From positions 310,001-374,000 of the forward strand of contig CALYLX010000117.1 in assembly GCA_944990035.1 (NCBI GenBank): a DNA stretch of 64,000 nt, written 5' to 3'. The first letter of the stretch is position 1; each line of letters begins with the position of its first letter. Source of the DNA: Clitopilus passeckerianus (Eukaryota; Basidiomycota; Agaricomycetes; Agaricales; Entolomataceae). The notes under the pieces are model-generated. The model was not told the origin of the DNA, did not search any database, and worked only from the letters and a program-made list of their open reading frames with translations. Both the position numbers and the translations under genes were made by a program. This document shows, piece by piece, positions 1 to 64,000 of this stretch.

Positions 1-185
1 GGGCCTCTCCCCGTACATAGACGATTTCGCAAACTGAAACTTGAGAATGGGGTGAAAGAGGAATATGTCCGCATGACCCTTTTACAGAAGGTTGTCACGC
101 CCCTGTTTTTAGTGCGAAATCGAACCTTTGGACCCCATCAGATCCTCGATAGCGCTCGCTCTACCCCTCTCTTTCCTACAGAGCC

Positions 186-3100
186 ATGTCGATGTTCAGT
201 GGTGCCAATGTCAACATTTACAGCGGCCAGTTCATCACTACAAAAGGGGACTTCTACTCCAATCATGTCGACGGGACTAACACAGGTTGGCAACCATATC
301 TCGCTCAGTCAAGCAGAATTTTTGAATTACAATATCAGATGAAAGACTGGCGAGGCGGCTGAAGGCATCCCTAGAAAGCCACCTATGGGACTTCATGAAT
401 ATCAATGCGTGTACCGAAGGCACTAGGGTGCGAGTCCTCCAGGAGATATTACATTGGATCAACATCGGCTCCCCAGTCAACTCACATCAAGCACACTTCA
501 CTCGTCCCTTCCAGCCAGACAGCCCCAGTATATTATGGCTCACTGGGGCTGCTGGAACTGGGAAAACAGCTATTGCAGCTACCATTGTCCGATCCTGTAG
601 AGAACGTCGAATTCTCGGCGCGAGCTTCTTCGTATCCCGCTTTGATTCCTCTCGGGCGAATCCGAAGTCAATAATTCCTACCATTGCATGTGGGCTGGCA
701 CAACGGAACACAGTATTTGGAGAGCAATTCGCCAAGAAACTTGAACATGACTGCGGACCGGGAGGGTTACTGGAACGTGATGCTATTTTCCAGCTCAATA
801 CACTAATCATCACCCCCCTACACGAAAACCTCAGTGGTGGCAATGCCAGCTCGGCGATTCACCCTGGACCCTGTGTCGTCCTCATAGACGCCCTCGACGA
901 GTGCCAACGAGATGATGAATCTCGGCCAAACGAGGAAACGGTCAAAATCGTCACCGCAATATTGGAGAATATCAAGGATCTTGCCCCCATTCGATTCATT
1001 ATTACATGCCGCCCCGAGCACAGGTTTCTTGACCTGATGAGAAAACATAAAAAGGTTGTCACAACCTTGGAACTCCATGATAAGCGGTGGACAACAGAAG
1101 CAGATATTGAAAGCTACTTCCGTCGAGAGTTTGAAACCAAATTGGAATATCTTGGTCCAGATTGGGTGTCAGAAGACGATGTCATCCGGCTCACAAGATA
1201 TTCGCAGAACCTATTCATTATTGCAAAAACCTGTATGGGGTATATAACGGACGAAATCGAAGGCAATCCTGAAGATAGGCTCTCTGCGCTTCTGGAACTC
1301 ATTCAGAATCACGACACATCCTCATTTACCTCGTTCACCCCAGAATCCTCCCCTGAGCCGGCTTCCAGCCTGGACAAACTTTACGAGGTCATTCTCAATC
1401 GAATGCCTCGGTATACAGATAGGCGTATGGTGTCCATGATGAGCGTACTTGGTACGATTGTTCTATGGCAATTACCACTCTCTGCTCGAGCTCTGGATAA
1501 GCTCCTCGGATACCACCAGTACGATGGTAGACACAGTCGGAACGCGCTCGAAGGGTTGCGTTCTGTTGTCATCATGCCTGACGATGACGCAGAAGACAAC
1601 GAAATGAAACTACTTCACCTTTCTTTCGGGGATTACATCACCGACTCGACCCGATGCAATCCTAAATTCTTGGTGGACGTTAGGCGACAACACGAATTTC
1701 TCGCCGAGCGCTGCCTGAAGATTTGGGAGACAGAGATGCATGGAGAACGCAGGGGAGAGATAGACCCAACCTTATCCCATTCCGTCACAGCGGAAAAGTC
1801 GCATATTAGATATGCCGCCCAATTCTGGGGTGACCACCTTCGTGGTGGATCTCACCCAATTCCATCCAGTATTCACGCCAAACTCCTCCATCTCTGCTCT
1901 TCGGAGTACATCCTTTATTGGATAGAATTTTGCGCTCGCCGTGGAATCCTTAGATCCGCACTTGCCAGTATCCATTCTGTTGCTCGTTTCGTTGAACAGC
2001 ATAATAACACTATGCAAGGGAATGCAGATCTATGTGAGCGTTTATGGAAAGCAGAGCAATGGATTCGTCAGTACTTCTCGTTATTGGAGGAAGCCCCACA
2101 ACAAGTTTATCATGTCACCTTCTCCCCTCCCCTCCTCGACGTCAAAGAACTCGATAACTCTTCCTCGTGGATCAGGGAGGTGGCTTTCCACAGGGACGAA
2201 GATTTGTCGAAGATTTGGCAAATCGAAATGGCGTCTACTGCCCGTAGCTGTGTCACCTTCATGCACGGCGACGACGAATTCATATTGGCCGCTACATCTG
2301 GCAGCCTGGAGATATGGGATATGCTCAGCGGAACACAAGTCGGCGCCTTAAACGGAGAAGAAAAGTTTACATCCGTAGCAGTCAGTGAAGACGGCAAGAC
2401 TGCAGCCTCGGGCTCCCGAAAGGGTGTCGTGCAGATCTGGGATCTGACCAGCGGGGTTTGCGAAAGGTTAATGGAAAAACACATCCATCCAGGGCTGATA
2501 ACAACTGTGGCCTTTTCCCCTGTCACGAAACGGAGGGTCGTTTCAGGGGATGCAGAAGGGAACCTCGTTGTGTGGGATGTCGAGAGCCGATCAGCTACCA
2601 GGAAAACGAATCTCAGACACGAAAGTGAAATCGCTACCATATCTTTCTCCGCAGATGGCTGCCTCGTCCTATCTCTGTCGAGGTTTGACCAGGTTCTCTG
2701 CATATGGGATCCCGATACAGGAAGGGAGCGGACAATTGGTCATATCCCAGCCAATGTATCCGCCGCAGCCTTCTCGCCTCTGAGGGAACACGGTAGTAGG
2801 ACGATGGTGTGTGGAACCTCCGACGGAGTCTTCCATTCGTGGAAGGATGGGACTGGTGGACTTCATTGGCTCAGCCAACCATACCCAGATTCATCTATTA
2901 ACACCCTCTCATTCTCACCAAATGGGTCGCAAATAGTCTCCCTGATAGATGGTGACCAACAGCCCCTTCGCATCCTCCTATTTGAGCTCGATGGTGGCTC
3001 CAGCAGATGTATAGTTTGCCCCGAGTTTGGCATTGAATCCTTGGTTTTCGCCAGGGATGGCAAACATATTGTGACATCCGATCCACAACAAGGTCGAATC

Positions 3101-4267
3101 CGTGCCCGTGTCTGGAAACAACCTCCATCACTCAAAGCTGAAACCATCAACATTTGCAGCTCACCAGTTGCATGTACTCTGTTTTCGCCCCGGGGTGATA
3201 TGTTCGTCATAGGCTTCCAGAGCGGGTCCATCATGCTTTGGAGTTTAACAAATGGCATGGCACGAAAACTTCCGGATTTCGAGAACTTTGTCGCAGGCGC
3301 CCGCGTGCTGGTTGCTGCCTTTTCGGCGGGTGGCACGATGTTGGGCATTGGTCTCGAAGTAACCAACGCCGACAAGACACATTCCCCTCCAGCAAAGACA
3401 GGCGCCATCTACCTTTCTAATGTTGTGAATCATTCCCAAGTTGACACAAAATTACGGATCCTGTGGCGATCTCGAGCTGTGGATAAGCTTGTGTTTTGTC
3501 CTATCAACGAGCATGCAATCGCCTGTTCCTCTGCAAACTCATCAGAAGTCGAGATTTGGGATCTTGGAAAAGAGGCCGTAACGAGTACGCTGCACGGCAC
3601 CCACAATCCAGCCAATGCTCTGAACGACCTTATTTTTTCTCCGGATGGGACCAAGATAGCGACCGCCTGCCGGGATAATGTGATCGCGATATGGGACATC
3701 ACCTCGGGAGCGTGTTTAGGGACCTTGGGGTTCAACAGAGGCCGGGCGGAGTCCATCTCCTTCACATCGGATGGGCTCGGGTTCATAGCTATGACAGTCA
3801 GCCGGGCTGTTGGGTTATTCGATATGAAGTGTTCTCTCGTCAAATTGGTGCCAGGCGGTGCTGTGGCGACTCAAAGGGGCATAGAGCCAACTGGGAGGTT
3901 AGTAGACCTTGTGGAGACCCTTGACAGATTTTGTGATTTCAATTTGGTGGGAATGGGTTCAGCTCGGCGTGGGGACTTCTCGAGATACAATAGCGGAAAG
4001 CTCACCTCTTTCCTGGCCAACCTTGATAGGGGTTCACGTCGGCCAGGTGAGAAACCGGAGATGATAACCGAGCATGGTTGGTTGTGGTGTCTCGTGCGTA
4101 GGCGGCGAATCATGCCCATTCCCAAATCGTTGCGGGTCGATCCAGATAGGGGATTGGCACATATGGGAGATTATGTCGTGCTTGCCACTGATAAAGGTCA
4201 AATCCATATTTTAGACATATCTAGGATGTTGCAAGAGTTGGATAGAGTAGATGCCGAAGTTGTTTAG
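186..4267 (+). CDS. NACHT-WD40 STAND (NLR-like) protein, NLR1
   Basis: Two exons, 186-285 and 339-4267 (53-nt GT-AG intron, phase 1), give about 1342 aa. The start at 186 is chosen because the short first exon matches the first exon of NLR2. The NACHT P-loop GAAGTGKT lies near residues 103-110 and Walker B VVLIDALDEC near 213-222. A helical middle region follows, then a WD40-type beta-propeller region from about residue 680 with many DGxxxxSGS...xIWD units. A conserved block, GWLWCLVRRRRIMPIP, lies near the C-terminus. Only about 100 residues precede the P-loop and I recognise no HeLo, PNP, lipase or TIR effector domain there. STAND proteins of this plan are ATP-dependent switches in which repeats sense a ligand and NACHT oligomerises; in fungi they act in non-self recognition. 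The WD repeats are divergent, unlike the near-identical repeats of HNWD genes. First of seven same-strand cluster genes. Family call is strong; the ligand is unknown. Confidence 0.9.
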
Positions 4268-4665
4268 CAAGCGCCTGTTCAAGTTGTAGGCGCCCGTTCA
4301 ACAATTTGGGCCGCTTATGTCATCTACATAGACTGTCTTGTAGTGTACCGTAACGTAACGATTCGTGAATTCAAATGCAGTCCGAATCCCACCGCAACCA
4401 TCAGCAGCCAACGCGTTTGAGTTGGAAAACAAGAGTTGTTTCGTCGTACTATGTGCCTCCGAGGCTGTGACTTACGGCAGCTTGGCTCATCCCGCTGTTA
4501 CGTATACCAGGTGATTGACACCCATTGTATTGTCAGAACAAAGAATCTCCATCAACGAGTGTTGGCATAATGACAAACAGGAAGGCCTTCTATCTCCAGC
4601 AGATGTCAATCAACTTAGAAACTCTTATATGGTGGCTCTGAATCTCCGCCCTTCATCACGCCGGG
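4268..4665. other. Intergenic, NLR1 to kinase-like A
   Basis: About 400 bases between the NLR1 stop and the start of kinase-like gene A. I see no supported gene, repeat or clear promoter box here; it should contain the NLR1 3' UTR and the promoter of gene A. Confidence 0.5.
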
Positions 4666-7011
4666 ATGAACTCTCAAACTCTACCACCTTGCTACATTCG
4701 GCAGCGAGACTTGCCTGCGGCGCAATCTTACTTGCTCAGACTACGAGACAAGCAATTCACTCAGAATCCAACCCGATACGCCACAATCATCAAATGGATC
4801 GAAGCTTGGATTGAGTTAGGGGATGATGCTCAATGGTAAACCTTAAGTTTCAATCATTCGAAAGTGGCTGACATTCAAATCTAGGGACGATGCTATCTAC
4901 GAGAAGCTGAAGGCTCAACTACTTCAGATCGTGGTTTGGCTTAATCGTGATGCTACTCTCATCAGGGAATTGAATGCGATACTGCCACCCGGGATTTCAG
5001 TGTTTTGTTCGCCTGTGAGCAAAGCTGTCGATGCCAGATCAAAATCTGCTCCTCTGCTTCGAGAAACCTATTTGGGCTGGCGGCTGCTAGAGTCGGCTCA
5101 CCCTGACCAACCCCTTCCTCTCGATGAACCTAATATCCATCCAACAGCTGAAGAAGCCGAGAGGCTCAAAGACCCGGGGGTGCGATATGTCACACTGGTC
5201 ACTCGCCAATCTGGTGAAATACTCCCAACGATACCTCACTACAAGACTGGGCGCTACCACACCATTTTTGCTCTGGACGATCTCATATGTGCTATGCCTG
5301 TGGATGATAGCTGGGAATTTGTTACAGATTTTGCCCAGCGCCACGGCTGGGACTACTGTCTCATGGACTTACTAACACAGGTAAGTTGAATCGCTTCGAC
5401 GATGGAGGTTCCTCATAGGTGAATTTTAGCAAACCAACGGTCATTGTTTGAACCCATACTATGGCAGAATGGCGTTTCTAAGACAAGCCCAAGCAGCAAA
5501 GAAGTATGAAGGGTTGCCCTCTAGCCTTTACCTCCACAACGTGACAAAAACTTTGGAGCCGCAAGTCAATAAGCCATCTGATGATCTTCAATCTTTCGGA
5601 GTGAGCGAGGAATAATTTTCGTTTACCATTCGCCATTCTCATTCTTGAAAAAATTCTTAGACGATATGGAAGGGAAAGCTAGCTGATCAGTCTATTTGTT
5701 TCAAAGTCGTTAGCATCGTCGCCAAACCGGACAAGTCACTACAGGAGAACAAACGTGCCGAAACTTGTCTGAAGGTAGCGACCTCGTGCTGCTGAAATTG
5801 TCCGTACTCAACGTACTTCAGGCTCTCCTTCGTGAAGTCCTTTCATGGCATCGACTTGATCATGTCAATGTACTCCCCTTCTTGGGGGTGAATTTCTCCG
5901 AGTTTGGCTCTTGGGCATTAGTTGTACCGTGGAGGAGGAAACGGGACCTTCTTACCTATCTACAACGACGGGGCTCTACAGATGATTTGACAGAGTTCAA
6001 ACAACGAGCAGTGAGCATACCTTTATACACATAACTTCTTGTCCCTTGCTTAAGTTAACAGGTCTATGACATTGCGCAAGGTCTGGCCTATCTACACAAT
6101 CAAGACCCCCCGATCTATCATGGCGACCTTCAAGCAGTGAGTTCTACCTCTGTTTTGCGTATCATCCACGAATATCTAACTACTCTTGGCGCTGGTAGTC
6201 TCATGTCCTGATCACGGACGATCTCCGATGCCAGCTGTTCAACTTTGGATTGTCATCGCTTCCGGAAAGATACAGGGTACAGAGTAGGTCGGAGACAGAT
6301 CAATCGACCAGATGGCGACCACTTGAATATCTCCGGGTTGGTCCGGAAGCTAGGCGGATTAAACCTGCGATCGATGTCTATGCATTTGGATGCGTCATTG
6401 CAGAGGTATGTCTGGGTTTCAGGGCTTGTCACTATTTCACAAACTGACGAGGATTAAGATATATACCGGAGAATGCCCCTGGGGCGGGACAACACCTATC
6501 GATGACGTCCTTGCCAAGCTCATAGCTGGATCCACACCGGGATTTGGTACATCTTCGATTAAATCTCGAAGGACCGTACCGCCCGCAGTTCTCAAGGACT
6601 TCGCAGTCGAATGTTGGCTTCAAGAGCCTTCAAAACGCCCTCAGATAACGGAGCTTGATATTCCCGTCAAGTACCGAAACCCCAAACCCGAACCTTCCCA
6701 CCAGAAACCAACTTATACAACCGATTTCGTCGAATGGTTATGCAACGAACGACGAACTCTCGAAGCTGATCCACAGGGTTGCGAAGGTATCTTAATGGTT
6801 CGCCACTTTCCATCTTGATCTTGAGCGGCGCCTCAAGCTTACTACTCTTGCACAGGCTGAGACGATGGTTTTACCCAAAATCGATGAGGAACCTTCTCCT
6901 GCTTTAGAAGCAGTGTCTGGCCGCATGTCGAGGCCCACAAAACCAAGGCACGCGTCAAGGCTTCAATTGATACTTGATCACATGTACGAGAAGAGAGATT
7001 GGGACTACTAG
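4666..7011 (+). CDS. Pseudokinase-like protein A (cluster paralogue)
   Basis: Nine exons with phase-consistent joins: 4666-4835, 4885-5380, 5430-5600, 5661-5774, 5822-6010, 6062-6136, 6199-6405, 6459-6797, 6856-7011; about 638 aa. Residues 1-225 form an N-terminal domain shared with paralogues B-E that I do not recognise. The kinase fold follows: a glycine-loop remnant FGTIWKGK, beta3 lysine kept in ICFKVV (about K294), alphaC glutamate kept in LLREV, catalytic loop HGDLQA-SH where the HRD aspartate stays but the loop asparagine is His, DFG changed to NFG, and APE changed to PLE. Loss of the metal-binding Asp and Asn predicts a pseudokinase. A tail of about 100 residues after the kinase fold resembles the tails of C and D. 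The start is chosen from the match of MNSQTLPPCYIRQRDLP to the MAWNYR-N-LP starts of C and D. Function not established. Confidence 0.8.
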
Positions 7012-7757
7012 TAAACCTCTATGATCTCCTTATGACTATCCCCTGTGTCTGTTCGATTTACCAAATTTTATGTGTCCATGGCCATCCGACACTTTCTAAG
7101 CCGGCTGGAACCTGATCATTGTCTTTCTGCTGGGTGCGTTGTAACCCCAATTGATCTTTCAGATATCCGGGAGCTCTCAGGGTTCTGTGCCAGTTTGGAT
7201 CTTGTATTCTATCAAGCCCCATCTCAGCTCCCCGCAGACAATATTGCTTGTTGTCGTTGTCACGGCTATACTGTACCCTAGGAAAATGATAGCCAGGAAT
7301 CGGCACGATTCCCTAAAAGTACAAAAGTCGTTGGATGGATGGATGAATTGGACATGCTTGAGGGGCTGTGTAGCAACGCAGGAAAAAAAGGTGACAGAAT
7401 CTGATTCTACCACCTCCGCTTCGGGGCGGAAGTAAAACAAACCCATTGGACGCATTCCAGAACAAAAAGCCGGTAACTAATGCTGTTGTTCTTTGCTGAC
7501 AGACCACCGCCACGATGATCTGTCAATGTAGGCGAGTGTGGGTCCCACTTGATGGAGATCGGACACATCACAACTCCCAAGAACGGAACAAACTGGACCT
7601 ACAAGCATCTACAAGGGCCCACATAAGGACTCATGTGTCAGGTCCATCTATCGATAGTAGAAAAGATGGCCGCTCTTGGGTATCTTCCGCCACTTTTCTT
7701 TTCTTTCATCAACCTTTCCCTCCGCGTTAAATTCTCCGACCGCCTCCTGGACAAGAC
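7012..7757. other. Intergenic, kinase-like A to B
   Basis: About 750 bases with only short unsupported reading frames on both strands. I see no gene, tandem repeat or RNA gene. Confidence 0.5.
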
Positions 7758-9837
7758 ATGGGCTACCAGCCACCCGCATTTATCAGGCGAAGTCCCAGCG
7801 ACGTTTTCCTATCCCTGAAGAGCCTATGCCCTTCAAAGGAATTCAAGGATATTTTTGATCGTTGGCAGAATCTTCGTAATTGTCCCCCTCAATCATTCAG
7901 TCGCGGCGAGTGAGTAGCTGAGGATGACACTATTCACATAGTCTTTTTTACTGATTCATACATTGTAGCATCAACAGAGTGAAGTCTGAGGTTATCAAAT
8001 TTGTCCACTCACTGCAAGAGAATTTTGCCCTAATCCAAGAGCTTAACTCGATACTGCCCCCAACTTTCACGCTGTCTTGCCACCCCGACGTCAAGGATGG
8101 TACCCGAACAAAATACTTCGTATTGCTCTCGGACTCGTTCCGCCTGTGGGGTGAGATCTACTCGACCAGACCAGAACCAATCGAGGGCCTGGAGCCCGTC
8201 TGGACCTCGGACGACATCAACAGAATCGTCGGGAGAGAAGCTTGGCACGAGACTGGAGTCGAAGCCAGCCAACGTGACGGTTGGCTGCCGTGTCTACTGG
8301 ATTTATTGAGTTGGGTAAGGCGTGCGCATCCAAACCATATTTATCATGTTTACCCATTTCTTTCTCCAGGAACTCGAGTATCCCTGGCTTGATATTGGCT
8401 TCCGACAGCTATTGACACGCACCCAAGCGGATCTCGTCAAAGTTGCTAAACAACTCCCATTCACTTGTCACTGGAATTATAAAGATTTGGAAGTGAAAAC
8501 TTCCTTCGTGACAAGCGGCCCAGCCCCAGTATGTATTCGTTGTGGCGGTCATGAACCTCTCAAGATCAGTCCTGATAGCCCATTCTTAGAAATGTCACGA
8601 GGGGGCCCTCCGAGGGCAAGACGTATGGGTGCAATACTTTGAATCAAATGGGAGTGCCGGCAAGTTTGAGGAGAAGGTACGAATTTACGTTATGGCCTAA
8701 ACAGGTCGGAACTTATGAGAACTGGCAGGTTATTGAGAGCGCTCTTGCTTGCCGTAACATTCAACACCCCAATCTCGTTTCTTGGACGAGCCTATATTCT
8801 ACGGATAACGAGAAGTGGGTTCTGGTCACTCCCAGAGGTGGAGTCTCTAGTATGCAAGAGTTCTACAAAGGATCATGGACAGAGAATGACCGTTTCAAAC
8901 TGGATGTTGTAAGTTACTCCCATGGGTCTTCGCTTTAAATGTCTGAGGGTCTATACAGGTCAAAAATATAGCTGAGGCTTTGTACTATCTCAATTGCATT
9001 GAGAGATGGCGGGGAGGTTTTACGATGGTATCGTACCCATTTTTGTACGGCCGCGCCCTGTCTTCTGACTTGTGTCTTCCGTAGGCGGATCTATTTATCG
9101 ATGGCAATAAGCGTTGCCAAATCTCACACCTTTGGGATCGTTCCGTGTCCGAGGAGCGTCAACCAGTTACCACTTATGTTGTCCAACACCCCAAAAGGTT
9201 CGAGCGGATGCAGCCGGATGCGGAAGCACTGGGAAGAATTGTTCATCAGGTGGGCTGGGAGAAACTTTTATAGTAACTCAATATGCTCATCCATTTGGTG
9301 GTGCGTCCAACTCAGATGTACCCATCTGATTTACCATTGGAGCACAGGCTACCAAGTTGTGACTCAAACCTAGACCCAAGTCCGTTGAGCAATCCTGGAA
9401 GCCCTTGTAATTCTGTAGAGGATCTGGTTCGTTGGCTTCTCCTTCTTGCAGGAGGATATCCTGGGTGGATCAAGGAGGACCTTCGCCGAGTTAGTTCGTT
9501 GATCGACGGGGTGACACCTAATATTGAATTAGTACGTTTCGTGAAGTTATTTGGTCATCCTGTGTTGACTCATCACTGCCTCCAGCGTGAACCCAAGCAT
9601 GAACCCAGTGAAGATTCGGACTCGGACTCGTCGACCCTTGTCCTCGGTTCTCCGGTCTCTGAGGATGTAGAGGGTGGCAATGCAGGTTTTGCTGCCAAGG
9701 AGGGACTGCTCAACAACATTTTCAAGAGGGCGAAGCCTAAGCAACTGGTTCAATACGAACAGGAGAGCAAGAAGAAATACGGGTTTGGCTTCCCCTGGTC
9801 ACGAAAGGGGAACAAAGGTGCTGTCACAGTCAAATGA
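7758..9837 (+). CDS. Highly divergent pseudokinase-like protein B
   Basis: Modelled exons: 7758-7909, 7969-8314, 8370-8528, 8590-8676, 8729-8908, 8959-9027, 9085-9249, 9316-9837, with a possible in-frame 54-nt intron at 9532-9585; about 540-560 aa. Exon order and phases match the other four paralogues, which is the main proof of homology. The N-terminal domain is recognisable (FALIQELNSILPP, GWLPCLLDLLSW). The kinase part has lost nearly every motif: the glycine loop is gone, the beta3 lysine is Gln (VWVQYF), the alphaC Glu is replaced, the HRD region reads RWRGGFT, DFG reads SHL and no APE is visible. The last exon is unlike the tails of A, C and D and is rich in Ser, Asp and Lys. The reading frame is nevertheless open throughout, so it is probably a functional non-catalytic protein rather than debris. 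Confidence 0.7.
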
Positions 9838-10304
9838 ACCAGCCCCGTTGTCCACTCTAGCATACCAGTGGTCAATTGTTCGCCGCCTTTGGTTATCGAT
9901 CCGTTGTAAATTATGAGACTTGTAATGAGACTTGTTAATAATTATGGCACATGGAAATTGCAGGGCTGGTATAGGGCTGGAGCCTTCGCAAGCCATCGTC
10001 CTCGAAGTTAAGAAAATTGGACCCACACATCTAGGATGCGCTAAGTCTAGTCACACAGTTATAACGTGTCCATAGTGTAGGTTTGATCGTTTACGCAGCG
10101 TGGAGACATACGTGAATAAGTGGGTATGCTGCATATCTGTGTGCCGTTAAGAGACAATTGAAGGCAAGCGACTGCTTCATTCTTCGTGATCCATAGAACT
10201 GCAGGGACCTTATATAAATGACTGGGGTTGATTGAGGTCATGAGTTAGCTCGAAATAAGATCACAGACTTGATCACAGATGCCCGTGAGTTCCTCTTACG
10301 CTTC
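9838..10304. other. Intergenic, kinase-like B to NLR2
   Basis: About 470 bases without a supported gene. It holds the 3' flank of gene B and the upstream region of NLR2. The NLR2 reading frame stays open upstream to an alternative ATG at 10269, so the NLR2 5' end could be 36 bases longer. Confidence 0.5.
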
Positions 10305-13300
10305 ATGTTCGAAAACGCACAAAACCCTATAATTTATGGCGGCACGTTTGTGCTTCAGCAGGGAGATCAACATATAATACACAACACCGTGAACCATATT
10401 TACGGGTCGTCACTGGGACCAGGTAAGCAACAGTACAGATCGTATTGCAGGCCGTAGTAATCGATAAATCGAACGATAGAAGCAACGACACCTTCCGAGA
10501 CTTTGCCCTTTTTCGAGACCCTTAGCGTGTCCGATATTCCTCGATGTACAGAAGGCACGAGAAACAAGATCATCTCGAAGATCCTCCAATGGATCAACAT
10601 ACGCTCGACAAAGGGCGAGATGCTGGGTAACAAACTGCCAGAGCTTCTCATATCAGACAATGGTTCAGGTCACGTTTTCGACTCGGGCTCGCCGAAGATT
10701 CTATGGTTGGTTGGGGGGGCTGGTATGGGGAAGACGACATTGGCATCCACGATTTCCGAGATTTGCTACAAGGAAAAGGTGCTGGGAGGCAGTTTCTTTG
10801 CAAAAGTCAACGTCCATGGTCGCAGCGATGCGAAATCAATCTTCCCCAGGCTTGCTCAAGGATTGAGCAAACACAGCCACAAGCTTCACCCCAGCTACGG
10901 GAACCTGGTGGAGAAGAGCCTCCAAGATTGGCATCTCCTTCAACAACTGGAGTTCATCCCTCAGTTGGACGAGCTTTTCGTAACACCACTTCACCACGTA
11001 GAAGATGTCAAACCCAGCGTCATCGTAATCGATGCACTTGACGAGTGCCAAGATCGGTCCGCCTCTGCCAGAGCCCTCGCAGCACTGGCTGAGAAGGTGG
11101 AGGAACTATCCCCACTTCGTTTCCTGGTGACCAGCCGCAGAAACCTGGAATTTGAAATCGTTGTTAGGGAGCATAGTAACGCCATTTTTACGATGGATAT
11201 GGATAGAGAAGATCCCAGCGAGGTCACGGCCGATATCCAACGCTTCCTGTGGCGAAACCTCCGTTCTCCTGATGCCAGTGGTTGGTGTGCCACCGACGAG
11301 GAGATCATGCGGCTCACCTCCGCAGCCAACGGTCTCTTTGTCTACGCAGCAACTTGTGTCAAATTTGTCATTGATGACAACGTCGATAGCCCTCACAGTA
11401 GACTCCAAGAGCTTCTCGATTTATTGAACCGTTCAAACAGTTCCCTTCCCGGCCTCAGTTCTCTTTATGAACAGGTTCTCTTCAGAGTGCCGCCTTACGA
11501 ATCCAAACCAAATCGGCTCGCCGAGTTCAACACAATTCTTGGGGCTGTCGTCTTGCTTCAAAAGCCGATGCCTCTCGAATCCCTAGCTCAGCTGCTTGGA
11601 TTTGAAACAACAGAGGCCCGCAGATACCTTAGCTCCATGTACTCTGTGGTGCATGTCCCCAAGGGTCCGGATGACACGGATTCCGTTGTTCGAGTATTTC
11701 ATGAGTCCTTCAGCGAATTCATGCAAGATCCCAAACAATGCACTAGGTTTTGCATTGACCCACAGGCACAGCACCCCTTCCTTGCGAGCAGATGTATCCA
11801 TGTTCTAAAAACGAAGATAGAGTCAGCTGCATTAGCCGCACGCCAGGCATCTCGGCTGGTAGACCCCACAGAGACGATGACGAGCTCTAGAAAGCTTGCC
11901 TATCGTAACGCGATACCCCTAGACGTGCAGTACGCAGCGCAATTTTGGGGATACCACTTGTGTGCTATCAACAAATTGACAAGCTCGGATGGAGTTTTAC
12001 AGACGCTGCTGGAGCTACTCCAGTCTCCCCTGATACTCTCCTGGATTGAGGTTTCCGCGAGCATGGGAGTTCTCAAAATGGCATTCTCCAATATCGTGTC
12101 CTCTCGCTGTGCCCTCGAAAACCAGGCCAAGAATCCGTTTCACAGGCCGTCGCTCAATTGTCTTGATCGACTCCGCAGAACCGAGCAATGGCTCCATCGT
12201 TTCTACAGCATCATCGATGAGATACCCTCGCAGGTCCCCCATTTAATATTTTCCCCATTCCTTCTTGATCAACCAATGGGCAACAAGTCATGGATCAAGG
12301 AAATCTCTCTTCCCGGGCTCGAAGCCCAACCAAATTTCTGTGAAAGGGAGATCAAGGCAGACGGTTGTACCCGCTCGATTGCTACCTTCATCGACGACAA
12401 CAGGGATGAATGCATCCTCTCTGCCACAGAAAAGCGGTTGTACATATTCGATGTACTTACTGGAAAGGAGATTAACCGCCTGGAGGGACACACAGGCGCA
12501 ATATGGTCCATTGCTGTGAGCCCGGATATGAAGTTCGCAGCATCCGCCTCCTTAGACAAGTCGGTTAAAGTATGGGACCTTAGAAAAGGACTTTGTCTGA
12601 AGACAATCGCTGCACATCAAAACATAGCTAGGGCGGTAGCATGGTCTCATGACCAAAGATTCGTTGCCTCTGGGGGGGTTGATAGAAAGGTGCGGGTGTG
12701 GAAAGCAGGGAGCAAAGACGAAGAGCAATTGCCGATCTTTGAAGGAGACCATGACGATACAATCAGGATGGTCTCATTTTCAGTGGATGGTCAATACGTC
12801 GTCTCAGGCTCTCCCGACAAGACATTACGTGTCTGGGCCCTCCCAGGTGGCGAAAAGAGGGGCTGTGTGAAGAAATTCAAGTGTTCCAAGGCGATTATTG
12901 CAGCAGCATTCTCCCCTTGTGCAGAAACTCCCGGAATAATGGCGTGTGCGACTTCAGGTGGTCTGGTTTACCTGTGGAAGACGAACGACTGGTCCCAGGA
13001 ACCTCAAGTTTTTGACGAATATGACGATCACCAAATAACATCTCTCACCTTTTCTACCGACGGCAGAAAACTCGGCTTTATAGCAGAACGACCCGAGAAT
13101 GCAATCTCATATATCCACGCCATTGGGATCCACTCGAGTTTTTCAAACTGCATCGTCGCTCGCGAGAGAGGGTTTAAAACAATGACTTTCTCCAGGGACG
13201 ACCGGAAGATAATGACTTCCGGCGGAGGATCCCGCACAATCTCAATCTGGAGTCTAGAGCACGCAAATAACAATCGCTCCTCCAACTCAGTAGATCAGCG

Positions 13301-14387
13301 GATTAGACAAGTCGTATTCTCCCCAGACGGCGGCTTCCTTCTGGCCTGCTCAATCGACGGATCAGTCATGCTGTGGGAAATGAAGGGGCCTTTAAGGCTT
13401 CTTACCAAGTTCCAACGAGATATGCCGGTATGCAAGGCCGTGTTCTCCCCAAATAGCCTGCTTCTCGCCATTGGAGACGGTGTAGGGGGCTCGGATAGTC
13501 CTGAATCCGCAGGTACCCTATGTCTGATCGATGTCACATTACACGCCCATCCCCAACATCTTGCTGATTCCCCTTTTCCGGTCAGCTGTATAGCTTTCTC
13601 GCCAGATGGAGAACATATTGCCTTTTCTGTCGAGAAAGCAATTGTTCAGATATGGAGCCTTCGACAACGAAGAATACTCACAAGGCTGGGCGGTTCCCAG
13701 AGGACACATACAATGCGTGCGATGTCGTTCTCTGCCGACGGGACCAAAATCACAACTGTAGCGTCTGACAGTGACATAATTCTATGGGATATAACCACTG
13801 GACAACTCATCGGATTCTTCCCCGGCAGGCTGTATCGCCACGAAGCAGAGGGCGTCGCTTTCACCTCAGATGGAAGCGGAATCATCGGGGTCACATCCGC
13901 GGGAGCAGTGGGCCTGTTCGACGCTGAGAGAGTTGGTTTGGTGGAGTTGGTGGGAGGGGGAGTGAGTGGAAGCAGGACAACTCAGAGACATCCACATCGA
14001 AGGAAGTTTCTGGACTTCCTTCGAGCAATGGAGCTTTTGAAGGAGAATAGGCTTATCGGTAAAAGAAGTGGCGAAGGCGCGGAGAGCAAGGATGTAGGGA
14101 GTTTCGGCTCGTGGAACGCACCACGACTTGCAGCATACCTGGCTAATTCCAACCGCGGTACAGGCCCACACCCAACGATCATGATCGTTGACGGCTGGTT
14201 GTGGTGTATGAAGAGACTTCGACGTATCATGCCCATTCCGCAATCCTTCAAGGTTAGCGACCTAACGCAGGTGGGCAATTTTGTGGCAATTGGATCGATT
14301 ACGGGGAGAGTATACGTCCTTGATATATCTCAACTCGTCGAAAAGCTGGATGTAATTGACTCCGAGTCAGAAGAACGACGCGGCTAG
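10305..14387 (+). CDS. NACHT-WD40 STAND (NLR-like) protein, NLR2
   Basis: Two exons, 10305-10422 and 10480-14387 (57-nt intron, phase 1), about 1341 aa, one residue from the length of NLR1. P-loop GGAGMGKT near residues 118-125 and Walker B VIVIDALDEC near 220-229. WD40-type repeats run from about residue 670 (for example EGHTGAIWSIAVSPD followed by ASASLDKSVKVWD) and the C-terminal block GWLWCMKRLRRIMPIP is shared with NLR1. The first exon starts MFENAQNPIIYGGTF, which has the spacing of the NLR1 start (F--A-N--IY-G-F). As in NLR1, only a short leader precedes NACHT and no effector domain is recognisable. The two NLRs are ancient paralogues: motif order is the same but most residues differ. 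Likely an ATP-driven sensor switch; ligand unknown. Confidence 0.9.
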
Positions 14388-14822
14388 CAATACTCATTAA
14401 GACGGTCTCAGAGAATGACGTAGTAATTTTCTACGGAATGTTCTACCGTAGACCTCTGAACATAAACAATAAAGCCACTTTGTTTGACTCTTGTATTCAT
14501 CAAACAAGGACATCTTATGTTGCTCTTTGGCAGGTGTATCACTAACTTCGCAACGACCAACGCCCACACTTGGCCCACAATCTGGTTCCACCAAAGCATG
14601 CATTGTCCCTGAAAGATCCAAACGAGACTGATCCACTCTTGTTCTCTTCATGAAACGAATTTGTCCTTGAACCAAATACGGATTCTTTGGCTCATAATGA
14701 ATTAGTTACTGCCTTATTAAGTCGCGTCCACACAGAGGATTTACTCATCCTCTTCACGTTGCCCACATCCTCCTCAAACTCACCCTCCTAGCGTACACAC
14801 CTTCAAGAACAAGACCTGAATA
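14388..14822. other. Intergenic, NLR2 to kinase-like C
   Basis: About 435 bases with no gene that I can support. It contains the NLR2 3' flank and the promoter region of gene C; I see no clear TATA box. Confidence 0.5.
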
Positions 14823-16965
14823 ATGGCATGGAATTACCGCCAGAACGATCTGCCTGCAGCGGTAGACTACCTCAACAAACTGCGAAGCAAGCTCGACGAT
14901 GACCGTTACTTCACCTTTCTGAACTGGGCTAACGCCTGGTCTAAGCAAAATTTTTGTTGGTAAACTCATTCATGGTGCATTTACACCTGCATATCACTAA
15001 GGCTTTTTTGTCTAGCAATCGTGACACTGAACTCAAAGAACAGATTATGCAAATCGTTGCCTGGTTGGCGAACGATTGTGAATCAATTCGAGAGCTGAAT
15101 TGTATCCTTCCTCGAGGAATTGCGTTCCTGAGTCCCCCAAGATCAGGCGACAGTTCCAGCACATACTATGGTACCCTACTCACGGAAAAATGGGGTGAAA
15201 TTCTATCGCTCGAGCAATCATCTGTCACAGGCGGCTTCCATGTAATCTTCACTTCCGATGACCTGTCGAGCGCTCAAGGAAACAACACTGATTGGGCTCA
15301 TTGTGTCGATGTCAGTCTCAACGAAGGGTGGGGAGCTTGTTTGGCTGATCTTCTGTCAAGGGTACGAGCTATGCCATGCCATTCTGATAGACCATTAAAC
15401 CCTTGAATGTTAGGAGGTTGATGACCCTTCAAACCCTAAAACGATCCAGCAATTGGCATTTCGGAGGCAGATCGATATGGCGAAGGAACATGAATGCTTT
15501 CCGACGCATATACTCCTACACAAAGTCTTTAAAACGGGAAAGCAAGCTGAAAGATTAGCTTGTATTCGGACCTTTGCGGTGAGGCCGAGAATCGTTCACC
15601 CTGTCCCTTCCCACTTACGCATACTACAAAGGAACGTTATCGAGGCAAGATAGGGGAAGAACACGCTGAAGGCCGTGCTGTATGCCTGAGGGTTTTTCAA
15701 AGAGCAACGGCGCGTGATTGTGACACTCGCGCTGATTATCTGTTCAAGCGGGTTGGTCGATTATTTTGGGCCCCTTCGTTCCTTTCGATTTTGAAATCAG
15801 CTCCAGAATGTTCTTCGTGAAATCTTACCGTGGTACAGACTGAGGCATCCCAACTTAGTTCCCTTCCTGGGAGTTAAAAAGGTTGCAACGGGCGTGCAGA
15901 AAACCAGGCCAGGGAGGTGGACCCTGGTTGTTCCATGGATAGAAAGAAGAGACCTCCTGACGTACATCCAGAAGCAACAACCGGATTTTGAGTTTAGGAG
16001 GAATGCAGTACGCATGAGACCTCTGTTGGTTTCCGAACTGCCCTAATATCAACCTGGCAAGGTCTACGACATCATACAAGGATTGGCATACTTGCATAGT
16101 CAAGCACCCCCTATTTTCCACGGGAACCTCAAAGCGGTGAGCACAAATGGTTCACTTAGATTTTTCAAGTTTTTTGATGTCCTTCTCCTAGTCCCATGTT
16201 TTAGTGGATGAAGACGGGACATGCCTCCTGACTAACTTTGATACCTATCGGCTAACCAGGGATTATGCTGCTAGTGCCACTCAAACCGAGAGCAGTGAAA
16301 AATGGCAAGCTCCGGAAGTATTCAAAGTTAGTATTCAGGAGACGGATAAAGCTGCCGTGGATGTTTATGCGTTGGGATGTGTCATAGTTGAGGTTGGCGG
16401 TTCCTTTTGTTCCTCCGTTGCAACGGCCGAAGCTTCACATTTATATTAGATTTACTCAGGCAAAATACCACAATTCGGCGCCGAAAACCTTGAGAACAGT
16501 GTAAAGACACTAGTGGGGGAAGGCCATAGGCCTGATGAACCAGATGACCTGCCAGAGGACATACAAGCCTTGATGTCAAGCTGTTGGGAGATGGAGCCCG
16601 CTGAACGGCCCAAAATTATAGATTTGGCGAATGAATATCGGATAGATAGGCCACTCAACGAGAAGTGGTTTTGGAAGCCCCAACCCTCCGAACAGTTGTC
16701 AGAATGGGTGGCCAAACAGATTTCGGCTCTTTCGGAGCAAGGTGCACGGATGCAGGTATGCACGCATAGTTCAGAAATACGAAGTTGCTTATTGGAAAAA
16801 AAGGAGGAATCACCAAAAATACTATATGTCACCGTTGACGATGGTAGCATGTCGTGCAGCTATCGTCCCTCCAAAAAGCCCGGGAGGCCCACTGGATTGC
16901 TCCGTGTTTTGGATGAAGCTTACAAGCACGCAGAAGAGCAACCCACGGCACAAGTTTTATCATGA
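14823..16965 (+). CDS. Pseudokinase-like protein C (cluster paralogue)
   Basis: Exons 14823-14959, 15016-15361, 15414-15578, 15632-15751, 15801-16007, 16062-16136, 16192-16392, 16450-16965, with a probable further in-frame 48-nt intron at 16756-16803; about 572-588 aa. Start MAWNYRQNDLP is nearly identical to that of D. The N-terminal shared domain (IRELNCILPRGIAFL, GWGACLADLLSR) is followed by the linker FPTHILLHKV and a kinase fold. Key changes: beta3 Lys is Arg (VCLRVF), alphaC Glu kept (VLREIL), HRD is HGN so the catalytic Asp is Asn, the loop Asn is His, DFG is NFD, APE kept (QAPE). It should not transfer phosphate. The conserved tail WVAKQISAL...GARMQ follows the fold. Closest relative is D, directly downstream, suggesting tandem duplication. 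Confidence 0.8.
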
Positions 16966-17594
16966 GGTCGGCGGAGCACCTTTAAACAAGGTCTTCGTTC
17001 TTCCTTTCCTACAGTCCTTTCATCCTATGTTCCACACGGTCTGTATGTATAAGTGTTTTAAGATAATTCATTCTCGTCTTGCATGGACTAGAATCTATTT
17101 CCCTCCTCAATCACAAGTGGCAATGCTTTGTCAACTGGTCTCCGTGCCGGTCCAGCCGCACGTCTCGCGTGATCGTGTTCCTGTTTAGGGACCTATGCGG
17201 TTTACACACACCTCCACACACACGAGCCTGACCTGACAATAACATTTGGCATTGCTGTGAAAGCCGTTAATACACCGCGACACCCTCTGTCATTGATCAC
17301 TGTGAACTACTGAGCCGCCTCGAGGACACGCGTTATTGAGAGAGCCTAGTCTTTGGGCCTATACGACTGGGAATGGAGACGAGACGAACACAGCCAAAAG
17401 GTCTACTCCCCTTGGCCGGGCCAGTGCACCCTCCCTGAAGTATAGCTGTATTAGCTGTATTCGAGCCAGATGATTGGCCCCTTGTCAATGAACAATGGAC
17501 CCTCACTGACTACTCAAGTGAGTTCACCTCGAGGGCTTTATGCATATACTTCGCTGGTCCAACTCCAACCGTGCATAAACTCTGGAGACCAACG
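16966..17594. other. Intergenic, kinase-like C to D
   Basis: About 630 bases without a supported gene. There is a short CA-rich stretch near 17205-17225 and a tandem TAGCTGTAT near 17443-17460, both too short to mean much. It contains the C 3' flank and the D promoter. Confidence 0.5.
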
Positions 17595-19754
17595 ATGGCA
17601 TGGAATTACCGCCTGAACGACTTACCCACCGAGGTAGCCTACCTGAGCAAACTCCGGGAAAAGCTCGACGACGACCGTTACTTGACTGTTCTCAGGCGCG
17701 TTGCCGCCTGGTCAGACGCGGGCCAGAACACTTGCCGGTAAGCCCATCCTTCGTATTGGTACCCCTGCGTGTCACAGAGCCTTCTTGCTAGCGAACCTCA
17801 ACTGCAAAACCAGATGATGCAAATTATTTCCTGGTTGAAAGATGATCTCGAATCCGTCAGAGAGCTAAATTGTATCCTTCCTGAAGGGATTGCGCTGCTA
17901 GTGCCACCGAGATCAGTACTAGGGAAGGATGCGACTCGGTATTATGGCACGCTCCTCACGGAACAAGGAGGCGAGATTCTATCACTCAAGCAATCCCCCG
18001 ACACTGGCGACTTCCATGTTATTTTCAACTCGGATGACCTCTTGACAGTTCGAGGAAATAACACCGATTGGGCCCATTGCGTCAAATTAAAGCCGGTAGG
18101 AAAGAAGGATGGGGACTATGTCTGGCGGATCTTCTGTCAAGGGTATGTGCCATGTCATGCCACCCTCTGAAAGGTTCTAACGTGGGAAGTTAGGAGGTTG
18201 ACGACCCTTTGAACCCCGAAGACACCAAGCAATTGGCAGTTCGGAGACAAATCGAGTTGCTTGTAGATCAACAATGGTTTCCGACGCATCTACCTCTCCA
18301 CGATGTTACTCGGACCGGGCAGGGCCTAGAAAGGGTCCCTTGTTCCTATACCTTTGCGGTTAGCATACGTCGTTCGCCATATACCTCTTCCACTAATCCA
18401 TACCGCAGGAACGTCACCGAGGTGAGATGGGGAAAGGGCGTGCCGTATGCTTGAATGTCTTCCAAAAGCCTAAAATGCGTGACTTCGACCCGGTTAGAGA
18501 CTACCAATTCTTGCGGATAATTCGGTTTTTTGCGTCTACTGCGCTCTTTTCTGCCCTTACACCACCTAGCCGGTTTTTCGTAAAATTATTTCGTGGTGCA
18601 AACTCAGGCATCCCAACGTGCTTCCTTCCCTGGGGTTGAACAAATGCTCAACCTGGCCCTCGTCCTCGAAAGGCAGGTGGACCATGATTGTTCCGTGGAT
18701 AGAGAGAAAGGACATCTTGAAGTACATCTCGGAGAATAAACCAAATCTGACGTTCAGGAAAAATGCGGTATGTTGCAATCTCATCTGCCTTGTGTCATCA
18801 GTCCTGATGTCAGTCCGGCCAGGTTTGCGACGTCATACAAGGATTGAAGTATTTGCATGAACGAACTCCTCCGATCTTCCACGGTGACTTCAGAGCGGTG
18901 AGAATAAACATTGCCTCGCTTGCCTAGGTGTTGTGATTACCATGCTCCTAGGCTCAGGTTTTTGTGGATGGAGATGGCACATGCCTCCTGATCGACTTTG
19001 ATACTTATCGAATAACCGAGGCCTATACCGTGGGAGCAGGTAATCGTCAACTCGAATATGAAAGTGAAAGGTGGCGAGCTCCCGAAGTACTCACAGGAGG
19101 CCCTAATGCTCTGGCGGGTAAGGGTGCCGCAGACGTTTATTCGCTGGGATGTGTAATGGTGGAGGTCAGCTATTCTTTTTTGATACTATTCTGATAGCGC
19201 AGGCTGAAGTTGCAATGGCGTTAGATTTACTCTGGAAAAAGACCCCAGTTCATCGGTACTAATGAACAGGATATAGGAAGTCTCGTCGTCGAGAAAGGCT
19301 GCATATACCCTCTGGTATTCCAGAAGAGATCTTAGAGACGATGGGCAAATATTGGGCAAGGGAGCCGTCCGATCGGCCTATGATAACATATCTCGCGGAT
19401 GAGTACGCGGCAGACCGGTCAGACCTCTCAGGTGACTCAACCATACACCTGGACACTCACCAGAGATGGACATGGAAGTCGCAGCCTGATGTTGTAGCAG
19501 ACTGGGTGGCGCAAGAGGTTTCAGCTCTCGACAAGAGAGGTGCACAGATGCAGGTATGCATGTCATGGGGACACGAACAATACTTACGGGACCAACAGGA
19601 GGACCTGCCAAATATTTTGTACATCTGCGTTGACAACATGTCGGGTGCCTATCGTTACTCGAGTAAAAAGCCTCCGCGGCCAGCTGGAGTCATCCGTGTT
19701 CTCGACGAAGCCCGTGATGCAGCCGAGAAACAAGAGCCCAGGTTTTTATCGTGA
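17595..19754 (+). pseudogene. Pseudokinase-like paralogue D, with frame breaks
   Basis: Paralogue of C with the same exon plan: 17595-17737, 17792 to 18095 or about 18154, 18194-18358, 18409-18492, 18570-18767, 18823-18897, 18952-19164, 19225 onward, tail to 19754. Exon 2 has a net +5 shift relative to C just before the GWGLCLADLLSR segment; an upstream donor after 18095 would restore frame by deleting that segment. The exon 4 donor used in C reads AT instead of GT, and a donor after 18492 would serve. In the last exon the paralogue-like frame hits TAG at 19333-19335, while the homologous sequence (IPEEILETMGKYWAREP) continues in another frame; an acceptor ending at 19280 would rescue it. Kinase motifs: beta3 Lys is Asn (VCLNVF), alphaC Glu is Lys, HGD kept, loop Asn is Gln, DFD. 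Either a decaying copy or one living on shifted splice sites; cDNA would decide. Confidence 0.65.
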
Positions 19755-20276
19755 GGCTGGCGGACCACGTTTAAAGAATGACTTCGCCCTTTCTTTCCTT
19801 TAAATGCTTTCAAGCTGTGTCCCATAGCTCCTGTATCGGTGTTTTTTCGGATAATTTGTTCTCGGCTTGACGCCACGGAATACAGTATGTTTCTGAGTTC
19901 GAAGGTTCGGGTGGCGATGTTGTGTGGCTATGCGGAGGATTCTGGACGAACAAACTATTGCCGCACATTTTCAGTGACCGGGTCCGATCGACGACTAGTC
20001 ATTTGCTTCCAACTCATACGAACGAAAAATACTGTGAAATGCCTCGTGATGCACACCTCTTCTCATTGATTACTGCGGAAATACTGAGCAGCCTTGAGGA
20101 TTCGTCGCTCAAGGCTGTACTGGTCCCTGGGACCCATAATACAAAGGACAGCTGAGGATGCGGTTTCTATCAAGTTGCACTGCCATACGTTCAACAGCAG
20201 TTATGCATTGCCTAGTCCAACATTGATATAAACCATGTCATCTTCCCCTCAAGGGCGCCCAAGCACAATCTGAATC
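19755..20276. other. Intergenic, kinase-like D to E
   Basis: About 520 bases without a supported gene. Near its end, at 20225-20231, lies a TATAAA-like box about 45-50 bases before the start codon of gene E. Confidence 0.5.
20225..20231 (+). promoter_or_regulatory. TATA-like box upstream of kinase E
   Basis: The sequence gATATAAAc ends about 46 bases before the start codon of gene E at 20277. Spacing is somewhat short for a fungal TATA box with a 5' UTR, so this is a tentative call. Confidence 0.3.
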
Positions 20277-22110
20277 ATGGTCTGGCAACGACGCTTTGAA
20301 GACTACTCCAGCGAAGAGTGTGTCACCTTTAGGCGCTCGCTGGGAAAGACACTGGAGCGCCAAGGGATGGACTCCAACTCCGTATCCTACGTGGACTCGT
20401 TGTTGAGACGGATGGAGGATCATCGTGCAGGGCCTAGGTGATGATGCTTGACATTGCCTGGATGAATTCGAGCTCAATTTCTTTTACAATTGCAGGGATT
20501 GTTTGACAAGGGACCAACTCGTTTACTTCACTCAGATCCCAGCCCTCCGACACTATCCTAATCTTTTGCGCGGCCTGAACCGGTATCTATCCAGGAAGTC
20601 AAGGCTGGGGCTTTCCTGTTCCGATGACGTTCCGGTTGAGTATATAACTATATTGGATCGTGACCATGCCGAGATAGTTGGTTTCTATCACCCCAGGCCC
20701 CCTATCATCTCGTCTCTTGAGCTCTCGCGCTCGGTCAATGACGAGAATCGCTGGGAAAGAATGTTGTTTGAGTGCGACAGCAACCCCTCATGGGCAAGCT
20801 GCCTGTTGGAACTTTTGCAATGGGTAATCACAACCATCATCACACTTTTGAGCCCTCTGACATATAATATCATCCAGGAACGAGAATTTCGTGGCGACAA
20901 CAAGTCGTACAAACGCATAGTATCCCGTCGCCAACTCTCAATCTCTAAGAGGCTCTCGCGCATCCCGCCTTCAATGCATTTGAGCGAAATCCGGATATTA
21001 TCTGACCAAAGGGCTACCAATGCCAGTAAAGGTTACGGGGTATGCTATATTCTCCGGCACATTGTAAAAATGGACTAATAATCTGGTTCTTGATAGGATA
21101 TCTATCAAGGCGTAGCTGGGGATAAGCGACTCTGCTTGAAGCTCATTCGAGTGGACTCCCTCTACAACCGAACCACCATCATGAAGGTGAGTACGGAGAG
21201 GCTCGTTACGTCTACGATGGTACCCTCACCCTTGAGCGACAGAGCATCCTTCGCGAAGTCATCCCTTGGAGTCGTATGAATCACCCAAACATCATACCAT
21301 TCTGTGGGGTTACCGACCAGATCCCCGACTGGAAGAATCAAATAGCCCTTGTCTCCCCATGGATGGATAATGGCAACATCACCCAGTATCTTCACCGAAA
21401 CCCCCGACAAAACAGGCTGCGTTGCGTGCGTTCACATTTCCCGAGGCTTTGTTCGGTATTGGCTGAGATTTGAAACTCACAGGTTCAGGACATCATCGAA
21501 GGCTTGAGGGCATTACACAGCTCGGAGCCACCCATATTCCATAGAGACATTAAAACGGTGAGATATAAACCTCGCGGCTGTTTCTTTCGGTAAGCTGATG
21601 TGGATTCATAGGCGAACGTCCTGGTCGCAGACGATGGTGCCTGCTGTCTAGGAGACTTCGGATTGGCATCGATTTCTGGATCCCAAAGAGTCGAAAGCAA
21701 GAGTAAAGGTCCCGTTGGTACGATACGCTACCATGCCCCAGAAGTTATCCAGTCTTCCCGCCAGGGTGCGCCAACAGAGCCAGCGGTTGCAGCCGCTTCT
21801 GACATGTGGGCACTTGGATGTGTGATCTACGAGGTCAGTACTGAAATCCCTCGTTCTTGATTCCGTCTCATTGCTTATACAACAAAAGATTTATACAGGA
21901 CATCGCCCATATGCGGCATATTCAGCCGATGGTGCTGTTATCAGGGCCATTGCGATTAAGAAGGAGCTGCCTGGCGAATTGCCCCCATATTTGCCTCCTT
22001 TCGTCCGGGATTTCGTATATCACTGCTGGACGAGAGAACCACTTTTCCGCCCGAAGTTGACCGATCCTCAACTCCCCCACCGCTATCCAGGTCTTTTGCC
22101 TTACTACTAG
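20277..22110 (+). CDS. Protein kinase E, the only cluster paralogue with intact catalytic motifs
   Basis: Eight exons: 20277-20437, 20496-20823, 20878-21039, 21097-21186, 21243-21425, 21483-21557, 21612-21833, 21889-22110; about 480 aa. The N-terminal 163 residues are a divergent version of the domain in A-D. The kinase fold is complete: glycine loop remnant SKGYGDIYQG, beta3 lysine in LCLKLI, alphaC glutamate in ILREV, HRDIKTAN with catalytic Asp and Asn, DFGLAS, HAPE, then SDMWALGCVIYE and the conserved Arg of EPLFRP. It therefore probably phosphorylates Ser/Thr (HRDIK signature) although the family is distant from well-known kinases. It ends soon after the fold and lacks the tail of about 80-100 residues that A, C and D carry. 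Same-strand last member of the NLR/kinase cluster. Substrate unknown. Confidence 0.85.
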
Positions 22111-22705
22111 TGCTAGCGCACCTACCTATACCCCATCTATCAAAAAACATACCCAGCTACTAGCTATACCCTCCTACTTATCAGTAATGTATACCGATCG
22201 TGACAATGGACACATTTTTCAAACTATGTTGCGTCACAAGGACTAATCCAATGGAGATTTATTCACGACAACATAAGGCTGTATCGTATGGAGTGACAGA
22301 TTCATACAGTAAGAGAAAACATGGTTAACGGGCAAGCGAAACCTGCTATGGCAGCCACAAATACAGACGTACAAAACGATTCAGACGGATGTGAGGGGGG
22401 AGATGTGGTAGCAAAAACATATATATTACTTATACCCGGTTGAATAATGAGCGCAGCTTTCGTGGCGGTATCTTGCCCGGCAGCAAGCTGGACGGCGACA
22501 ATGCAGTGCGTGAATAACGAGACAGAAAAATGCAAAGTGGAGGGGGGAAAGTACAAGTGATGGGGTTCATGGGTCAGGGATGGATGGAACAAAAGAGATT
22601 CAATGCAGTCGGGAGTCAGGTGGAAAGCCCAAAGCCAGTCGTCATGGAAGGAGAAGACAAAATGCAAATGAGGTGGGTAAATTGGAGGCAGGGGGTGATT
22701 GATAA
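22111..22705. other. Convergent intergenic region
   Basis: About 595 bases between the 3' ends of kinase E (+) and the acidic protein gene (-). No supported gene; presumably the two 3' UTRs. Confidence 0.5.
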
Positions 22706-25558
22706 CTATATACTGAGAGGGGGGATGGAGGTGAAGGAGTTGTTGCGTTGCATCGAGCTTGAACTACGCGTTTTCGAGTTGGGGTGATGGTGGTGATTGT
22801 GATGATGGTAATGGGGTGGGTGATTACCAAAATTTTTGCGTTTGAGTTTGCGTTCCTTCTTCAGCTCTTTGCGGCTCTTGTGGGGATAGTACTTGTTCTG
22901 ATTAGGGGGCGTATGTTGTTGCTGATGATTAAGAGGAGGGACGTGGGTCGGAGTGCGATCACCGTCTTTCAAAGGGAACAGAAGGGGCGAGATGGTAATG
23001 TTGGGACGGCGGGAACGATTGTTCGCCCTGTTAGTCTTGTTGTTCCAAAGCATGGCACTGAGAGGACTCGACTTCATCATGCTACCATAATCGGTATTAT
23101 GCTTGGTCCCGGTCGTATCCGAAGCCCACCCGCCAGGGGTAACCGTAAGGTCTCCCATACCCGAGCCAGACTCGCGGCTCTGGCGGAAGGCACCGACGGA
23201 AACGACATCCCAACGATTGAAGGACCTTGCAGCTTTGCGGGATTCGTTCTCGGTTGAAGTAGATGGGGAATCCGATGACGGATCAGGTGCCATGAAGGAT
23301 GCCTCCAGAAGCTCATTCAGGTCGACAAGTTCTGCATGCTCGGCGCCCGGTGTCTCGGATTCTATATCCTCTGAGGTAGGGGGCAAGCTAGCAATCGACG
23401 CTTGACTAGAAATGGACACAGATGGCGAATGTGCGACGGTGCGTGCATGCTGCTGAAGAACGTGCTCGATCTGTGATAGAGAAGGCAGAAAAAAAGGCGG
23501 TAAGCAATCCAATCTCCACATGACGGACTTGATAGTAGATAGGCTACTCACGCTACTGAACTGCACCAAGGACGAAGTTCTTCGGCGGCGGAACCTCGGA
23601 TGCGGGGAAGGGATGTCCTTATGCGAGTCATCGATGATGACCTGCCTCCTTGACTCCTGGGTAGCTTCGAAATTGCCTCTTCGCGGACCTGGACGTCCGG
23701 AGGAAGATAGGCTGCGGCTTCGCGTTGTAGTATCTTCGAAATCATCAAAGTCGTCCGAATCATCCCAGAAAATCTTGCCGGAAAGGATATCAGCTGGCTT
23801 GGGGGATTCAAGAGTCTTGGTGTGTGCGCGAAGGGACATGGACTGGCGCCGACCACGTACGCTGGGCTTAGCGATGGGGCTCATGGTAGACATGGGGTTG
23901 ATGGAAGAGACGCTGAGGGGGAGGTTGAATAGCCTCATGGCGCGGTCGTTGGGAAGATCGTCATCGCCCACGAGTTCTTCATCCGTCGTATCACCTTCAC
24001 CTTCTCCTGTGTCTCTTTCGTATCCACCATCATCATCCTCGTCGTCCGCAAGACTGTTCATCTCAACATCGCTGGATGCTGTCTCGAGAATCTGACTCGC
24101 AGGGGGGCTGGTCTCGGTGTACTGAGCAGCGCGAGCTTCAAAGTCCATGTCGAGAACGCCTTGACCGTCCCGCAGTCCATTAGTGAACATGATCTGGCCA
24201 TCCCATCCTTCAGTGAGTTCAAAGTTTGGACCAGTGAGGCTAGCAATCGATGCGCCCATCGATTCCATATCGGATTGGTCACCGTCTTCGCCATCGATGT
24301 CATCGTCATGATCGGACGAGCTCGAGGAGTTCCCGTCGTCACTGAGATTGGCAAAGAACATGTCGGCATCAAAGCTGGATTCTTCATCTTCTTCATCGTC
24401 CGACCAGCCAGTTCCAAAACCGATATAGCGCCTCCGTTGGCCATCTGTTTCTTCTTCATCCTCTTCGTCTTCATCATCTGCATTTGCCAGGCCACGCGCG
24501 TCGTCGTCGTCCTCCGTGGCGTCAGTGTCAACGTCCATCTCAACATCCTCTGGGCCCACACTCTGTTTGCGAGGTTGGATGATCCATGATGAATCGCGTG
24601 TATGCGCGCCCTCGTCACCGAGAAGCTCACGCTTGACACGGGCTCGATCATGTAGGACCTCTGCCCTGATAAAGTTTTCTTCCTCGGCCTCAATGGAAGA
24701 GTCACTGAAACTCGATAGAGAGCTCAATTCGTCATCGTCATCATCGTCCTCACTTGCAGAAGAAGAGGAGGCACGAGACGAGAGAATAGAGGCTGAGACA
24801 AAGGTAGGAAAATGCCCAGACTGGACATCGTCCTCATCATCAGAAATGCCAAAACGATGATCAACATCGCTGAGAGGGGACGAGTCACCACTACAGGCAA
24901 GACGCCTGCGTTTGGCGGCGGCAGTAGCGGCCTTCTTTTTTACGAGGGAGGCAGGTAAACGGCGGGGTGGGATTTGCTTTTTCGGCTGTTTCTTCGTGGA
25001 AGTGAGTTTCTTCTTCTGGGTCTGGAGCGTGCGAGCCGAGGCGTCGGCTAGAGGGGAGGTACGGGGTATTTGGGAGAGATTGAGTTGACGAGAGGTAGGG
25101 ATGGGAGTAGCAGCAGCAGCAGATAATTGTTTTGGCGGGCGTCCTTTGCGTTGTTTTGATGATGGGGGCAGTTGTTGATGCCGAGAATATTGGTGGACGG
25201 GTTGGATGTAGGAGGTAGAAGGGGGATGCGTACCCTGTTTTCCTGATGCAGAATCTGCATCGTTGGATTCTGCTGCGACGAGATGATCGTTGGCTGGATG
25301 ATGTACGCTGTCTGATATCCTTGAAAGGTTGGAGTTTCGGCGTTTTCCTAAGAGACTTTGTGGAACGGTGAGTTTGATCTTTAGAGAGGGCTTTGGGAGC
25401 TTTTGAGCGGGAGGAGGGGGTGGGGGAGGAGAGCTTAGATGAAGAGCTTGAAGCTGGGACATCGAGAGTGGTCCTTGAGGAAGAACTCGCGGCTTGTTGT
25501 TGCAGGTACATTCTCCATCGCAGACAGGACAAATGTCCCCTTCCTCGTCGTCTAGCAT
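22706..25558 (-). CDS. Large acidic Ser/Asp-rich protein with N-terminal Cys cluster
   Basis: One open frame of 950 codons starting at 25558. An 81-nt segment, 23471-23551 on the reverse strand, begins GTGAGT and ends CAG and is in frame, so it is probably a retained-looking intron; the protein would then be 923 aa. Residues 9-18 carry a cysteine cluster, ICPVCDGECT-C, resembling the end of CXXC-type zinc fingers. The rest is low-complexity: basic KKK/RRR stretches near 180-220 that look like nuclear localisation signals, several acidic runs (ASEDDDDDDELSS, DDEDEEDEEETDG), and a His-rich C-terminus (HHYHHHNHHHHPN). This composition fits a nuclear chromatin- or transcription-associated protein, but I do not recognise the family and assign no function. 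Confidence 0.75.
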   Translation of the reverse strand: MLDDEEGDICPVCDGECTCNNKPRVLPQGPLSMSQLQALHLSSPPPPPPPAQKLPKPSLKIKLTVPQSLLGKRRNSNLSRISDSVHHPANDHLVAAESNDADSASGKQGTHPPSTSYIQPVHQYSRHQQLPPSSKQRKGRPPKQLSAAAATPIPTSRQLNLSQIPRTSPLADASARTLQTQKKKLTSTKKQPKKQIPPRRLPASLVKKKAATAAAKRRRLACSGDSSPLSDVDHRFGISDDEDDVQSGHFPTFVSASILSSRASSSSASEDDDDDDELSSLSSFSDSSIEAEEENFIRAEVLHDRARVKRELLGDEGAHTRDSSWIIQPRKQSVGPEDVEMDVDTDATEDDDDARGLANADDEDEEDEEETDGQRRRYIGFGTGWSDDEEDEESSFDADMFFANLSDDGNSSSSSDHDDDIDGEDGDQSDMESMGASIASLTGPNFELTEGWDGQIMFTNGLRDGQGVLDMDFEARAAQYTETSPPASQILETASSDVEMNSLADDEDDDGGYERDTGEGEGDTTDEELVGDDDLPNDRAMRLFNLPLSVSSINPMSTMSPIAKPSVRGRRQSMSLRAHTKTLESPKPADILSGKIFWDDSDDFDDFEDTTTRSRSLSSSGRPGPRRGNFEATQESRRQVIIDDSHKDIPSPHPRFRRRRTSSLVQFSSVSSLSTIKSVMWRLDCLPPFFLPSLSQIEHVLQQHARTVAHSPSVSISSQASIASLPPTSEDIESETPGAEHAELVDLNELLEASFMAPDPSSDSPSTSTENESRKAARSFNRWDVVSVGAFRQSRESGSGMGDLTVTPGGWASDTTGTKHNTDYGSMMKSSPLSAMLWNNKTNRANNRSRRPNITISPLLFPLKDGDRTPTHVPPLNHQQQHTPPNQNKYYPHKSRKELKKERKLKRKNFGNHPPHYHHHNHHHHPNSKTRSSSSMQRNNSFTSIPPLSI

Positions 25559-26573
25559 GTTGTAGGGACTGTGTTGGACAACGTTTAGGGTATTGGGGGC
25601 AAGCGAAGGGGTTGAAGGCTGATTTTTTGTATTGACTGTGTGATGAAAAGATTGGGAATAAATGTCCTGTGACTTTTAAATCCCTCCAGACGAAACTCAC
25701 GAGAAAACCGATCCTTTGCCATTCAATGAAGCTATAGAACATGAGAAATCCAGGGTTGCGAAAGCTTTTGCTCGCTGTTGTCGGCGACGAAGGCCACAGT
25801 ACTTGCAATGGCGAAGGGGAAAAAGCAGCAACCACGACGGGTTTTGATGGAAATTTAATCGCAGGAGTTCGGGTCAGGGTCCTTCCATAAAAGGAAATCC
25901 CCTGCACGCTGCACACCTGCTGACCACCGCGTCCCTCCTCCGTAGGCACTTCTATTGCCATTATAGTGCCGGGAAATCGATAACATATCATCGTCATTCG
26001 GTCCGTGAATGGCTAATGAACTCCCAGATCTTAACCAAATCTTCTGCGTAGATTTTTACAGGCCGCTACCACTCCAATTCTGACGTTTCTTGTGGTCTCT
26101 CTGTCTCCACGTAAAACTCCAGCTGACTTCCATGCTCTTCCACGTCGTTGCACAGCTCATTGTTCTATTCTTGCATTTTTCCGGCTCGTCTATACCATCC
26201 CAGAGATCCGGTTGTACCTTCTCGAGAGTACGACAACCTGTCGTACCGAGGCCTCGTGTGTTACGCGGTACAACATATCACACAGCTCATCTCTGATTAT
26301 ACTCGCGTGACCGCTTCTAGATCTACCACTTTGATCGCCAGGCAGTCCTCCGTTTCAAAACGAACGCTTTCGCCATGCACCTAGCTTCTAGCCGTGAATT
26401 CAATGTGAAGTACGAGCCGAAAAGGCCTGTTTCTCTGACCACATGAGTTGTGCCACATCTCCACAAGCGAAAGATGCCTTGCCTTTGCCTCCACTCATAA
26501 TCACACGCGACCGTTTTAAAGAGTCCACATCCGTCCTTATGAGGTCTCTTATTTCTAAGGAAAGATCATTCCC
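25559..26573. other. Divergent intergenic region
   Basis: About 1 kb between the start of the acidic-protein gene (-) and the small gene at 26574 (+). Only short overlapping frames are present and none looks like a gene. It should hold two divergent promoters; I see no clear TATA box. Confidence 0.45.
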
Positions 26574-26882
26574 ATGTCGTCAAAATCGCATACGAGCTCA
26601 GAAAGTCTTTTGAAATCCTTTAATCCATTTGCTACACATCCGTTTACGAGCTTCACGAGTGCACCACCCCAAAATCTCGGACAAACACCTCAGACCTCAT
26701 TGTCTTCTACGTCAAAGCCTAATCCATCGGCCGTAAAACCCAGTCCTCTGGTCCTGGCATCTCCGCATCCACTACATCCTCAATCACTCCCATACGTTCC
26801 TTTTCGCCCAGATCCCCCTTCGCCTGAGCTGTCAGATATCCTCAGGAACAAGGCCGCTCACAAGAGTTCGACCAAGAAATAG
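26574..26882 (+). CDS. Small hypothetical protein, Ser/Pro-rich
   Basis: Single-exon frame of 102 codons starting with CCCATGTCG context. The protein is rich in Ser, Pro and Thr, has SLLKSFNPFATHPF near the N-terminus and a C-terminal segment PFRPDPPSPELSDILRNKAA that looks like a short conserved helix motif, ending in KSSTKK. No signal peptide or membrane segment. I do not recognise it. The proline-rich coding composition and sensible start context argue for a real gene, but it could be a chance frame. Confidence 0.45.
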   Translation: MSSKSHTSSESLLKSFNPFATHPFTSFTSAPPQNLGQTPQTSLSSTSKPNPSAVKPSPLVLASPHPLHPQSLPYVPFRPDPPSPELSDILRNKAAHKSSTKK

Positions 26883-27731
26883 TCCGTTCCCTCCATCAAC
26901 CTGAATATATCTATTATACCCGGCCCACGCCACCGGAGTTTCCATTTCTCATGTGTATATATTATTATTACGAGCCCAAGGTTTGACGCAATTTGCCTAT
27001 CTAGCTTGCCAATTTCCTTCCTCGAACGAGTTTGAGCTAATCGTCGTGTGATCTAGGGTTTTTCGAACGTTCCTTCATATTTAACTCTTGATCGGGGATT
27101 GCACTGGGCTTATCTCTCGCTCGTAGGTGTTTCACTTTCTCCCTCAATTTCAACTGAGTTTGACACGGAAGAAGTAGTGCAAGACCTTGTATGTACATTA
27201 GCAGCCAAAATATCTATTACATTGTGTTGTATCATCCAACCGATTCTGGAAATGCAGACCCAAGCAAGGGTCCACGATTTCATCGATCTACCTGATCATC
27301 TTCTGTTCTGCTCGAACTGCTAGAAATGAAAACAAGTCCAGGGCAAAGGGCTCCTGTAGCCGCATCATCCGTCGTGTCTGACCACGGGTGGTCTGTCTTT
27401 CGGCCCTGTAAATACATCCGGCAGAACGCCACCGACCTAGCCTCCATCATGCTGAGGCCATGTCAATTGAATCGCGTGCCACGGAATAGACGCCCAGGAG
27501 AGGGAAGAAGAAGAAGAAGAAGAAGAAAAAAAGTTGGAGTGGCGGCACGGAGTATCCGCCGCTAATGGCTTCAAGACGCGGTGTGACCTGTTCACATGAC
27601 CAAGTTCTCTTAATAAGCAAATGTGACACCCCAGAGTTCGATCACGATCGAACTTTCTGAGTGGGAAGACCCTTTGAGGACAATCACATTGAAGAGGACA
27701 AGCGACGAGCTAACCAACTTTTGCGACGACA
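26883..27731. other. Intergenic with a GAA microsatellite
   Basis: About 850 bases without a supported gene apart from short frames on either strand. It contains the GAA repeat listed separately. Confidence 0.45.
27504..27532. repeat. GAA/TTC microsatellite
   Basis: Seven to eight tandem GAA units run into an A-rich tract. A simple sequence repeat in intergenic DNA with no visible coding role. Confidence 0.8.
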
Positions 27732-28097
27732 ATGGAGCGGATACATGCAAGCAACAACGCCCCTACAAACGCGACGCTGGCGAAAGACAGGCTGTATGCT
27801 CAACTTGCGGGGAGTTTGGGAAGAATGTCGCGTGCTGTGAGTCAGACGGCGGATTTGGTCGAACAGTTGCAAGTCGATCTACATGCGATGAGGGTGTTTG
27901 CTGGGCTCGAAGCTGCCAAGTATGTTTTCCTTCATTCTCATGCTAGACTTCCTAGCGGATTGACGGAGACAACACGCTGATCCACACACGATGATGCTAT
28001 TAGGTTCATGACTGTAGCTGCTATGCTCAATCCAGATGAGGAACAGGAAGAACATCGGCCACGAGAGGAAGCAAGCGTCACAAAGGAAGAGAAATAA
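27732..28097 (+). CDS. HSK3: Probable DASH complex subunit Hsk3
   Basis: Two exons, 27732-27919 and 28004-28097 (84-nt intron), 93 aa. The protein is a short helix-rich chain: NATLAKDRLYAQLAGSLGRM, then AVSQTADLVEQLQVDLHAMR, then FAGLEAAKFMTVAAMLNPDE. Two coiled-coil helices followed by a small hydrophobic segment, and the length near 90 residues, fit Hsk3-like DASH subunits, which help couple kinetochores to spindle microtubules. The match is by pattern from memory rather than a defining motif, so another small coiled-coil protein is possible. It converges on the large gene downstream with about 340 bases between stops. Confidence 0.55.
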
Positions 28098-28437
28098 TCG
28101 CGACATCGGTAAGTCGCGGTGTTGGTGGAACCACCACATGGTCGCCTGACCATCATCTAGGAGGTCAGTTGAAGTCAGATGGGAGTATTGCACGGAACTC
28201 AACGTTCTTGACAGATTTTCCAGGCCCTACTGCACAGCGCAACATGCTGCGGTCGCGGGGCGGGCGCTGCATAATCCTTATCTACGACATGCCGAAATGA
28301 TTGATGGGAAGAGTAGTACAAGGTGATAACAGATACAGAGGTACAGATACAATAAACGGCCCATGATAGTCTAGATTCAAGTGATACAAGGTTGGAGCCA
28401 CCTTGGTGGCCTTGGAAATAGAAGGGGCTAAACTCAA
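28098..28437. other. Convergent intergenic region
   Basis: About 340 bases between two convergent stop codons. No gene seen; 3' UTRs expected. Confidence 0.5.
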
Positions 28438-31400
28438 TCAACTTAGAGATCGCTCCCAGTCGACCCAAAACGTCAGACGTGAATGTGACCGGAGCACCTG
28501 ATGTTTGTGCAACATCTGGAAAACCTCTCGACACCTTTCAGTGTAGGTTCTTCGCTCGTCTGACTCAATGCCGAGTTCCTGGAAACAAATGAAAAGAAAC
28601 CGGAATAATCAGCTATCGCTCAGGCTATCGCCGAAATGAAAACAAAAGTTCGACAGTAGAAGCCGAGAGAAGACACATACCGAGAAACGGGCTTCCATGG
28701 CTTTAAACAAGGTGATCAGGAAGCCAACGTATTTCTGGTTGTCCTCGTGCGTCTGGACAATGTCCGTCATAGTTTCTTCAATGAGAAGGGTTGCAAGGTT
28801 GGAGAAAACAGCTGCCCGGCCCGGTCAGAGAGGATTTGCACGAAAGGAAATCTTTGACACGTACTCTCCAGAACATCTTGCCGTAACTTGAGAAATCCGG
28901 CAGTAGCTGAAGCATGTTGATTATCGCCATCGTTTAGGCATCCGAGAAGGAGTGGATGGCGACATCCATCGATTGTTAGCAAGAAGCCCACATATTCGCG
29001 TTCCAAATTGTGTTGCGTGTTGATGAACGCCAGGCAAAGCATCAATGCCTCAACATATCGGTCCTTGAAGTCCTGTAACACATCATTGATCTGGCAGCCG
29101 TTCGGAAGTTGCGAACCGGGAACGCACTAGATAGGTCATGGGATTTAATTTCAGTAACTTTGACATGAGGCGTAATTCAATCCGGTGCCGACGGATGGGC
29201 GAAACATCCTGTGTCCCGTTTTTCTCCATAACGTTGAGAAACAGTGACCATGTCTGCAAGAATTGCTTCAGGTTGGCGCCAAGAAAGAAGAAAAGATCGA
29301 GATTTACCTTCTTTTCGCCGTACCGAATCAGAATGTCGGCGCACCACAGCCAACAATCCAGCCAGCTATCAAACGAGCCACCGGATTGGGCATTTCGGTG
29401 CTCAACCCCTTCTTTGATCAACCTTAGAAGTTGTCTCCAGCATGTCCAATGGAGGTTGGATTTCTCAATGGCCTAAAAGTTTGCTCAGCAATAATGACGT
29501 CGCGGGGAAGGGAAAACTGCGTACCCTCGACAGAGCTTTCTCCTGTTCAGTATAGTTCGGAGTACCGTCCAAATCAGTGAATGCAAGGTCTGCAAAGTCG
29601 AGACCAAAGTCCATGTCCCCGAACTCGTCTTGGCTTTCCTGGTTTTCAGATGGCAGTGGAGGCCTAGCAGGTTCTGGGAGGAACTCTTGACGAAGCGTGA
29701 TGAAGCTGAGCAGTAGTTGTCGTACAACGCCCGCAAACTGCAGCGTCTCTGTAAGGCCTTGGTTGCCAAGAATGCTTGACATACTTGCTAAAGTAGCCGA
29801 GTGAATATGAGAGGTTTGCTAGAAACATATACTCCTCTCAACTCACATATTAGAACGGAATCGGGATATCCCAAATCGTCGCCCGTGCCATCAGCGACTT
29901 TCTTAACGGAATATACCAACGTGCAGAGGAGATAGTGGACGCGGCGTATCTCTGGCGTCTCCTTGACGTTAGAGGGCAAGCTTTGTTTGAGACCTCTGTA
30001 CTCGTCAATCAGTGAGGTGGCAATGGATTCAATCCAACTACCGATGGGCTCGAGGGGTAATTTGTTGTTTCTGAGAAGTATGCCTATCATCTTCATGCCG
30101 CCTATGACCGCTTTGCGAACTGTGTCGTTTACTTGGGCGAAGTTGACATAGCTTTGGGCTTGTGAGATTCGCGATTGGATTTGGGTACGGTCCAAGTATA
30201 TGGTAGCTACAATGACGCCGAGTCGATTAGCATACATCGAAAGATCAACGTCTGCTGCCGAATTCTTCGAGTATGGAAGGGAGCCAACTGCTGTGGCTAA
30301 GGCAAGCACCTTCTTGGAGCGCGCCAAAAGCCCCTTGGGTCCTCTTGGATCAGTAGACCAGACGGTCTGAACGACCAGCTTGAGGAACATGCAATATGCG
30401 GTGTCATTGGGTTCATGTTTGGCGAGGAGGTTCCAATCCCCAGTGGCCAAAAATGAAGGGAATTTATCGCTTTCCCCTCGTAATGCCGCAAAATTGCGAG
30501 CTCGGAAAATCTCTCCTAGGATATCGAACAATCCGGTACGGGAGACGTCCGCAAGGGACCAATGCCATTGTTCCCAGAGGTAGAAGCAGCGAAGGATGAG
30601 TAAAGCGATGTAGCCATCTCGGCGGCCAGAATCGTCTTGGGTTAACTGTTCGATGGTCTTTGCGAGGTGGAGGTTGAGTCCTTGGAGAGCAGTGACAATG
30701 AGCTGCCAACATGGAGGTCCATGAGAATCGCTTGTTACCATGCCATGTTTGGAGAACTGCATGAGGGAAGAAAGGCTAAACACCGTACGCCAGATGGTTT
30801 CACTTGTCTCAATCGCCCCTACAGACTGCATTGACGCCAATTCAGCCTGTACAACCGACCAGAAAGGGTGAACGTCTTTACTGGTGGATATGGCTGGCAT
30901 TTGGTCGACCAGGTAATACAGCTGAACCCACAATTCCGCTGTTCGCTGGCCAACTGGATCACCCTCTACCACATGCGAGTTCTCGGGGTTGACAACGGCC
31001 ATTGTCTTTTCAAGGCTGTAGACCATCAGGGCATGGACGAGGAGTTGGATGGAAGTTCGAAGGGCTGCAGATGGGGTTGCGGGCTTCAAACGGGCGGCCA
31101 GCTCGACAGCAAACCAAATGTAGGAAAAGGCAGCTCCCATTACTGATTCTTCGGATATGAAGTCGGTGTCAGCTTTACGATAACGGGCTACGGCGATCTC
31201 GACTTCCTCCTCGACTACGAGCGCAAGGGCAGAGGGTGTGTCGGCCTGCGCGTGCATCGCTGAGACCATCTGGCATACTCTGAGCGCAAGTGCTTGCCAC
31301 TCGGCGTGTTGTAGGTCTTCTTCGACGCTTGTTACGCCGGTCACAAGGTCGAAGAAACCATTGAAAATTTTGGCGATTCCTTGTCGTAGGTGTTGGATGC

Positions 31401-34389
31401 CTCGTGATGGATCGATTGTCACCCCTCGCCGAGCGATTGGGCTAGGCATTGAGGGAACCCGTTCAGACGAAAGAACTCCCAGTAGTCCAGCTAGGTGCTG
31501 CTTCTTGATTGACGAGCTGGCCGCAAAGGCGAAAGTTGGCGGTAGGGGGCTCAAACCAAGCCTACCCCAAATCTCCTTCTTCTTGCCAGTAGTGTTCGTG
31601 GCAGCAATCTGGCTGATATGATCAATAGGGACATCGTTGTCGGAAGGGCAGTCGTCTTCCACATAGAATGGACGCTTGGCGGAACCTTTCTTGATGGGTC
31701 GAGACACCGAAGGAGTCATTGTCCAATTTTGGGCCGGCCTGGCAAAGCTCCAGGGTGCTGTATCTTCGAAGTCAATTGTGACCATCCCATCGTTTCTCCT
31801 CCGCGGCTCGAAGCGAGTGTCGTTGGAAAGGAAAATATAGTGCCCGTGAGCCTTTGCCTCGGCTCGTTTCTTCCTTTCCTTCCGAGCCTTCGTCAGGTCC
31901 TGATCAACGGCCGAGCCAAATTGATTGGGGGCAGTGGTTCCTTCTCTGGGACGATAGCCTTCCCTTTGACGGGAAGAGGAAGCACGGCTGCTGGATCCAT
32001 CCATATCGTCAAACTCTAGCACAGTTTGCTTGAGCTTCTTCCTCCTCCTATGGCCGCCTGAATGGGAAGAGCGGCTACGTTCGGGAGGATCTGTGGACCA
32101 GTCACGTTCAACCGAGCGATCAAAGTCCAGCAGTGTTTGCCTTCCCTCCCCATACCGCCTAGCACCACCGGTCACGACGTCCAGTTTGTATCCAGACCCG
32201 GCCTTCCTCTTCTTCTTCGGGCGTGATGTAGGCCGTTTGCGGTATCCCAATTTGCGGGGCCTCTCGTACATACGGTCGTAATGGCCTTCATCCTCAGGGA
32301 TGTCTTTGTCAAATGCAGATTCCAGTTTTTGATCGTCCCAGGCATCGTCAGAGCTGTCATCGGACGGGATTTCAATGACCCCTGGCTCCATGCCTGCCTC
32401 GTCCTCAGAAGATGAGCTTGATGAGCTCTCCGAGTCGCCTTTGACTTCCCGTACGTCCCTTGGGTCCTTGGATATTCGTGTTCTGGATTGGCCCGGCTGG
32501 AGTGGCGCAGGCTCTCCATCAGAGCCTGACTCGTAAACACTGGACTGTCGCCGCGTGTTGCGGGGCTTTGGAGGGTTGGTATCAGCCAACTTGTCGATCA
32601 TGATGGCGGGCATCATGCGTGACAAGGCTCTCATGCGCGACAGGGCCTTCTTTTGTGCACCGCTCAGCCCCATACCTTCAGCAATATCTTCACCCAGGAG
32701 CTCGACCTCTTGTTGTGGCGGGTGTTCTTCGTCATCAATTTGAATCGTACGACGGGAGGAAGAGCGAGATAAGCGGCGGCGGGATGGTCCAGCATCAGGT
32801 TCAGGTGAATCCGTTCCAACATCATTTACAACCTGCTGAAAGTCGAACAAGTGATCCTGAACAACCTGTAAATGCAAAGGTGAGGAAAGCCCAAGTTAAC
32901 GCAAAGGGGGAAACTGACAGATCGCAAAGGTCTGGGAGATGAACCTGCTGAAGGGCTTCGAGTCCGAATCCGCTTTGCAGGCTTTCCGGAGACCGGAAAG
33001 GGTCTTGCCTTCTGTGGCCGTTTCTTCTCGTTCTCAGCCCCCTCCTTTCGCCGTTTCTCCTCAAGCTTCCGCGCTTCCATTCGGAAGGGGCGAAATTCTG
33101 GAGGCTCGTCCTCATCCAAGTCAGGTAACTGTGGAAGAAGACCATTGATTTCTCGACCATACAAGCGAGAGTCCCGTTCTGGGCTGAAGTTCTGCTGGTA
33201 GTCTTCGTCCTGCCATGGCAACTCCTCTGCATCTTCTTCATAATCTTCTGGCCTGTCGGTATGACTGCGACCACGCTGGGGAGAGCGAAATCGAACGATG
33301 GCATCGGGATTACGGCTGAGAGCTTTTTTGTACTGGAACTTCTCGAGGGTGTAGGGGTTCTTCTGGAGAGGGCGCCGTTCTCGAAGAGGATATCTTGAAG
33401 GTGGTGCAGTGTCTGGAGGTATGATAACCTCTATGTCCTCTGGAACCTCAACCTCAGGCTCGGGGTTCATGTCACCTGCATTCTCCAGGGAAGGAGACGG
33501 TGAATGAGGGGATGAAGTGAGTGAGGAGGACTGTTCAGCGTAATTCACCAATAGAGCGGGAGGGGAAGGTGTAGGTAATGATGGCGGAAGTGGGGAGGAG
33601 AAGGGAATGTGTAGAGGTGATGCGGGCGCCGATGTATTGGTCACCACACGGAATGGTGAACGAAACGATGCAAGTGGAGGAGATTCAGCCTTCATAACCT
33701 TAAGGCTAGTGGGCGAAGGCCGTTCCGAGCTTCGAGTGCCCATTGTTGGAGACGTCGCCTCAAACAAAGAAAGAGGGTCAGCCGACCGTGATCGAGACCG
33801 AGATGGGGATGTATAAGTAGGGGACCGTGTTGGCGACCGCGACGTGCTAGGTGGCAAGTCAGAGTCTTCTTGAAGAGGAGTAAACAGGTTCTCTGAGGCA
33901 CTATCCATGTCTTCTTCTTTCAGTGGGAAGACTGGGGAGACCGGGTCAGGCTGGGTATCAAGGAGAAGCGGGTCCGGTGAAGCACGAGTGGGAGGCAGGT
34001 TATCATCGTCGTTTCGCAGATCCTGCGTAGTTTGAGAGCCCCAGAGAGCAGCTTCAGCTGGGTCTATAGCCGGCTTGGGTGTCTGAAATGGGAAAGACCA
34101 GGGAACTGGCTCTTCGTTGATCAGATCTGAGTTTGCGTTTTCTGCATGGGCCGAGGCATTATCTTCAAGCTAAAGAGTAAGTTAGCTTGCAAGATTAGTA
34201 CCATAACTCTTTCCTACTTGCCTTAATCCTTTTTCGCGGTGGTCCCTCTTCGTCGCGTGTCAACGTGCCCTCGTCATGGACATCAATATCCTGTGCTTGA
34301 GGTGACACTTCCTCCTCATTTTGGGTCTTCCAGAAGAGTTCTTCCCGCTCTTCTACATCAGATGTTTCCACATATTCGTCTTCATCCAT
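28438..34389 (-). CDS. MMS22: Mus7/MMS22-like DNA repair protein
   Basis: Multi-exon gene of roughly 1,800 aa. Worked-out exons (reverse): 34389-34222, 34169-32919, 32865-29847, 29787-29525, then several shorter exons to the stop at 28440-28438. The first intron is GC-AG. The N-terminal third is disordered, acidic and SP/TP-rich, with DEEE/SSSS runs and two similar motifs RQTLLDFDRS and KQTVLEFDDM. The C-terminal two thirds are alpha-helical (for example GIQHLRQGIAKIFNGFFDLV, PWSFARPAQNW). The end reads YVGFLITLFKAMEARFSELG and FWVDWERSLS. Size, disordered acidic N-terminus and helical C-terminus match the Mus7/Mms22 family, which works with the Rtt101-Mms1 cullin ligase at damaged replication forks in yeasts. 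Family assignment rests on overall pattern; a search would settle it. Confidence 0.6.
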
Positions 34390-34602
34390 CTATTCCAGAA
34401 CCGCAGGGTATAAGGCTGCCAAGGTAAGAGGACCAACGAGCTCGCGCTTTCGACGCGTTCGCTCCAAAGCCAAGTTAGGATTGTCACGAGTTAGCACAGC
34501 GTCACATATGTTACTCTGATGTGACACTACTGTTTTCGGCCAGCCTGATTAGCAAACAGGCGACGGACTAAGGTCCAGGACTCCATCTCCGATTCCACTC
34601 TC

Positions 34603-36938
34603 ATGAATGACAGCCAAGTACAGAGACCTGTAACGTCTAAGCCTCGAGGATTCTGCAAGTACTATACAACTCCTAGAGGCTGCTTCTCTGGCGACTCTTG
34701 CAAGTTCCTGCATGTCGCAGAATCATCTGTGGCAGCTTCGGAATCTGGCCAACCCCCTGTACTGACACCTTACGACAAGTCGAAGAGATGCAAGTTCTAT
34801 GCGAAGGGTGAGCACATCAATATCTCTGTATTAGAATAAACCTTAATCCCATCTAGGCTACTGTAAGAGAGAGGGAAGCTGCTGGTTTCTTCATATCAAG
34901 GACCCCGGAGATTGCAAGGCCAAGACGGAGGATGAAGAGGAGGATCAGCACTGCAGTATCTGCTTTGAGAAACCTCTGACATATGGCCTTTTGAGTAAGT
35001 CATTTAACAGCAGTTATTCTAATGTTGCTCATGGACTATCCAAGCTGGATGCAGTCATATCTTCTGTCTGCAGGTGAGTCATGACCTCATCCGAGAATTC
35101 ACCTTTCTAACCCTCATTTCAGTGCTTGCGCCAATGGAGAGACCCTGCAAGACGAAATAGGGATATGGTTGAACTAGACAACACCAAGAAATGCCCTATG
35201 TGCAGAACAAGCTCACGGTATATTGTTCCGTCATCGGTTTTCTACAAAGAGGGGCAAGAGGAGAAGCAGGTTGCGATTGAGAAATACAAGGAGAGTATGA
35301 GCAAGGTGCCTTGCAAGTACGTTGTACCATTTAACCCTACTTCCTACTGTGCTCATCTACCTTTAGACACTTTGAAACCTCGAAGGCCAAGAATCCCAAT
35401 AAGCCACTATGTCCATTTGGCAAAGATTGCTTCTATCGCCATACAAATGCGGATGGTACCCCACATATATTTAAGGAGGGAGTCGATGCCTCTATGAGGG
35501 TTTGTATTCCATTCTTTGATCGGCTGACCATGCTGATGATTTCTTATACATCAGGCGTTCCATCGTCGCAGAGCTCGTCCTAGCACTTTCGATTTCTTCC
35601 TGGGTGGTAAGTGCATTGTCTGTTATCGACTACTCACCGCTGATTATTCACCTAGAATCTGTTGGCCGAGGCGGTTTCGACATCAATGGATCCGGATTGG
35701 CAGGCAACATTGCTGTGGACATGTTCGACAGAATGGTGACTGAAGTCATGCGAGGCGCCAGCACGAGGACCACTACGGGCTCTGACCGTCAGCAAGGTGG
35801 CGAAAGAACGGGGAATGGCACCAACATGGATCGTGCCAGAGACCAGATGATGGCGGCTGCGATGACTGCTATTCGTTCAGAATTGTCCAGGCTTGAGAGA
35901 TCTCGACCTAATCCTACGACCCAGGAGAATACCGCTGGTGGTGCTGGCGCACAAGACGCCTCCAATCCCGTTGACACACCTCTTCTTACCCCGACGGAAG
36001 CTCCGGGGGAGGCAGTTGAGGGATGGAACGAATTCCTATCCGAGGCCGGGATAGGCGACGATACGGATGTGGTGGAAAGGTTAGAGATGCTCGTGAGTTG
36101 TATATCAAATCCTGACCCGAGTTGTATGCTGACCCTTCCTTAGACCGACCACATGCTGGGTTCGTTGATTGTCTTTGGCCAGCAACAGCAACAGGAGCAA
36201 CAAAGGCCAAGTTCACCGCCTGTTCAGACACCCTCTACGGAACCCGCACTTTTTCAGCCAATTGCGCCGCTTGACGCTATCAGGGGTATTACGATGCCGA
36301 CTAGACCCCCGTTACGTGATGAAGACGACGATGATGACATACCCGAGCTCGAGAGCGTCTCCGATTCTTCAAGCGAAAACTTAGCATTTTCCGATTCTTC
36401 GGATGACGAGTCAGATTCGGAAATGCTCGAGAGGGTGAGCACTGCCGTACGGAATCTGGACCTCGCGTTTACAGTACGCGCAAGCAGTGGTGACGATCCC
36501 GAACCTGGACTGTCACCTCCACCGCCAAGACGTGTTGAATCATCAAGTCCCCGATTCAGTACTGTGGTTGGGAGGAATGACATGACGCCTGCCGACGCCA
36601 GTGTCCCAGACCTGGCAGGCATATCCGATCAACCCAGTCAATCCGGGGCGGAGGACGTGACACCGCCTACGGAAGAACCGCCCCCCTTGGATGTGGTTAC
36701 TGCACACGAACCTCCATTTGTTCATTCTGTAGAGCCACCCTTCGTGACGGATGGCAGGGGTCGGGTGGTGTGGACTAACAAGAGTTCGGATGCACCGGAT
36801 GCTCCAGCCCCCGTTCCAGCTCATCCATCTGGAGATGCTTCCGATGCATCGATTTCAACAACTGAAGACGAACCCACAGATGGAACACAATCTACACAGC
36901 GGTCGCTGCTTGGCCGAATGCTTAATGCTCTATTTTAA
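34603..36938 (+). CDS. Makorin-type RING/CCCH E3 ubiquitin ligase
   Basis: Eight exons: 34603-34807, 34857-34994, 35045-35073, 35123-35316, 35367-35499, 35555-35606, 35656-36092, 36144-36938; 660 aa. Domain order is diagnostic of makorins: CCCH finger C-x8-C-x5-C-x3-H in CKYYTTPRGCFSGDSCKFLH, a second CCCH (CKFYAKGYCKREGSCWFLH), a C3HC4 RING from HCSICFEKP through TGCSHIFCLQCLRQW to CPMC, and a last Cys/His motif CPFGKDCFYRH. Makorins are RNA-binding E3 ligases. A long acidic, Ser/Pro-rich C-terminal tail of about 350 residues follows and ends SLLGRMLNALF; it is longer than in animal makorins. The stop is only 63 bases before the HFI1 start on the same strand. Confidence 0.85.
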
Positions 36939-37001
36939 TTTATTTACATGTGTATTATTATTTCGTACGACAGGTAATGACAAATATATCCAAACATCTC
37001 A

Positions 37002-38077
37002 ATGTCGTTACCGTCGACGTCGAAGATAAAGGCTCAACTCTCAGAGCAGCTGGGGACTAGGGCTGAAGAGTACTTCTCATCGTTGAAGAACTTCGTCTCT
37101 GGAAAATGGGCACGAACGGAATTCGAGGAGGCTATGAAGCCACTGCTAGACGCGCCGAGCTTGGTTCAACTGCATAACGCGCTCATTATCTCTCTGTTTG
37201 ACGCCACGACCTACAGGCAAGCACCTCCGACCCTACCACCACCTCCAACCTTGAGCAAGCAACCACCAGCAAAGAGAAGGAGGACAGATGACTATAACCA
37301 AACTCTCAGATCAAATCGGCTTAAAAGGTGGACTCTCGGAGCTGGCAAACGCGAGCGGGACCGGATACGCAATCTTGAAACAGTTGAACTTCCGTTTTTA
37401 CGGCCTCCGTTGGACGAGATTGCTGGTGAACGTGGCGTTGTTCTGCTTCCGGAGAGAGGAGGTATGGCATTTCTTTCATAATTCGTAGTTCCGATTCCAC
37501 AGAGGCTGAACATTCGGGAAGGGCCTCCTGGCAGTCGGCTACCTGTGCATTTGTTTTCAATAAGCCGATCGTCCACGGTTAATCACATTGCGGAACGCAT
37601 AAACCTCATATCTGCCCAAAACAATCTCGGGCCGCCAGCACGTGCCGTTGCATCCTTGATGAGTCTTGCATGCGAGGTCGGTCCCTTTCCTTCGGTTGTG
37701 GGAACTTGTGGGTTCTGGTGGCTTATTTTGACATGCAGGCTAAGCTCAAGCAGCTCATTACTCACGCCTTGACGTTGACATCGACATCGAATGCCATCTC
37801 GTCTATTTCTCCTTCCGGCTCTAGCCAAAGCAATCACCGGCCGCCAGTTCTTGGACAGTCAGCTTTCCAAACTCTCCTGACCATAGCTCCCGCAGATTTG
37901 CCGAACAAGTCCGCAGCGGCCATGCAGCTCTCCTTAGGCGAAACAGATATGAGCGATGATACCCAACAAGAAGTTCCGTTGCTTAAAGACCGAGAGGTCA
38001 GGGATCAACGATGGCAGATTGTTGCCCTACTAGCGGAAAGGAGCACAGTTAGGGACACGCTTCGTGGGACAGCATGA
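37002..38077 (+). CDS. HFI1: SAGA complex subunit Hfi1/Ada1
   Basis: Three exons: 37002-37425, 37489-37676, 37739-38077; 316 aa. The N-terminal part has IKAQLSEQLG...YFSSLKNFVSGK followed by LVQLHNALIISLFDA, the SAGA-Tad1 pattern. The middle has basic RLKRWTLGAGKRERDRIR and RPPLDEIAG joined to VPIPQRLNIREGPPGSRLPV. The C-terminal histone-fold-like region includes INLISAQNNLGPPARAVASL and AKLKQLITHALTLT. Hfi1/Ada1 pairs with Taf12 through a histone fold and holds the SAGA coactivator together. The first donor was chosen after 37425 because it gives a 63-nt intron and keeps frame; a later GT at 37462 does not. Confidence 0.8.
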
Positions 38078-38302
38078 CATACCAATTTTTCTCCGCCCAC
38101 ATGTACTCAGTCACATTCCCAGCATTTGTATATTATTCCACACATTTTATGACGGCTTAATCCGGTGGGCGTTCCCCTGAATCATTCGGCCAATTACCAA
38201 ATTAAGACGCGTGGCGCGCCAGTATATGAGGCTGCTTCAGCCTTGCTGACTTGCTTCGATAGCCATCCGCAATACTGGACCTCGTACAGCATAGTGGCTA
38301 GG

Positions 38303-40210
38303 ATGAGGAGAAGACTGCCACTCTCATCTCACTACTTCTACCTTGAGAGCCTGCCAAGTGAGCTTCTTACGATCATTCTCCAGTTTATGGAGGTCCCTAC
38401 TTTTCTACGGTGCCGACAGGTATGTCCTTGGTTCCTAAAATGTAAAAACCCGGGTTGAAACTGAGAGTTTTCACTTTAGCTCTCTCGCCGTTTCAACTCC
38501 CTCATCAGCACCTCTATTTCCTTGGAATATAATATCGAGCTGTTTGCCAGCAATTGTGTCGATGGATTTCCCTCAGAGCAGCCTGTACCCACCAAGAAAG
38601 CCCGGTTGGCACGGCTCAGGCAGCACCAGAGAGCGTGGAATAATCTCACTTGGTCACAGATGATACCAATACCCCTGAACGAGACAGAGCTGAAGATTCC
38701 ATATCTCACTTCCTGGGAGCTGCTCGGTGGCATTCTAGGGCTTGCAGACCACCGTTCGATACGGTTCATACGACTACCATCGCCCCTGCGCGGTATTTCC
38801 CAGACAGAATGGTGTTACGAAGATGTTGGTTTCAATATACGAGACTTCACCATGGATCGATCACTGGATCTGGTGGTCCTTCTGGAACACGCTGATTTTG
38901 ATGGGTGCGTCCTTGAGTGCGATTTCGGAGCCATCACTCATTAGAAGTTTAAATAGGCCCGACTCGGACAAGGGTGTATTGAGGGTCCATCTCCACTCGC
39001 TCAAAACAGGGTTAGGACACGCCCAAGCACGGAAGGAGGTCATCACGTTCACGTCCACACTTGTCAAAAATGAGGGCGTGCCAGAAGCAATCAACTACGT
39101 GCTACAAATTTTCGGCAATATTGTAGCGGTCATGATCACCAAGAAGGACCTACTAGGAACAGCCCCAGTGATCTACTCTAGCGAGTTGATCCTGTGGGAT
39201 TGGAGATCCGGGGATGTCCAGAAAGTTCGCCAATTATCGTTATACCTCCACAAATTTCCACATACTGAGCCCAATCACAGGTAACATGCGGTCCCATACA
39301 TGGATTCACCTTTCTGACGCAAGACTTGGTTCTCTTGGCTATGTGTCGACCTGACCCGCAGGATACCACAAATAATTCTGATCATGTCAGCTTGGACCTC
39401 TTATCAATTGCAGAGCCTGGCCTTCACCTGGACGTCGTACCCCTTCCCCACGAGAATAGCTTGCCGATGGTCAGTTTTTCCCTCCCCTCACTGTCCAATG
39501 CACGTGAACTGGGTGCTGGACGTATTCTACAACCGGATCTGACTTTACGGAGCGACTACTCACCCTCTTGGGAGGACTCCCAGGAAAGAGTACCGTTCTC
39601 GACCTCCCCCTCGGACAGGCTTTGTGTGCTCCTCATTCGTAATATGATCCCCTCCCAGGAATCGGTGACGATGTTTTTCCGGCTATCTTCCATTCGAGAG
39701 ATCTCCTCCACGCGAAGGCTACGCAGCTGCACAATCCCTTGGGATGAATGGGGCCCGAAACATACTCGGATGACGCACCGTGAATTGGACGACAACTGGT
39801 TCTGCTACGTTCATGGGCTTAAGGCTGTTGTCCCTTCTCACAGAGCGGAGAATGCGCTGGAAGTGTGGGACTTTAATCCACCAGCATGCAGGAGAGGGAT
39901 CAACGTTTTGAAGCATCGTAAAGCTCCTCGGCCGCCTCGTAATTTTTTTCCAAGCTCAAAATTTCGGCGACAAAGCTATCATTCAGCGTCCGAAGAGCTA
40001 GAGAGCGACCTTGACGACCAATGGGATACTAAACGTATATTCTCCAAAAAAATCACCACTTCCCTCCCCTATCGCTCTCAAACCGTCGCCTCTCCCATTA
40101 AAAATGATCGACAAGTCTTCATGATGACAGAAGACTGCCTTGTCTCCGTCGTGGCGAGTTTACTTCCCTTTTTCCAAACAATAGATGTTGATTACTTTGC
40201 AGGACGATAG
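38303..40210 (+). CDS. F-box protein
   Basis: Four exons: 38303-38419, 38480-38904, 38945-39224, 39281-40210; about 583 aa. An F-box lies near residues 14-55: LESLPSELLTIILQFMEVPT then FLRCRQ and LSRRFNSLI. The rest has no repeats I recognise, but the alternation of short beta-like segments (LELILWDWRSGD type, GFTFLTQDLVLLAMCRP) is common in large basidiomycete F-box families. F-box proteins link substrates to SCF ubiquitin ligases through Skp1; the substrate cannot be predicted. An upstream in-frame start is possible because the 5' end is not bounded by strong evidence. Confidence 0.75.
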
Positions 40211-41640
40211 AGACCTTTTTGCTTTATGCTTTTGAAGTACTTATTCATCCTCACGCGCTAAAGTGCCACTTTTTGATATCTTTTATGCACACATATTTCG
40301 GCATTCTATTTACGTGATCGGTTGGTTCAGCTCCTTTTGGTTACGACTTCTTCGAACACTTTGGGTATCATAGCGGTCCTTGAAGTTGAGGTTGCTGTGC
40401 CTAAAAGGACCTTCCGTTCAGGATGTGTTTATCCGGCATTATATCAATACTCATGGCCTCTTTGAAAGCAGAACATTTGCTGGTTTCTATCTAGACCCTG
40501 CTGTATGCTCTCTTTAAAATTGATTTTGGGCTGATTTACGCGTCAGGCTGTGTGCCTCGTCGATGCTGCGGCGCATGTCCCGAATTAATACCATCGAGAT
40601 CTCCTGTTCAGGGTCGCAGCTCCGATACCAAGAGTGATTCAGCGTCTATCGGAGACTGAGTAGGACCTTCTGGAAACTCAACAGCACCTGATAAACGAAC
40701 AGCGTGACAACTGAGAACCCACAGCACTTTCATTTTGAATTTTAGACCCTGAAAGTGTGTTCGGGTGTGCTGTATTGTGTCCCACAGATCCAACTGGCAA
40801 GGCTAGCACCAGGAAATAATACCATTTCCACGCACTGTGGACCCAGATCGTAAGGAATTTCAGTGCAAAAGTGGCTGAAAGCTGATTTTCTTCTGTTAAA
40901 CCACTGAATACGGGGTGGCTGAAAGTAACATTGAAATTCAGTGGCCAAACTTCCACACAAAATCATGTGAAATTCCAACCCCATGTTGCCTCAATAGTTA
41001 TACTATCAAACTGGCCACTGAATTTGATCGTTTCACTCAGCGGTTGTTTTTCAGCTGCTGGTTTTTGACACAATAATAATGAATTTCTGCTATCCATTCT
41101 AAAGCTTATATATATATATCCTTCATGTATCAATGTATTCTGAGTCAATTATCTTTCTGAGCATCCAAACAATTCTTGGCAGAGCCATAATAGCTAGTAG
41201 TATCGAATGAAAGTTTCGACTCGTGACGGTTGAGTGAGAGTGACCAAACCATGTTCAAGTTGATCCTGGTGCTCTAATTCTTGAAGTTCCGAGGCTTGGT
41301 GGTACCCAAGTTGCCTGTGATTCATCTATCGCGACTCAAAGTACTCAACGGGGGAGGTGCATTTCACTCTGACCACTGGCAGTTAATCATTGTCGGCCGC
41401 GTCGTCTGCATGCATGCTTTGGACTTAGCAACTTTTCTCGAGCAAGGCTACAAATAAGCCGCAACAGACTTCACGTGGTTTTGAGTTGATCAACAACTGT
41501 TGACGCCTTCAGGCTTCCCCTCTTCTCTTCACCTCTCTTCGTCGACGCACGGCAATTTCGGTAACGTCAACAGCAACTTTCAAAGAAGACTACTCATCTC
41601 GGATGGCTTGACTATGCGTTGCTGACCACACACCCACCTG

Positions 41641-41700
41641 GAGTTGACTGTGCATCATCCAGGTGATTCTGGCCTTTGGGGAGTTGACTCTGCGTCATCC
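41641..41700. repeat. 20-bp direct repeat with 40-bp period
   Basis: GAGTTGACTGTGCATCATCC at 41641-41660 recurs as GAGTTGACTCTGCGTCATCC at 41681-41700, 18 of 20 identical. Confidence 0.7.
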
Positions 41701-41790
41701 TCTGGTTGCTCAGGGAAAGCATCCTTTGGTCTACATGGTAAACTACACAGAGCTCATATGGTTTCACTTCCTTGAGAGACTGTGCTTCCC

Positions 41791-41842
41791 AAGGTGTCAG
41801 ACGGCAGACAAGGTATGTACCTTGTCTGCCGTCTGGCACCTT
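41791..41842. repeat. Near-perfect 25-bp-arm hairpin
   Basis: Arms 41791-41815 and 41818-41842 are reverse complements with a single mismatch and only two bases (TG) between them. Core of the arm is CAGACGGCAGACAAGGTA. It sits near the middle of the inverted-repeat element and could extrude as a cruciform or form an RNA hairpin. Confidence 0.85.
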
Positions 41843-43589
41843 TAACAATGCTCACCTCTTTTACCTTCATAGACGTTAAAACTTGACACCACCTGGTGGA
41901 TCAGCACGTCTACCCCTTTCCGTCATTGTATCCGTCCATTTCTCTCTGTCGTCAGGTACGTTCGTTGTCGACTCCTATAAGCCACTATCTAACAACTTAC
42001 CAGGTACTATACTCATAACTCTTTGGCAATACTCACAACCTTACGATCACCCACATACCCACTGGGTGCTATCTCGTGGCTCCAGCTTGTGTATAATCTC
42101 TCAACCGTAGCGATGCTTGCATGTGAGCACCATCCATATTTTTCGACAGAGTGCCGGTACTAATATCTGCATTGTCTAGCTCTATCGCCACCGGTAACAG
42201 GAATTTTGAAGCTTCTTTGCAAAGTGCAAAGCCAATACATGGGTGGCTTCATCTGGTCTACAATGTGGGTAAACAGAAGTAGCATATCTGTTGTGTTAAT
42301 TAGGAGTTCGTACAATCTATAACCTGTTCTCCAAATAATCTTGAGCTTCAATGTGAGGGAATTGAAGCCTGAAGAGGGTAAAATTCATACTGCCCTATTG
42401 TGGGTTCTATTCACTGAAATTTGTTGTACAAGCTACTGAAATTCACCCCATTGAGCATTAACTGAGGGAGATGACCACTGAAATTGGTCAAAATCCGTAT
42501 GAATTTTCGACTATTCAAGCTATCACCCTGCGGCTGAAATTCACCAAGTTATTCCGACGCTGTGATACTGAATCATGACTTTTGGTGAGGAGTTGTGACA
42601 AGGAAATTCAATCCTTTTTGCACTGAAAATCACGCTAGTGGCGAATAAATTTCATTCACTATGAAGCCAAATTTCCGTACAAACCACAACGAATAACATC
42701 CATCTCGCGGGCGAAATTTCAACACCTTATGAGTGAACTCAGGGCTGATTTCCACCTTTTCGTGGCGGAATTTCTGATACTTTTCATCCTCCTCGAGTCA
42801 GAATGGACCACTGAAATTCATGACCCTGCGGGTCCACAGTGCACGATTTCGCCACAAAGTTGACCATACTGCCAAGAAATTTTGAGCGCTTTCCATGGCA
42901 TAGTGGAAACTACAATCTAATTCCGGAGTCGGGATTACGAAAAGGAGACTCCGAAGCATTCATAGGTTATGCGCAACAATCAATGTAATCTTGAGGGGTT
43001 TTCACGAGCAAATACAGAGGACTGTTCTGAAATAGCAGAGACTTCAGAGACTATTGACCGTGAAGAAGGGCGCAGGACAGCCGAGCCAAGAAAGTGGTTC
43101 ATATGAATACGGTATTTGCACTCGGGCAGGACGGACGAACAATTCCGGAGAGCCCGCATGCCTGCTAAACACTCCAAGGCGCGGGTCTATCAGATTTACG
43201 AACCATACTTTGGCAGAGCCATTGCGAAGATGACACATATCGACCAGACCCCCTTCGGTTCGCCTCGAGGTCGATCCCAGAGGTTCACTGCTATACGCAC
43301 ACCAAGGTTGGCGTTGATTATCCGGGCTCTGCAAATCGCCTTTTTGCAAGCCCGAGTTGGAAATCCTCCTACAATCTAGTACCCTACTTGCTGTTATTTT
43401 CCTTGGAATCGAACTTGCACCGAACATTACCTGGCCATACCTAGTTGCTGCGTCCAGGGAACAGATAGAACTTCGTATTAGATACAGTGAATGAATTTGT
43501 TACATTTTCGTGGTCATACGGTAAGAATAAACAGCGCGAGCCCCAGAAGTGACCAATTTGAAGGCAATCACTCCACTTTTCCAGGAAGC

Positions 43590-45120
43590 TTACAAACACT
43601 GGGAGTAGAAGTCGTTAAGCTTCTGGCAAGTGGTGCCGGTCGTGCAGACAGTTGGGCCAGACCAGCCGATACCACCACTGGAAAACAAGTCAGTGATTAA
43701 TCTTCAGGATAAAGCGTTGAGACGACATACCATTGACCCCACTTAACTTGAGTGGGTCCAGAGGGAGGAGGGTTGGTGGTGGTGGGAGGTGTCGTGATGG
43801 GAGGTGTTGTGGTAGGGGGAGTCGTGGTAGTTCCACCGTCAGAGCCAAGGGTCGGGGTTGTCCAATCGATCCAGTCGCTCGGGTTGAAATTGAAATTTCC
43901 ACTTCCATCCGTCTTGAAGATGTTCGTGTTCGTATTCTGTCCCAGCAAGAACCTCTTCACAAACGCATCCAAATCCGCCTGCTGTTTCGATGGGAACGAA
44001 CAATGGGCATGGCCGCCCACCTGCGAAAAGCCATGATAATCCGACTTCCCTAATGCCTTGTAAACCTCATGCGTCGCCGACATGCATCCATACGAGCTAT
44101 AAGGGCCCAACCAAAGATAATCCGTATTCTCAATGCTGAACAACGGCCTGGGGCTCACTAGCGCTGCGAGCAAATGGTGATCGAACGGAAGGGGATTGAC
44201 CGACTTGGAAGCATAGTTGTTGAACGCGGTAGCGAACCACACATTCTCCTGCACGATCTCGCTCGCTGTCTGCGTATCCTGACCCTGGTTGTGCATGCTG
44301 TCGGAGAGGCGCCAGCATGCGGTTCCGCCGGAGCCAGACTCCTGGGGGATAGTGAGCGCGATGCGGTTGTCGAGCGCACCAGCAACAAGAGCGCCCTTGC
44401 CGTTGCGAGAGCAGCCTGTGACACCGACGCGCTTTGGGTCGATGTTTGCGCCGGGGGTGGCCTCTAGAGCATCAAGGATGCGAGATACACCCCAGGCCCA
44501 GGCAGTCAGAGCGCCGGCGCCGCCGTCGGAGCCGTAGAGGGTGAAGAATTTACCCTTGCCGCGAGAGGACTGGTCGTTCTGGGCGCCCAAGTCGTCATTG
44601 TTGAAGTTGATGAAGGCGACGCCCTGGGGCTGGGGGATGCTGGCCCCACCGACGCCGATAATGGCGGGGTAAGGTTTCGTGCCGCTACTGGGGAAGGTGA
44701 TTGTTGGGGAGAAGGTGATGCTGGTGCTACCAACGGTCGCGGTAATGGTGAGTGTGTTGCCAGAGAAGGAGGCGGTCAGCTTGTCCGGTGCGCCGGGCTT
44801 GACGCCGAGCTCATACTTTTGCAGGAGGGTACTGATCTCGGATTGGCGACAGGTCCAGTCGGTAGCGGTCGTGACTGCTTGGCCCGAGAGGAAGTGGAAG
44901 GGGTCGGGGAGCTTTGAGATGGGGGTGGTGAAGGTCCCAGGGTCGGGGGTTGAAGGGCAAGCTCGACGATGGAGGACCTCAGCTATAGATGGGGGGGTTG
45001 TCAGTAGATCTCTTCTATGGGTGGGAAAGCTGTTCTGGGTCACTTACGCTGGCTCCCAGAGGCAGCTTGCGCCGTCGCAAGTGCCATGGCCAAAACCGTG
45101 GCGATGAAAAAGGATATCAT
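43590..45120 (-). CDS. 4-O-methyl-glucuronoyl methylesterase (CE15) with C-terminal CBM1
   Basis: Three exons on the reverse strand: 45120 to about 45054, about 44988-43731, and 43677-43590. A signal peptide ([19 protein letters not shown]) is followed by [14 protein letters not shown] and the CE15 alpha/beta-hydrolase domain. The catalytic serine lies in [11 protein letters not shown], the acid in IPQESGSGG and the histidine in GGHAHCSF. A Thr/Pro linker follows and then a CBM1 that is split by the last intron: [22 protein letters not shown] ending [10 protein letters not shown]15 enzymes cut the ester bond between lignin alcohols and glucuronoyl groups of xylan; the CBM1 anchors the enzyme on cellulose. 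Secreted; its presence suggests a wood or litter decayer. Well-known family members often carry CBM1 at the N-terminus, so the C-terminal position is worth noting. Confidence 0.92.
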
Positions 45121-46657
45121 TCTGGGTAGAGCGTTAGGCCAGTGAGTGTTGGCTTCGTTCTGTCCATTCCAGATCTCTCATGGCCCCTCTTTATAGAAAA
45201 ACGAACGTATCGAGAACGTAATCTGCTGGTGACCTGGTCGGTAAAACAAAGAAAATGAAAGCTGGTCAGCGGACGAAACGTGCTGTGACCCGGAACATTT
45301 GCGCTGAGCAGGACGTCAACGATTGAATGAGTTCGGGAGGTTCTCTGGAAGAGACTCGGTTGATTGTTGGGTATTAGAAGGCATTTGAAACATTTTGTGA
45401 ATGAATACTTTCTGCAGAAAAGTAGTGAACGAGCCCTGATGAACAGAGTTGCCAACAATGATCAAAGAAGATCAATAGATGCCCGAATTCCAGTCTCGGT
45501 CGCGTGGCACTCGCGTGGTGGAGAGTTTCCAGCGAGTTTCCAGCGAATGTTCATTAAGCGGCTCCACGTGGCTCCACCCGCTCGGGCCGACAATGCATGA
45601 CGATCATGCAGGATCATCCAAGTGCTCTTCGTCGTCTCGTCCAATTTCTGGAGCATTGTAACAATTGTATGCGAGATCAGGCTCGAAAACCCCAGTATCC
45701 ACAAAGGTACAAGATATCAAGTTCATTAATCTTGGGCCCCTTTCATCAGTGCTCTTCCCTGCCTAAAGTGCCACAAGAAAATGCTATTATTGAGCGATAT
45801 CGAGGTGACAAGATGAGAACAATCAGCCTGCTGCCAAGCCTGGATCCATCGCAAGAAGTCCGGAGGCCAAGAGGAGCTGTGCTCCGGGATCAAGGCGACG
45901 GTGCCCTCCACGCGTAACGAAGTGGTTGTGGGCCACTGTAACGGAGATTCTGACAACTTGAACTGCATTTCTCGATCGACCACATCGTTATAAGGTCTTC
46001 TCCTACCCGTTTCTGAACCACCCGTAAAGTGGTTCGGCCCTTGGCTTGCTAAGCTATCGCGAGAGAACCTCTTGGGTGGAGGTTACTCCAATATGGACTG
46101 GGACACGAGATGGCCATGACCTGAGTTAAACGTCCAATGCAGCTGAATCCAGCAGTCATCATGCAGGATCACCTGAGCCTACTTATCCATTCCCTGCACC
46201 TTATTTTATGCCTTGATCGCTCAAGTAGATCCGTGATCCCTCTCCAAGTCGTTGGTGATTTTTACCACCACCACAACTTCTGTCCTCCCTCCAACTCCTG
46301 ACCGATATCCCTTCCACTCATCTTATGCTCTTACATTGACCAATTATTTGGTCTCTCCGGGATACTCCCCCGTCGTAGCAGCCTTCCTCATCCAGATTGA
46401 CGACTAGGCTGTAGAGTTCCCAGATGTATCTCTTCATTGAAATAGAATATATATCTACTACAATATTTGTCTCCTGTCAGATATTCTACAGATATTGCGG
46501 GCCCTGCCAGTCTTACTGTGTTATGAGGAAAGACTCTCCATCGGCTTGAATCGATATTTCCCGGATCCCCGCTCCTGAGTCACAAAGTACGCCCGGATCT
46601 TATCAGCGATCGCTCATAATCCGAGATCGACGACGTCTATCAACAACAACCAGCAAT
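45121..46657. other. Divergent promoter region of 1.5 kb
   Basis: No supported gene between the divergent CE15 and Lyc1-like genes. It contains the CE15 TATA box and presumably both promoters. Confidence 0.5.
45190..45196 (-). promoter_or_regulatory. TATA box of the CE15 gene
   Basis: CTATAAA on the reverse strand, 70 bases upstream of the start codon at 45120, a normal distance for a fungal TATA box in a strongly induced secreted-enzyme gene. Confidence 0.5.
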
Positions 46658-47980
46658 ATGAAGCCCGCCCTAGCATCGATCTCGCTGTTCCCAGCAACAC
46701 CTGAGCAAATAATCGAGTCACGCCGTCGATCATTTGTATCGTGGGGGGCAGACCTGACCTTGGAACAGTTCCTTGCCCGAGATGCAAGGATGGATACTTT
46801 TGAACAAGCCACTGGGGGGAAATTTATCACCTGGTGTGTCTCGTAACGGTCAATGGTGAAAGAGATTGATACGATACCTTAACCAGGGTTTTGGCACCTA
46901 GAGATGATCCACAAACGTTGGATTTCTTCTGTTCCTGCGAAAGGTAATTATCTTGAAGCTGTATCTGGCCACAAACTTCTTGAATGCTAATTTGACATTG
47001 GTATTGCAGTTTCCGACGTGATGGAGTGGTCTGGGAAGTTGGTGTACCCCGACAAGTGACTGGCTATGGTATAGCGTCGGTTTTTACCCCAGAAAGCAAG
47101 CGGGGACATGGATATGCTCGACATATGATGCGGCTACTGCATTGGGTCCTCGCAGACACGTCTCGCCTACCAGAAAAATTCCCGGCGGAATGGGGGGAGC
47201 CTCCAGCGAGGACCTCCGGTGCTGGAGACGGGTGGTTCTCCGCACTCTGGAGTGACGTCGGAAGAGACTTCTATCGTCTGGCAGGGCCAACCCCGGACTT
47301 AGAAGGCTGGATAGTTCGTGGAGAAAAGTCTACTTTATGGGATGTTCCCCCGCAGAAGGTTGAAGATTCGGAGGATGGCAGATGGACATGGCTCGGGGAG
47401 GAAGAGTTATTGGAAGCATGGGATCAGGATGCCAAAAATATTGCGTCCGAAAAGAAAGCCAGCCAGACACCCCTTTCTTTCGCCTTTCTTCCAAGATTGG
47501 GGGTTGCAGCTTTCCAACATCGTCGCCTCAAACACTATATAGAGAACGATGGGCTACAAGTAAATCGTTGGGGTATCGTGAGGCAAGATGCCAACACCAC
47601 GATCGCAGAGGCGCTATCTTCGACAGACACTACCTTTGCCAGTTGGATGTTCGAACTTCGGTCCAATCCAAAGACCCTTCTGATTACTCGGCTGATATCC
47701 TCCGAGGAACAATTCCCGACACTCCTTGGATTAATCATGCAAGAGGCTCAACGCTATAACCTTTCCAAGATAGAGGTCTACAATTTGCCTGATCATCTGC
47801 AGAAAATCGCTAGCTCTCTTGGAAGCAGGTCAATTGAAAGGGGTGAACATCTACCCTCATTCAAATGGTATGGGATGGAGAGCAATCGGGACATTGAATG
47901 GCTGCTCAACGAGAGGTACGTTGATAAACACAACTTTCGTTCCAGATTCTGAACACATAAACAGGTTCTGTTGGTGCTAA
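46658..47980 (+). CDS. LYC1: Lyc1-like lysine N6-acetyltransferase (GNAT fold)
   Basis: Four exons: 46658-46833, 46887-46943, 47010-47915, 47965-47980; 384 aa. The start is chosen for the short first exon MKPALASISLFPATPEQI. The GNAT acetyl-CoA loop is visible as TPESKRGHGYARHMMRLL. Further motifs WFSALWSDVGRDFYRLAG and the last exon, which completes NERFCWC, fit the fungal Lyc1 family. Lyc1 of Yarrowia acetylates free lysine at the start of lysine catabolism. The tiny last exon (16 nt) is supported by the family-typical end; reading on without it would give a different end after 47915. The family match is from memory of motif layout, so another GNAT role is possible. Confidence 0.65.
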
Positions 47981-48263
47981 ACTCTCCCGATGATTATCTT
48001 TGAGGATTAATACATTCTGTCGGAGATACCAGTGTGAAATTCATGTGGCGCAAACACGTGGGGGCTTTGATCGGCCTTCGAATGGCTTCCTATAGAGCAC
48101 ACTCACCAACAAAATCTCTACAACCATCTCTTGTGAGCCTGCTCGGGCTTAGAATTTGTCATAGCCGTCGATGGAAGGGTGGCAATTTGAACTCCAGACG
48201 GCCCAAGTGCGTGACATCTACATGTGACACAACTTCAACCGCTTTTGCCAGTGAACCTCCGCC

Positions 48264-50725
48264 ATGCGTAGGGCGACCAAGCGCTATATGCGATCTCAAG
48301 GCCATATCTTAGCTTTAGCGCTGATTCTCGCTGTTTGTTGGTATTGGAAAAGTCGGCCACTGCTTAATGATTTCCACGACGACGACAATGCCATTCCGAT
48401 ATCAGATGGTTTGGCACAGCTGGAACAATCGTTTCCCGGCGAACACCAAGACTCGCTCTCAGCAGTTCTACCCGTGACTTCAGAGTCGTTTCCAGCTCTT
48501 CAGAAGAACCTAGACTTGCTTTTGGAATCGCCATCGATCGTTCAAGAAATAATCATCATCTGCTCGCCCTCCCTGGTAGGAGCCACACGAACCGTTGCCA
48601 AGACGTACGCAAGCTTTCATGAAGGTGAACTCGACATCGTCATTAGCCCACTCATCGGCGGTCTGGACTATACAACAGGGCTCTTAGATGCTGCATCTCA
48701 TGCAATGTCGGATTGGATCCTTCTTATGGACCAACATGGTTTACTGGATGAAGGTCCTCGTGTTAGAGAGATGCTTCTCCGCCCTCCGGCTATTTCGCTT
48801 CCGTTCGGTCTACGAGGTTGTGGTGTCTTCCGGAATCATACATACTTGGCGAAATCAACTCCCTCGTTTTATGCACAACGCCTTCATCTTCCTTTTATGG
48901 TCCCTTCATACCTGATTTCTGTCGATCCCAGTGATGGAACATCGAAATCGAACACATGGTCGGAGATCAGCTCCCGTCTAGCTGAAGGTCGCCACGAATG
49001 GACTGGAGGGCTCGTTTTAGACCCAGGATCTTCCGATGCTCCTTGTATGTATGCTGCTGATACGGAGCAAAGCCATAAAGGGTATACCAGTGGTCGAAGT
49101 CATGTGCTACCGTCAAGGACACATTTTCGGCCTCTAATATTAGATGCGATGCCTGAAATTATCCCAGCCTTCCCTGGTCAAATCATATTTGGAGCGCAAC
49201 TACCCGCCATTGAGGACTTGAAATCTCTAGCCCCGACCCTCTGTATGATGCAGGACAAGGGCCATCTTGTTCACTCGGCTATCTCTCGACTGCCTGGTAT
49301 TGAATCGGGAGTCTCGTCCCCCGTCTCGGGATACTCGAACATATTGCGAGTCTCTAATTGCACACTTCTGTACTCCCTATCATCTGAGGCGAGAATGACG
49401 TGGACGGCATTAGATCATCATCTCCCCAGGACGCCGGACGTACTGATCATGTTGGAAGGTAGTGATGGCCTATTACCGGCAAGGGACTCTCTGCAAGAAG
49501 AGCCAACTGAGGTTGTCGTTGTCCGACTACGCCGCTCGGAGTTGCATCATTCGAAATGGATGGCCACTTTATCGTTGGAGGCTTGGTTGAGTGAGTATAT
49601 GCGCAATTTATCGACCGAAAGCACTGTCTAACCTGACACAAATACCAGATTGGCACCGACCCCGCATTGATATCAGCATAATCACGAACAATCGTCCCCA
49701 TTCCCTGAGCCGCCTGCTTAAATCTCTATCAGAAAGCTTTTTTTACGGGGATAGTGTCGACGTTCAACTCCATCTTGAACAGACTGCCGACCAGGACACT
49801 CTGGAAATTTCAAGGAACCTTTCTTGGCCTTATGGAGATGTTTACGAACATCATCGAGTCTTTCATGGTGGGCTCATGGCTGCAGTCGTCGAATCCTGGT
49901 ATCCGCATACGAATGACACGTACGGCTTGTTGCTCGAAGACGATACCGAAGTGTCTCCTCTTTTCTATGCCTGGGTCAAAATGAATATACTGAAGTATCG
50001 GTGAGCGAAAGCCATTACCAAATAGTTCTTCATCGTTCCTAATGCATACGTTCTGTAGATATGGTAAATCTGCTGACCGGTCTTCGAAGGTCTTCGGTCT
50101 TAGTCTCTACCAGCAGAAAGTCATAGAACTCCGACCGGAAGGAAGAAGAGAGTTCAACGCAAGCTCGATACTCGAACAGCATGGTCAATATGATCCGATA
50201 TCCCCATACCTTTCACAAATCCCATGTAGCTGGGGAGCGGTCTATTTTCCAGAGCACTGGAGGGAATTTCATGCATATGCGATCAAAAGGTTATCAGAGA
50301 AAGGAGTAAATATGTCCGATATGGTCGTGCCAGGGGTACGCTCCAATAACTGGACGAGATCGTGGAAGAAGTATTTCATCGAGTTCGCTTTTCTCCGAGG
50401 ACTTGTCATGATCTACCCAAATTTTCCTAATTATGTCTCGCTATCGACAAATCATCTTGAACTGGGTTCGCATGTCAAGGCTCGTACTGCCGCGAAGAAA
50501 GATCTGTTTCTGTTGCCATTGATGCAGCTACCTCGGAACGGGGACGAGGAGAACCTGCAAGTCGGCACACCTACTCTACTTTCTTTGCCAAATCAGGCCC
50601 TTCCTGGTTTCAATTCTCTACCTGTCCTCGATTTGATGGGCAATTTCACTACTCTGGTGGATCTGGAAGAAGACGGTAGATTGAGATGCAGGGAGCTTGC
50701 TTGGTGCAATCTTCAAACAGTATAG
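48264..50725 (+). CDS. Type II membrane glycosyltransferase-like protein
   Basis: Three exons: 48264-49590, 49649-50000, 50059-50725; about 780 aa. One membrane segment near residues 14-30 (ILALALILAVCWYW) after a short basic N-terminus gives a Golgi-type type II topology. The lumenal part appears to hold two GT-A-like halves: the first has VLPVTSESFPALQKNLDLLL and WILLMDQHG, the second has DISIITNNRPHSLSRLLKSL and a DXD-like LLEDDTEVS followed by YAWVKMNILKYR. The DXD would bind a divalent metal and nucleotide sugar. I do not recognise the exact family or the acceptor. Confidence 0.65.
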
Positions 50726-50840
50726 CCCACGCCAGAAGCCCTCTATTCGGAAATGATTCTAGGAGAAACGTTTAGTTATTGTACAAAAGATATCGTGCGA
50801 TGTAATAAAGAAGTGAAGATTTATCGTACTTTCGATAGCA

Positions 50841-53800
50841 TTACAGAGCAATTTGAGAACTATCTAGTCCAAGCGCATGTAGGAAAAGATTAACGTTGGC
50901 TAGTTTTGTTTGACGTTCTTCCTCAGAGGAAACCCAGCCCTTGTTGACAGTAAGTACTAGATCAAGAATCTTTTCGCGTAGGGACGTAATGAGAACTTGA
51001 TGCTGCTCCAGAACAGCATGAAGTGCGATTGCAGCGAGCAGCTGCCAGACAGGTTGGTCAGCATGGTCAGCAGCTGGCTTGTTATGGCCAGGAGGCATAT
51101 TGACCACGATCCTGGTCGAGGGGAATAGCGAAGGTAGATGAGGTGCCAGGAGTTGGAACATGTGGTCGAACATCATCTGCCTACGGTAGCTGTTAGACGC
51201 TAGCGCGGGTGCCAAGCAGCCAAAGCACGTACCATTGTTGTGCCTCCTCGGGTGTAGGTGTCTCCTCAAGCTCCACGCCACTCTTTAGAGCTTGCTTCAT
51301 GACTTCAACTCGGCTGAGGAAGAGTGTAAGCAACGCAATACCAGGCTGTGGAACATATCAGCACTGAACATCAGTACCCATCCATGGGTGTAACGCACCG
51401 CAGATCGTGCAACCAGTATGATGTTACACCTGTCAAGGAGTAGACCTAAAAGACCTGTCACGAGCCTTAAATCCGCTCGAGCCACGACGGGTAGGATGCT
51501 TTGCAAAACGCCAGACAAGAAGGCATCTGTTTGACGCTCCATATCAGTATGGGCGGGAGAGTCTGTTTCGGTATCGAGCAGATATGCTTCTTGTACGACA
51601 TCTAGTTGGTCGAAGCAAGCCACAAGCAGCGTCAACAATGTGAACATTTGTTGATGGCTGAGATGACGGGTAACTCGTGGAAGGATCTTCTTGCCTTTGC
51701 TAGGCTTCAGGAGGGAGATGAATGGGTGAGGGTTACTATTCGGGGGTCAGATACGCGCCCATAGTCAGTTTGAATATTATCGCACCTGGTCTCAAGAGGG
51801 ACCATAACCTTGAGACCATCCCACAACTGGTCGACGGAGGCGTCATATTCTTTTTTCCTATTCCGACGGTGAGGCCAGGATCATAACAACAACATACATG
51901 CGTACCACTCCTCCATCATCTCTTCTCCATCTTCTGGGTTGGGTTCATTACGCTTGATGCTTTCCGTGTTGAGGACGAGGTCATAGAGATATTCCACAGC
52001 GACAAGAATCTCACGTTGCGTGAGAGGCTCCTTACGAATGAGGTTGTCGGTCTATAGTGCGCAAAGATCAACGGAAGTTCCATTAAGAAATACGAAAACG
52101 CATACATCTCCAGCATTTCCCAGAGCCTCGCGACCGAGCTTGGCTGCGGCTTCAGCTGCTCCACCACTGGTATGTTGGGCATCTTCCTTGGATATATGGG
52201 CATGTGCGTGTGCGTGTGCGTGTGCCAAGGAAGGGGAACCCCCTCCAGCGGAAGGGTCAACTTGAAGGAGCTGACGAGGAGCTGCCTTGTAGCTCCGACC
52301 AGAGGTTTTGCCCAAAACACCTTGCAAACTCTGGAGGGCTGTGAAGCCAGTAAGATATTGGTCATTAGAGTCCGAAAAATATGGCTTACAGTGGAGACCC
52401 TTCTCTTCCTCACGTTTTCTGGCATTGCTGACAATTCTCTCGACTTGCTGTTCCATGCGCATCATTGCATTCGGGCGTCTGTTTCCTGACTTCTGCCCAA
52501 GTCCCAGACCTATACCACCACCGGAAGAGAATTTGAGCACCCTCTCATCTGGGTTCTGAGCTCCTAAGCGTGAACGTAGAATAGCGCCATAAACTTGCGC
52601 ATAAAAATCATCGGCATAAGGGTCCTGGGTTACGAGTTGAGAAACTTGAATCCGTGTGATAAAGTCCTTGTCCGATTGTGTCATTAAGTCGTTATAACGA
52701 GACTGCAGCCAGAGATTAGTCCAGTTAAGAATACTGAGGTGATTGGCTGTTTACCATGTGAGCAATCTTAGCAGCCCTCCGTCGCCGTTTCTCTTCCATT
52801 TTCTCGGCCTCGACAATTTTGCGCATTGCTTCATGTCTAAGAGCTTCCTGATCAGCTTGCGATGCTCCGTGAAGTTCCCGCATCAATTCAGCCGGGGTCA
52901 TTTCTGACAGGTATCGCTGCTGTAGCTGTGTATTTTGACCAATGAGAGTGTCATGAAGAGCGCCTGGTATTTGCTGATTCTGACGAATTGCTGGAGATTG
53001 GGAACGTTGGCGTCGCCTCTGCTGTTGCTGTAGGAGATGGGCAGCTTGGAGCTCAGCAGCAGAAGGCCCAGAGGGTTGACGAGGGGGAGGAAATTGGTTG
53101 GGGCTATGAGTATCATGTCGCTGTAGGTTTGCACGGGCCATAGCGCGTTCCATCTCCTCGTAGCGCAGCTGTTCCTGCAGTTCGTGGAGTTGTTGTTGCT
53201 GTTGTAGTTCTTGCTGCTGCTGGAGATACAGAATTTGTCGCTGATGCTCAAGGAAACGTGGTGACTGGGAAGCTCCCGGCAACATCCTCGGTGGAGGTGT
53301 CTGCTGACTTTGGTGCTGTTGCTGCAAGAGCGCTCTCTGAATCTGCAGCTGATGCTGCTGCTCCTGATACTGCAGAATCTGCTGCCGTCGAAGGTCCAGT
53401 TCCTGTTGTTGAAGCAGCCTAAGGGCTTCCTCTTCCTGCTGCCGTTCGCGTAATTCTTGCTGTTGGCGCAGAGCTGTATTACGTTGAGCCATCATCTCTG
53501 CTTCAATCTCCTGAAGAGTCCTGACTCCGGTATGACCGTGCCCATTGGTACGGGACGCCTGAGCCAGGTGACTGATATGGGACGATTCCCCAACCGGGGT
53601 GTACCTTGCACCAGCGGGAGAAGGTCGTCGAAAGTCAGCCGAACCCGTCCTAGCAAGGTTTGAATTGCTACCCATTCGAGGAAGCACAGAGAAGGGTGAC
53701 TTGTTGTCCCAAATCTCCTCCAGAGACCTGGCGTTTGCCCGCGCTTCTACGATGATTTAAACATTCAATAACCTTCCACGAGTACCAGGCTCAACACTCA

Positions 53801-54185
53801 CGAAGCTGCTCATGCTGTTTCTCAGGTGCATGTGTAACCGTTGGTCCGGTATCATGCCTGATCTCCTGCCTCTGAGCCAGCTGGGGTGCTGCCGAAGTTT
53901 CAGGCAGGCCACCTAAGCCTTGATTGGCAAAATCGAAATCTTTTCCTATACGATGGCTAAGTACACGTATTCAGACATCGTATAGAGGCGCTTACCAACG
54001 GGTAGAGCGCTGCCAAAGGTCTCATCGTTGAGGTCATCACCCCCTTCCTGCAGCAGATCCCCAAGCCCGTCGTAGCTCTCTTCTCCCCATGTGTACACGG
54101 CAAGATCGTCGTCCTTTTGCAGACCTTTCCTGAACTTAAGCCTTTCCTGCTCGAGGTCGGGCTGCTCGAAGCCGAAAAAGGACAT
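50841..54185 (-). CDS. PAT1: PAT1-like mRNA decapping activator
   Basis: Start at 54185 (MSFFGFEQPDLEQERLKF), stop at 50841-50843, with about eight introns whose exact ends I did not all fix; roughly 900-1,000 aa. The N-terminus has short FFGF and DFDF elements like those that bind Dhh1. A Gln-rich stretch (53150-53470, many QQQ and LQQQ runs) and LEEIWDNKSPFSVLP follow. Downstream come a conserved helical region with basic RRRRAAKIAHM, an Ala-His repeat (HAHAHAHAH near 52200), and a C-terminal alpha-alpha superhelix ending LFLHALGLDSSQIAL. Pat1 bridges the Lsm1-7 ring and Dcp1-Dcp2 in P-bodies. An ATG 54 bases upstream (54239) is in frame, but MSFFGF is the family-like start. Confidence 0.8.
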
Positions 54186-54281
54186 TGACGGCGACGACAA
54201 CGGCAGCGGCGACGACACCAGAGTTTCGAAAACCCTCAAGTGTTTGCCCCTAAAGAAGTAGTGCTACATGTACAAACAGAT

Positions 54282-57200
54282 CTAAACAGACGCGTGGTAT
54301 TTATGGACGATCTCCAGGAAATCAAGCAGTGTGCTGGCACTCCAGGCTTGTGTATTGCAGGAATCATGACAATATTGCCCATTTTCGTTGGTGAGCTCAG
54401 GAAGGCCAGCCCAAGGGTCGTTCTGAATGTGATGACGTGGCGCCAGTAGAATTTGGTGGAGATGATGTAAAGCTGCCTGCGTTTTCTGCATGCCAAATCA
54501 GCCAAGGATTGCATGAATGAGGTCAGACTACAAACCTTGGGATTCTTTTCAAGAGTTGCAAAGTGCAAGTAGGCGCGTAGGAAGTATCCAAGGGGCCAGC
54601 CCCATTCAGGTCCCTACGATGGCAGTCAGTTATCAGAGGTGCAATACGGCAATAATAACATACGTTATGGTAATTCAAACCCTTCGCAATTGCAGCGTCA
54701 GTTGAGTCGTTGGAGTTGTCGTATTTGGGCCTGTACTGCATATCTTTCGGATCCAATGTCTTCATCCCCAATGGTCCCCTGATAACCTTGTCAGCGAGCT
54801 TGAGAGCACCCATCGCATGTTCAGGCTGGAACAGTTCTGGCGCAACCGTCATCGCAATAGGGAAATTACACCTGAGCTGATAGTCTGACCATTCCCTCCC
54901 CGGACCAGACCCGTAGACGTCTTTATAGATTCCTCGTCGGTTGATCAACGTGGGCTTGACTTCATATTGCGCATCTTCAGACGGGTCGGCGGGGACGTAG
55001 TAGTATTTCTCGAAAGACGCTTGGATAAGATCGGCCCACTCTTTGTAGGTTATGGTCTTGGTCTTGCCATCCACTAGATGAACGTTAGCAATAAACTTGC
55101 ACGGGTATAAAATTATATTCACCAGTAACCTCGACACCACTGAAAGGGAACTTGTTCTTAGCCACCAGGTGGTCAAGCCACGACAACGTGCTCTTCAACA
55201 ACCCAGTAATCTCTACAGGAGCACCATCTCTTGGTGTTCCAGGAACCCCTTTTGTTCCAGCCTTTACCGACTCTCCCATCTTGTCCATCCATGTGCCACA
55301 GTTATGCTGGTTCCCTCCAAGGATGAACCCTGTATTCCAGTCAACGTGGATCTCAATGTCGAACCCTTCGTCCTTCATTTGCATGTCAAGATTGGGGCCA
55401 GCATTATATTCGCGGAAACTGATTCCACTAGCGTGCCGCTGAAGAATCTCTTGAATGATCTCTGCAATCGTGGACGAGTATGCGTATGCTTGAGAATCAT
55501 CCCAAGGCACCCAAGTATCATCTTTAGGGAACCGTCTCTTCACTAGTTCCTGGAGAATTGAAAGCCCGTCTGGAGCAGAAGAAACGTAATCTTGAATGTT
55601 CTGAAGCATCCACCATGGGGAGTCCCGAGAATTGTACCTAGTACCGCAAACCACATCAGTGACCTTTATTTCCGACTGTACTGACGCAGGGATTCACCTT
55701 GGGCTACGCACGGAATCCAACAGGTTGGGGATCAAGCCGTGCTTGAGAGTGGAGGCAAACGCCAGGATATGTTTCTTCGCACCATCAAAGTTGCCTGTGG
55801 TTAAGAACAGCCCTCTCAGGGAGATGAAAACATCTCGTCCCCAGCACCGAGCCCAACCAGCAGTGAAGTGAGGCAGGCCGGCTGCAAGGGAGGGCGTTGG
55901 TTTGCCCGGGTCAAGAGATGCCGACTTGACCATTCCGTGCATTTGAACGGCGCATAGAGCTAAGTCATGGGTGAATGAATGCCCAGAGGAGACAAACTCG
56001 GAGCATTGTTCAATGAGGGCGCGGCGAGCTGCCTTGTAGGCTGTCGAAATGATGATGGCGAAATATTTGGGTCGCATAAAATCAGGTACGCTTTGCTTGA
56101 CGCGTTCTAGCCTCTCCTTGAGCCATTTTGCTGGGTTGGCCAGATTAGGGAACACGCCAACCTGCCTATCCAATTCATGAGTAACAGATACGAAACAATA
56201 TGGAAAGAACATACATTGATAATCGTTCATGAATATAGTCGAAAGCCCATGTACCCTGGCGTATGTGGCCACACAAAGGATGGCCTAGGTCGTTGGTAGT
56301 CATGATGTGGCGTAGCGGATGCATCCACCCCTCCAATCCACAGTACTTCAGTGGACCAAGACTGGGCACGTCGTACACCCCGATCTCTCCAGAGGTGGCA
56401 TCTCTCTCTTCGCCATCAGCACGGTGGAGAACCACGTTGAGGTCAACAAGGTCTAGGGAGCTGAAAGCCTCCGTAGCGCCTTGAGAACAGAAGTCGTCCA
56501 ACTTCGGGTCGTGTTCTTGCAATTGAGTTTCAAAGACCAAGATGCTACCAGGGGGGAAGACTTCTGGGATCACAATCTCCGCAAAAGGACCTTCTTGGTC
56601 AAGGCCTTGAGGGACCACCACGGGGCTCATCTCAACGAGCCGTGAAGGAAGGCCACGAATTGTATTAGGGTCTTTGGGTACGTCATAAGACGAGATGTCG
56701 ATGCTTGCACCATAGATGAATTTGACCCTGGTCCTGCGAAGCTTCATAGGGTTCACTGAGTATCCAATCAGTACAACCTTTGAGGAGAGGAGACAATGAA
56801 CTAACTATGGCCACGGTCTTTAGAGCCCTTCTGGAATGCCGTATGAGCTACTAAGAGGTACCCCTTCCTGGATACGGGATGAACTCGATGAACGGATATG
56901 TACTACGCATACGTTAGCCAAATTCCTGACTCAAAGGTGGGATAAGACATACATTGTTCTCCAGGTGAACATGCCCCTCCTCAAATCCCTCAAGAACCAT
57001 CTCTGTATGGAGCGAATTAAGCAACCTCTTTGCTCTTGCGATCCCACTATTCTCCCCCAGCCCAGTGACCTCGTACTTCCGTTTCTCGGTGACGAGCTGA
57101 AGAAGCTTGGGGTAAAGGTCATCGAATCCTTTCACGGACCCAATGGCGCACATACTAAACGCCACAAGGGCACCAGAGTCCAGAGCGTGTTCAGCGGATT

Positions 57201-59665
57201 GCTTGTCAAGCGGAGACTCGTTGTCATGTGTGAGGTCGTAAAATAGGGCATGGGGGAGGGATCCATTGAGAGGGCTGACAGTGCATTCGCGAACAGGGCC
57301 TTTTCCGGTGGGGGAAGGTATCTCTTCAATGTTAGTCAAGCACGCAGCGTCCATAGAACCTGAGGGATCCGTATCAACAAGAGAACTCAGGAACATGAGG
57401 CGACTCCCCACCTATAGGTTTTCCAAGTCCATGTCGATAAACCAGTCTTGAAAGCTCCTTGGTATCGGGTGCATTTCCGCTTTCCCTAACCAAACTGTTG
57501 ATACCAAGCTCCCTGACGAACACGTAGTCCATCTCCTCACTACCCGTGAAAAGCTCCGCGCATACGTATAGGTCTGGATTGACAACACGGGCCGCGTCAA
57601 GGAGGTACGTGCCGACCTCAAGTGGGGTGGAGTGACAATTGTCGATCCTGAAACCGTCGAAAGTTTTTGCGAGGTATTGGACGTAGTTCGTCATATGTTC
57701 CCATAACCAGGGGTTATCGGAAGGCGATTTGCCATAGCGCAGCTTGACACAATCACCCCAAACGATGACTTCGCGTCGAAGGTAGGCCTTGGATGGCGGC
57801 AATGCAAAGTTCTGCAGAGGGTTGGCATCCCATATCCAGCCGTTGTTTGCAACGGAGTATTTGAGAGGATCCTTGGAATATCCGGGGAGCCGTGTGAAGT
57901 AGGGTTCAAGGAATGGATTGCTGTGAAAAACTGTTGAAAAAAATCGAAGCTCGAAGTTGATCTCCTCACCTCTTGGTAATCTCGCCCAATTTGGGGCCAT
58001 GTTCGGCGATGCGAATATAACGAGCGCGATTCTTCATGAGGTCGAACGCAACCTGTGTGTCCTCTTCCCACTCTTGATAGAGGGGCACATTCAGGACATC
58101 AACGACACGAACCCAGGCTTCAGCAAGGGCATCGATGTCAGATAGTTCGGTAAATGCTGCTTTCACCAAGGAGGCCGCCGCATCTCCATCGACTTTAGTG
58201 CAGAATCGAGACGCAAACGTGTGGGCACCCTGTACCAGGCCTTGCTCTCGGGCAATATTCGCCAATTCAACCACTGTTTTACCCTGAACTTGAAATCCTT
58301 CCCAAGACTTGGCTTTACCAGACGCGAGTGCCGCCTTCACCGACTCCTTTTCGCGGACGGTATCAAGGACGTAATACTGCCAAAATTTCTTCTCCTTGAC
58401 GACGTCTCGGAGAGCGTTGAGAACGCGATCAAGCTCGGCTTCCGTTGTGAGAACGGTAGGGAGGCCACGTGAAGTTAAGGTATCAGAGAACTCGAGGATT
58501 GCCGTGTCGAGTTCAAGCGCGGGAGTGAGATGCGGGGAATTTGCTGGACTGAAGCCTAAAGACATATTAGCTGGTGTAACGATGGAAGGCAGTTTAACAT
58601 ACCAGCTTCGGGGTGGTCATTGAGCCATACACTGTCGTTGGCCGTGTGGTTTAGAACCACATCAGTAAGTGAGAGCAACCCATATTCTTCCTTGGCGACC
58701 TTCAGGATTTTCTCGACACCAGCCTTGTCGGACTTCACTCCGGGATCGTACTCTAGCTGATTTCGAATGGAGTACGGGCTATCGCTCTCGCCGCGCTCCT
58801 GCAGTGGCGTCCAGTGAATCATCGTGTAACCCCTCTGAGACGTCTCCTCGAAATGTTTCCTCCACTCTGATACGGGACCCATCCACTTGGAAACGAGAGT
58901 CAAGATGGATAGCCCACTGAGGGGGAGATTCACGTATGTGTCTTTACTGATAGCTGCACCTCCCTCGGCGGGTGAAAGCGGCGCAAGGGTCTTCTTGTCG
59001 AGTATGGGTGATCTGGCCTTGGTCTTCAGAATGGGGTCTACGTTAAAGTAGCCCTTTCGGCCTTCGATACGCTGGCCAGGCTTGTCGCCGTCATACTCAA
59101 CCCAATACACAAAGGCACCGGCATGAGAGATTGGGAGGTCGACCTGAATGGGTCTGGAATAGTCTGTAGGCAACCTAATGGTAGAAGGAGATCAACATGA
59201 ACTCGACAACGCGACGATCAAGCAATGACGTACTTTCTCGTCGCGTAGCGATCGCGAGCAAACACGCCTCCGTCAAGAGGAAAATTCGTCTTGAAGACGC
59301 CATGCCTCGCTGCGGGGGTTCCTGCCTCAAGAGAGACGCGTAAAATGTACGGCGTGGTAGCCGGGGGAAGTCGGATATACTGAGGAGGTAGTGAGCGATC
59401 GTCCAGAGATAACAAGCTAGGAAACGAGGAAAACACGTACAGCACGATCCTTATGGGGTCCGCCGTCGACGTCAAGGCGAAGCTCATAGACGTGAACAGG
59501 TCCTTCGCTTGGACGACTGAAAAACTCGATAGCCTCGTCTGCAGGGGTCTTTGGCGTAACAGGCGTTACAGGGCTCGACTTGGACTTGTTCTCAGCATTC
59601 GCATTCTTAATATCTTTGCTAATCGACAAAGTGGGCTTTGACGACGCGCTCGAGCCTTTCGCCAT
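54282..59665 (-). CDS. GDB1: Glycogen debranching enzyme
   Basis: Long multi-exon gene from [17 protein letters not shown] at 59665 to the stop at 54282-54284, about 1,500 aa. The N-terminal half is a GH13-like 4-alpha-glucanotransferase: [16 protein letters not shown] strand ([14 protein letters not shown]), [12 protein letters not shown] with the nucleophile Asp, and [16 protein letters not shown] with the Glu acid. The C-terminal half is the GH133 amylo-1,6-glucosidase: [48 protein letters not shown], and the end [17 protein letters not shown] with [14 protein letters not shown]. The enzyme moves maltosyl/maltotriosyl units and then cleaves the remaining alpha-1,6 branch in glycogen breakdown. 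Its stop is 96 bases from the PAT1 start on the same strand. Confidence 0.93.
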
Positions 59666-59874
59666 CGTCGGCGGCAGTGATTGTTGTTGAAAAGAGAAAT
59701 ACGGAGGGTTTGCCCTTTTCAACGATTGGAAGAGCGATGGATGATGTCACCAAGAGATAGTGACCGTGTATTACGTAATGGTAGTAAAGCTTCCCCATAT
59801 AGTCGTAATAAAAATTAAAAAAGCAAAAGAAATCTAAACCTGTAAGTAAATAGAGAAAAGTCGGTATTGACCCT

Positions 59875-61122
59875 TTAGTTCGTTCTAATGGCAGCCTCTG
59901 TTGTAAGAATAGTATGGTCAGAGAAGTGAAAGTGCGGAAAACATGAAGAAAACTTACTGAAAAATTCGTAAGATAGCCAACATAGCGCGGTGCTCGGCAT
60001 GATAGTCAGAACTCGAGGTGTCAGGCCACGCCCGAACCCTTTGACACCGTCTCGTTTCCAGATGACTGAAAACGCGTCCATCATCCCCCTGACATTCCGA
60101 ATATCGGCCTCTGTAGAGGTACCACGGGTTTGCAGAATCGTCTTGGCCACGTCCAATGGAGTTGTAACCGCAGCAGCCACCGCTCCGGCCACCGCTCCCG
60201 AAGCAATATGAGTCGAAGGCGAGTATTCGTGCCGTGGGTTCAACCACCGCTTCATCTGCTCGTAGACGGTGAATTGGATTGCGTTGAAGGGTATTGATAT
60301 GGCCAGTGTTGTAGGATAGGAGACATAGAAAGCGCTGATGCCTTCAGTTCTGTATACGGTTCTTGCACAGTCCATAACCGAACGGAAAGTCGACTTGTGA
60401 AGCTGCATCCGCTGCTTGACAACTGTTAGAATGAATGTCAGATATCATAGAGCTGGAGTATGACATAGAACCACTGACCATCGAAAGGGTTCATTAGAGC
60501 ATCGCTGGCAATGGTGGCGGATGCACCAGCTAGAGCTATCGGAAAGAAATTAGCCTTCTTGAGCTTGACTTTTCCAAGGTCTGACTCACAAGTTGCAACC
60601 CATTGATTCCCTGCCTTATTTCCGCCAGCCAACTCCTTTACGGCCTCCAGTGTTCCGAAATGGACAGCGTGCGCGGGCCCAGCTCCCAAGATGACCGAAG
60701 AGACTCCTCGCCAGAGGGCCCTCATCCCCTCTGTCGATGATATACGCGTGAAAGCATTGCCAACACCAGTATAGACGGCCACCGGAGATGTTGCAAAGAC
60801 TTGCATACGCGTCTATCAGATAAAAAAAAAAGTGCCGTGTCATCAGCATGACAAGTCCGGTTGAGCACCTCATGAAAACACAAACTTTTATGCTGTCGAC
60901 CGGGAACATGACCGCATGCTCGGAAATTCCTGCCTGTCCATAGATGAGTCTTCCACAGTGAGTCTGAGTGAATTTGAACCAAGTACCAGAGCACCAGCCA
61001 GCATGTTAACCTGAGTCCCCAAGCCATGTCAATTTGCGAATATGAGACACTAAGAAGGTCGTAAAAAAATACGTACAGCGAAACCTGCATTGTCGGGGAG
61101 CGCCTCGTAATCAATTTCTGCC
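59875..61122 (-). CDS. MRS3/4: Mitoferrin-like mitochondrial iron carrier (Mrs3/Mrs4)
   Basis: Starts MAEIDYEALPDNAGFA at about 61122; several short exons follow to the stop at 59875-59877, about 290-300 aa. Three tandem mitochondrial-carrier repeats are visible through their signatures PVDSIKTRMQ, PFDVVKQRMQ and PLDVAKTILQTRG. SEHAVMFPVDSIK, ALMNPFD and IPFNAIQFTVYEQMK match the mitoferrin pattern, with the GLTPRVLTIMPSTALCWLSYE end. The protein would sit in the inner mitochondrial membrane and import Fe2+ for haem and iron-sulfur cluster synthesis. The last short exon gives YEFFKAAIRTN. Confidence 0.85.
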
Positions 61123-62524
61123 ATTAGTCGTGTTGGACGTTGTTGAGGCTCGAGGTCAGCCTAAAATGTCCCCCGGAAGGAAGTGCTGGTGATGGCGAGG
61201 GGGAGAAACCGGTAAAACGCTGATCGACTGGAGGTTCGCACTTTTCTCCGAGCGTCTGTGCAGAATTCAGGGTTACCGGAATTACGACTCTTGCCTTTGA
61301 TTTCATGGTCCTAGGAAGCTTGCTATATTCAATAATATGCATTCGTGGACTTTGACGCTGGATTTCCGACGCTACATAGTACACTGGGTCTTACTGCCTC
61401 CTTTTCCCCATTAAGTTACTGTTCAGACTCCACTTCTCGTTCGCTGTCTGGTGAACTGGCATAAATTGGCCAATGTCTTGCCACTCAGATGTCCTCATAC
61501 CTCCTTGGAAAGACGGAGACTGTACTGCGGGCGCCAAATCGGTATTGACATACGCACCTGTACTTCCGCTTCGTCTATCGGTGTGGCGATCCACACACAA
61601 CTTGCACGCAACCTGAAGAGTCTGCCGAGATTGTTGCCAAACGAATCACTTCTGCGCAATGTTCACGTACTGTTGATCGAGAAGTGGAACTGTCTTCTTA
61701 TACCTCAATTTTTTCCAGCGGAACGCCATCAGCGTACACTTGGATCTCTCAGAACGGGAGGCCATCTGGCTACCATCTCATACCTCAGGACCGATAAAAC
61801 CTACTTTGCTTCCAATTTGCTCCTCTGCTTTGTGAAGCATCTGCCAACCTGGGTCTTTCTCGCTGTCACTGATATGTGACAGCTCCACGGGTTTGGTAAA
61901 TAGGAGGGGATATCCGTGGGCTTTGCATCCTCATTCAAGCGATACAACAGCGATTACACCCGGTTGAAGGATAAATTCACTTCGGCCTTTCGCCATTCGA
62001 CCTGGTCACGCCACAGGGAGTGCTCACCGAACTCGTACCCTAACTGACTTGGCCAAGGGCCTTACATCTCTCCTGAGAAACAAGAATGAGATTGTTGGGG
62101 TGTCAACACGAAGGCAAGAGTCGGTACCTACCCTTCTCACGCGGCATTTGAAACACCAGGGCAACACGGGTCTTCTCTGGAGTATCTTTCTAGGTGCAAA
62201 CTCGGCAGCAATGCTGACGAAGTCAAAGGATAAGCGGACGGAGAGTAACACGGTCTCCAATCCATGGCCAGGCTTTTCAAGTCGGATGGAATACAACTTA
62301 GGGGCGAAAAACCTGGACACTTGTCCTGTGGTACCAAACATGCATGCATGAGCGCAGGAGGTCCTATCACAAGTGGGAGAAAACACACGAATAGCCTTTA
62401 TTGTAATTGCCCTCCGCACAGAAGCAAAATGGAAGCCGAATGTCAAGTAGAAGATACACTAGATACGATAAGTCTAAATTTTGGCCCACTCTCACATATC
62501 TTCATGTCTGACTCTCCAACAAAT
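61123..62524. other. Unassigned 1.4-kb region with possible exon fragments
   Basis: No gene I can support. On the reverse strand there are coding-looking pieces between about 62300 and 61680 (for example DSEKDPGWQMLHKAEEQIGS near 61860-61800 and YEFGEHSLWRDQ near 62035-62000) that do not join into one convincing frame. They may be a short secreted-protein gene or a decayed one. Confidence 0.35.
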
Positions 62525-63457
62525 TCAGGAGCTCTTGGGAGACCTCTTTGGACTAGAAGACTTTTTGTACTCTGGGGGTGTCCCCGAGGACTCCCAGGTC
62601 CACAGCCTGGGTTCAATCTCCTTCTTGGTATCCACGAAATCTTCCTTATGGTGAAGGCTATTTCAATGCCATTAACACGTGAAGATAGACATGGCACTCA
62701 CGTCGCCTTTCTTAATGATATGTTCCCAGTCGATTAAATGGACTTTCTGGCCGCTGACGAGGACCTCCAGAAGAGTTTGAGTACTTCAAAACGAACGTAA
62801 ATATAGCAAGCAATTACATTATTCATGTTGAGATCACTACCAATGATTGGTATAGCTTGAGTACGCCGATAGAAGGATAGAATGTGGAGGACGAAGGCAG
62901 TACGTACCCATGCAGAATGCCGTGGTCATGAGCAATTCTTGCCGCTTCTTCTGCGACTATGGACTTCCAACGGTACACGAAGTCCCTTCGCTGGTCGTGG
63001 GGTACATTGGCCACCAGCTCAGCCAATGGTGTCCCTATTACTTCTTTCATGACTATGGCATTGGCAACCTTATTGGCGGCGATGAATTGACCAGCCGCAG
63101 TCAGACCCTCGATCTCGTTGTTGGTTACTTTTGCGCGGCCAGTGTAAATTTTAATTACGTAGCCTGGGTTTGGCATGTCGCCCCACTTGGCTGTAGTTGA
63201 GCATCAGCAATGACTTAACCTGCGCGAAGTTTGAAATACGACTTACTAAGGCGGTAAACTTTTGACTTGGTGTGCTTCTGGGGACTGAGCAATTTCCCCA
63301 GCTCTGCTATCTTGCCACCGACATCGAGGGTTTCGGCACGACGGTCAAGTATCACACGATCGGATCTGACGGGGGCGGCATGGACAGTCACTACAGCGCT
63401 GAGCGACGCCGATAAGAGGACGACAAGTTGGATAGAGAAAAGCCTAGAAATCCGCAT
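62525..63457 (-). CDS. Small kinase-like protein with signal peptide
   Basis: Five exons (reverse): 63457-63247, 63190-62908, 62836-62818, 62764-62702, 62644-62525; 231 aa. A signal peptide (MRISRLFSIQLVVLLSASLS...AAP) precedes a short linker and a compact kinase-fold core. Visible motifs are GYVIKIYTG with a beta3-like lysine, EIEGLTAAGQF as alphaC, a hinge-like AIVMKEVIGTPLAEL, the catalytic loop HGILHGDLNMNNVLV and the metal site HLIDWE in place of DFG. This layout resembles the APH/choline-kinase-like branch and small fungal kinase-like proteins rather than Ser/Thr kinases. The C-lobe is cut short: about 50 residues follow IDWE and end in a Ser/Lys-rich tail. Catalytic Asp and Asn are present. 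Secretory-pathway destination is inferred from the signal peptide; role unknown. Confidence 0.7.
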
Positions 63458-64000
63458 AATGCTTCTAGTGACGGCACGAGCGAGGATTTCGAATTTGCGA
63501 GACCCAACAAGTCAAACAGAGGAGCGTAGGAGAGTTCAACTCTGGAGGACCAGCCTGAGGAAACCAGTCTAGAAAGATAGACCTGTATATATACTTTCAT
63601 AGTCAGGGACGCAATGTGCATCTCAAGGCTTCCAAGGCAGATCACTCTACGAAATCATGATTCTGTGGGCTTCAAGCATCGCGCGCCCACTGGCGACGAC
63701 TTGAACTGCATGCCACCCAAGGCATCAGGGCTCAAATTACGCGACGGCAAGTGACACACAGATGTTATCCAGTATTTGAGTGAGACTTTGTGGCTTTGTA
63801 ACTGGCAGGAGATTGGTATTCGAGCTTCGTTTCACTTTGATGATAGCTTGTAGGCAGAGTTTATAAGTCCAGGGTGTGAACCGTCCAGCACAGATGATCG
63901 GTACAGACCGTGAGCCAACTGCCGATCTACCAGGATTGGAAAATCAGTGTTGTTTGCCCGCTCATGCTTGTACTAGTTCTTGTAGGTCCAGCGTGAGTCC
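63458..64000. other. Upstream flank, end of window
   Basis: No gene supported. A TATATATA stretch at about 63586-63594 lies some 130 bases before the start of the secreted kinase-like gene and may be its TATA region. Confidence 0.4.

Follow-up and report, generated by a model that had tools for sequence, protein, structure and literature searches.

The window analysed here is a 64,000-nucleotide stretch of the Clitopilus passeckerianus genome (contig CALYLX010000117.1, positions 310,001 to 374,000), in which a same-strand array runs in the order NLR1, A, B, NLR2, C, D, E (Table 1). An earlier note, made from the letters alone, had described seven genes on a single strand with shared introns. 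Re-reading of the gene models bore out the order, the strand and the motifs, and the four complete kinase-family genes of the window, A, B, C and E, have a common structure of seven introns and eight exons. The count of seven is correct within the window, but the cluster extends leftward beyond it with an eighth gene, F, an intact pseudokinase gene of 546 amino acids at window coordinates -2179 to -113, ending ~0.1 kb left of the window. Rfam gave no match within positions 1-23000 of the window.

Table 1 Features of the NLR and kinase-fold gene array, in window coordinates
Feature	Position	Strand	Description
NLR1	186..4267	+	NACHT-type (NPHP3_N)-WD40, 1342 aa, intron 286-338
NLR1 exon 1	186..285	+	Short N-terminus; candidate amyloid-like motif, by-eye pattern comparison
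A	4666..6818	+	PAH-like domain and pseudokinase, 593 aa, 8 exons
B	7758..9837	+	PAH-like domain and degenerate pseudokinase, 559 aa, 8 exons; groups with F
NLR2	10305..14387	+	NACHT-type (NPHP3_N)-WD40, 1341 aa, intron 10423-10479
NLR2 exon 1	10305..10422	+	Short N-terminus; candidate amyloid-like motif, by-eye pattern comparison
Raised haplotype divergence block	11500..17298	.	NLR2 3′ part, NLR2-C gap, C, C-D gap
C	14823..16965	+	PAH-like domain and pseudokinase, 588 aa, 8 exons; 73.8% identity to allele
C exons 1-2	14823..15361	+	N-terminal domain including PAH-like part; intron 14960-15015 between putative helices 2 and 3
D	17595..19754	+	C-type pseudokinase gene with a broken frame here; its allele on contig C2 is open
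E	20277..22110	+	N-terminal domain and kinase, K/HRD/DFG intact, 480 aa, 8 exons

NLR1 and NLR2 combine the two features expected of fungal NLRs, a NACHT-type NTPase with Walker A (GTGKT/GMGKT) and Walker B (LIDALDE/VIDALDE) motifs and C-terminal superstructure-forming repeats. The NACHT relative NPHP3_N scores 72.2 and 81.2 bits in NLR1 and NLR2 against a Pfam cut-off of 24.8, WD40 scores 86.0 and 153.3 bits against a cut-off of 27, and each gene has one intron. Their earlier description as NACHT-WD40 proteins lacking a recognisable effector domain agrees with these scores and with the best 25 of 50 and 58 Pfam matches obtained for their open frames without exon 1, among which there was no effector domain. 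The two are reciprocal nearest non-allelic relatives within this genome, at ~34% identity. Genome searches placed NLR2 and its allele among the 150 places listed for NPHP3_N (150 of 585 candidates scored) and NLR1 outside these; neither NLR was among the 87 places listed (87 of 257 candidates scored) for the older NACHT model PF05729. NLR2 had 447 matches in the protein database at E 1e-30; the best 120 of these are mostly of 23-31% identity, the named ones being fungal and cyanobacterial and none of them close.

The remaining genes encode kinase-fold paralogues of about 30-38% identity, among which E alone retains the catalytic residues (K / HRDIKxxN / DFG). The corresponding motifs read K / HGD..H / NFG in A, Q / RGG..D / none in B, R / HGN..H / NFD in C, N / HGD..Q / DFD in the intact allele of D (D′) and K / HGE..N / NFG in F. 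These motifs support the earlier count of one intact and four broken paralogues within the window, with two amendments: B reaches 14.0 bits against the Pfam kinase cut-off of 23.1 and is therefore kinase-like by paralogy, and D is in addition frame-broken: relative to its allele, an open 593-aa gene on contig C2, it has lost a splice donor and differs in length at two points in ways that break the frame. The alleles of B and C (B′ and C′), as modelled, have frame breaks late in the gene. An extra copy, X, is a decaying tandem copy, like D. Comparison of the haplotypes gave dN/dS values of 0.23-0.32 for A, B, C and F, indicating purifying selection despite broken catalysis, so that these four genes seem to be retained as non-enzymes. 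E, with a dN/dS of 0.09, is under strong constraint. Its allele is an exact match to protein P0123, which is encoded on an intronless 1,529-base public contig, and a six-kinase profile recovered six proteins from the protein database at E 1e-20, namely P0123 and five spanning 35-66% of E. A plasmid tblastn search with the N-terminus of E gave no match, as expected, and the predicted model of E was too weak for use.

The N-terminal domain of the kinase family most resembles the PAH domains of Sin3, to judge from sequence comparison and modelling. PAH/HHD-type folds are the best listed for the modelled N-terminal domain of D, which is homologous to that of C. Because PAH was guessed by eye ahead of the PAH profile tests, these tests are biased accordingly; PAH itself (PF02671) was not among the Pfam matches listed at E up to 10 and its gathering score was not reached. 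Single-sequence searches of Pfam with the N-terminal domain returned nothing useful, the best PDB match to C (E 0.02) was an unrelated enzyme, and none of the 1,103 candidates retrieved from the protein database with residues 1-230 of C reached E 0.01. A profile search of the PDB, taken to E 10, listed 75 sequences, all at 0.079 or weaker and mostly chains of cytochrome oxidase, caspase-3 and interleukin-4, with the Sin3-type protein pst1 at 0.23. The likeness to Sin3 would suit a kinase family with a Sin3-related part in transcriptional or chromatin signalling, to which the NLRs are bystanders. PAH/HHD folds are however general peptide-binding adaptors, and this family sits in an NLR cluster where one member diverges along with the neighbouring NLR; we regard such a role as highly improbable.

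F pairs with B, and A pairs less firmly with C/D. The locus has the appearance of a duplicated triad, one copy being F-NLR1-A and the other B-NLR2-C-D, with E in addition. The NLRs seem to have been duplicated jointly with two types of pseudokinase, in the same order, with their linkage kept on both haplotypes. An alternative is that co-location reflects history only, both families having been tandem-expanded in a fast-evolving region while their products act separately. Tandem and decaying copies (D and X) are indeed present at the locus, and kinases do not generally lie near NLRs in this genome, so that no wider rule can be called upon in support of a module. Among the places listed, 2 of 135 kinases fall within 10 kb of an NLR against 5.3 expected, one of them being gene C, and a general rule of NLR-kinase neighbourhood is rejected on these figures. 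Both lists are partial, that of kinases holding 135 of 149 matches (14 were removed as second matches within a gene) and that of NLRs 159 places (150 from NPHP3_N, seven from PF05729, and NLR1 and its allele added by hand). Against history alone stand the apparent duplication in the same order, with linkage that has lasted on both haplotypes while the NLRs diverged to ~34% and the kinases to 30-38% identity, and the lack of further kinase-family members in searches with three exons. Whole-genome queries with the second exons of C, E and F gave 14/14, 2/2 and 6/6 matches at the locus or its allele in the 65-Mb genome (E up to 0.01). The earlier note had held that relatives of the kinases lying elsewhere without NLR neighbours would count against a functional unit; these exons found no family member elsewhere in the genome. 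We consider history alone an unlikely explanation.

The two haplotypes are 95.7% identical in the flanks (72 scanning windows), but dS climbs from 0.12 in the NACHT part of NLR2 to 0.53 in its WD40 part and 0.62 in C, before falling to 0.09 in E. One block of high divergence spans the WD40 half of NLR2 and the adjacent gene C, and allelic divergence well above the flanks, as looked for at incompatibility loci, is observed between the two haplotypes compared. Scanning windows between 17.5 and 19.7 kb were left out since they pair D with the extra copy X, and D was compared with its own allele separately; the control allele pairs were picked by near-equal profile scores, a choice that favours similar alleles. 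The best reading of this pattern is that NLR2-C would be the fast-diverging face of the module. It is also conceivable, if distinctly unlikely, that the WD40 half of NLR2 and C form a co-adapted, long-lived non-self recognition pair whose haplotypes are under balancing selection and whose mismatch triggers death. If true, somatic incompatibility, or else pathogen recognition, in a basidiomycete would have a candidate determinant in this locus, and the ligands recognised would be pseudokinases.

The short N-termini of NLR1 and NLR2 fit, by eye, the Agaricomycete motif pattern given in PMC9815663. In 12 comparisons with the kinases there was no motif common to an NLR N-terminus and a partner C-terminus, and templating of an amyloid fold from the NLR N-termini to the kinases is unsupported, at least 19 of 300 shuffles being as good in 11 of the 12 (NLR1: F 300, B 145, A 66, C 52, D′ 0, E 133; NLR2: F 286, B 84, A 131, C 213, D′ 19, E 265). 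In D′ the best alignment of either N-terminus falls on one stretch, residues 92-109 of 593, and these matches may be taken as a weak lead. They would suit a reverse, necroptosis-like flow of signal, in which an activated NLR recruits E and E phosphorylates the pseudokinases, these being relays or executioners in the manner of MLKL under RIPK3. Also in favour, the locus sets a single active kinase among several pseudokinases whose N-terminal domain is helical, and some fungal HELL domains are reported in proteins with a kinase or pseudokinase domain (review, PMC12881547). However, Pfam listings at E up to 10 (A, B, C and E) or up to 1 (F and D′) include no HeLo/HELL or MLKL-type match, the folds listed as best are of PAH/HHD type, and the one comparison that beat all 300 shuffles, NLR1 with D′, lies at residues 92-107, in the N-terminal domain, away from the C-terminus. 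We judge signalling in this direction very unlikely.

The reading we prefer is an apparently lineage-restricted NLR-pseudokinase recognition module made up of two diverged triad copies, F-NLR1-A and B-NLR2-C(-D), together with the active kinase E, to which we assign a probability of roughly 0.48. Constraint, the apparent joint duplication, the divergence block and the lack of matches to the three exons elsewhere in this genome lend partial support to the recognition module put forward in the earlier note; the broken allele of D and the lack of a genome-wide rule of kinase-NLR proximity count against it. In such a module each pseudokinase would be a standing partner, as adaptor or bait, of the neighbouring NLR, docked on its WD40 propeller, with the PAH-like domain possibly gripping an amphipathic peptide that belongs to a different protein. 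If a foreign factor, or the non-self allele of a partner, altered the pseudokinase or brought in kinase E, the released NLR would oligomerise via its NACHT domain. The output, which is probably local cell death via an executioner encoded elsewhere, may then be nucleated by the short NLR N-terminus, in which no effector domain was recognised.

No fungal NLR-pseudokinase recognition cluster was found in the literature surveyed, judged largely by titles and with most subscription journals outside its scope. In Cryphonectria parasitica vic4 reportedly has a kinase-like allele, NACHT-WD40 and kinase-like genes being alternative alleles. If so, the two gene types meet there at one recognition locus, as they do here, but as alternatives rather than in an interleaved array; vic2 and vic4 are described as encoding STAND proteins in PMC4986451. 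The NWD2/HET-S and PNT1/HELLP amyloid signalosomes likewise group partner genes with an NLR whose N-terminal region is short (PMC5485727, PMC7885112), whereas the partners here have no HeLo/HELL match and no common motif at the C-terminus. Guard-type fungal incompatibility pairs (het-e/het-c and plp-1/sec-9, PMC10197012) and the Botrytis and Aspergillus NLRs that have SNARE or exocytosis genes beside them (PMC11138114) offer a polymorphic NLR believed to keep watch on a host protein, partner genes in linkage and a local peak of allelic divergence. Their partners are lipid-transfer, SNARE or exocytosis proteins in contrast to the pseudokinases here, and they represent experimentally shown incompatibility in Ascomycota. 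The mechanisms of somatic incompatibility in basidiomycetes were said in 2021 to "remain completely unknown" (PMC8229728), and a polymorphic NLR-partner pair would be a concrete candidate.

In Arabidopsis ZAR1, which needs an intact LRR, works with ZED1/ZRK pseudokinases as adaptors or proposed decoys and with PBL kinases (PMC6634424), and the locus described here shares with that system an NLR, clustered pseudokinases without conserved kinase motifs and an active kinase. ZAR1 is a coiled-coil/NB-ARC/LRR receptor, whereas the NLRs here carry NPHP3_N and WD40, the pseudokinases have a PAH-like N-terminal domain, and NLRs and pseudokinases are interleaved. ZAR1 belongs to another NLR class, and its partners are not known to carry a PAH-like domain, so that the parallel is one of logic only; on the best reading the locus would be ZAR1/ZRK-like in logic, not homologous. 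If real, use of the same logic with a different NLR class, different kinases and a PAH-like domain would point to more than one origin of this solution, and to a part for pseudokinases in the immunity of fungi.

The same-strand order NLR1, A, B, NLR2, C, D, E proposed in the earlier note was borne out by open frames and gene models. Both receptors are NPHP3_N (NACHT-type)-WD40 proteins read from two long open frames, each with a short separate exon 1, and the kinase-fold paralogues A to E lie between and 3′ of them on the same strand. Gene models, obtained by splice-site scoring followed by manual building from paralogy, gave eight exons and seven introns of 47-66 bases in each of A, B, C and E, and the introns said to be common to the paralogues do match in place by eye. 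E alone among the cluster kinases carries the full set of three catalytic motifs, as had been claimed. One of the five paralogues, D, is frame-broken on the window haplotype (open on contig C2). The E model is supported by P0123, a profile search match letter-for-letter identical to the second-haplotype E protein; its contig (1,529 bases) is shorter than the intron-containing E gene (1,832 bases) and thus most likely derives from a spliced transcript. An open frame that by eye looks acidic and low in complexity adjoins the cluster.

Within the 64.8 Mb genome (160 contigs), contig C2 runs collinear for ~103 kb with the window and the flank to its left, in three long blocks at 93.6-94.7 % identity with a hypervariable part between them, and we infer that it is the second haplotype of a dikaryon. 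The comparison added an eighth gene, the pseudokinase F, with eight introns and a frame open on both haplotypes, and a broken copy, X, nearer to D than to C, so that each haplotype holds one broken D-type gene. The frame losses of B′ and C′ are either real truncations or assembly errors. The region also contains a non-autonomous DNA-transposon-like insert and diverged repeats.

Features of the locus and divergence between haplotypes (window positions unless a contig is named)
Feature	Position	Amino-acid identity (%)	dS	Remark
F, pseudokinase gene	C116:307821-309887 (window -2179 to -113)	93.6	0.098	Just outside window; would complete first triad
NLR1	186-4267	93.2	0.149	
A	4666-6818	91.5	0.171	
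B	7758-9837	90.8	0.182	Up to B′ frame break
NLR2	10305-14387	82.7	0.357	
C	14823-16965	73.8	0.618	Up to C′ frame break
D	17595-19754		0.162	dN/dS 0.41 (588 codons, against D′)
E	20277-22110	98.3	0.093	
B′	C2:45550-47631			Last-exon frame loss
C′	C2:54815-56947			Last-exon frame loss
X, broken D-type copy	C2:57504-59671			Between C′ and D′; second haplotype only
Open frame	22706-25675, minus strand			989 aa
Insert	40832-42842			~2.0 kb, absent from matching C2 place; 34-base inverted terminal repeats, 82 % complementary; no frame >80 aa
Repeats	-7427 to -6269; C2:28748, 103460, 105740			64-70 % identity; F-box-like by eye
Kinase	C116:280271-280952, minus strand			~30 kb left of cluster; 37.6 % match to E over part of kinase region
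Kinase place	G000:C143:834231-834971			Contains stop codons

Identity is 30 % for the F/B pair, 38 % for A/C and 57 % for C/D′; E reaches no more than 29 % with any other cluster kinase. A tree with three database kinases separated {F,B} from all others (support 100/100 for all columns and 92/90 when restricted to the N-terminal part), a grouping that attraction between the long F and B branches could help; A joined C and D at 86/87 (all columns), 91.5/89 (N-terminal part) and only 58/58 (kinase part), and E clustered with the database kinases (92/93). Apart from its own allele, each of NLR1 and NLR2 has the other as its nearest relative, along almost the entire length and with a wide gap to the next NLR. 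Because of these pairings, F-NLR1-A and B-NLR2-C-D are best read, from sequence relationships, as one triad anciently duplicated.

Flanks average 95.7 % identity between haplotypes (72 one-kb windows; lowest 85.8). Along NLR2, dS rises from 0.043 at the N-terminus through 0.118 (NACHT) and 0.296 to 0.529 (WD40) and 0.549 (tail), so that, given the dS of C, the NLR2 repeat half and the adjoining pseudokinase C lie in a single old block, whereas E and the flanks are young. NLR alleles are variable in general: over 3 kb, five other allelic-looking NLR pairs taken as a control were 99.7, 90.7, 95.2, 92.2 and 90.3 % identical, NLR1 94.4 % and NLR2, the most divergent of the seven, 87.6 %. A similar local peak at Aspergillus fumigatus incompatibility genes is described as extending only several hundred bases beyond coding regions (PMC11138114). 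Two haplotypes are too few to prove balancing selection at NLR2-C.

Relatives away from NLRs, which would have spoken against a functional unit, were not found in this genome with exon 2 of C, E or F, all matches of these N-terminal exons falling at the locus or its allele (14/14, 2/2 and 6/6, respectively). Genome-wide, among the matches listed, kinases showed no proximity to NLRs above expectation (2/135 within 10 kb vs 5.3 expected); one of these is gene C, and the sole one outside the locus contains stop codons.

The pseudokinases A, B, C and F, lacking full catalytic motifs, show dN/dS of 0.23-0.32 between haplotypes, and such protein-level constraint suits a putative role as adaptor or bait. 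No effector domain was recognised in NLR1 or NLR2, in line with the earlier note, only short N-termini being present; by eye these fit the pattern reported for a group of amyloid-like motifs that many Agaricomycete NLRs carry at their extreme end (PMC9815663). Comparison with the NLR N-termini found no matching motif at the C-terminus of any cluster kinase, and an executioner is thus probably encoded outside the cluster. Within D′, the best alignment of either N-terminus falls on one and the same strand-rich segment of the N-terminal domain (residues 92-109), a weak match in which one pair of twelve was better than all shuffles. Constraint on non-catalytic pseudokinases and the missing C-terminal motif lead us to favour a bait and switch that would act upstream of the NLR over a death cascade running from NLR to pseudokinase. 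We put the probability that the locus is an NLR-pseudokinase recognition module with kinase E at about 0.48, slightly below even.

A literature search at title, abstract-start and passage level met, among the records listed, no description of a fungal NLR-pseudokinase recognition cluster, the nearest statement being that some fungal HELL domains co-occur with kinase or pseudokinase domains (PMC12881547). The closest parallels in logic are the plant ZAR1-ZRK-PBL system (PMC6634424) and fungal guardee models (PMC10197012). The ZAR1-type analogy drawn earlier holds at that level, but the module is a member of neither system, since its receptor class and N-terminal domain are different and binding is here putative.
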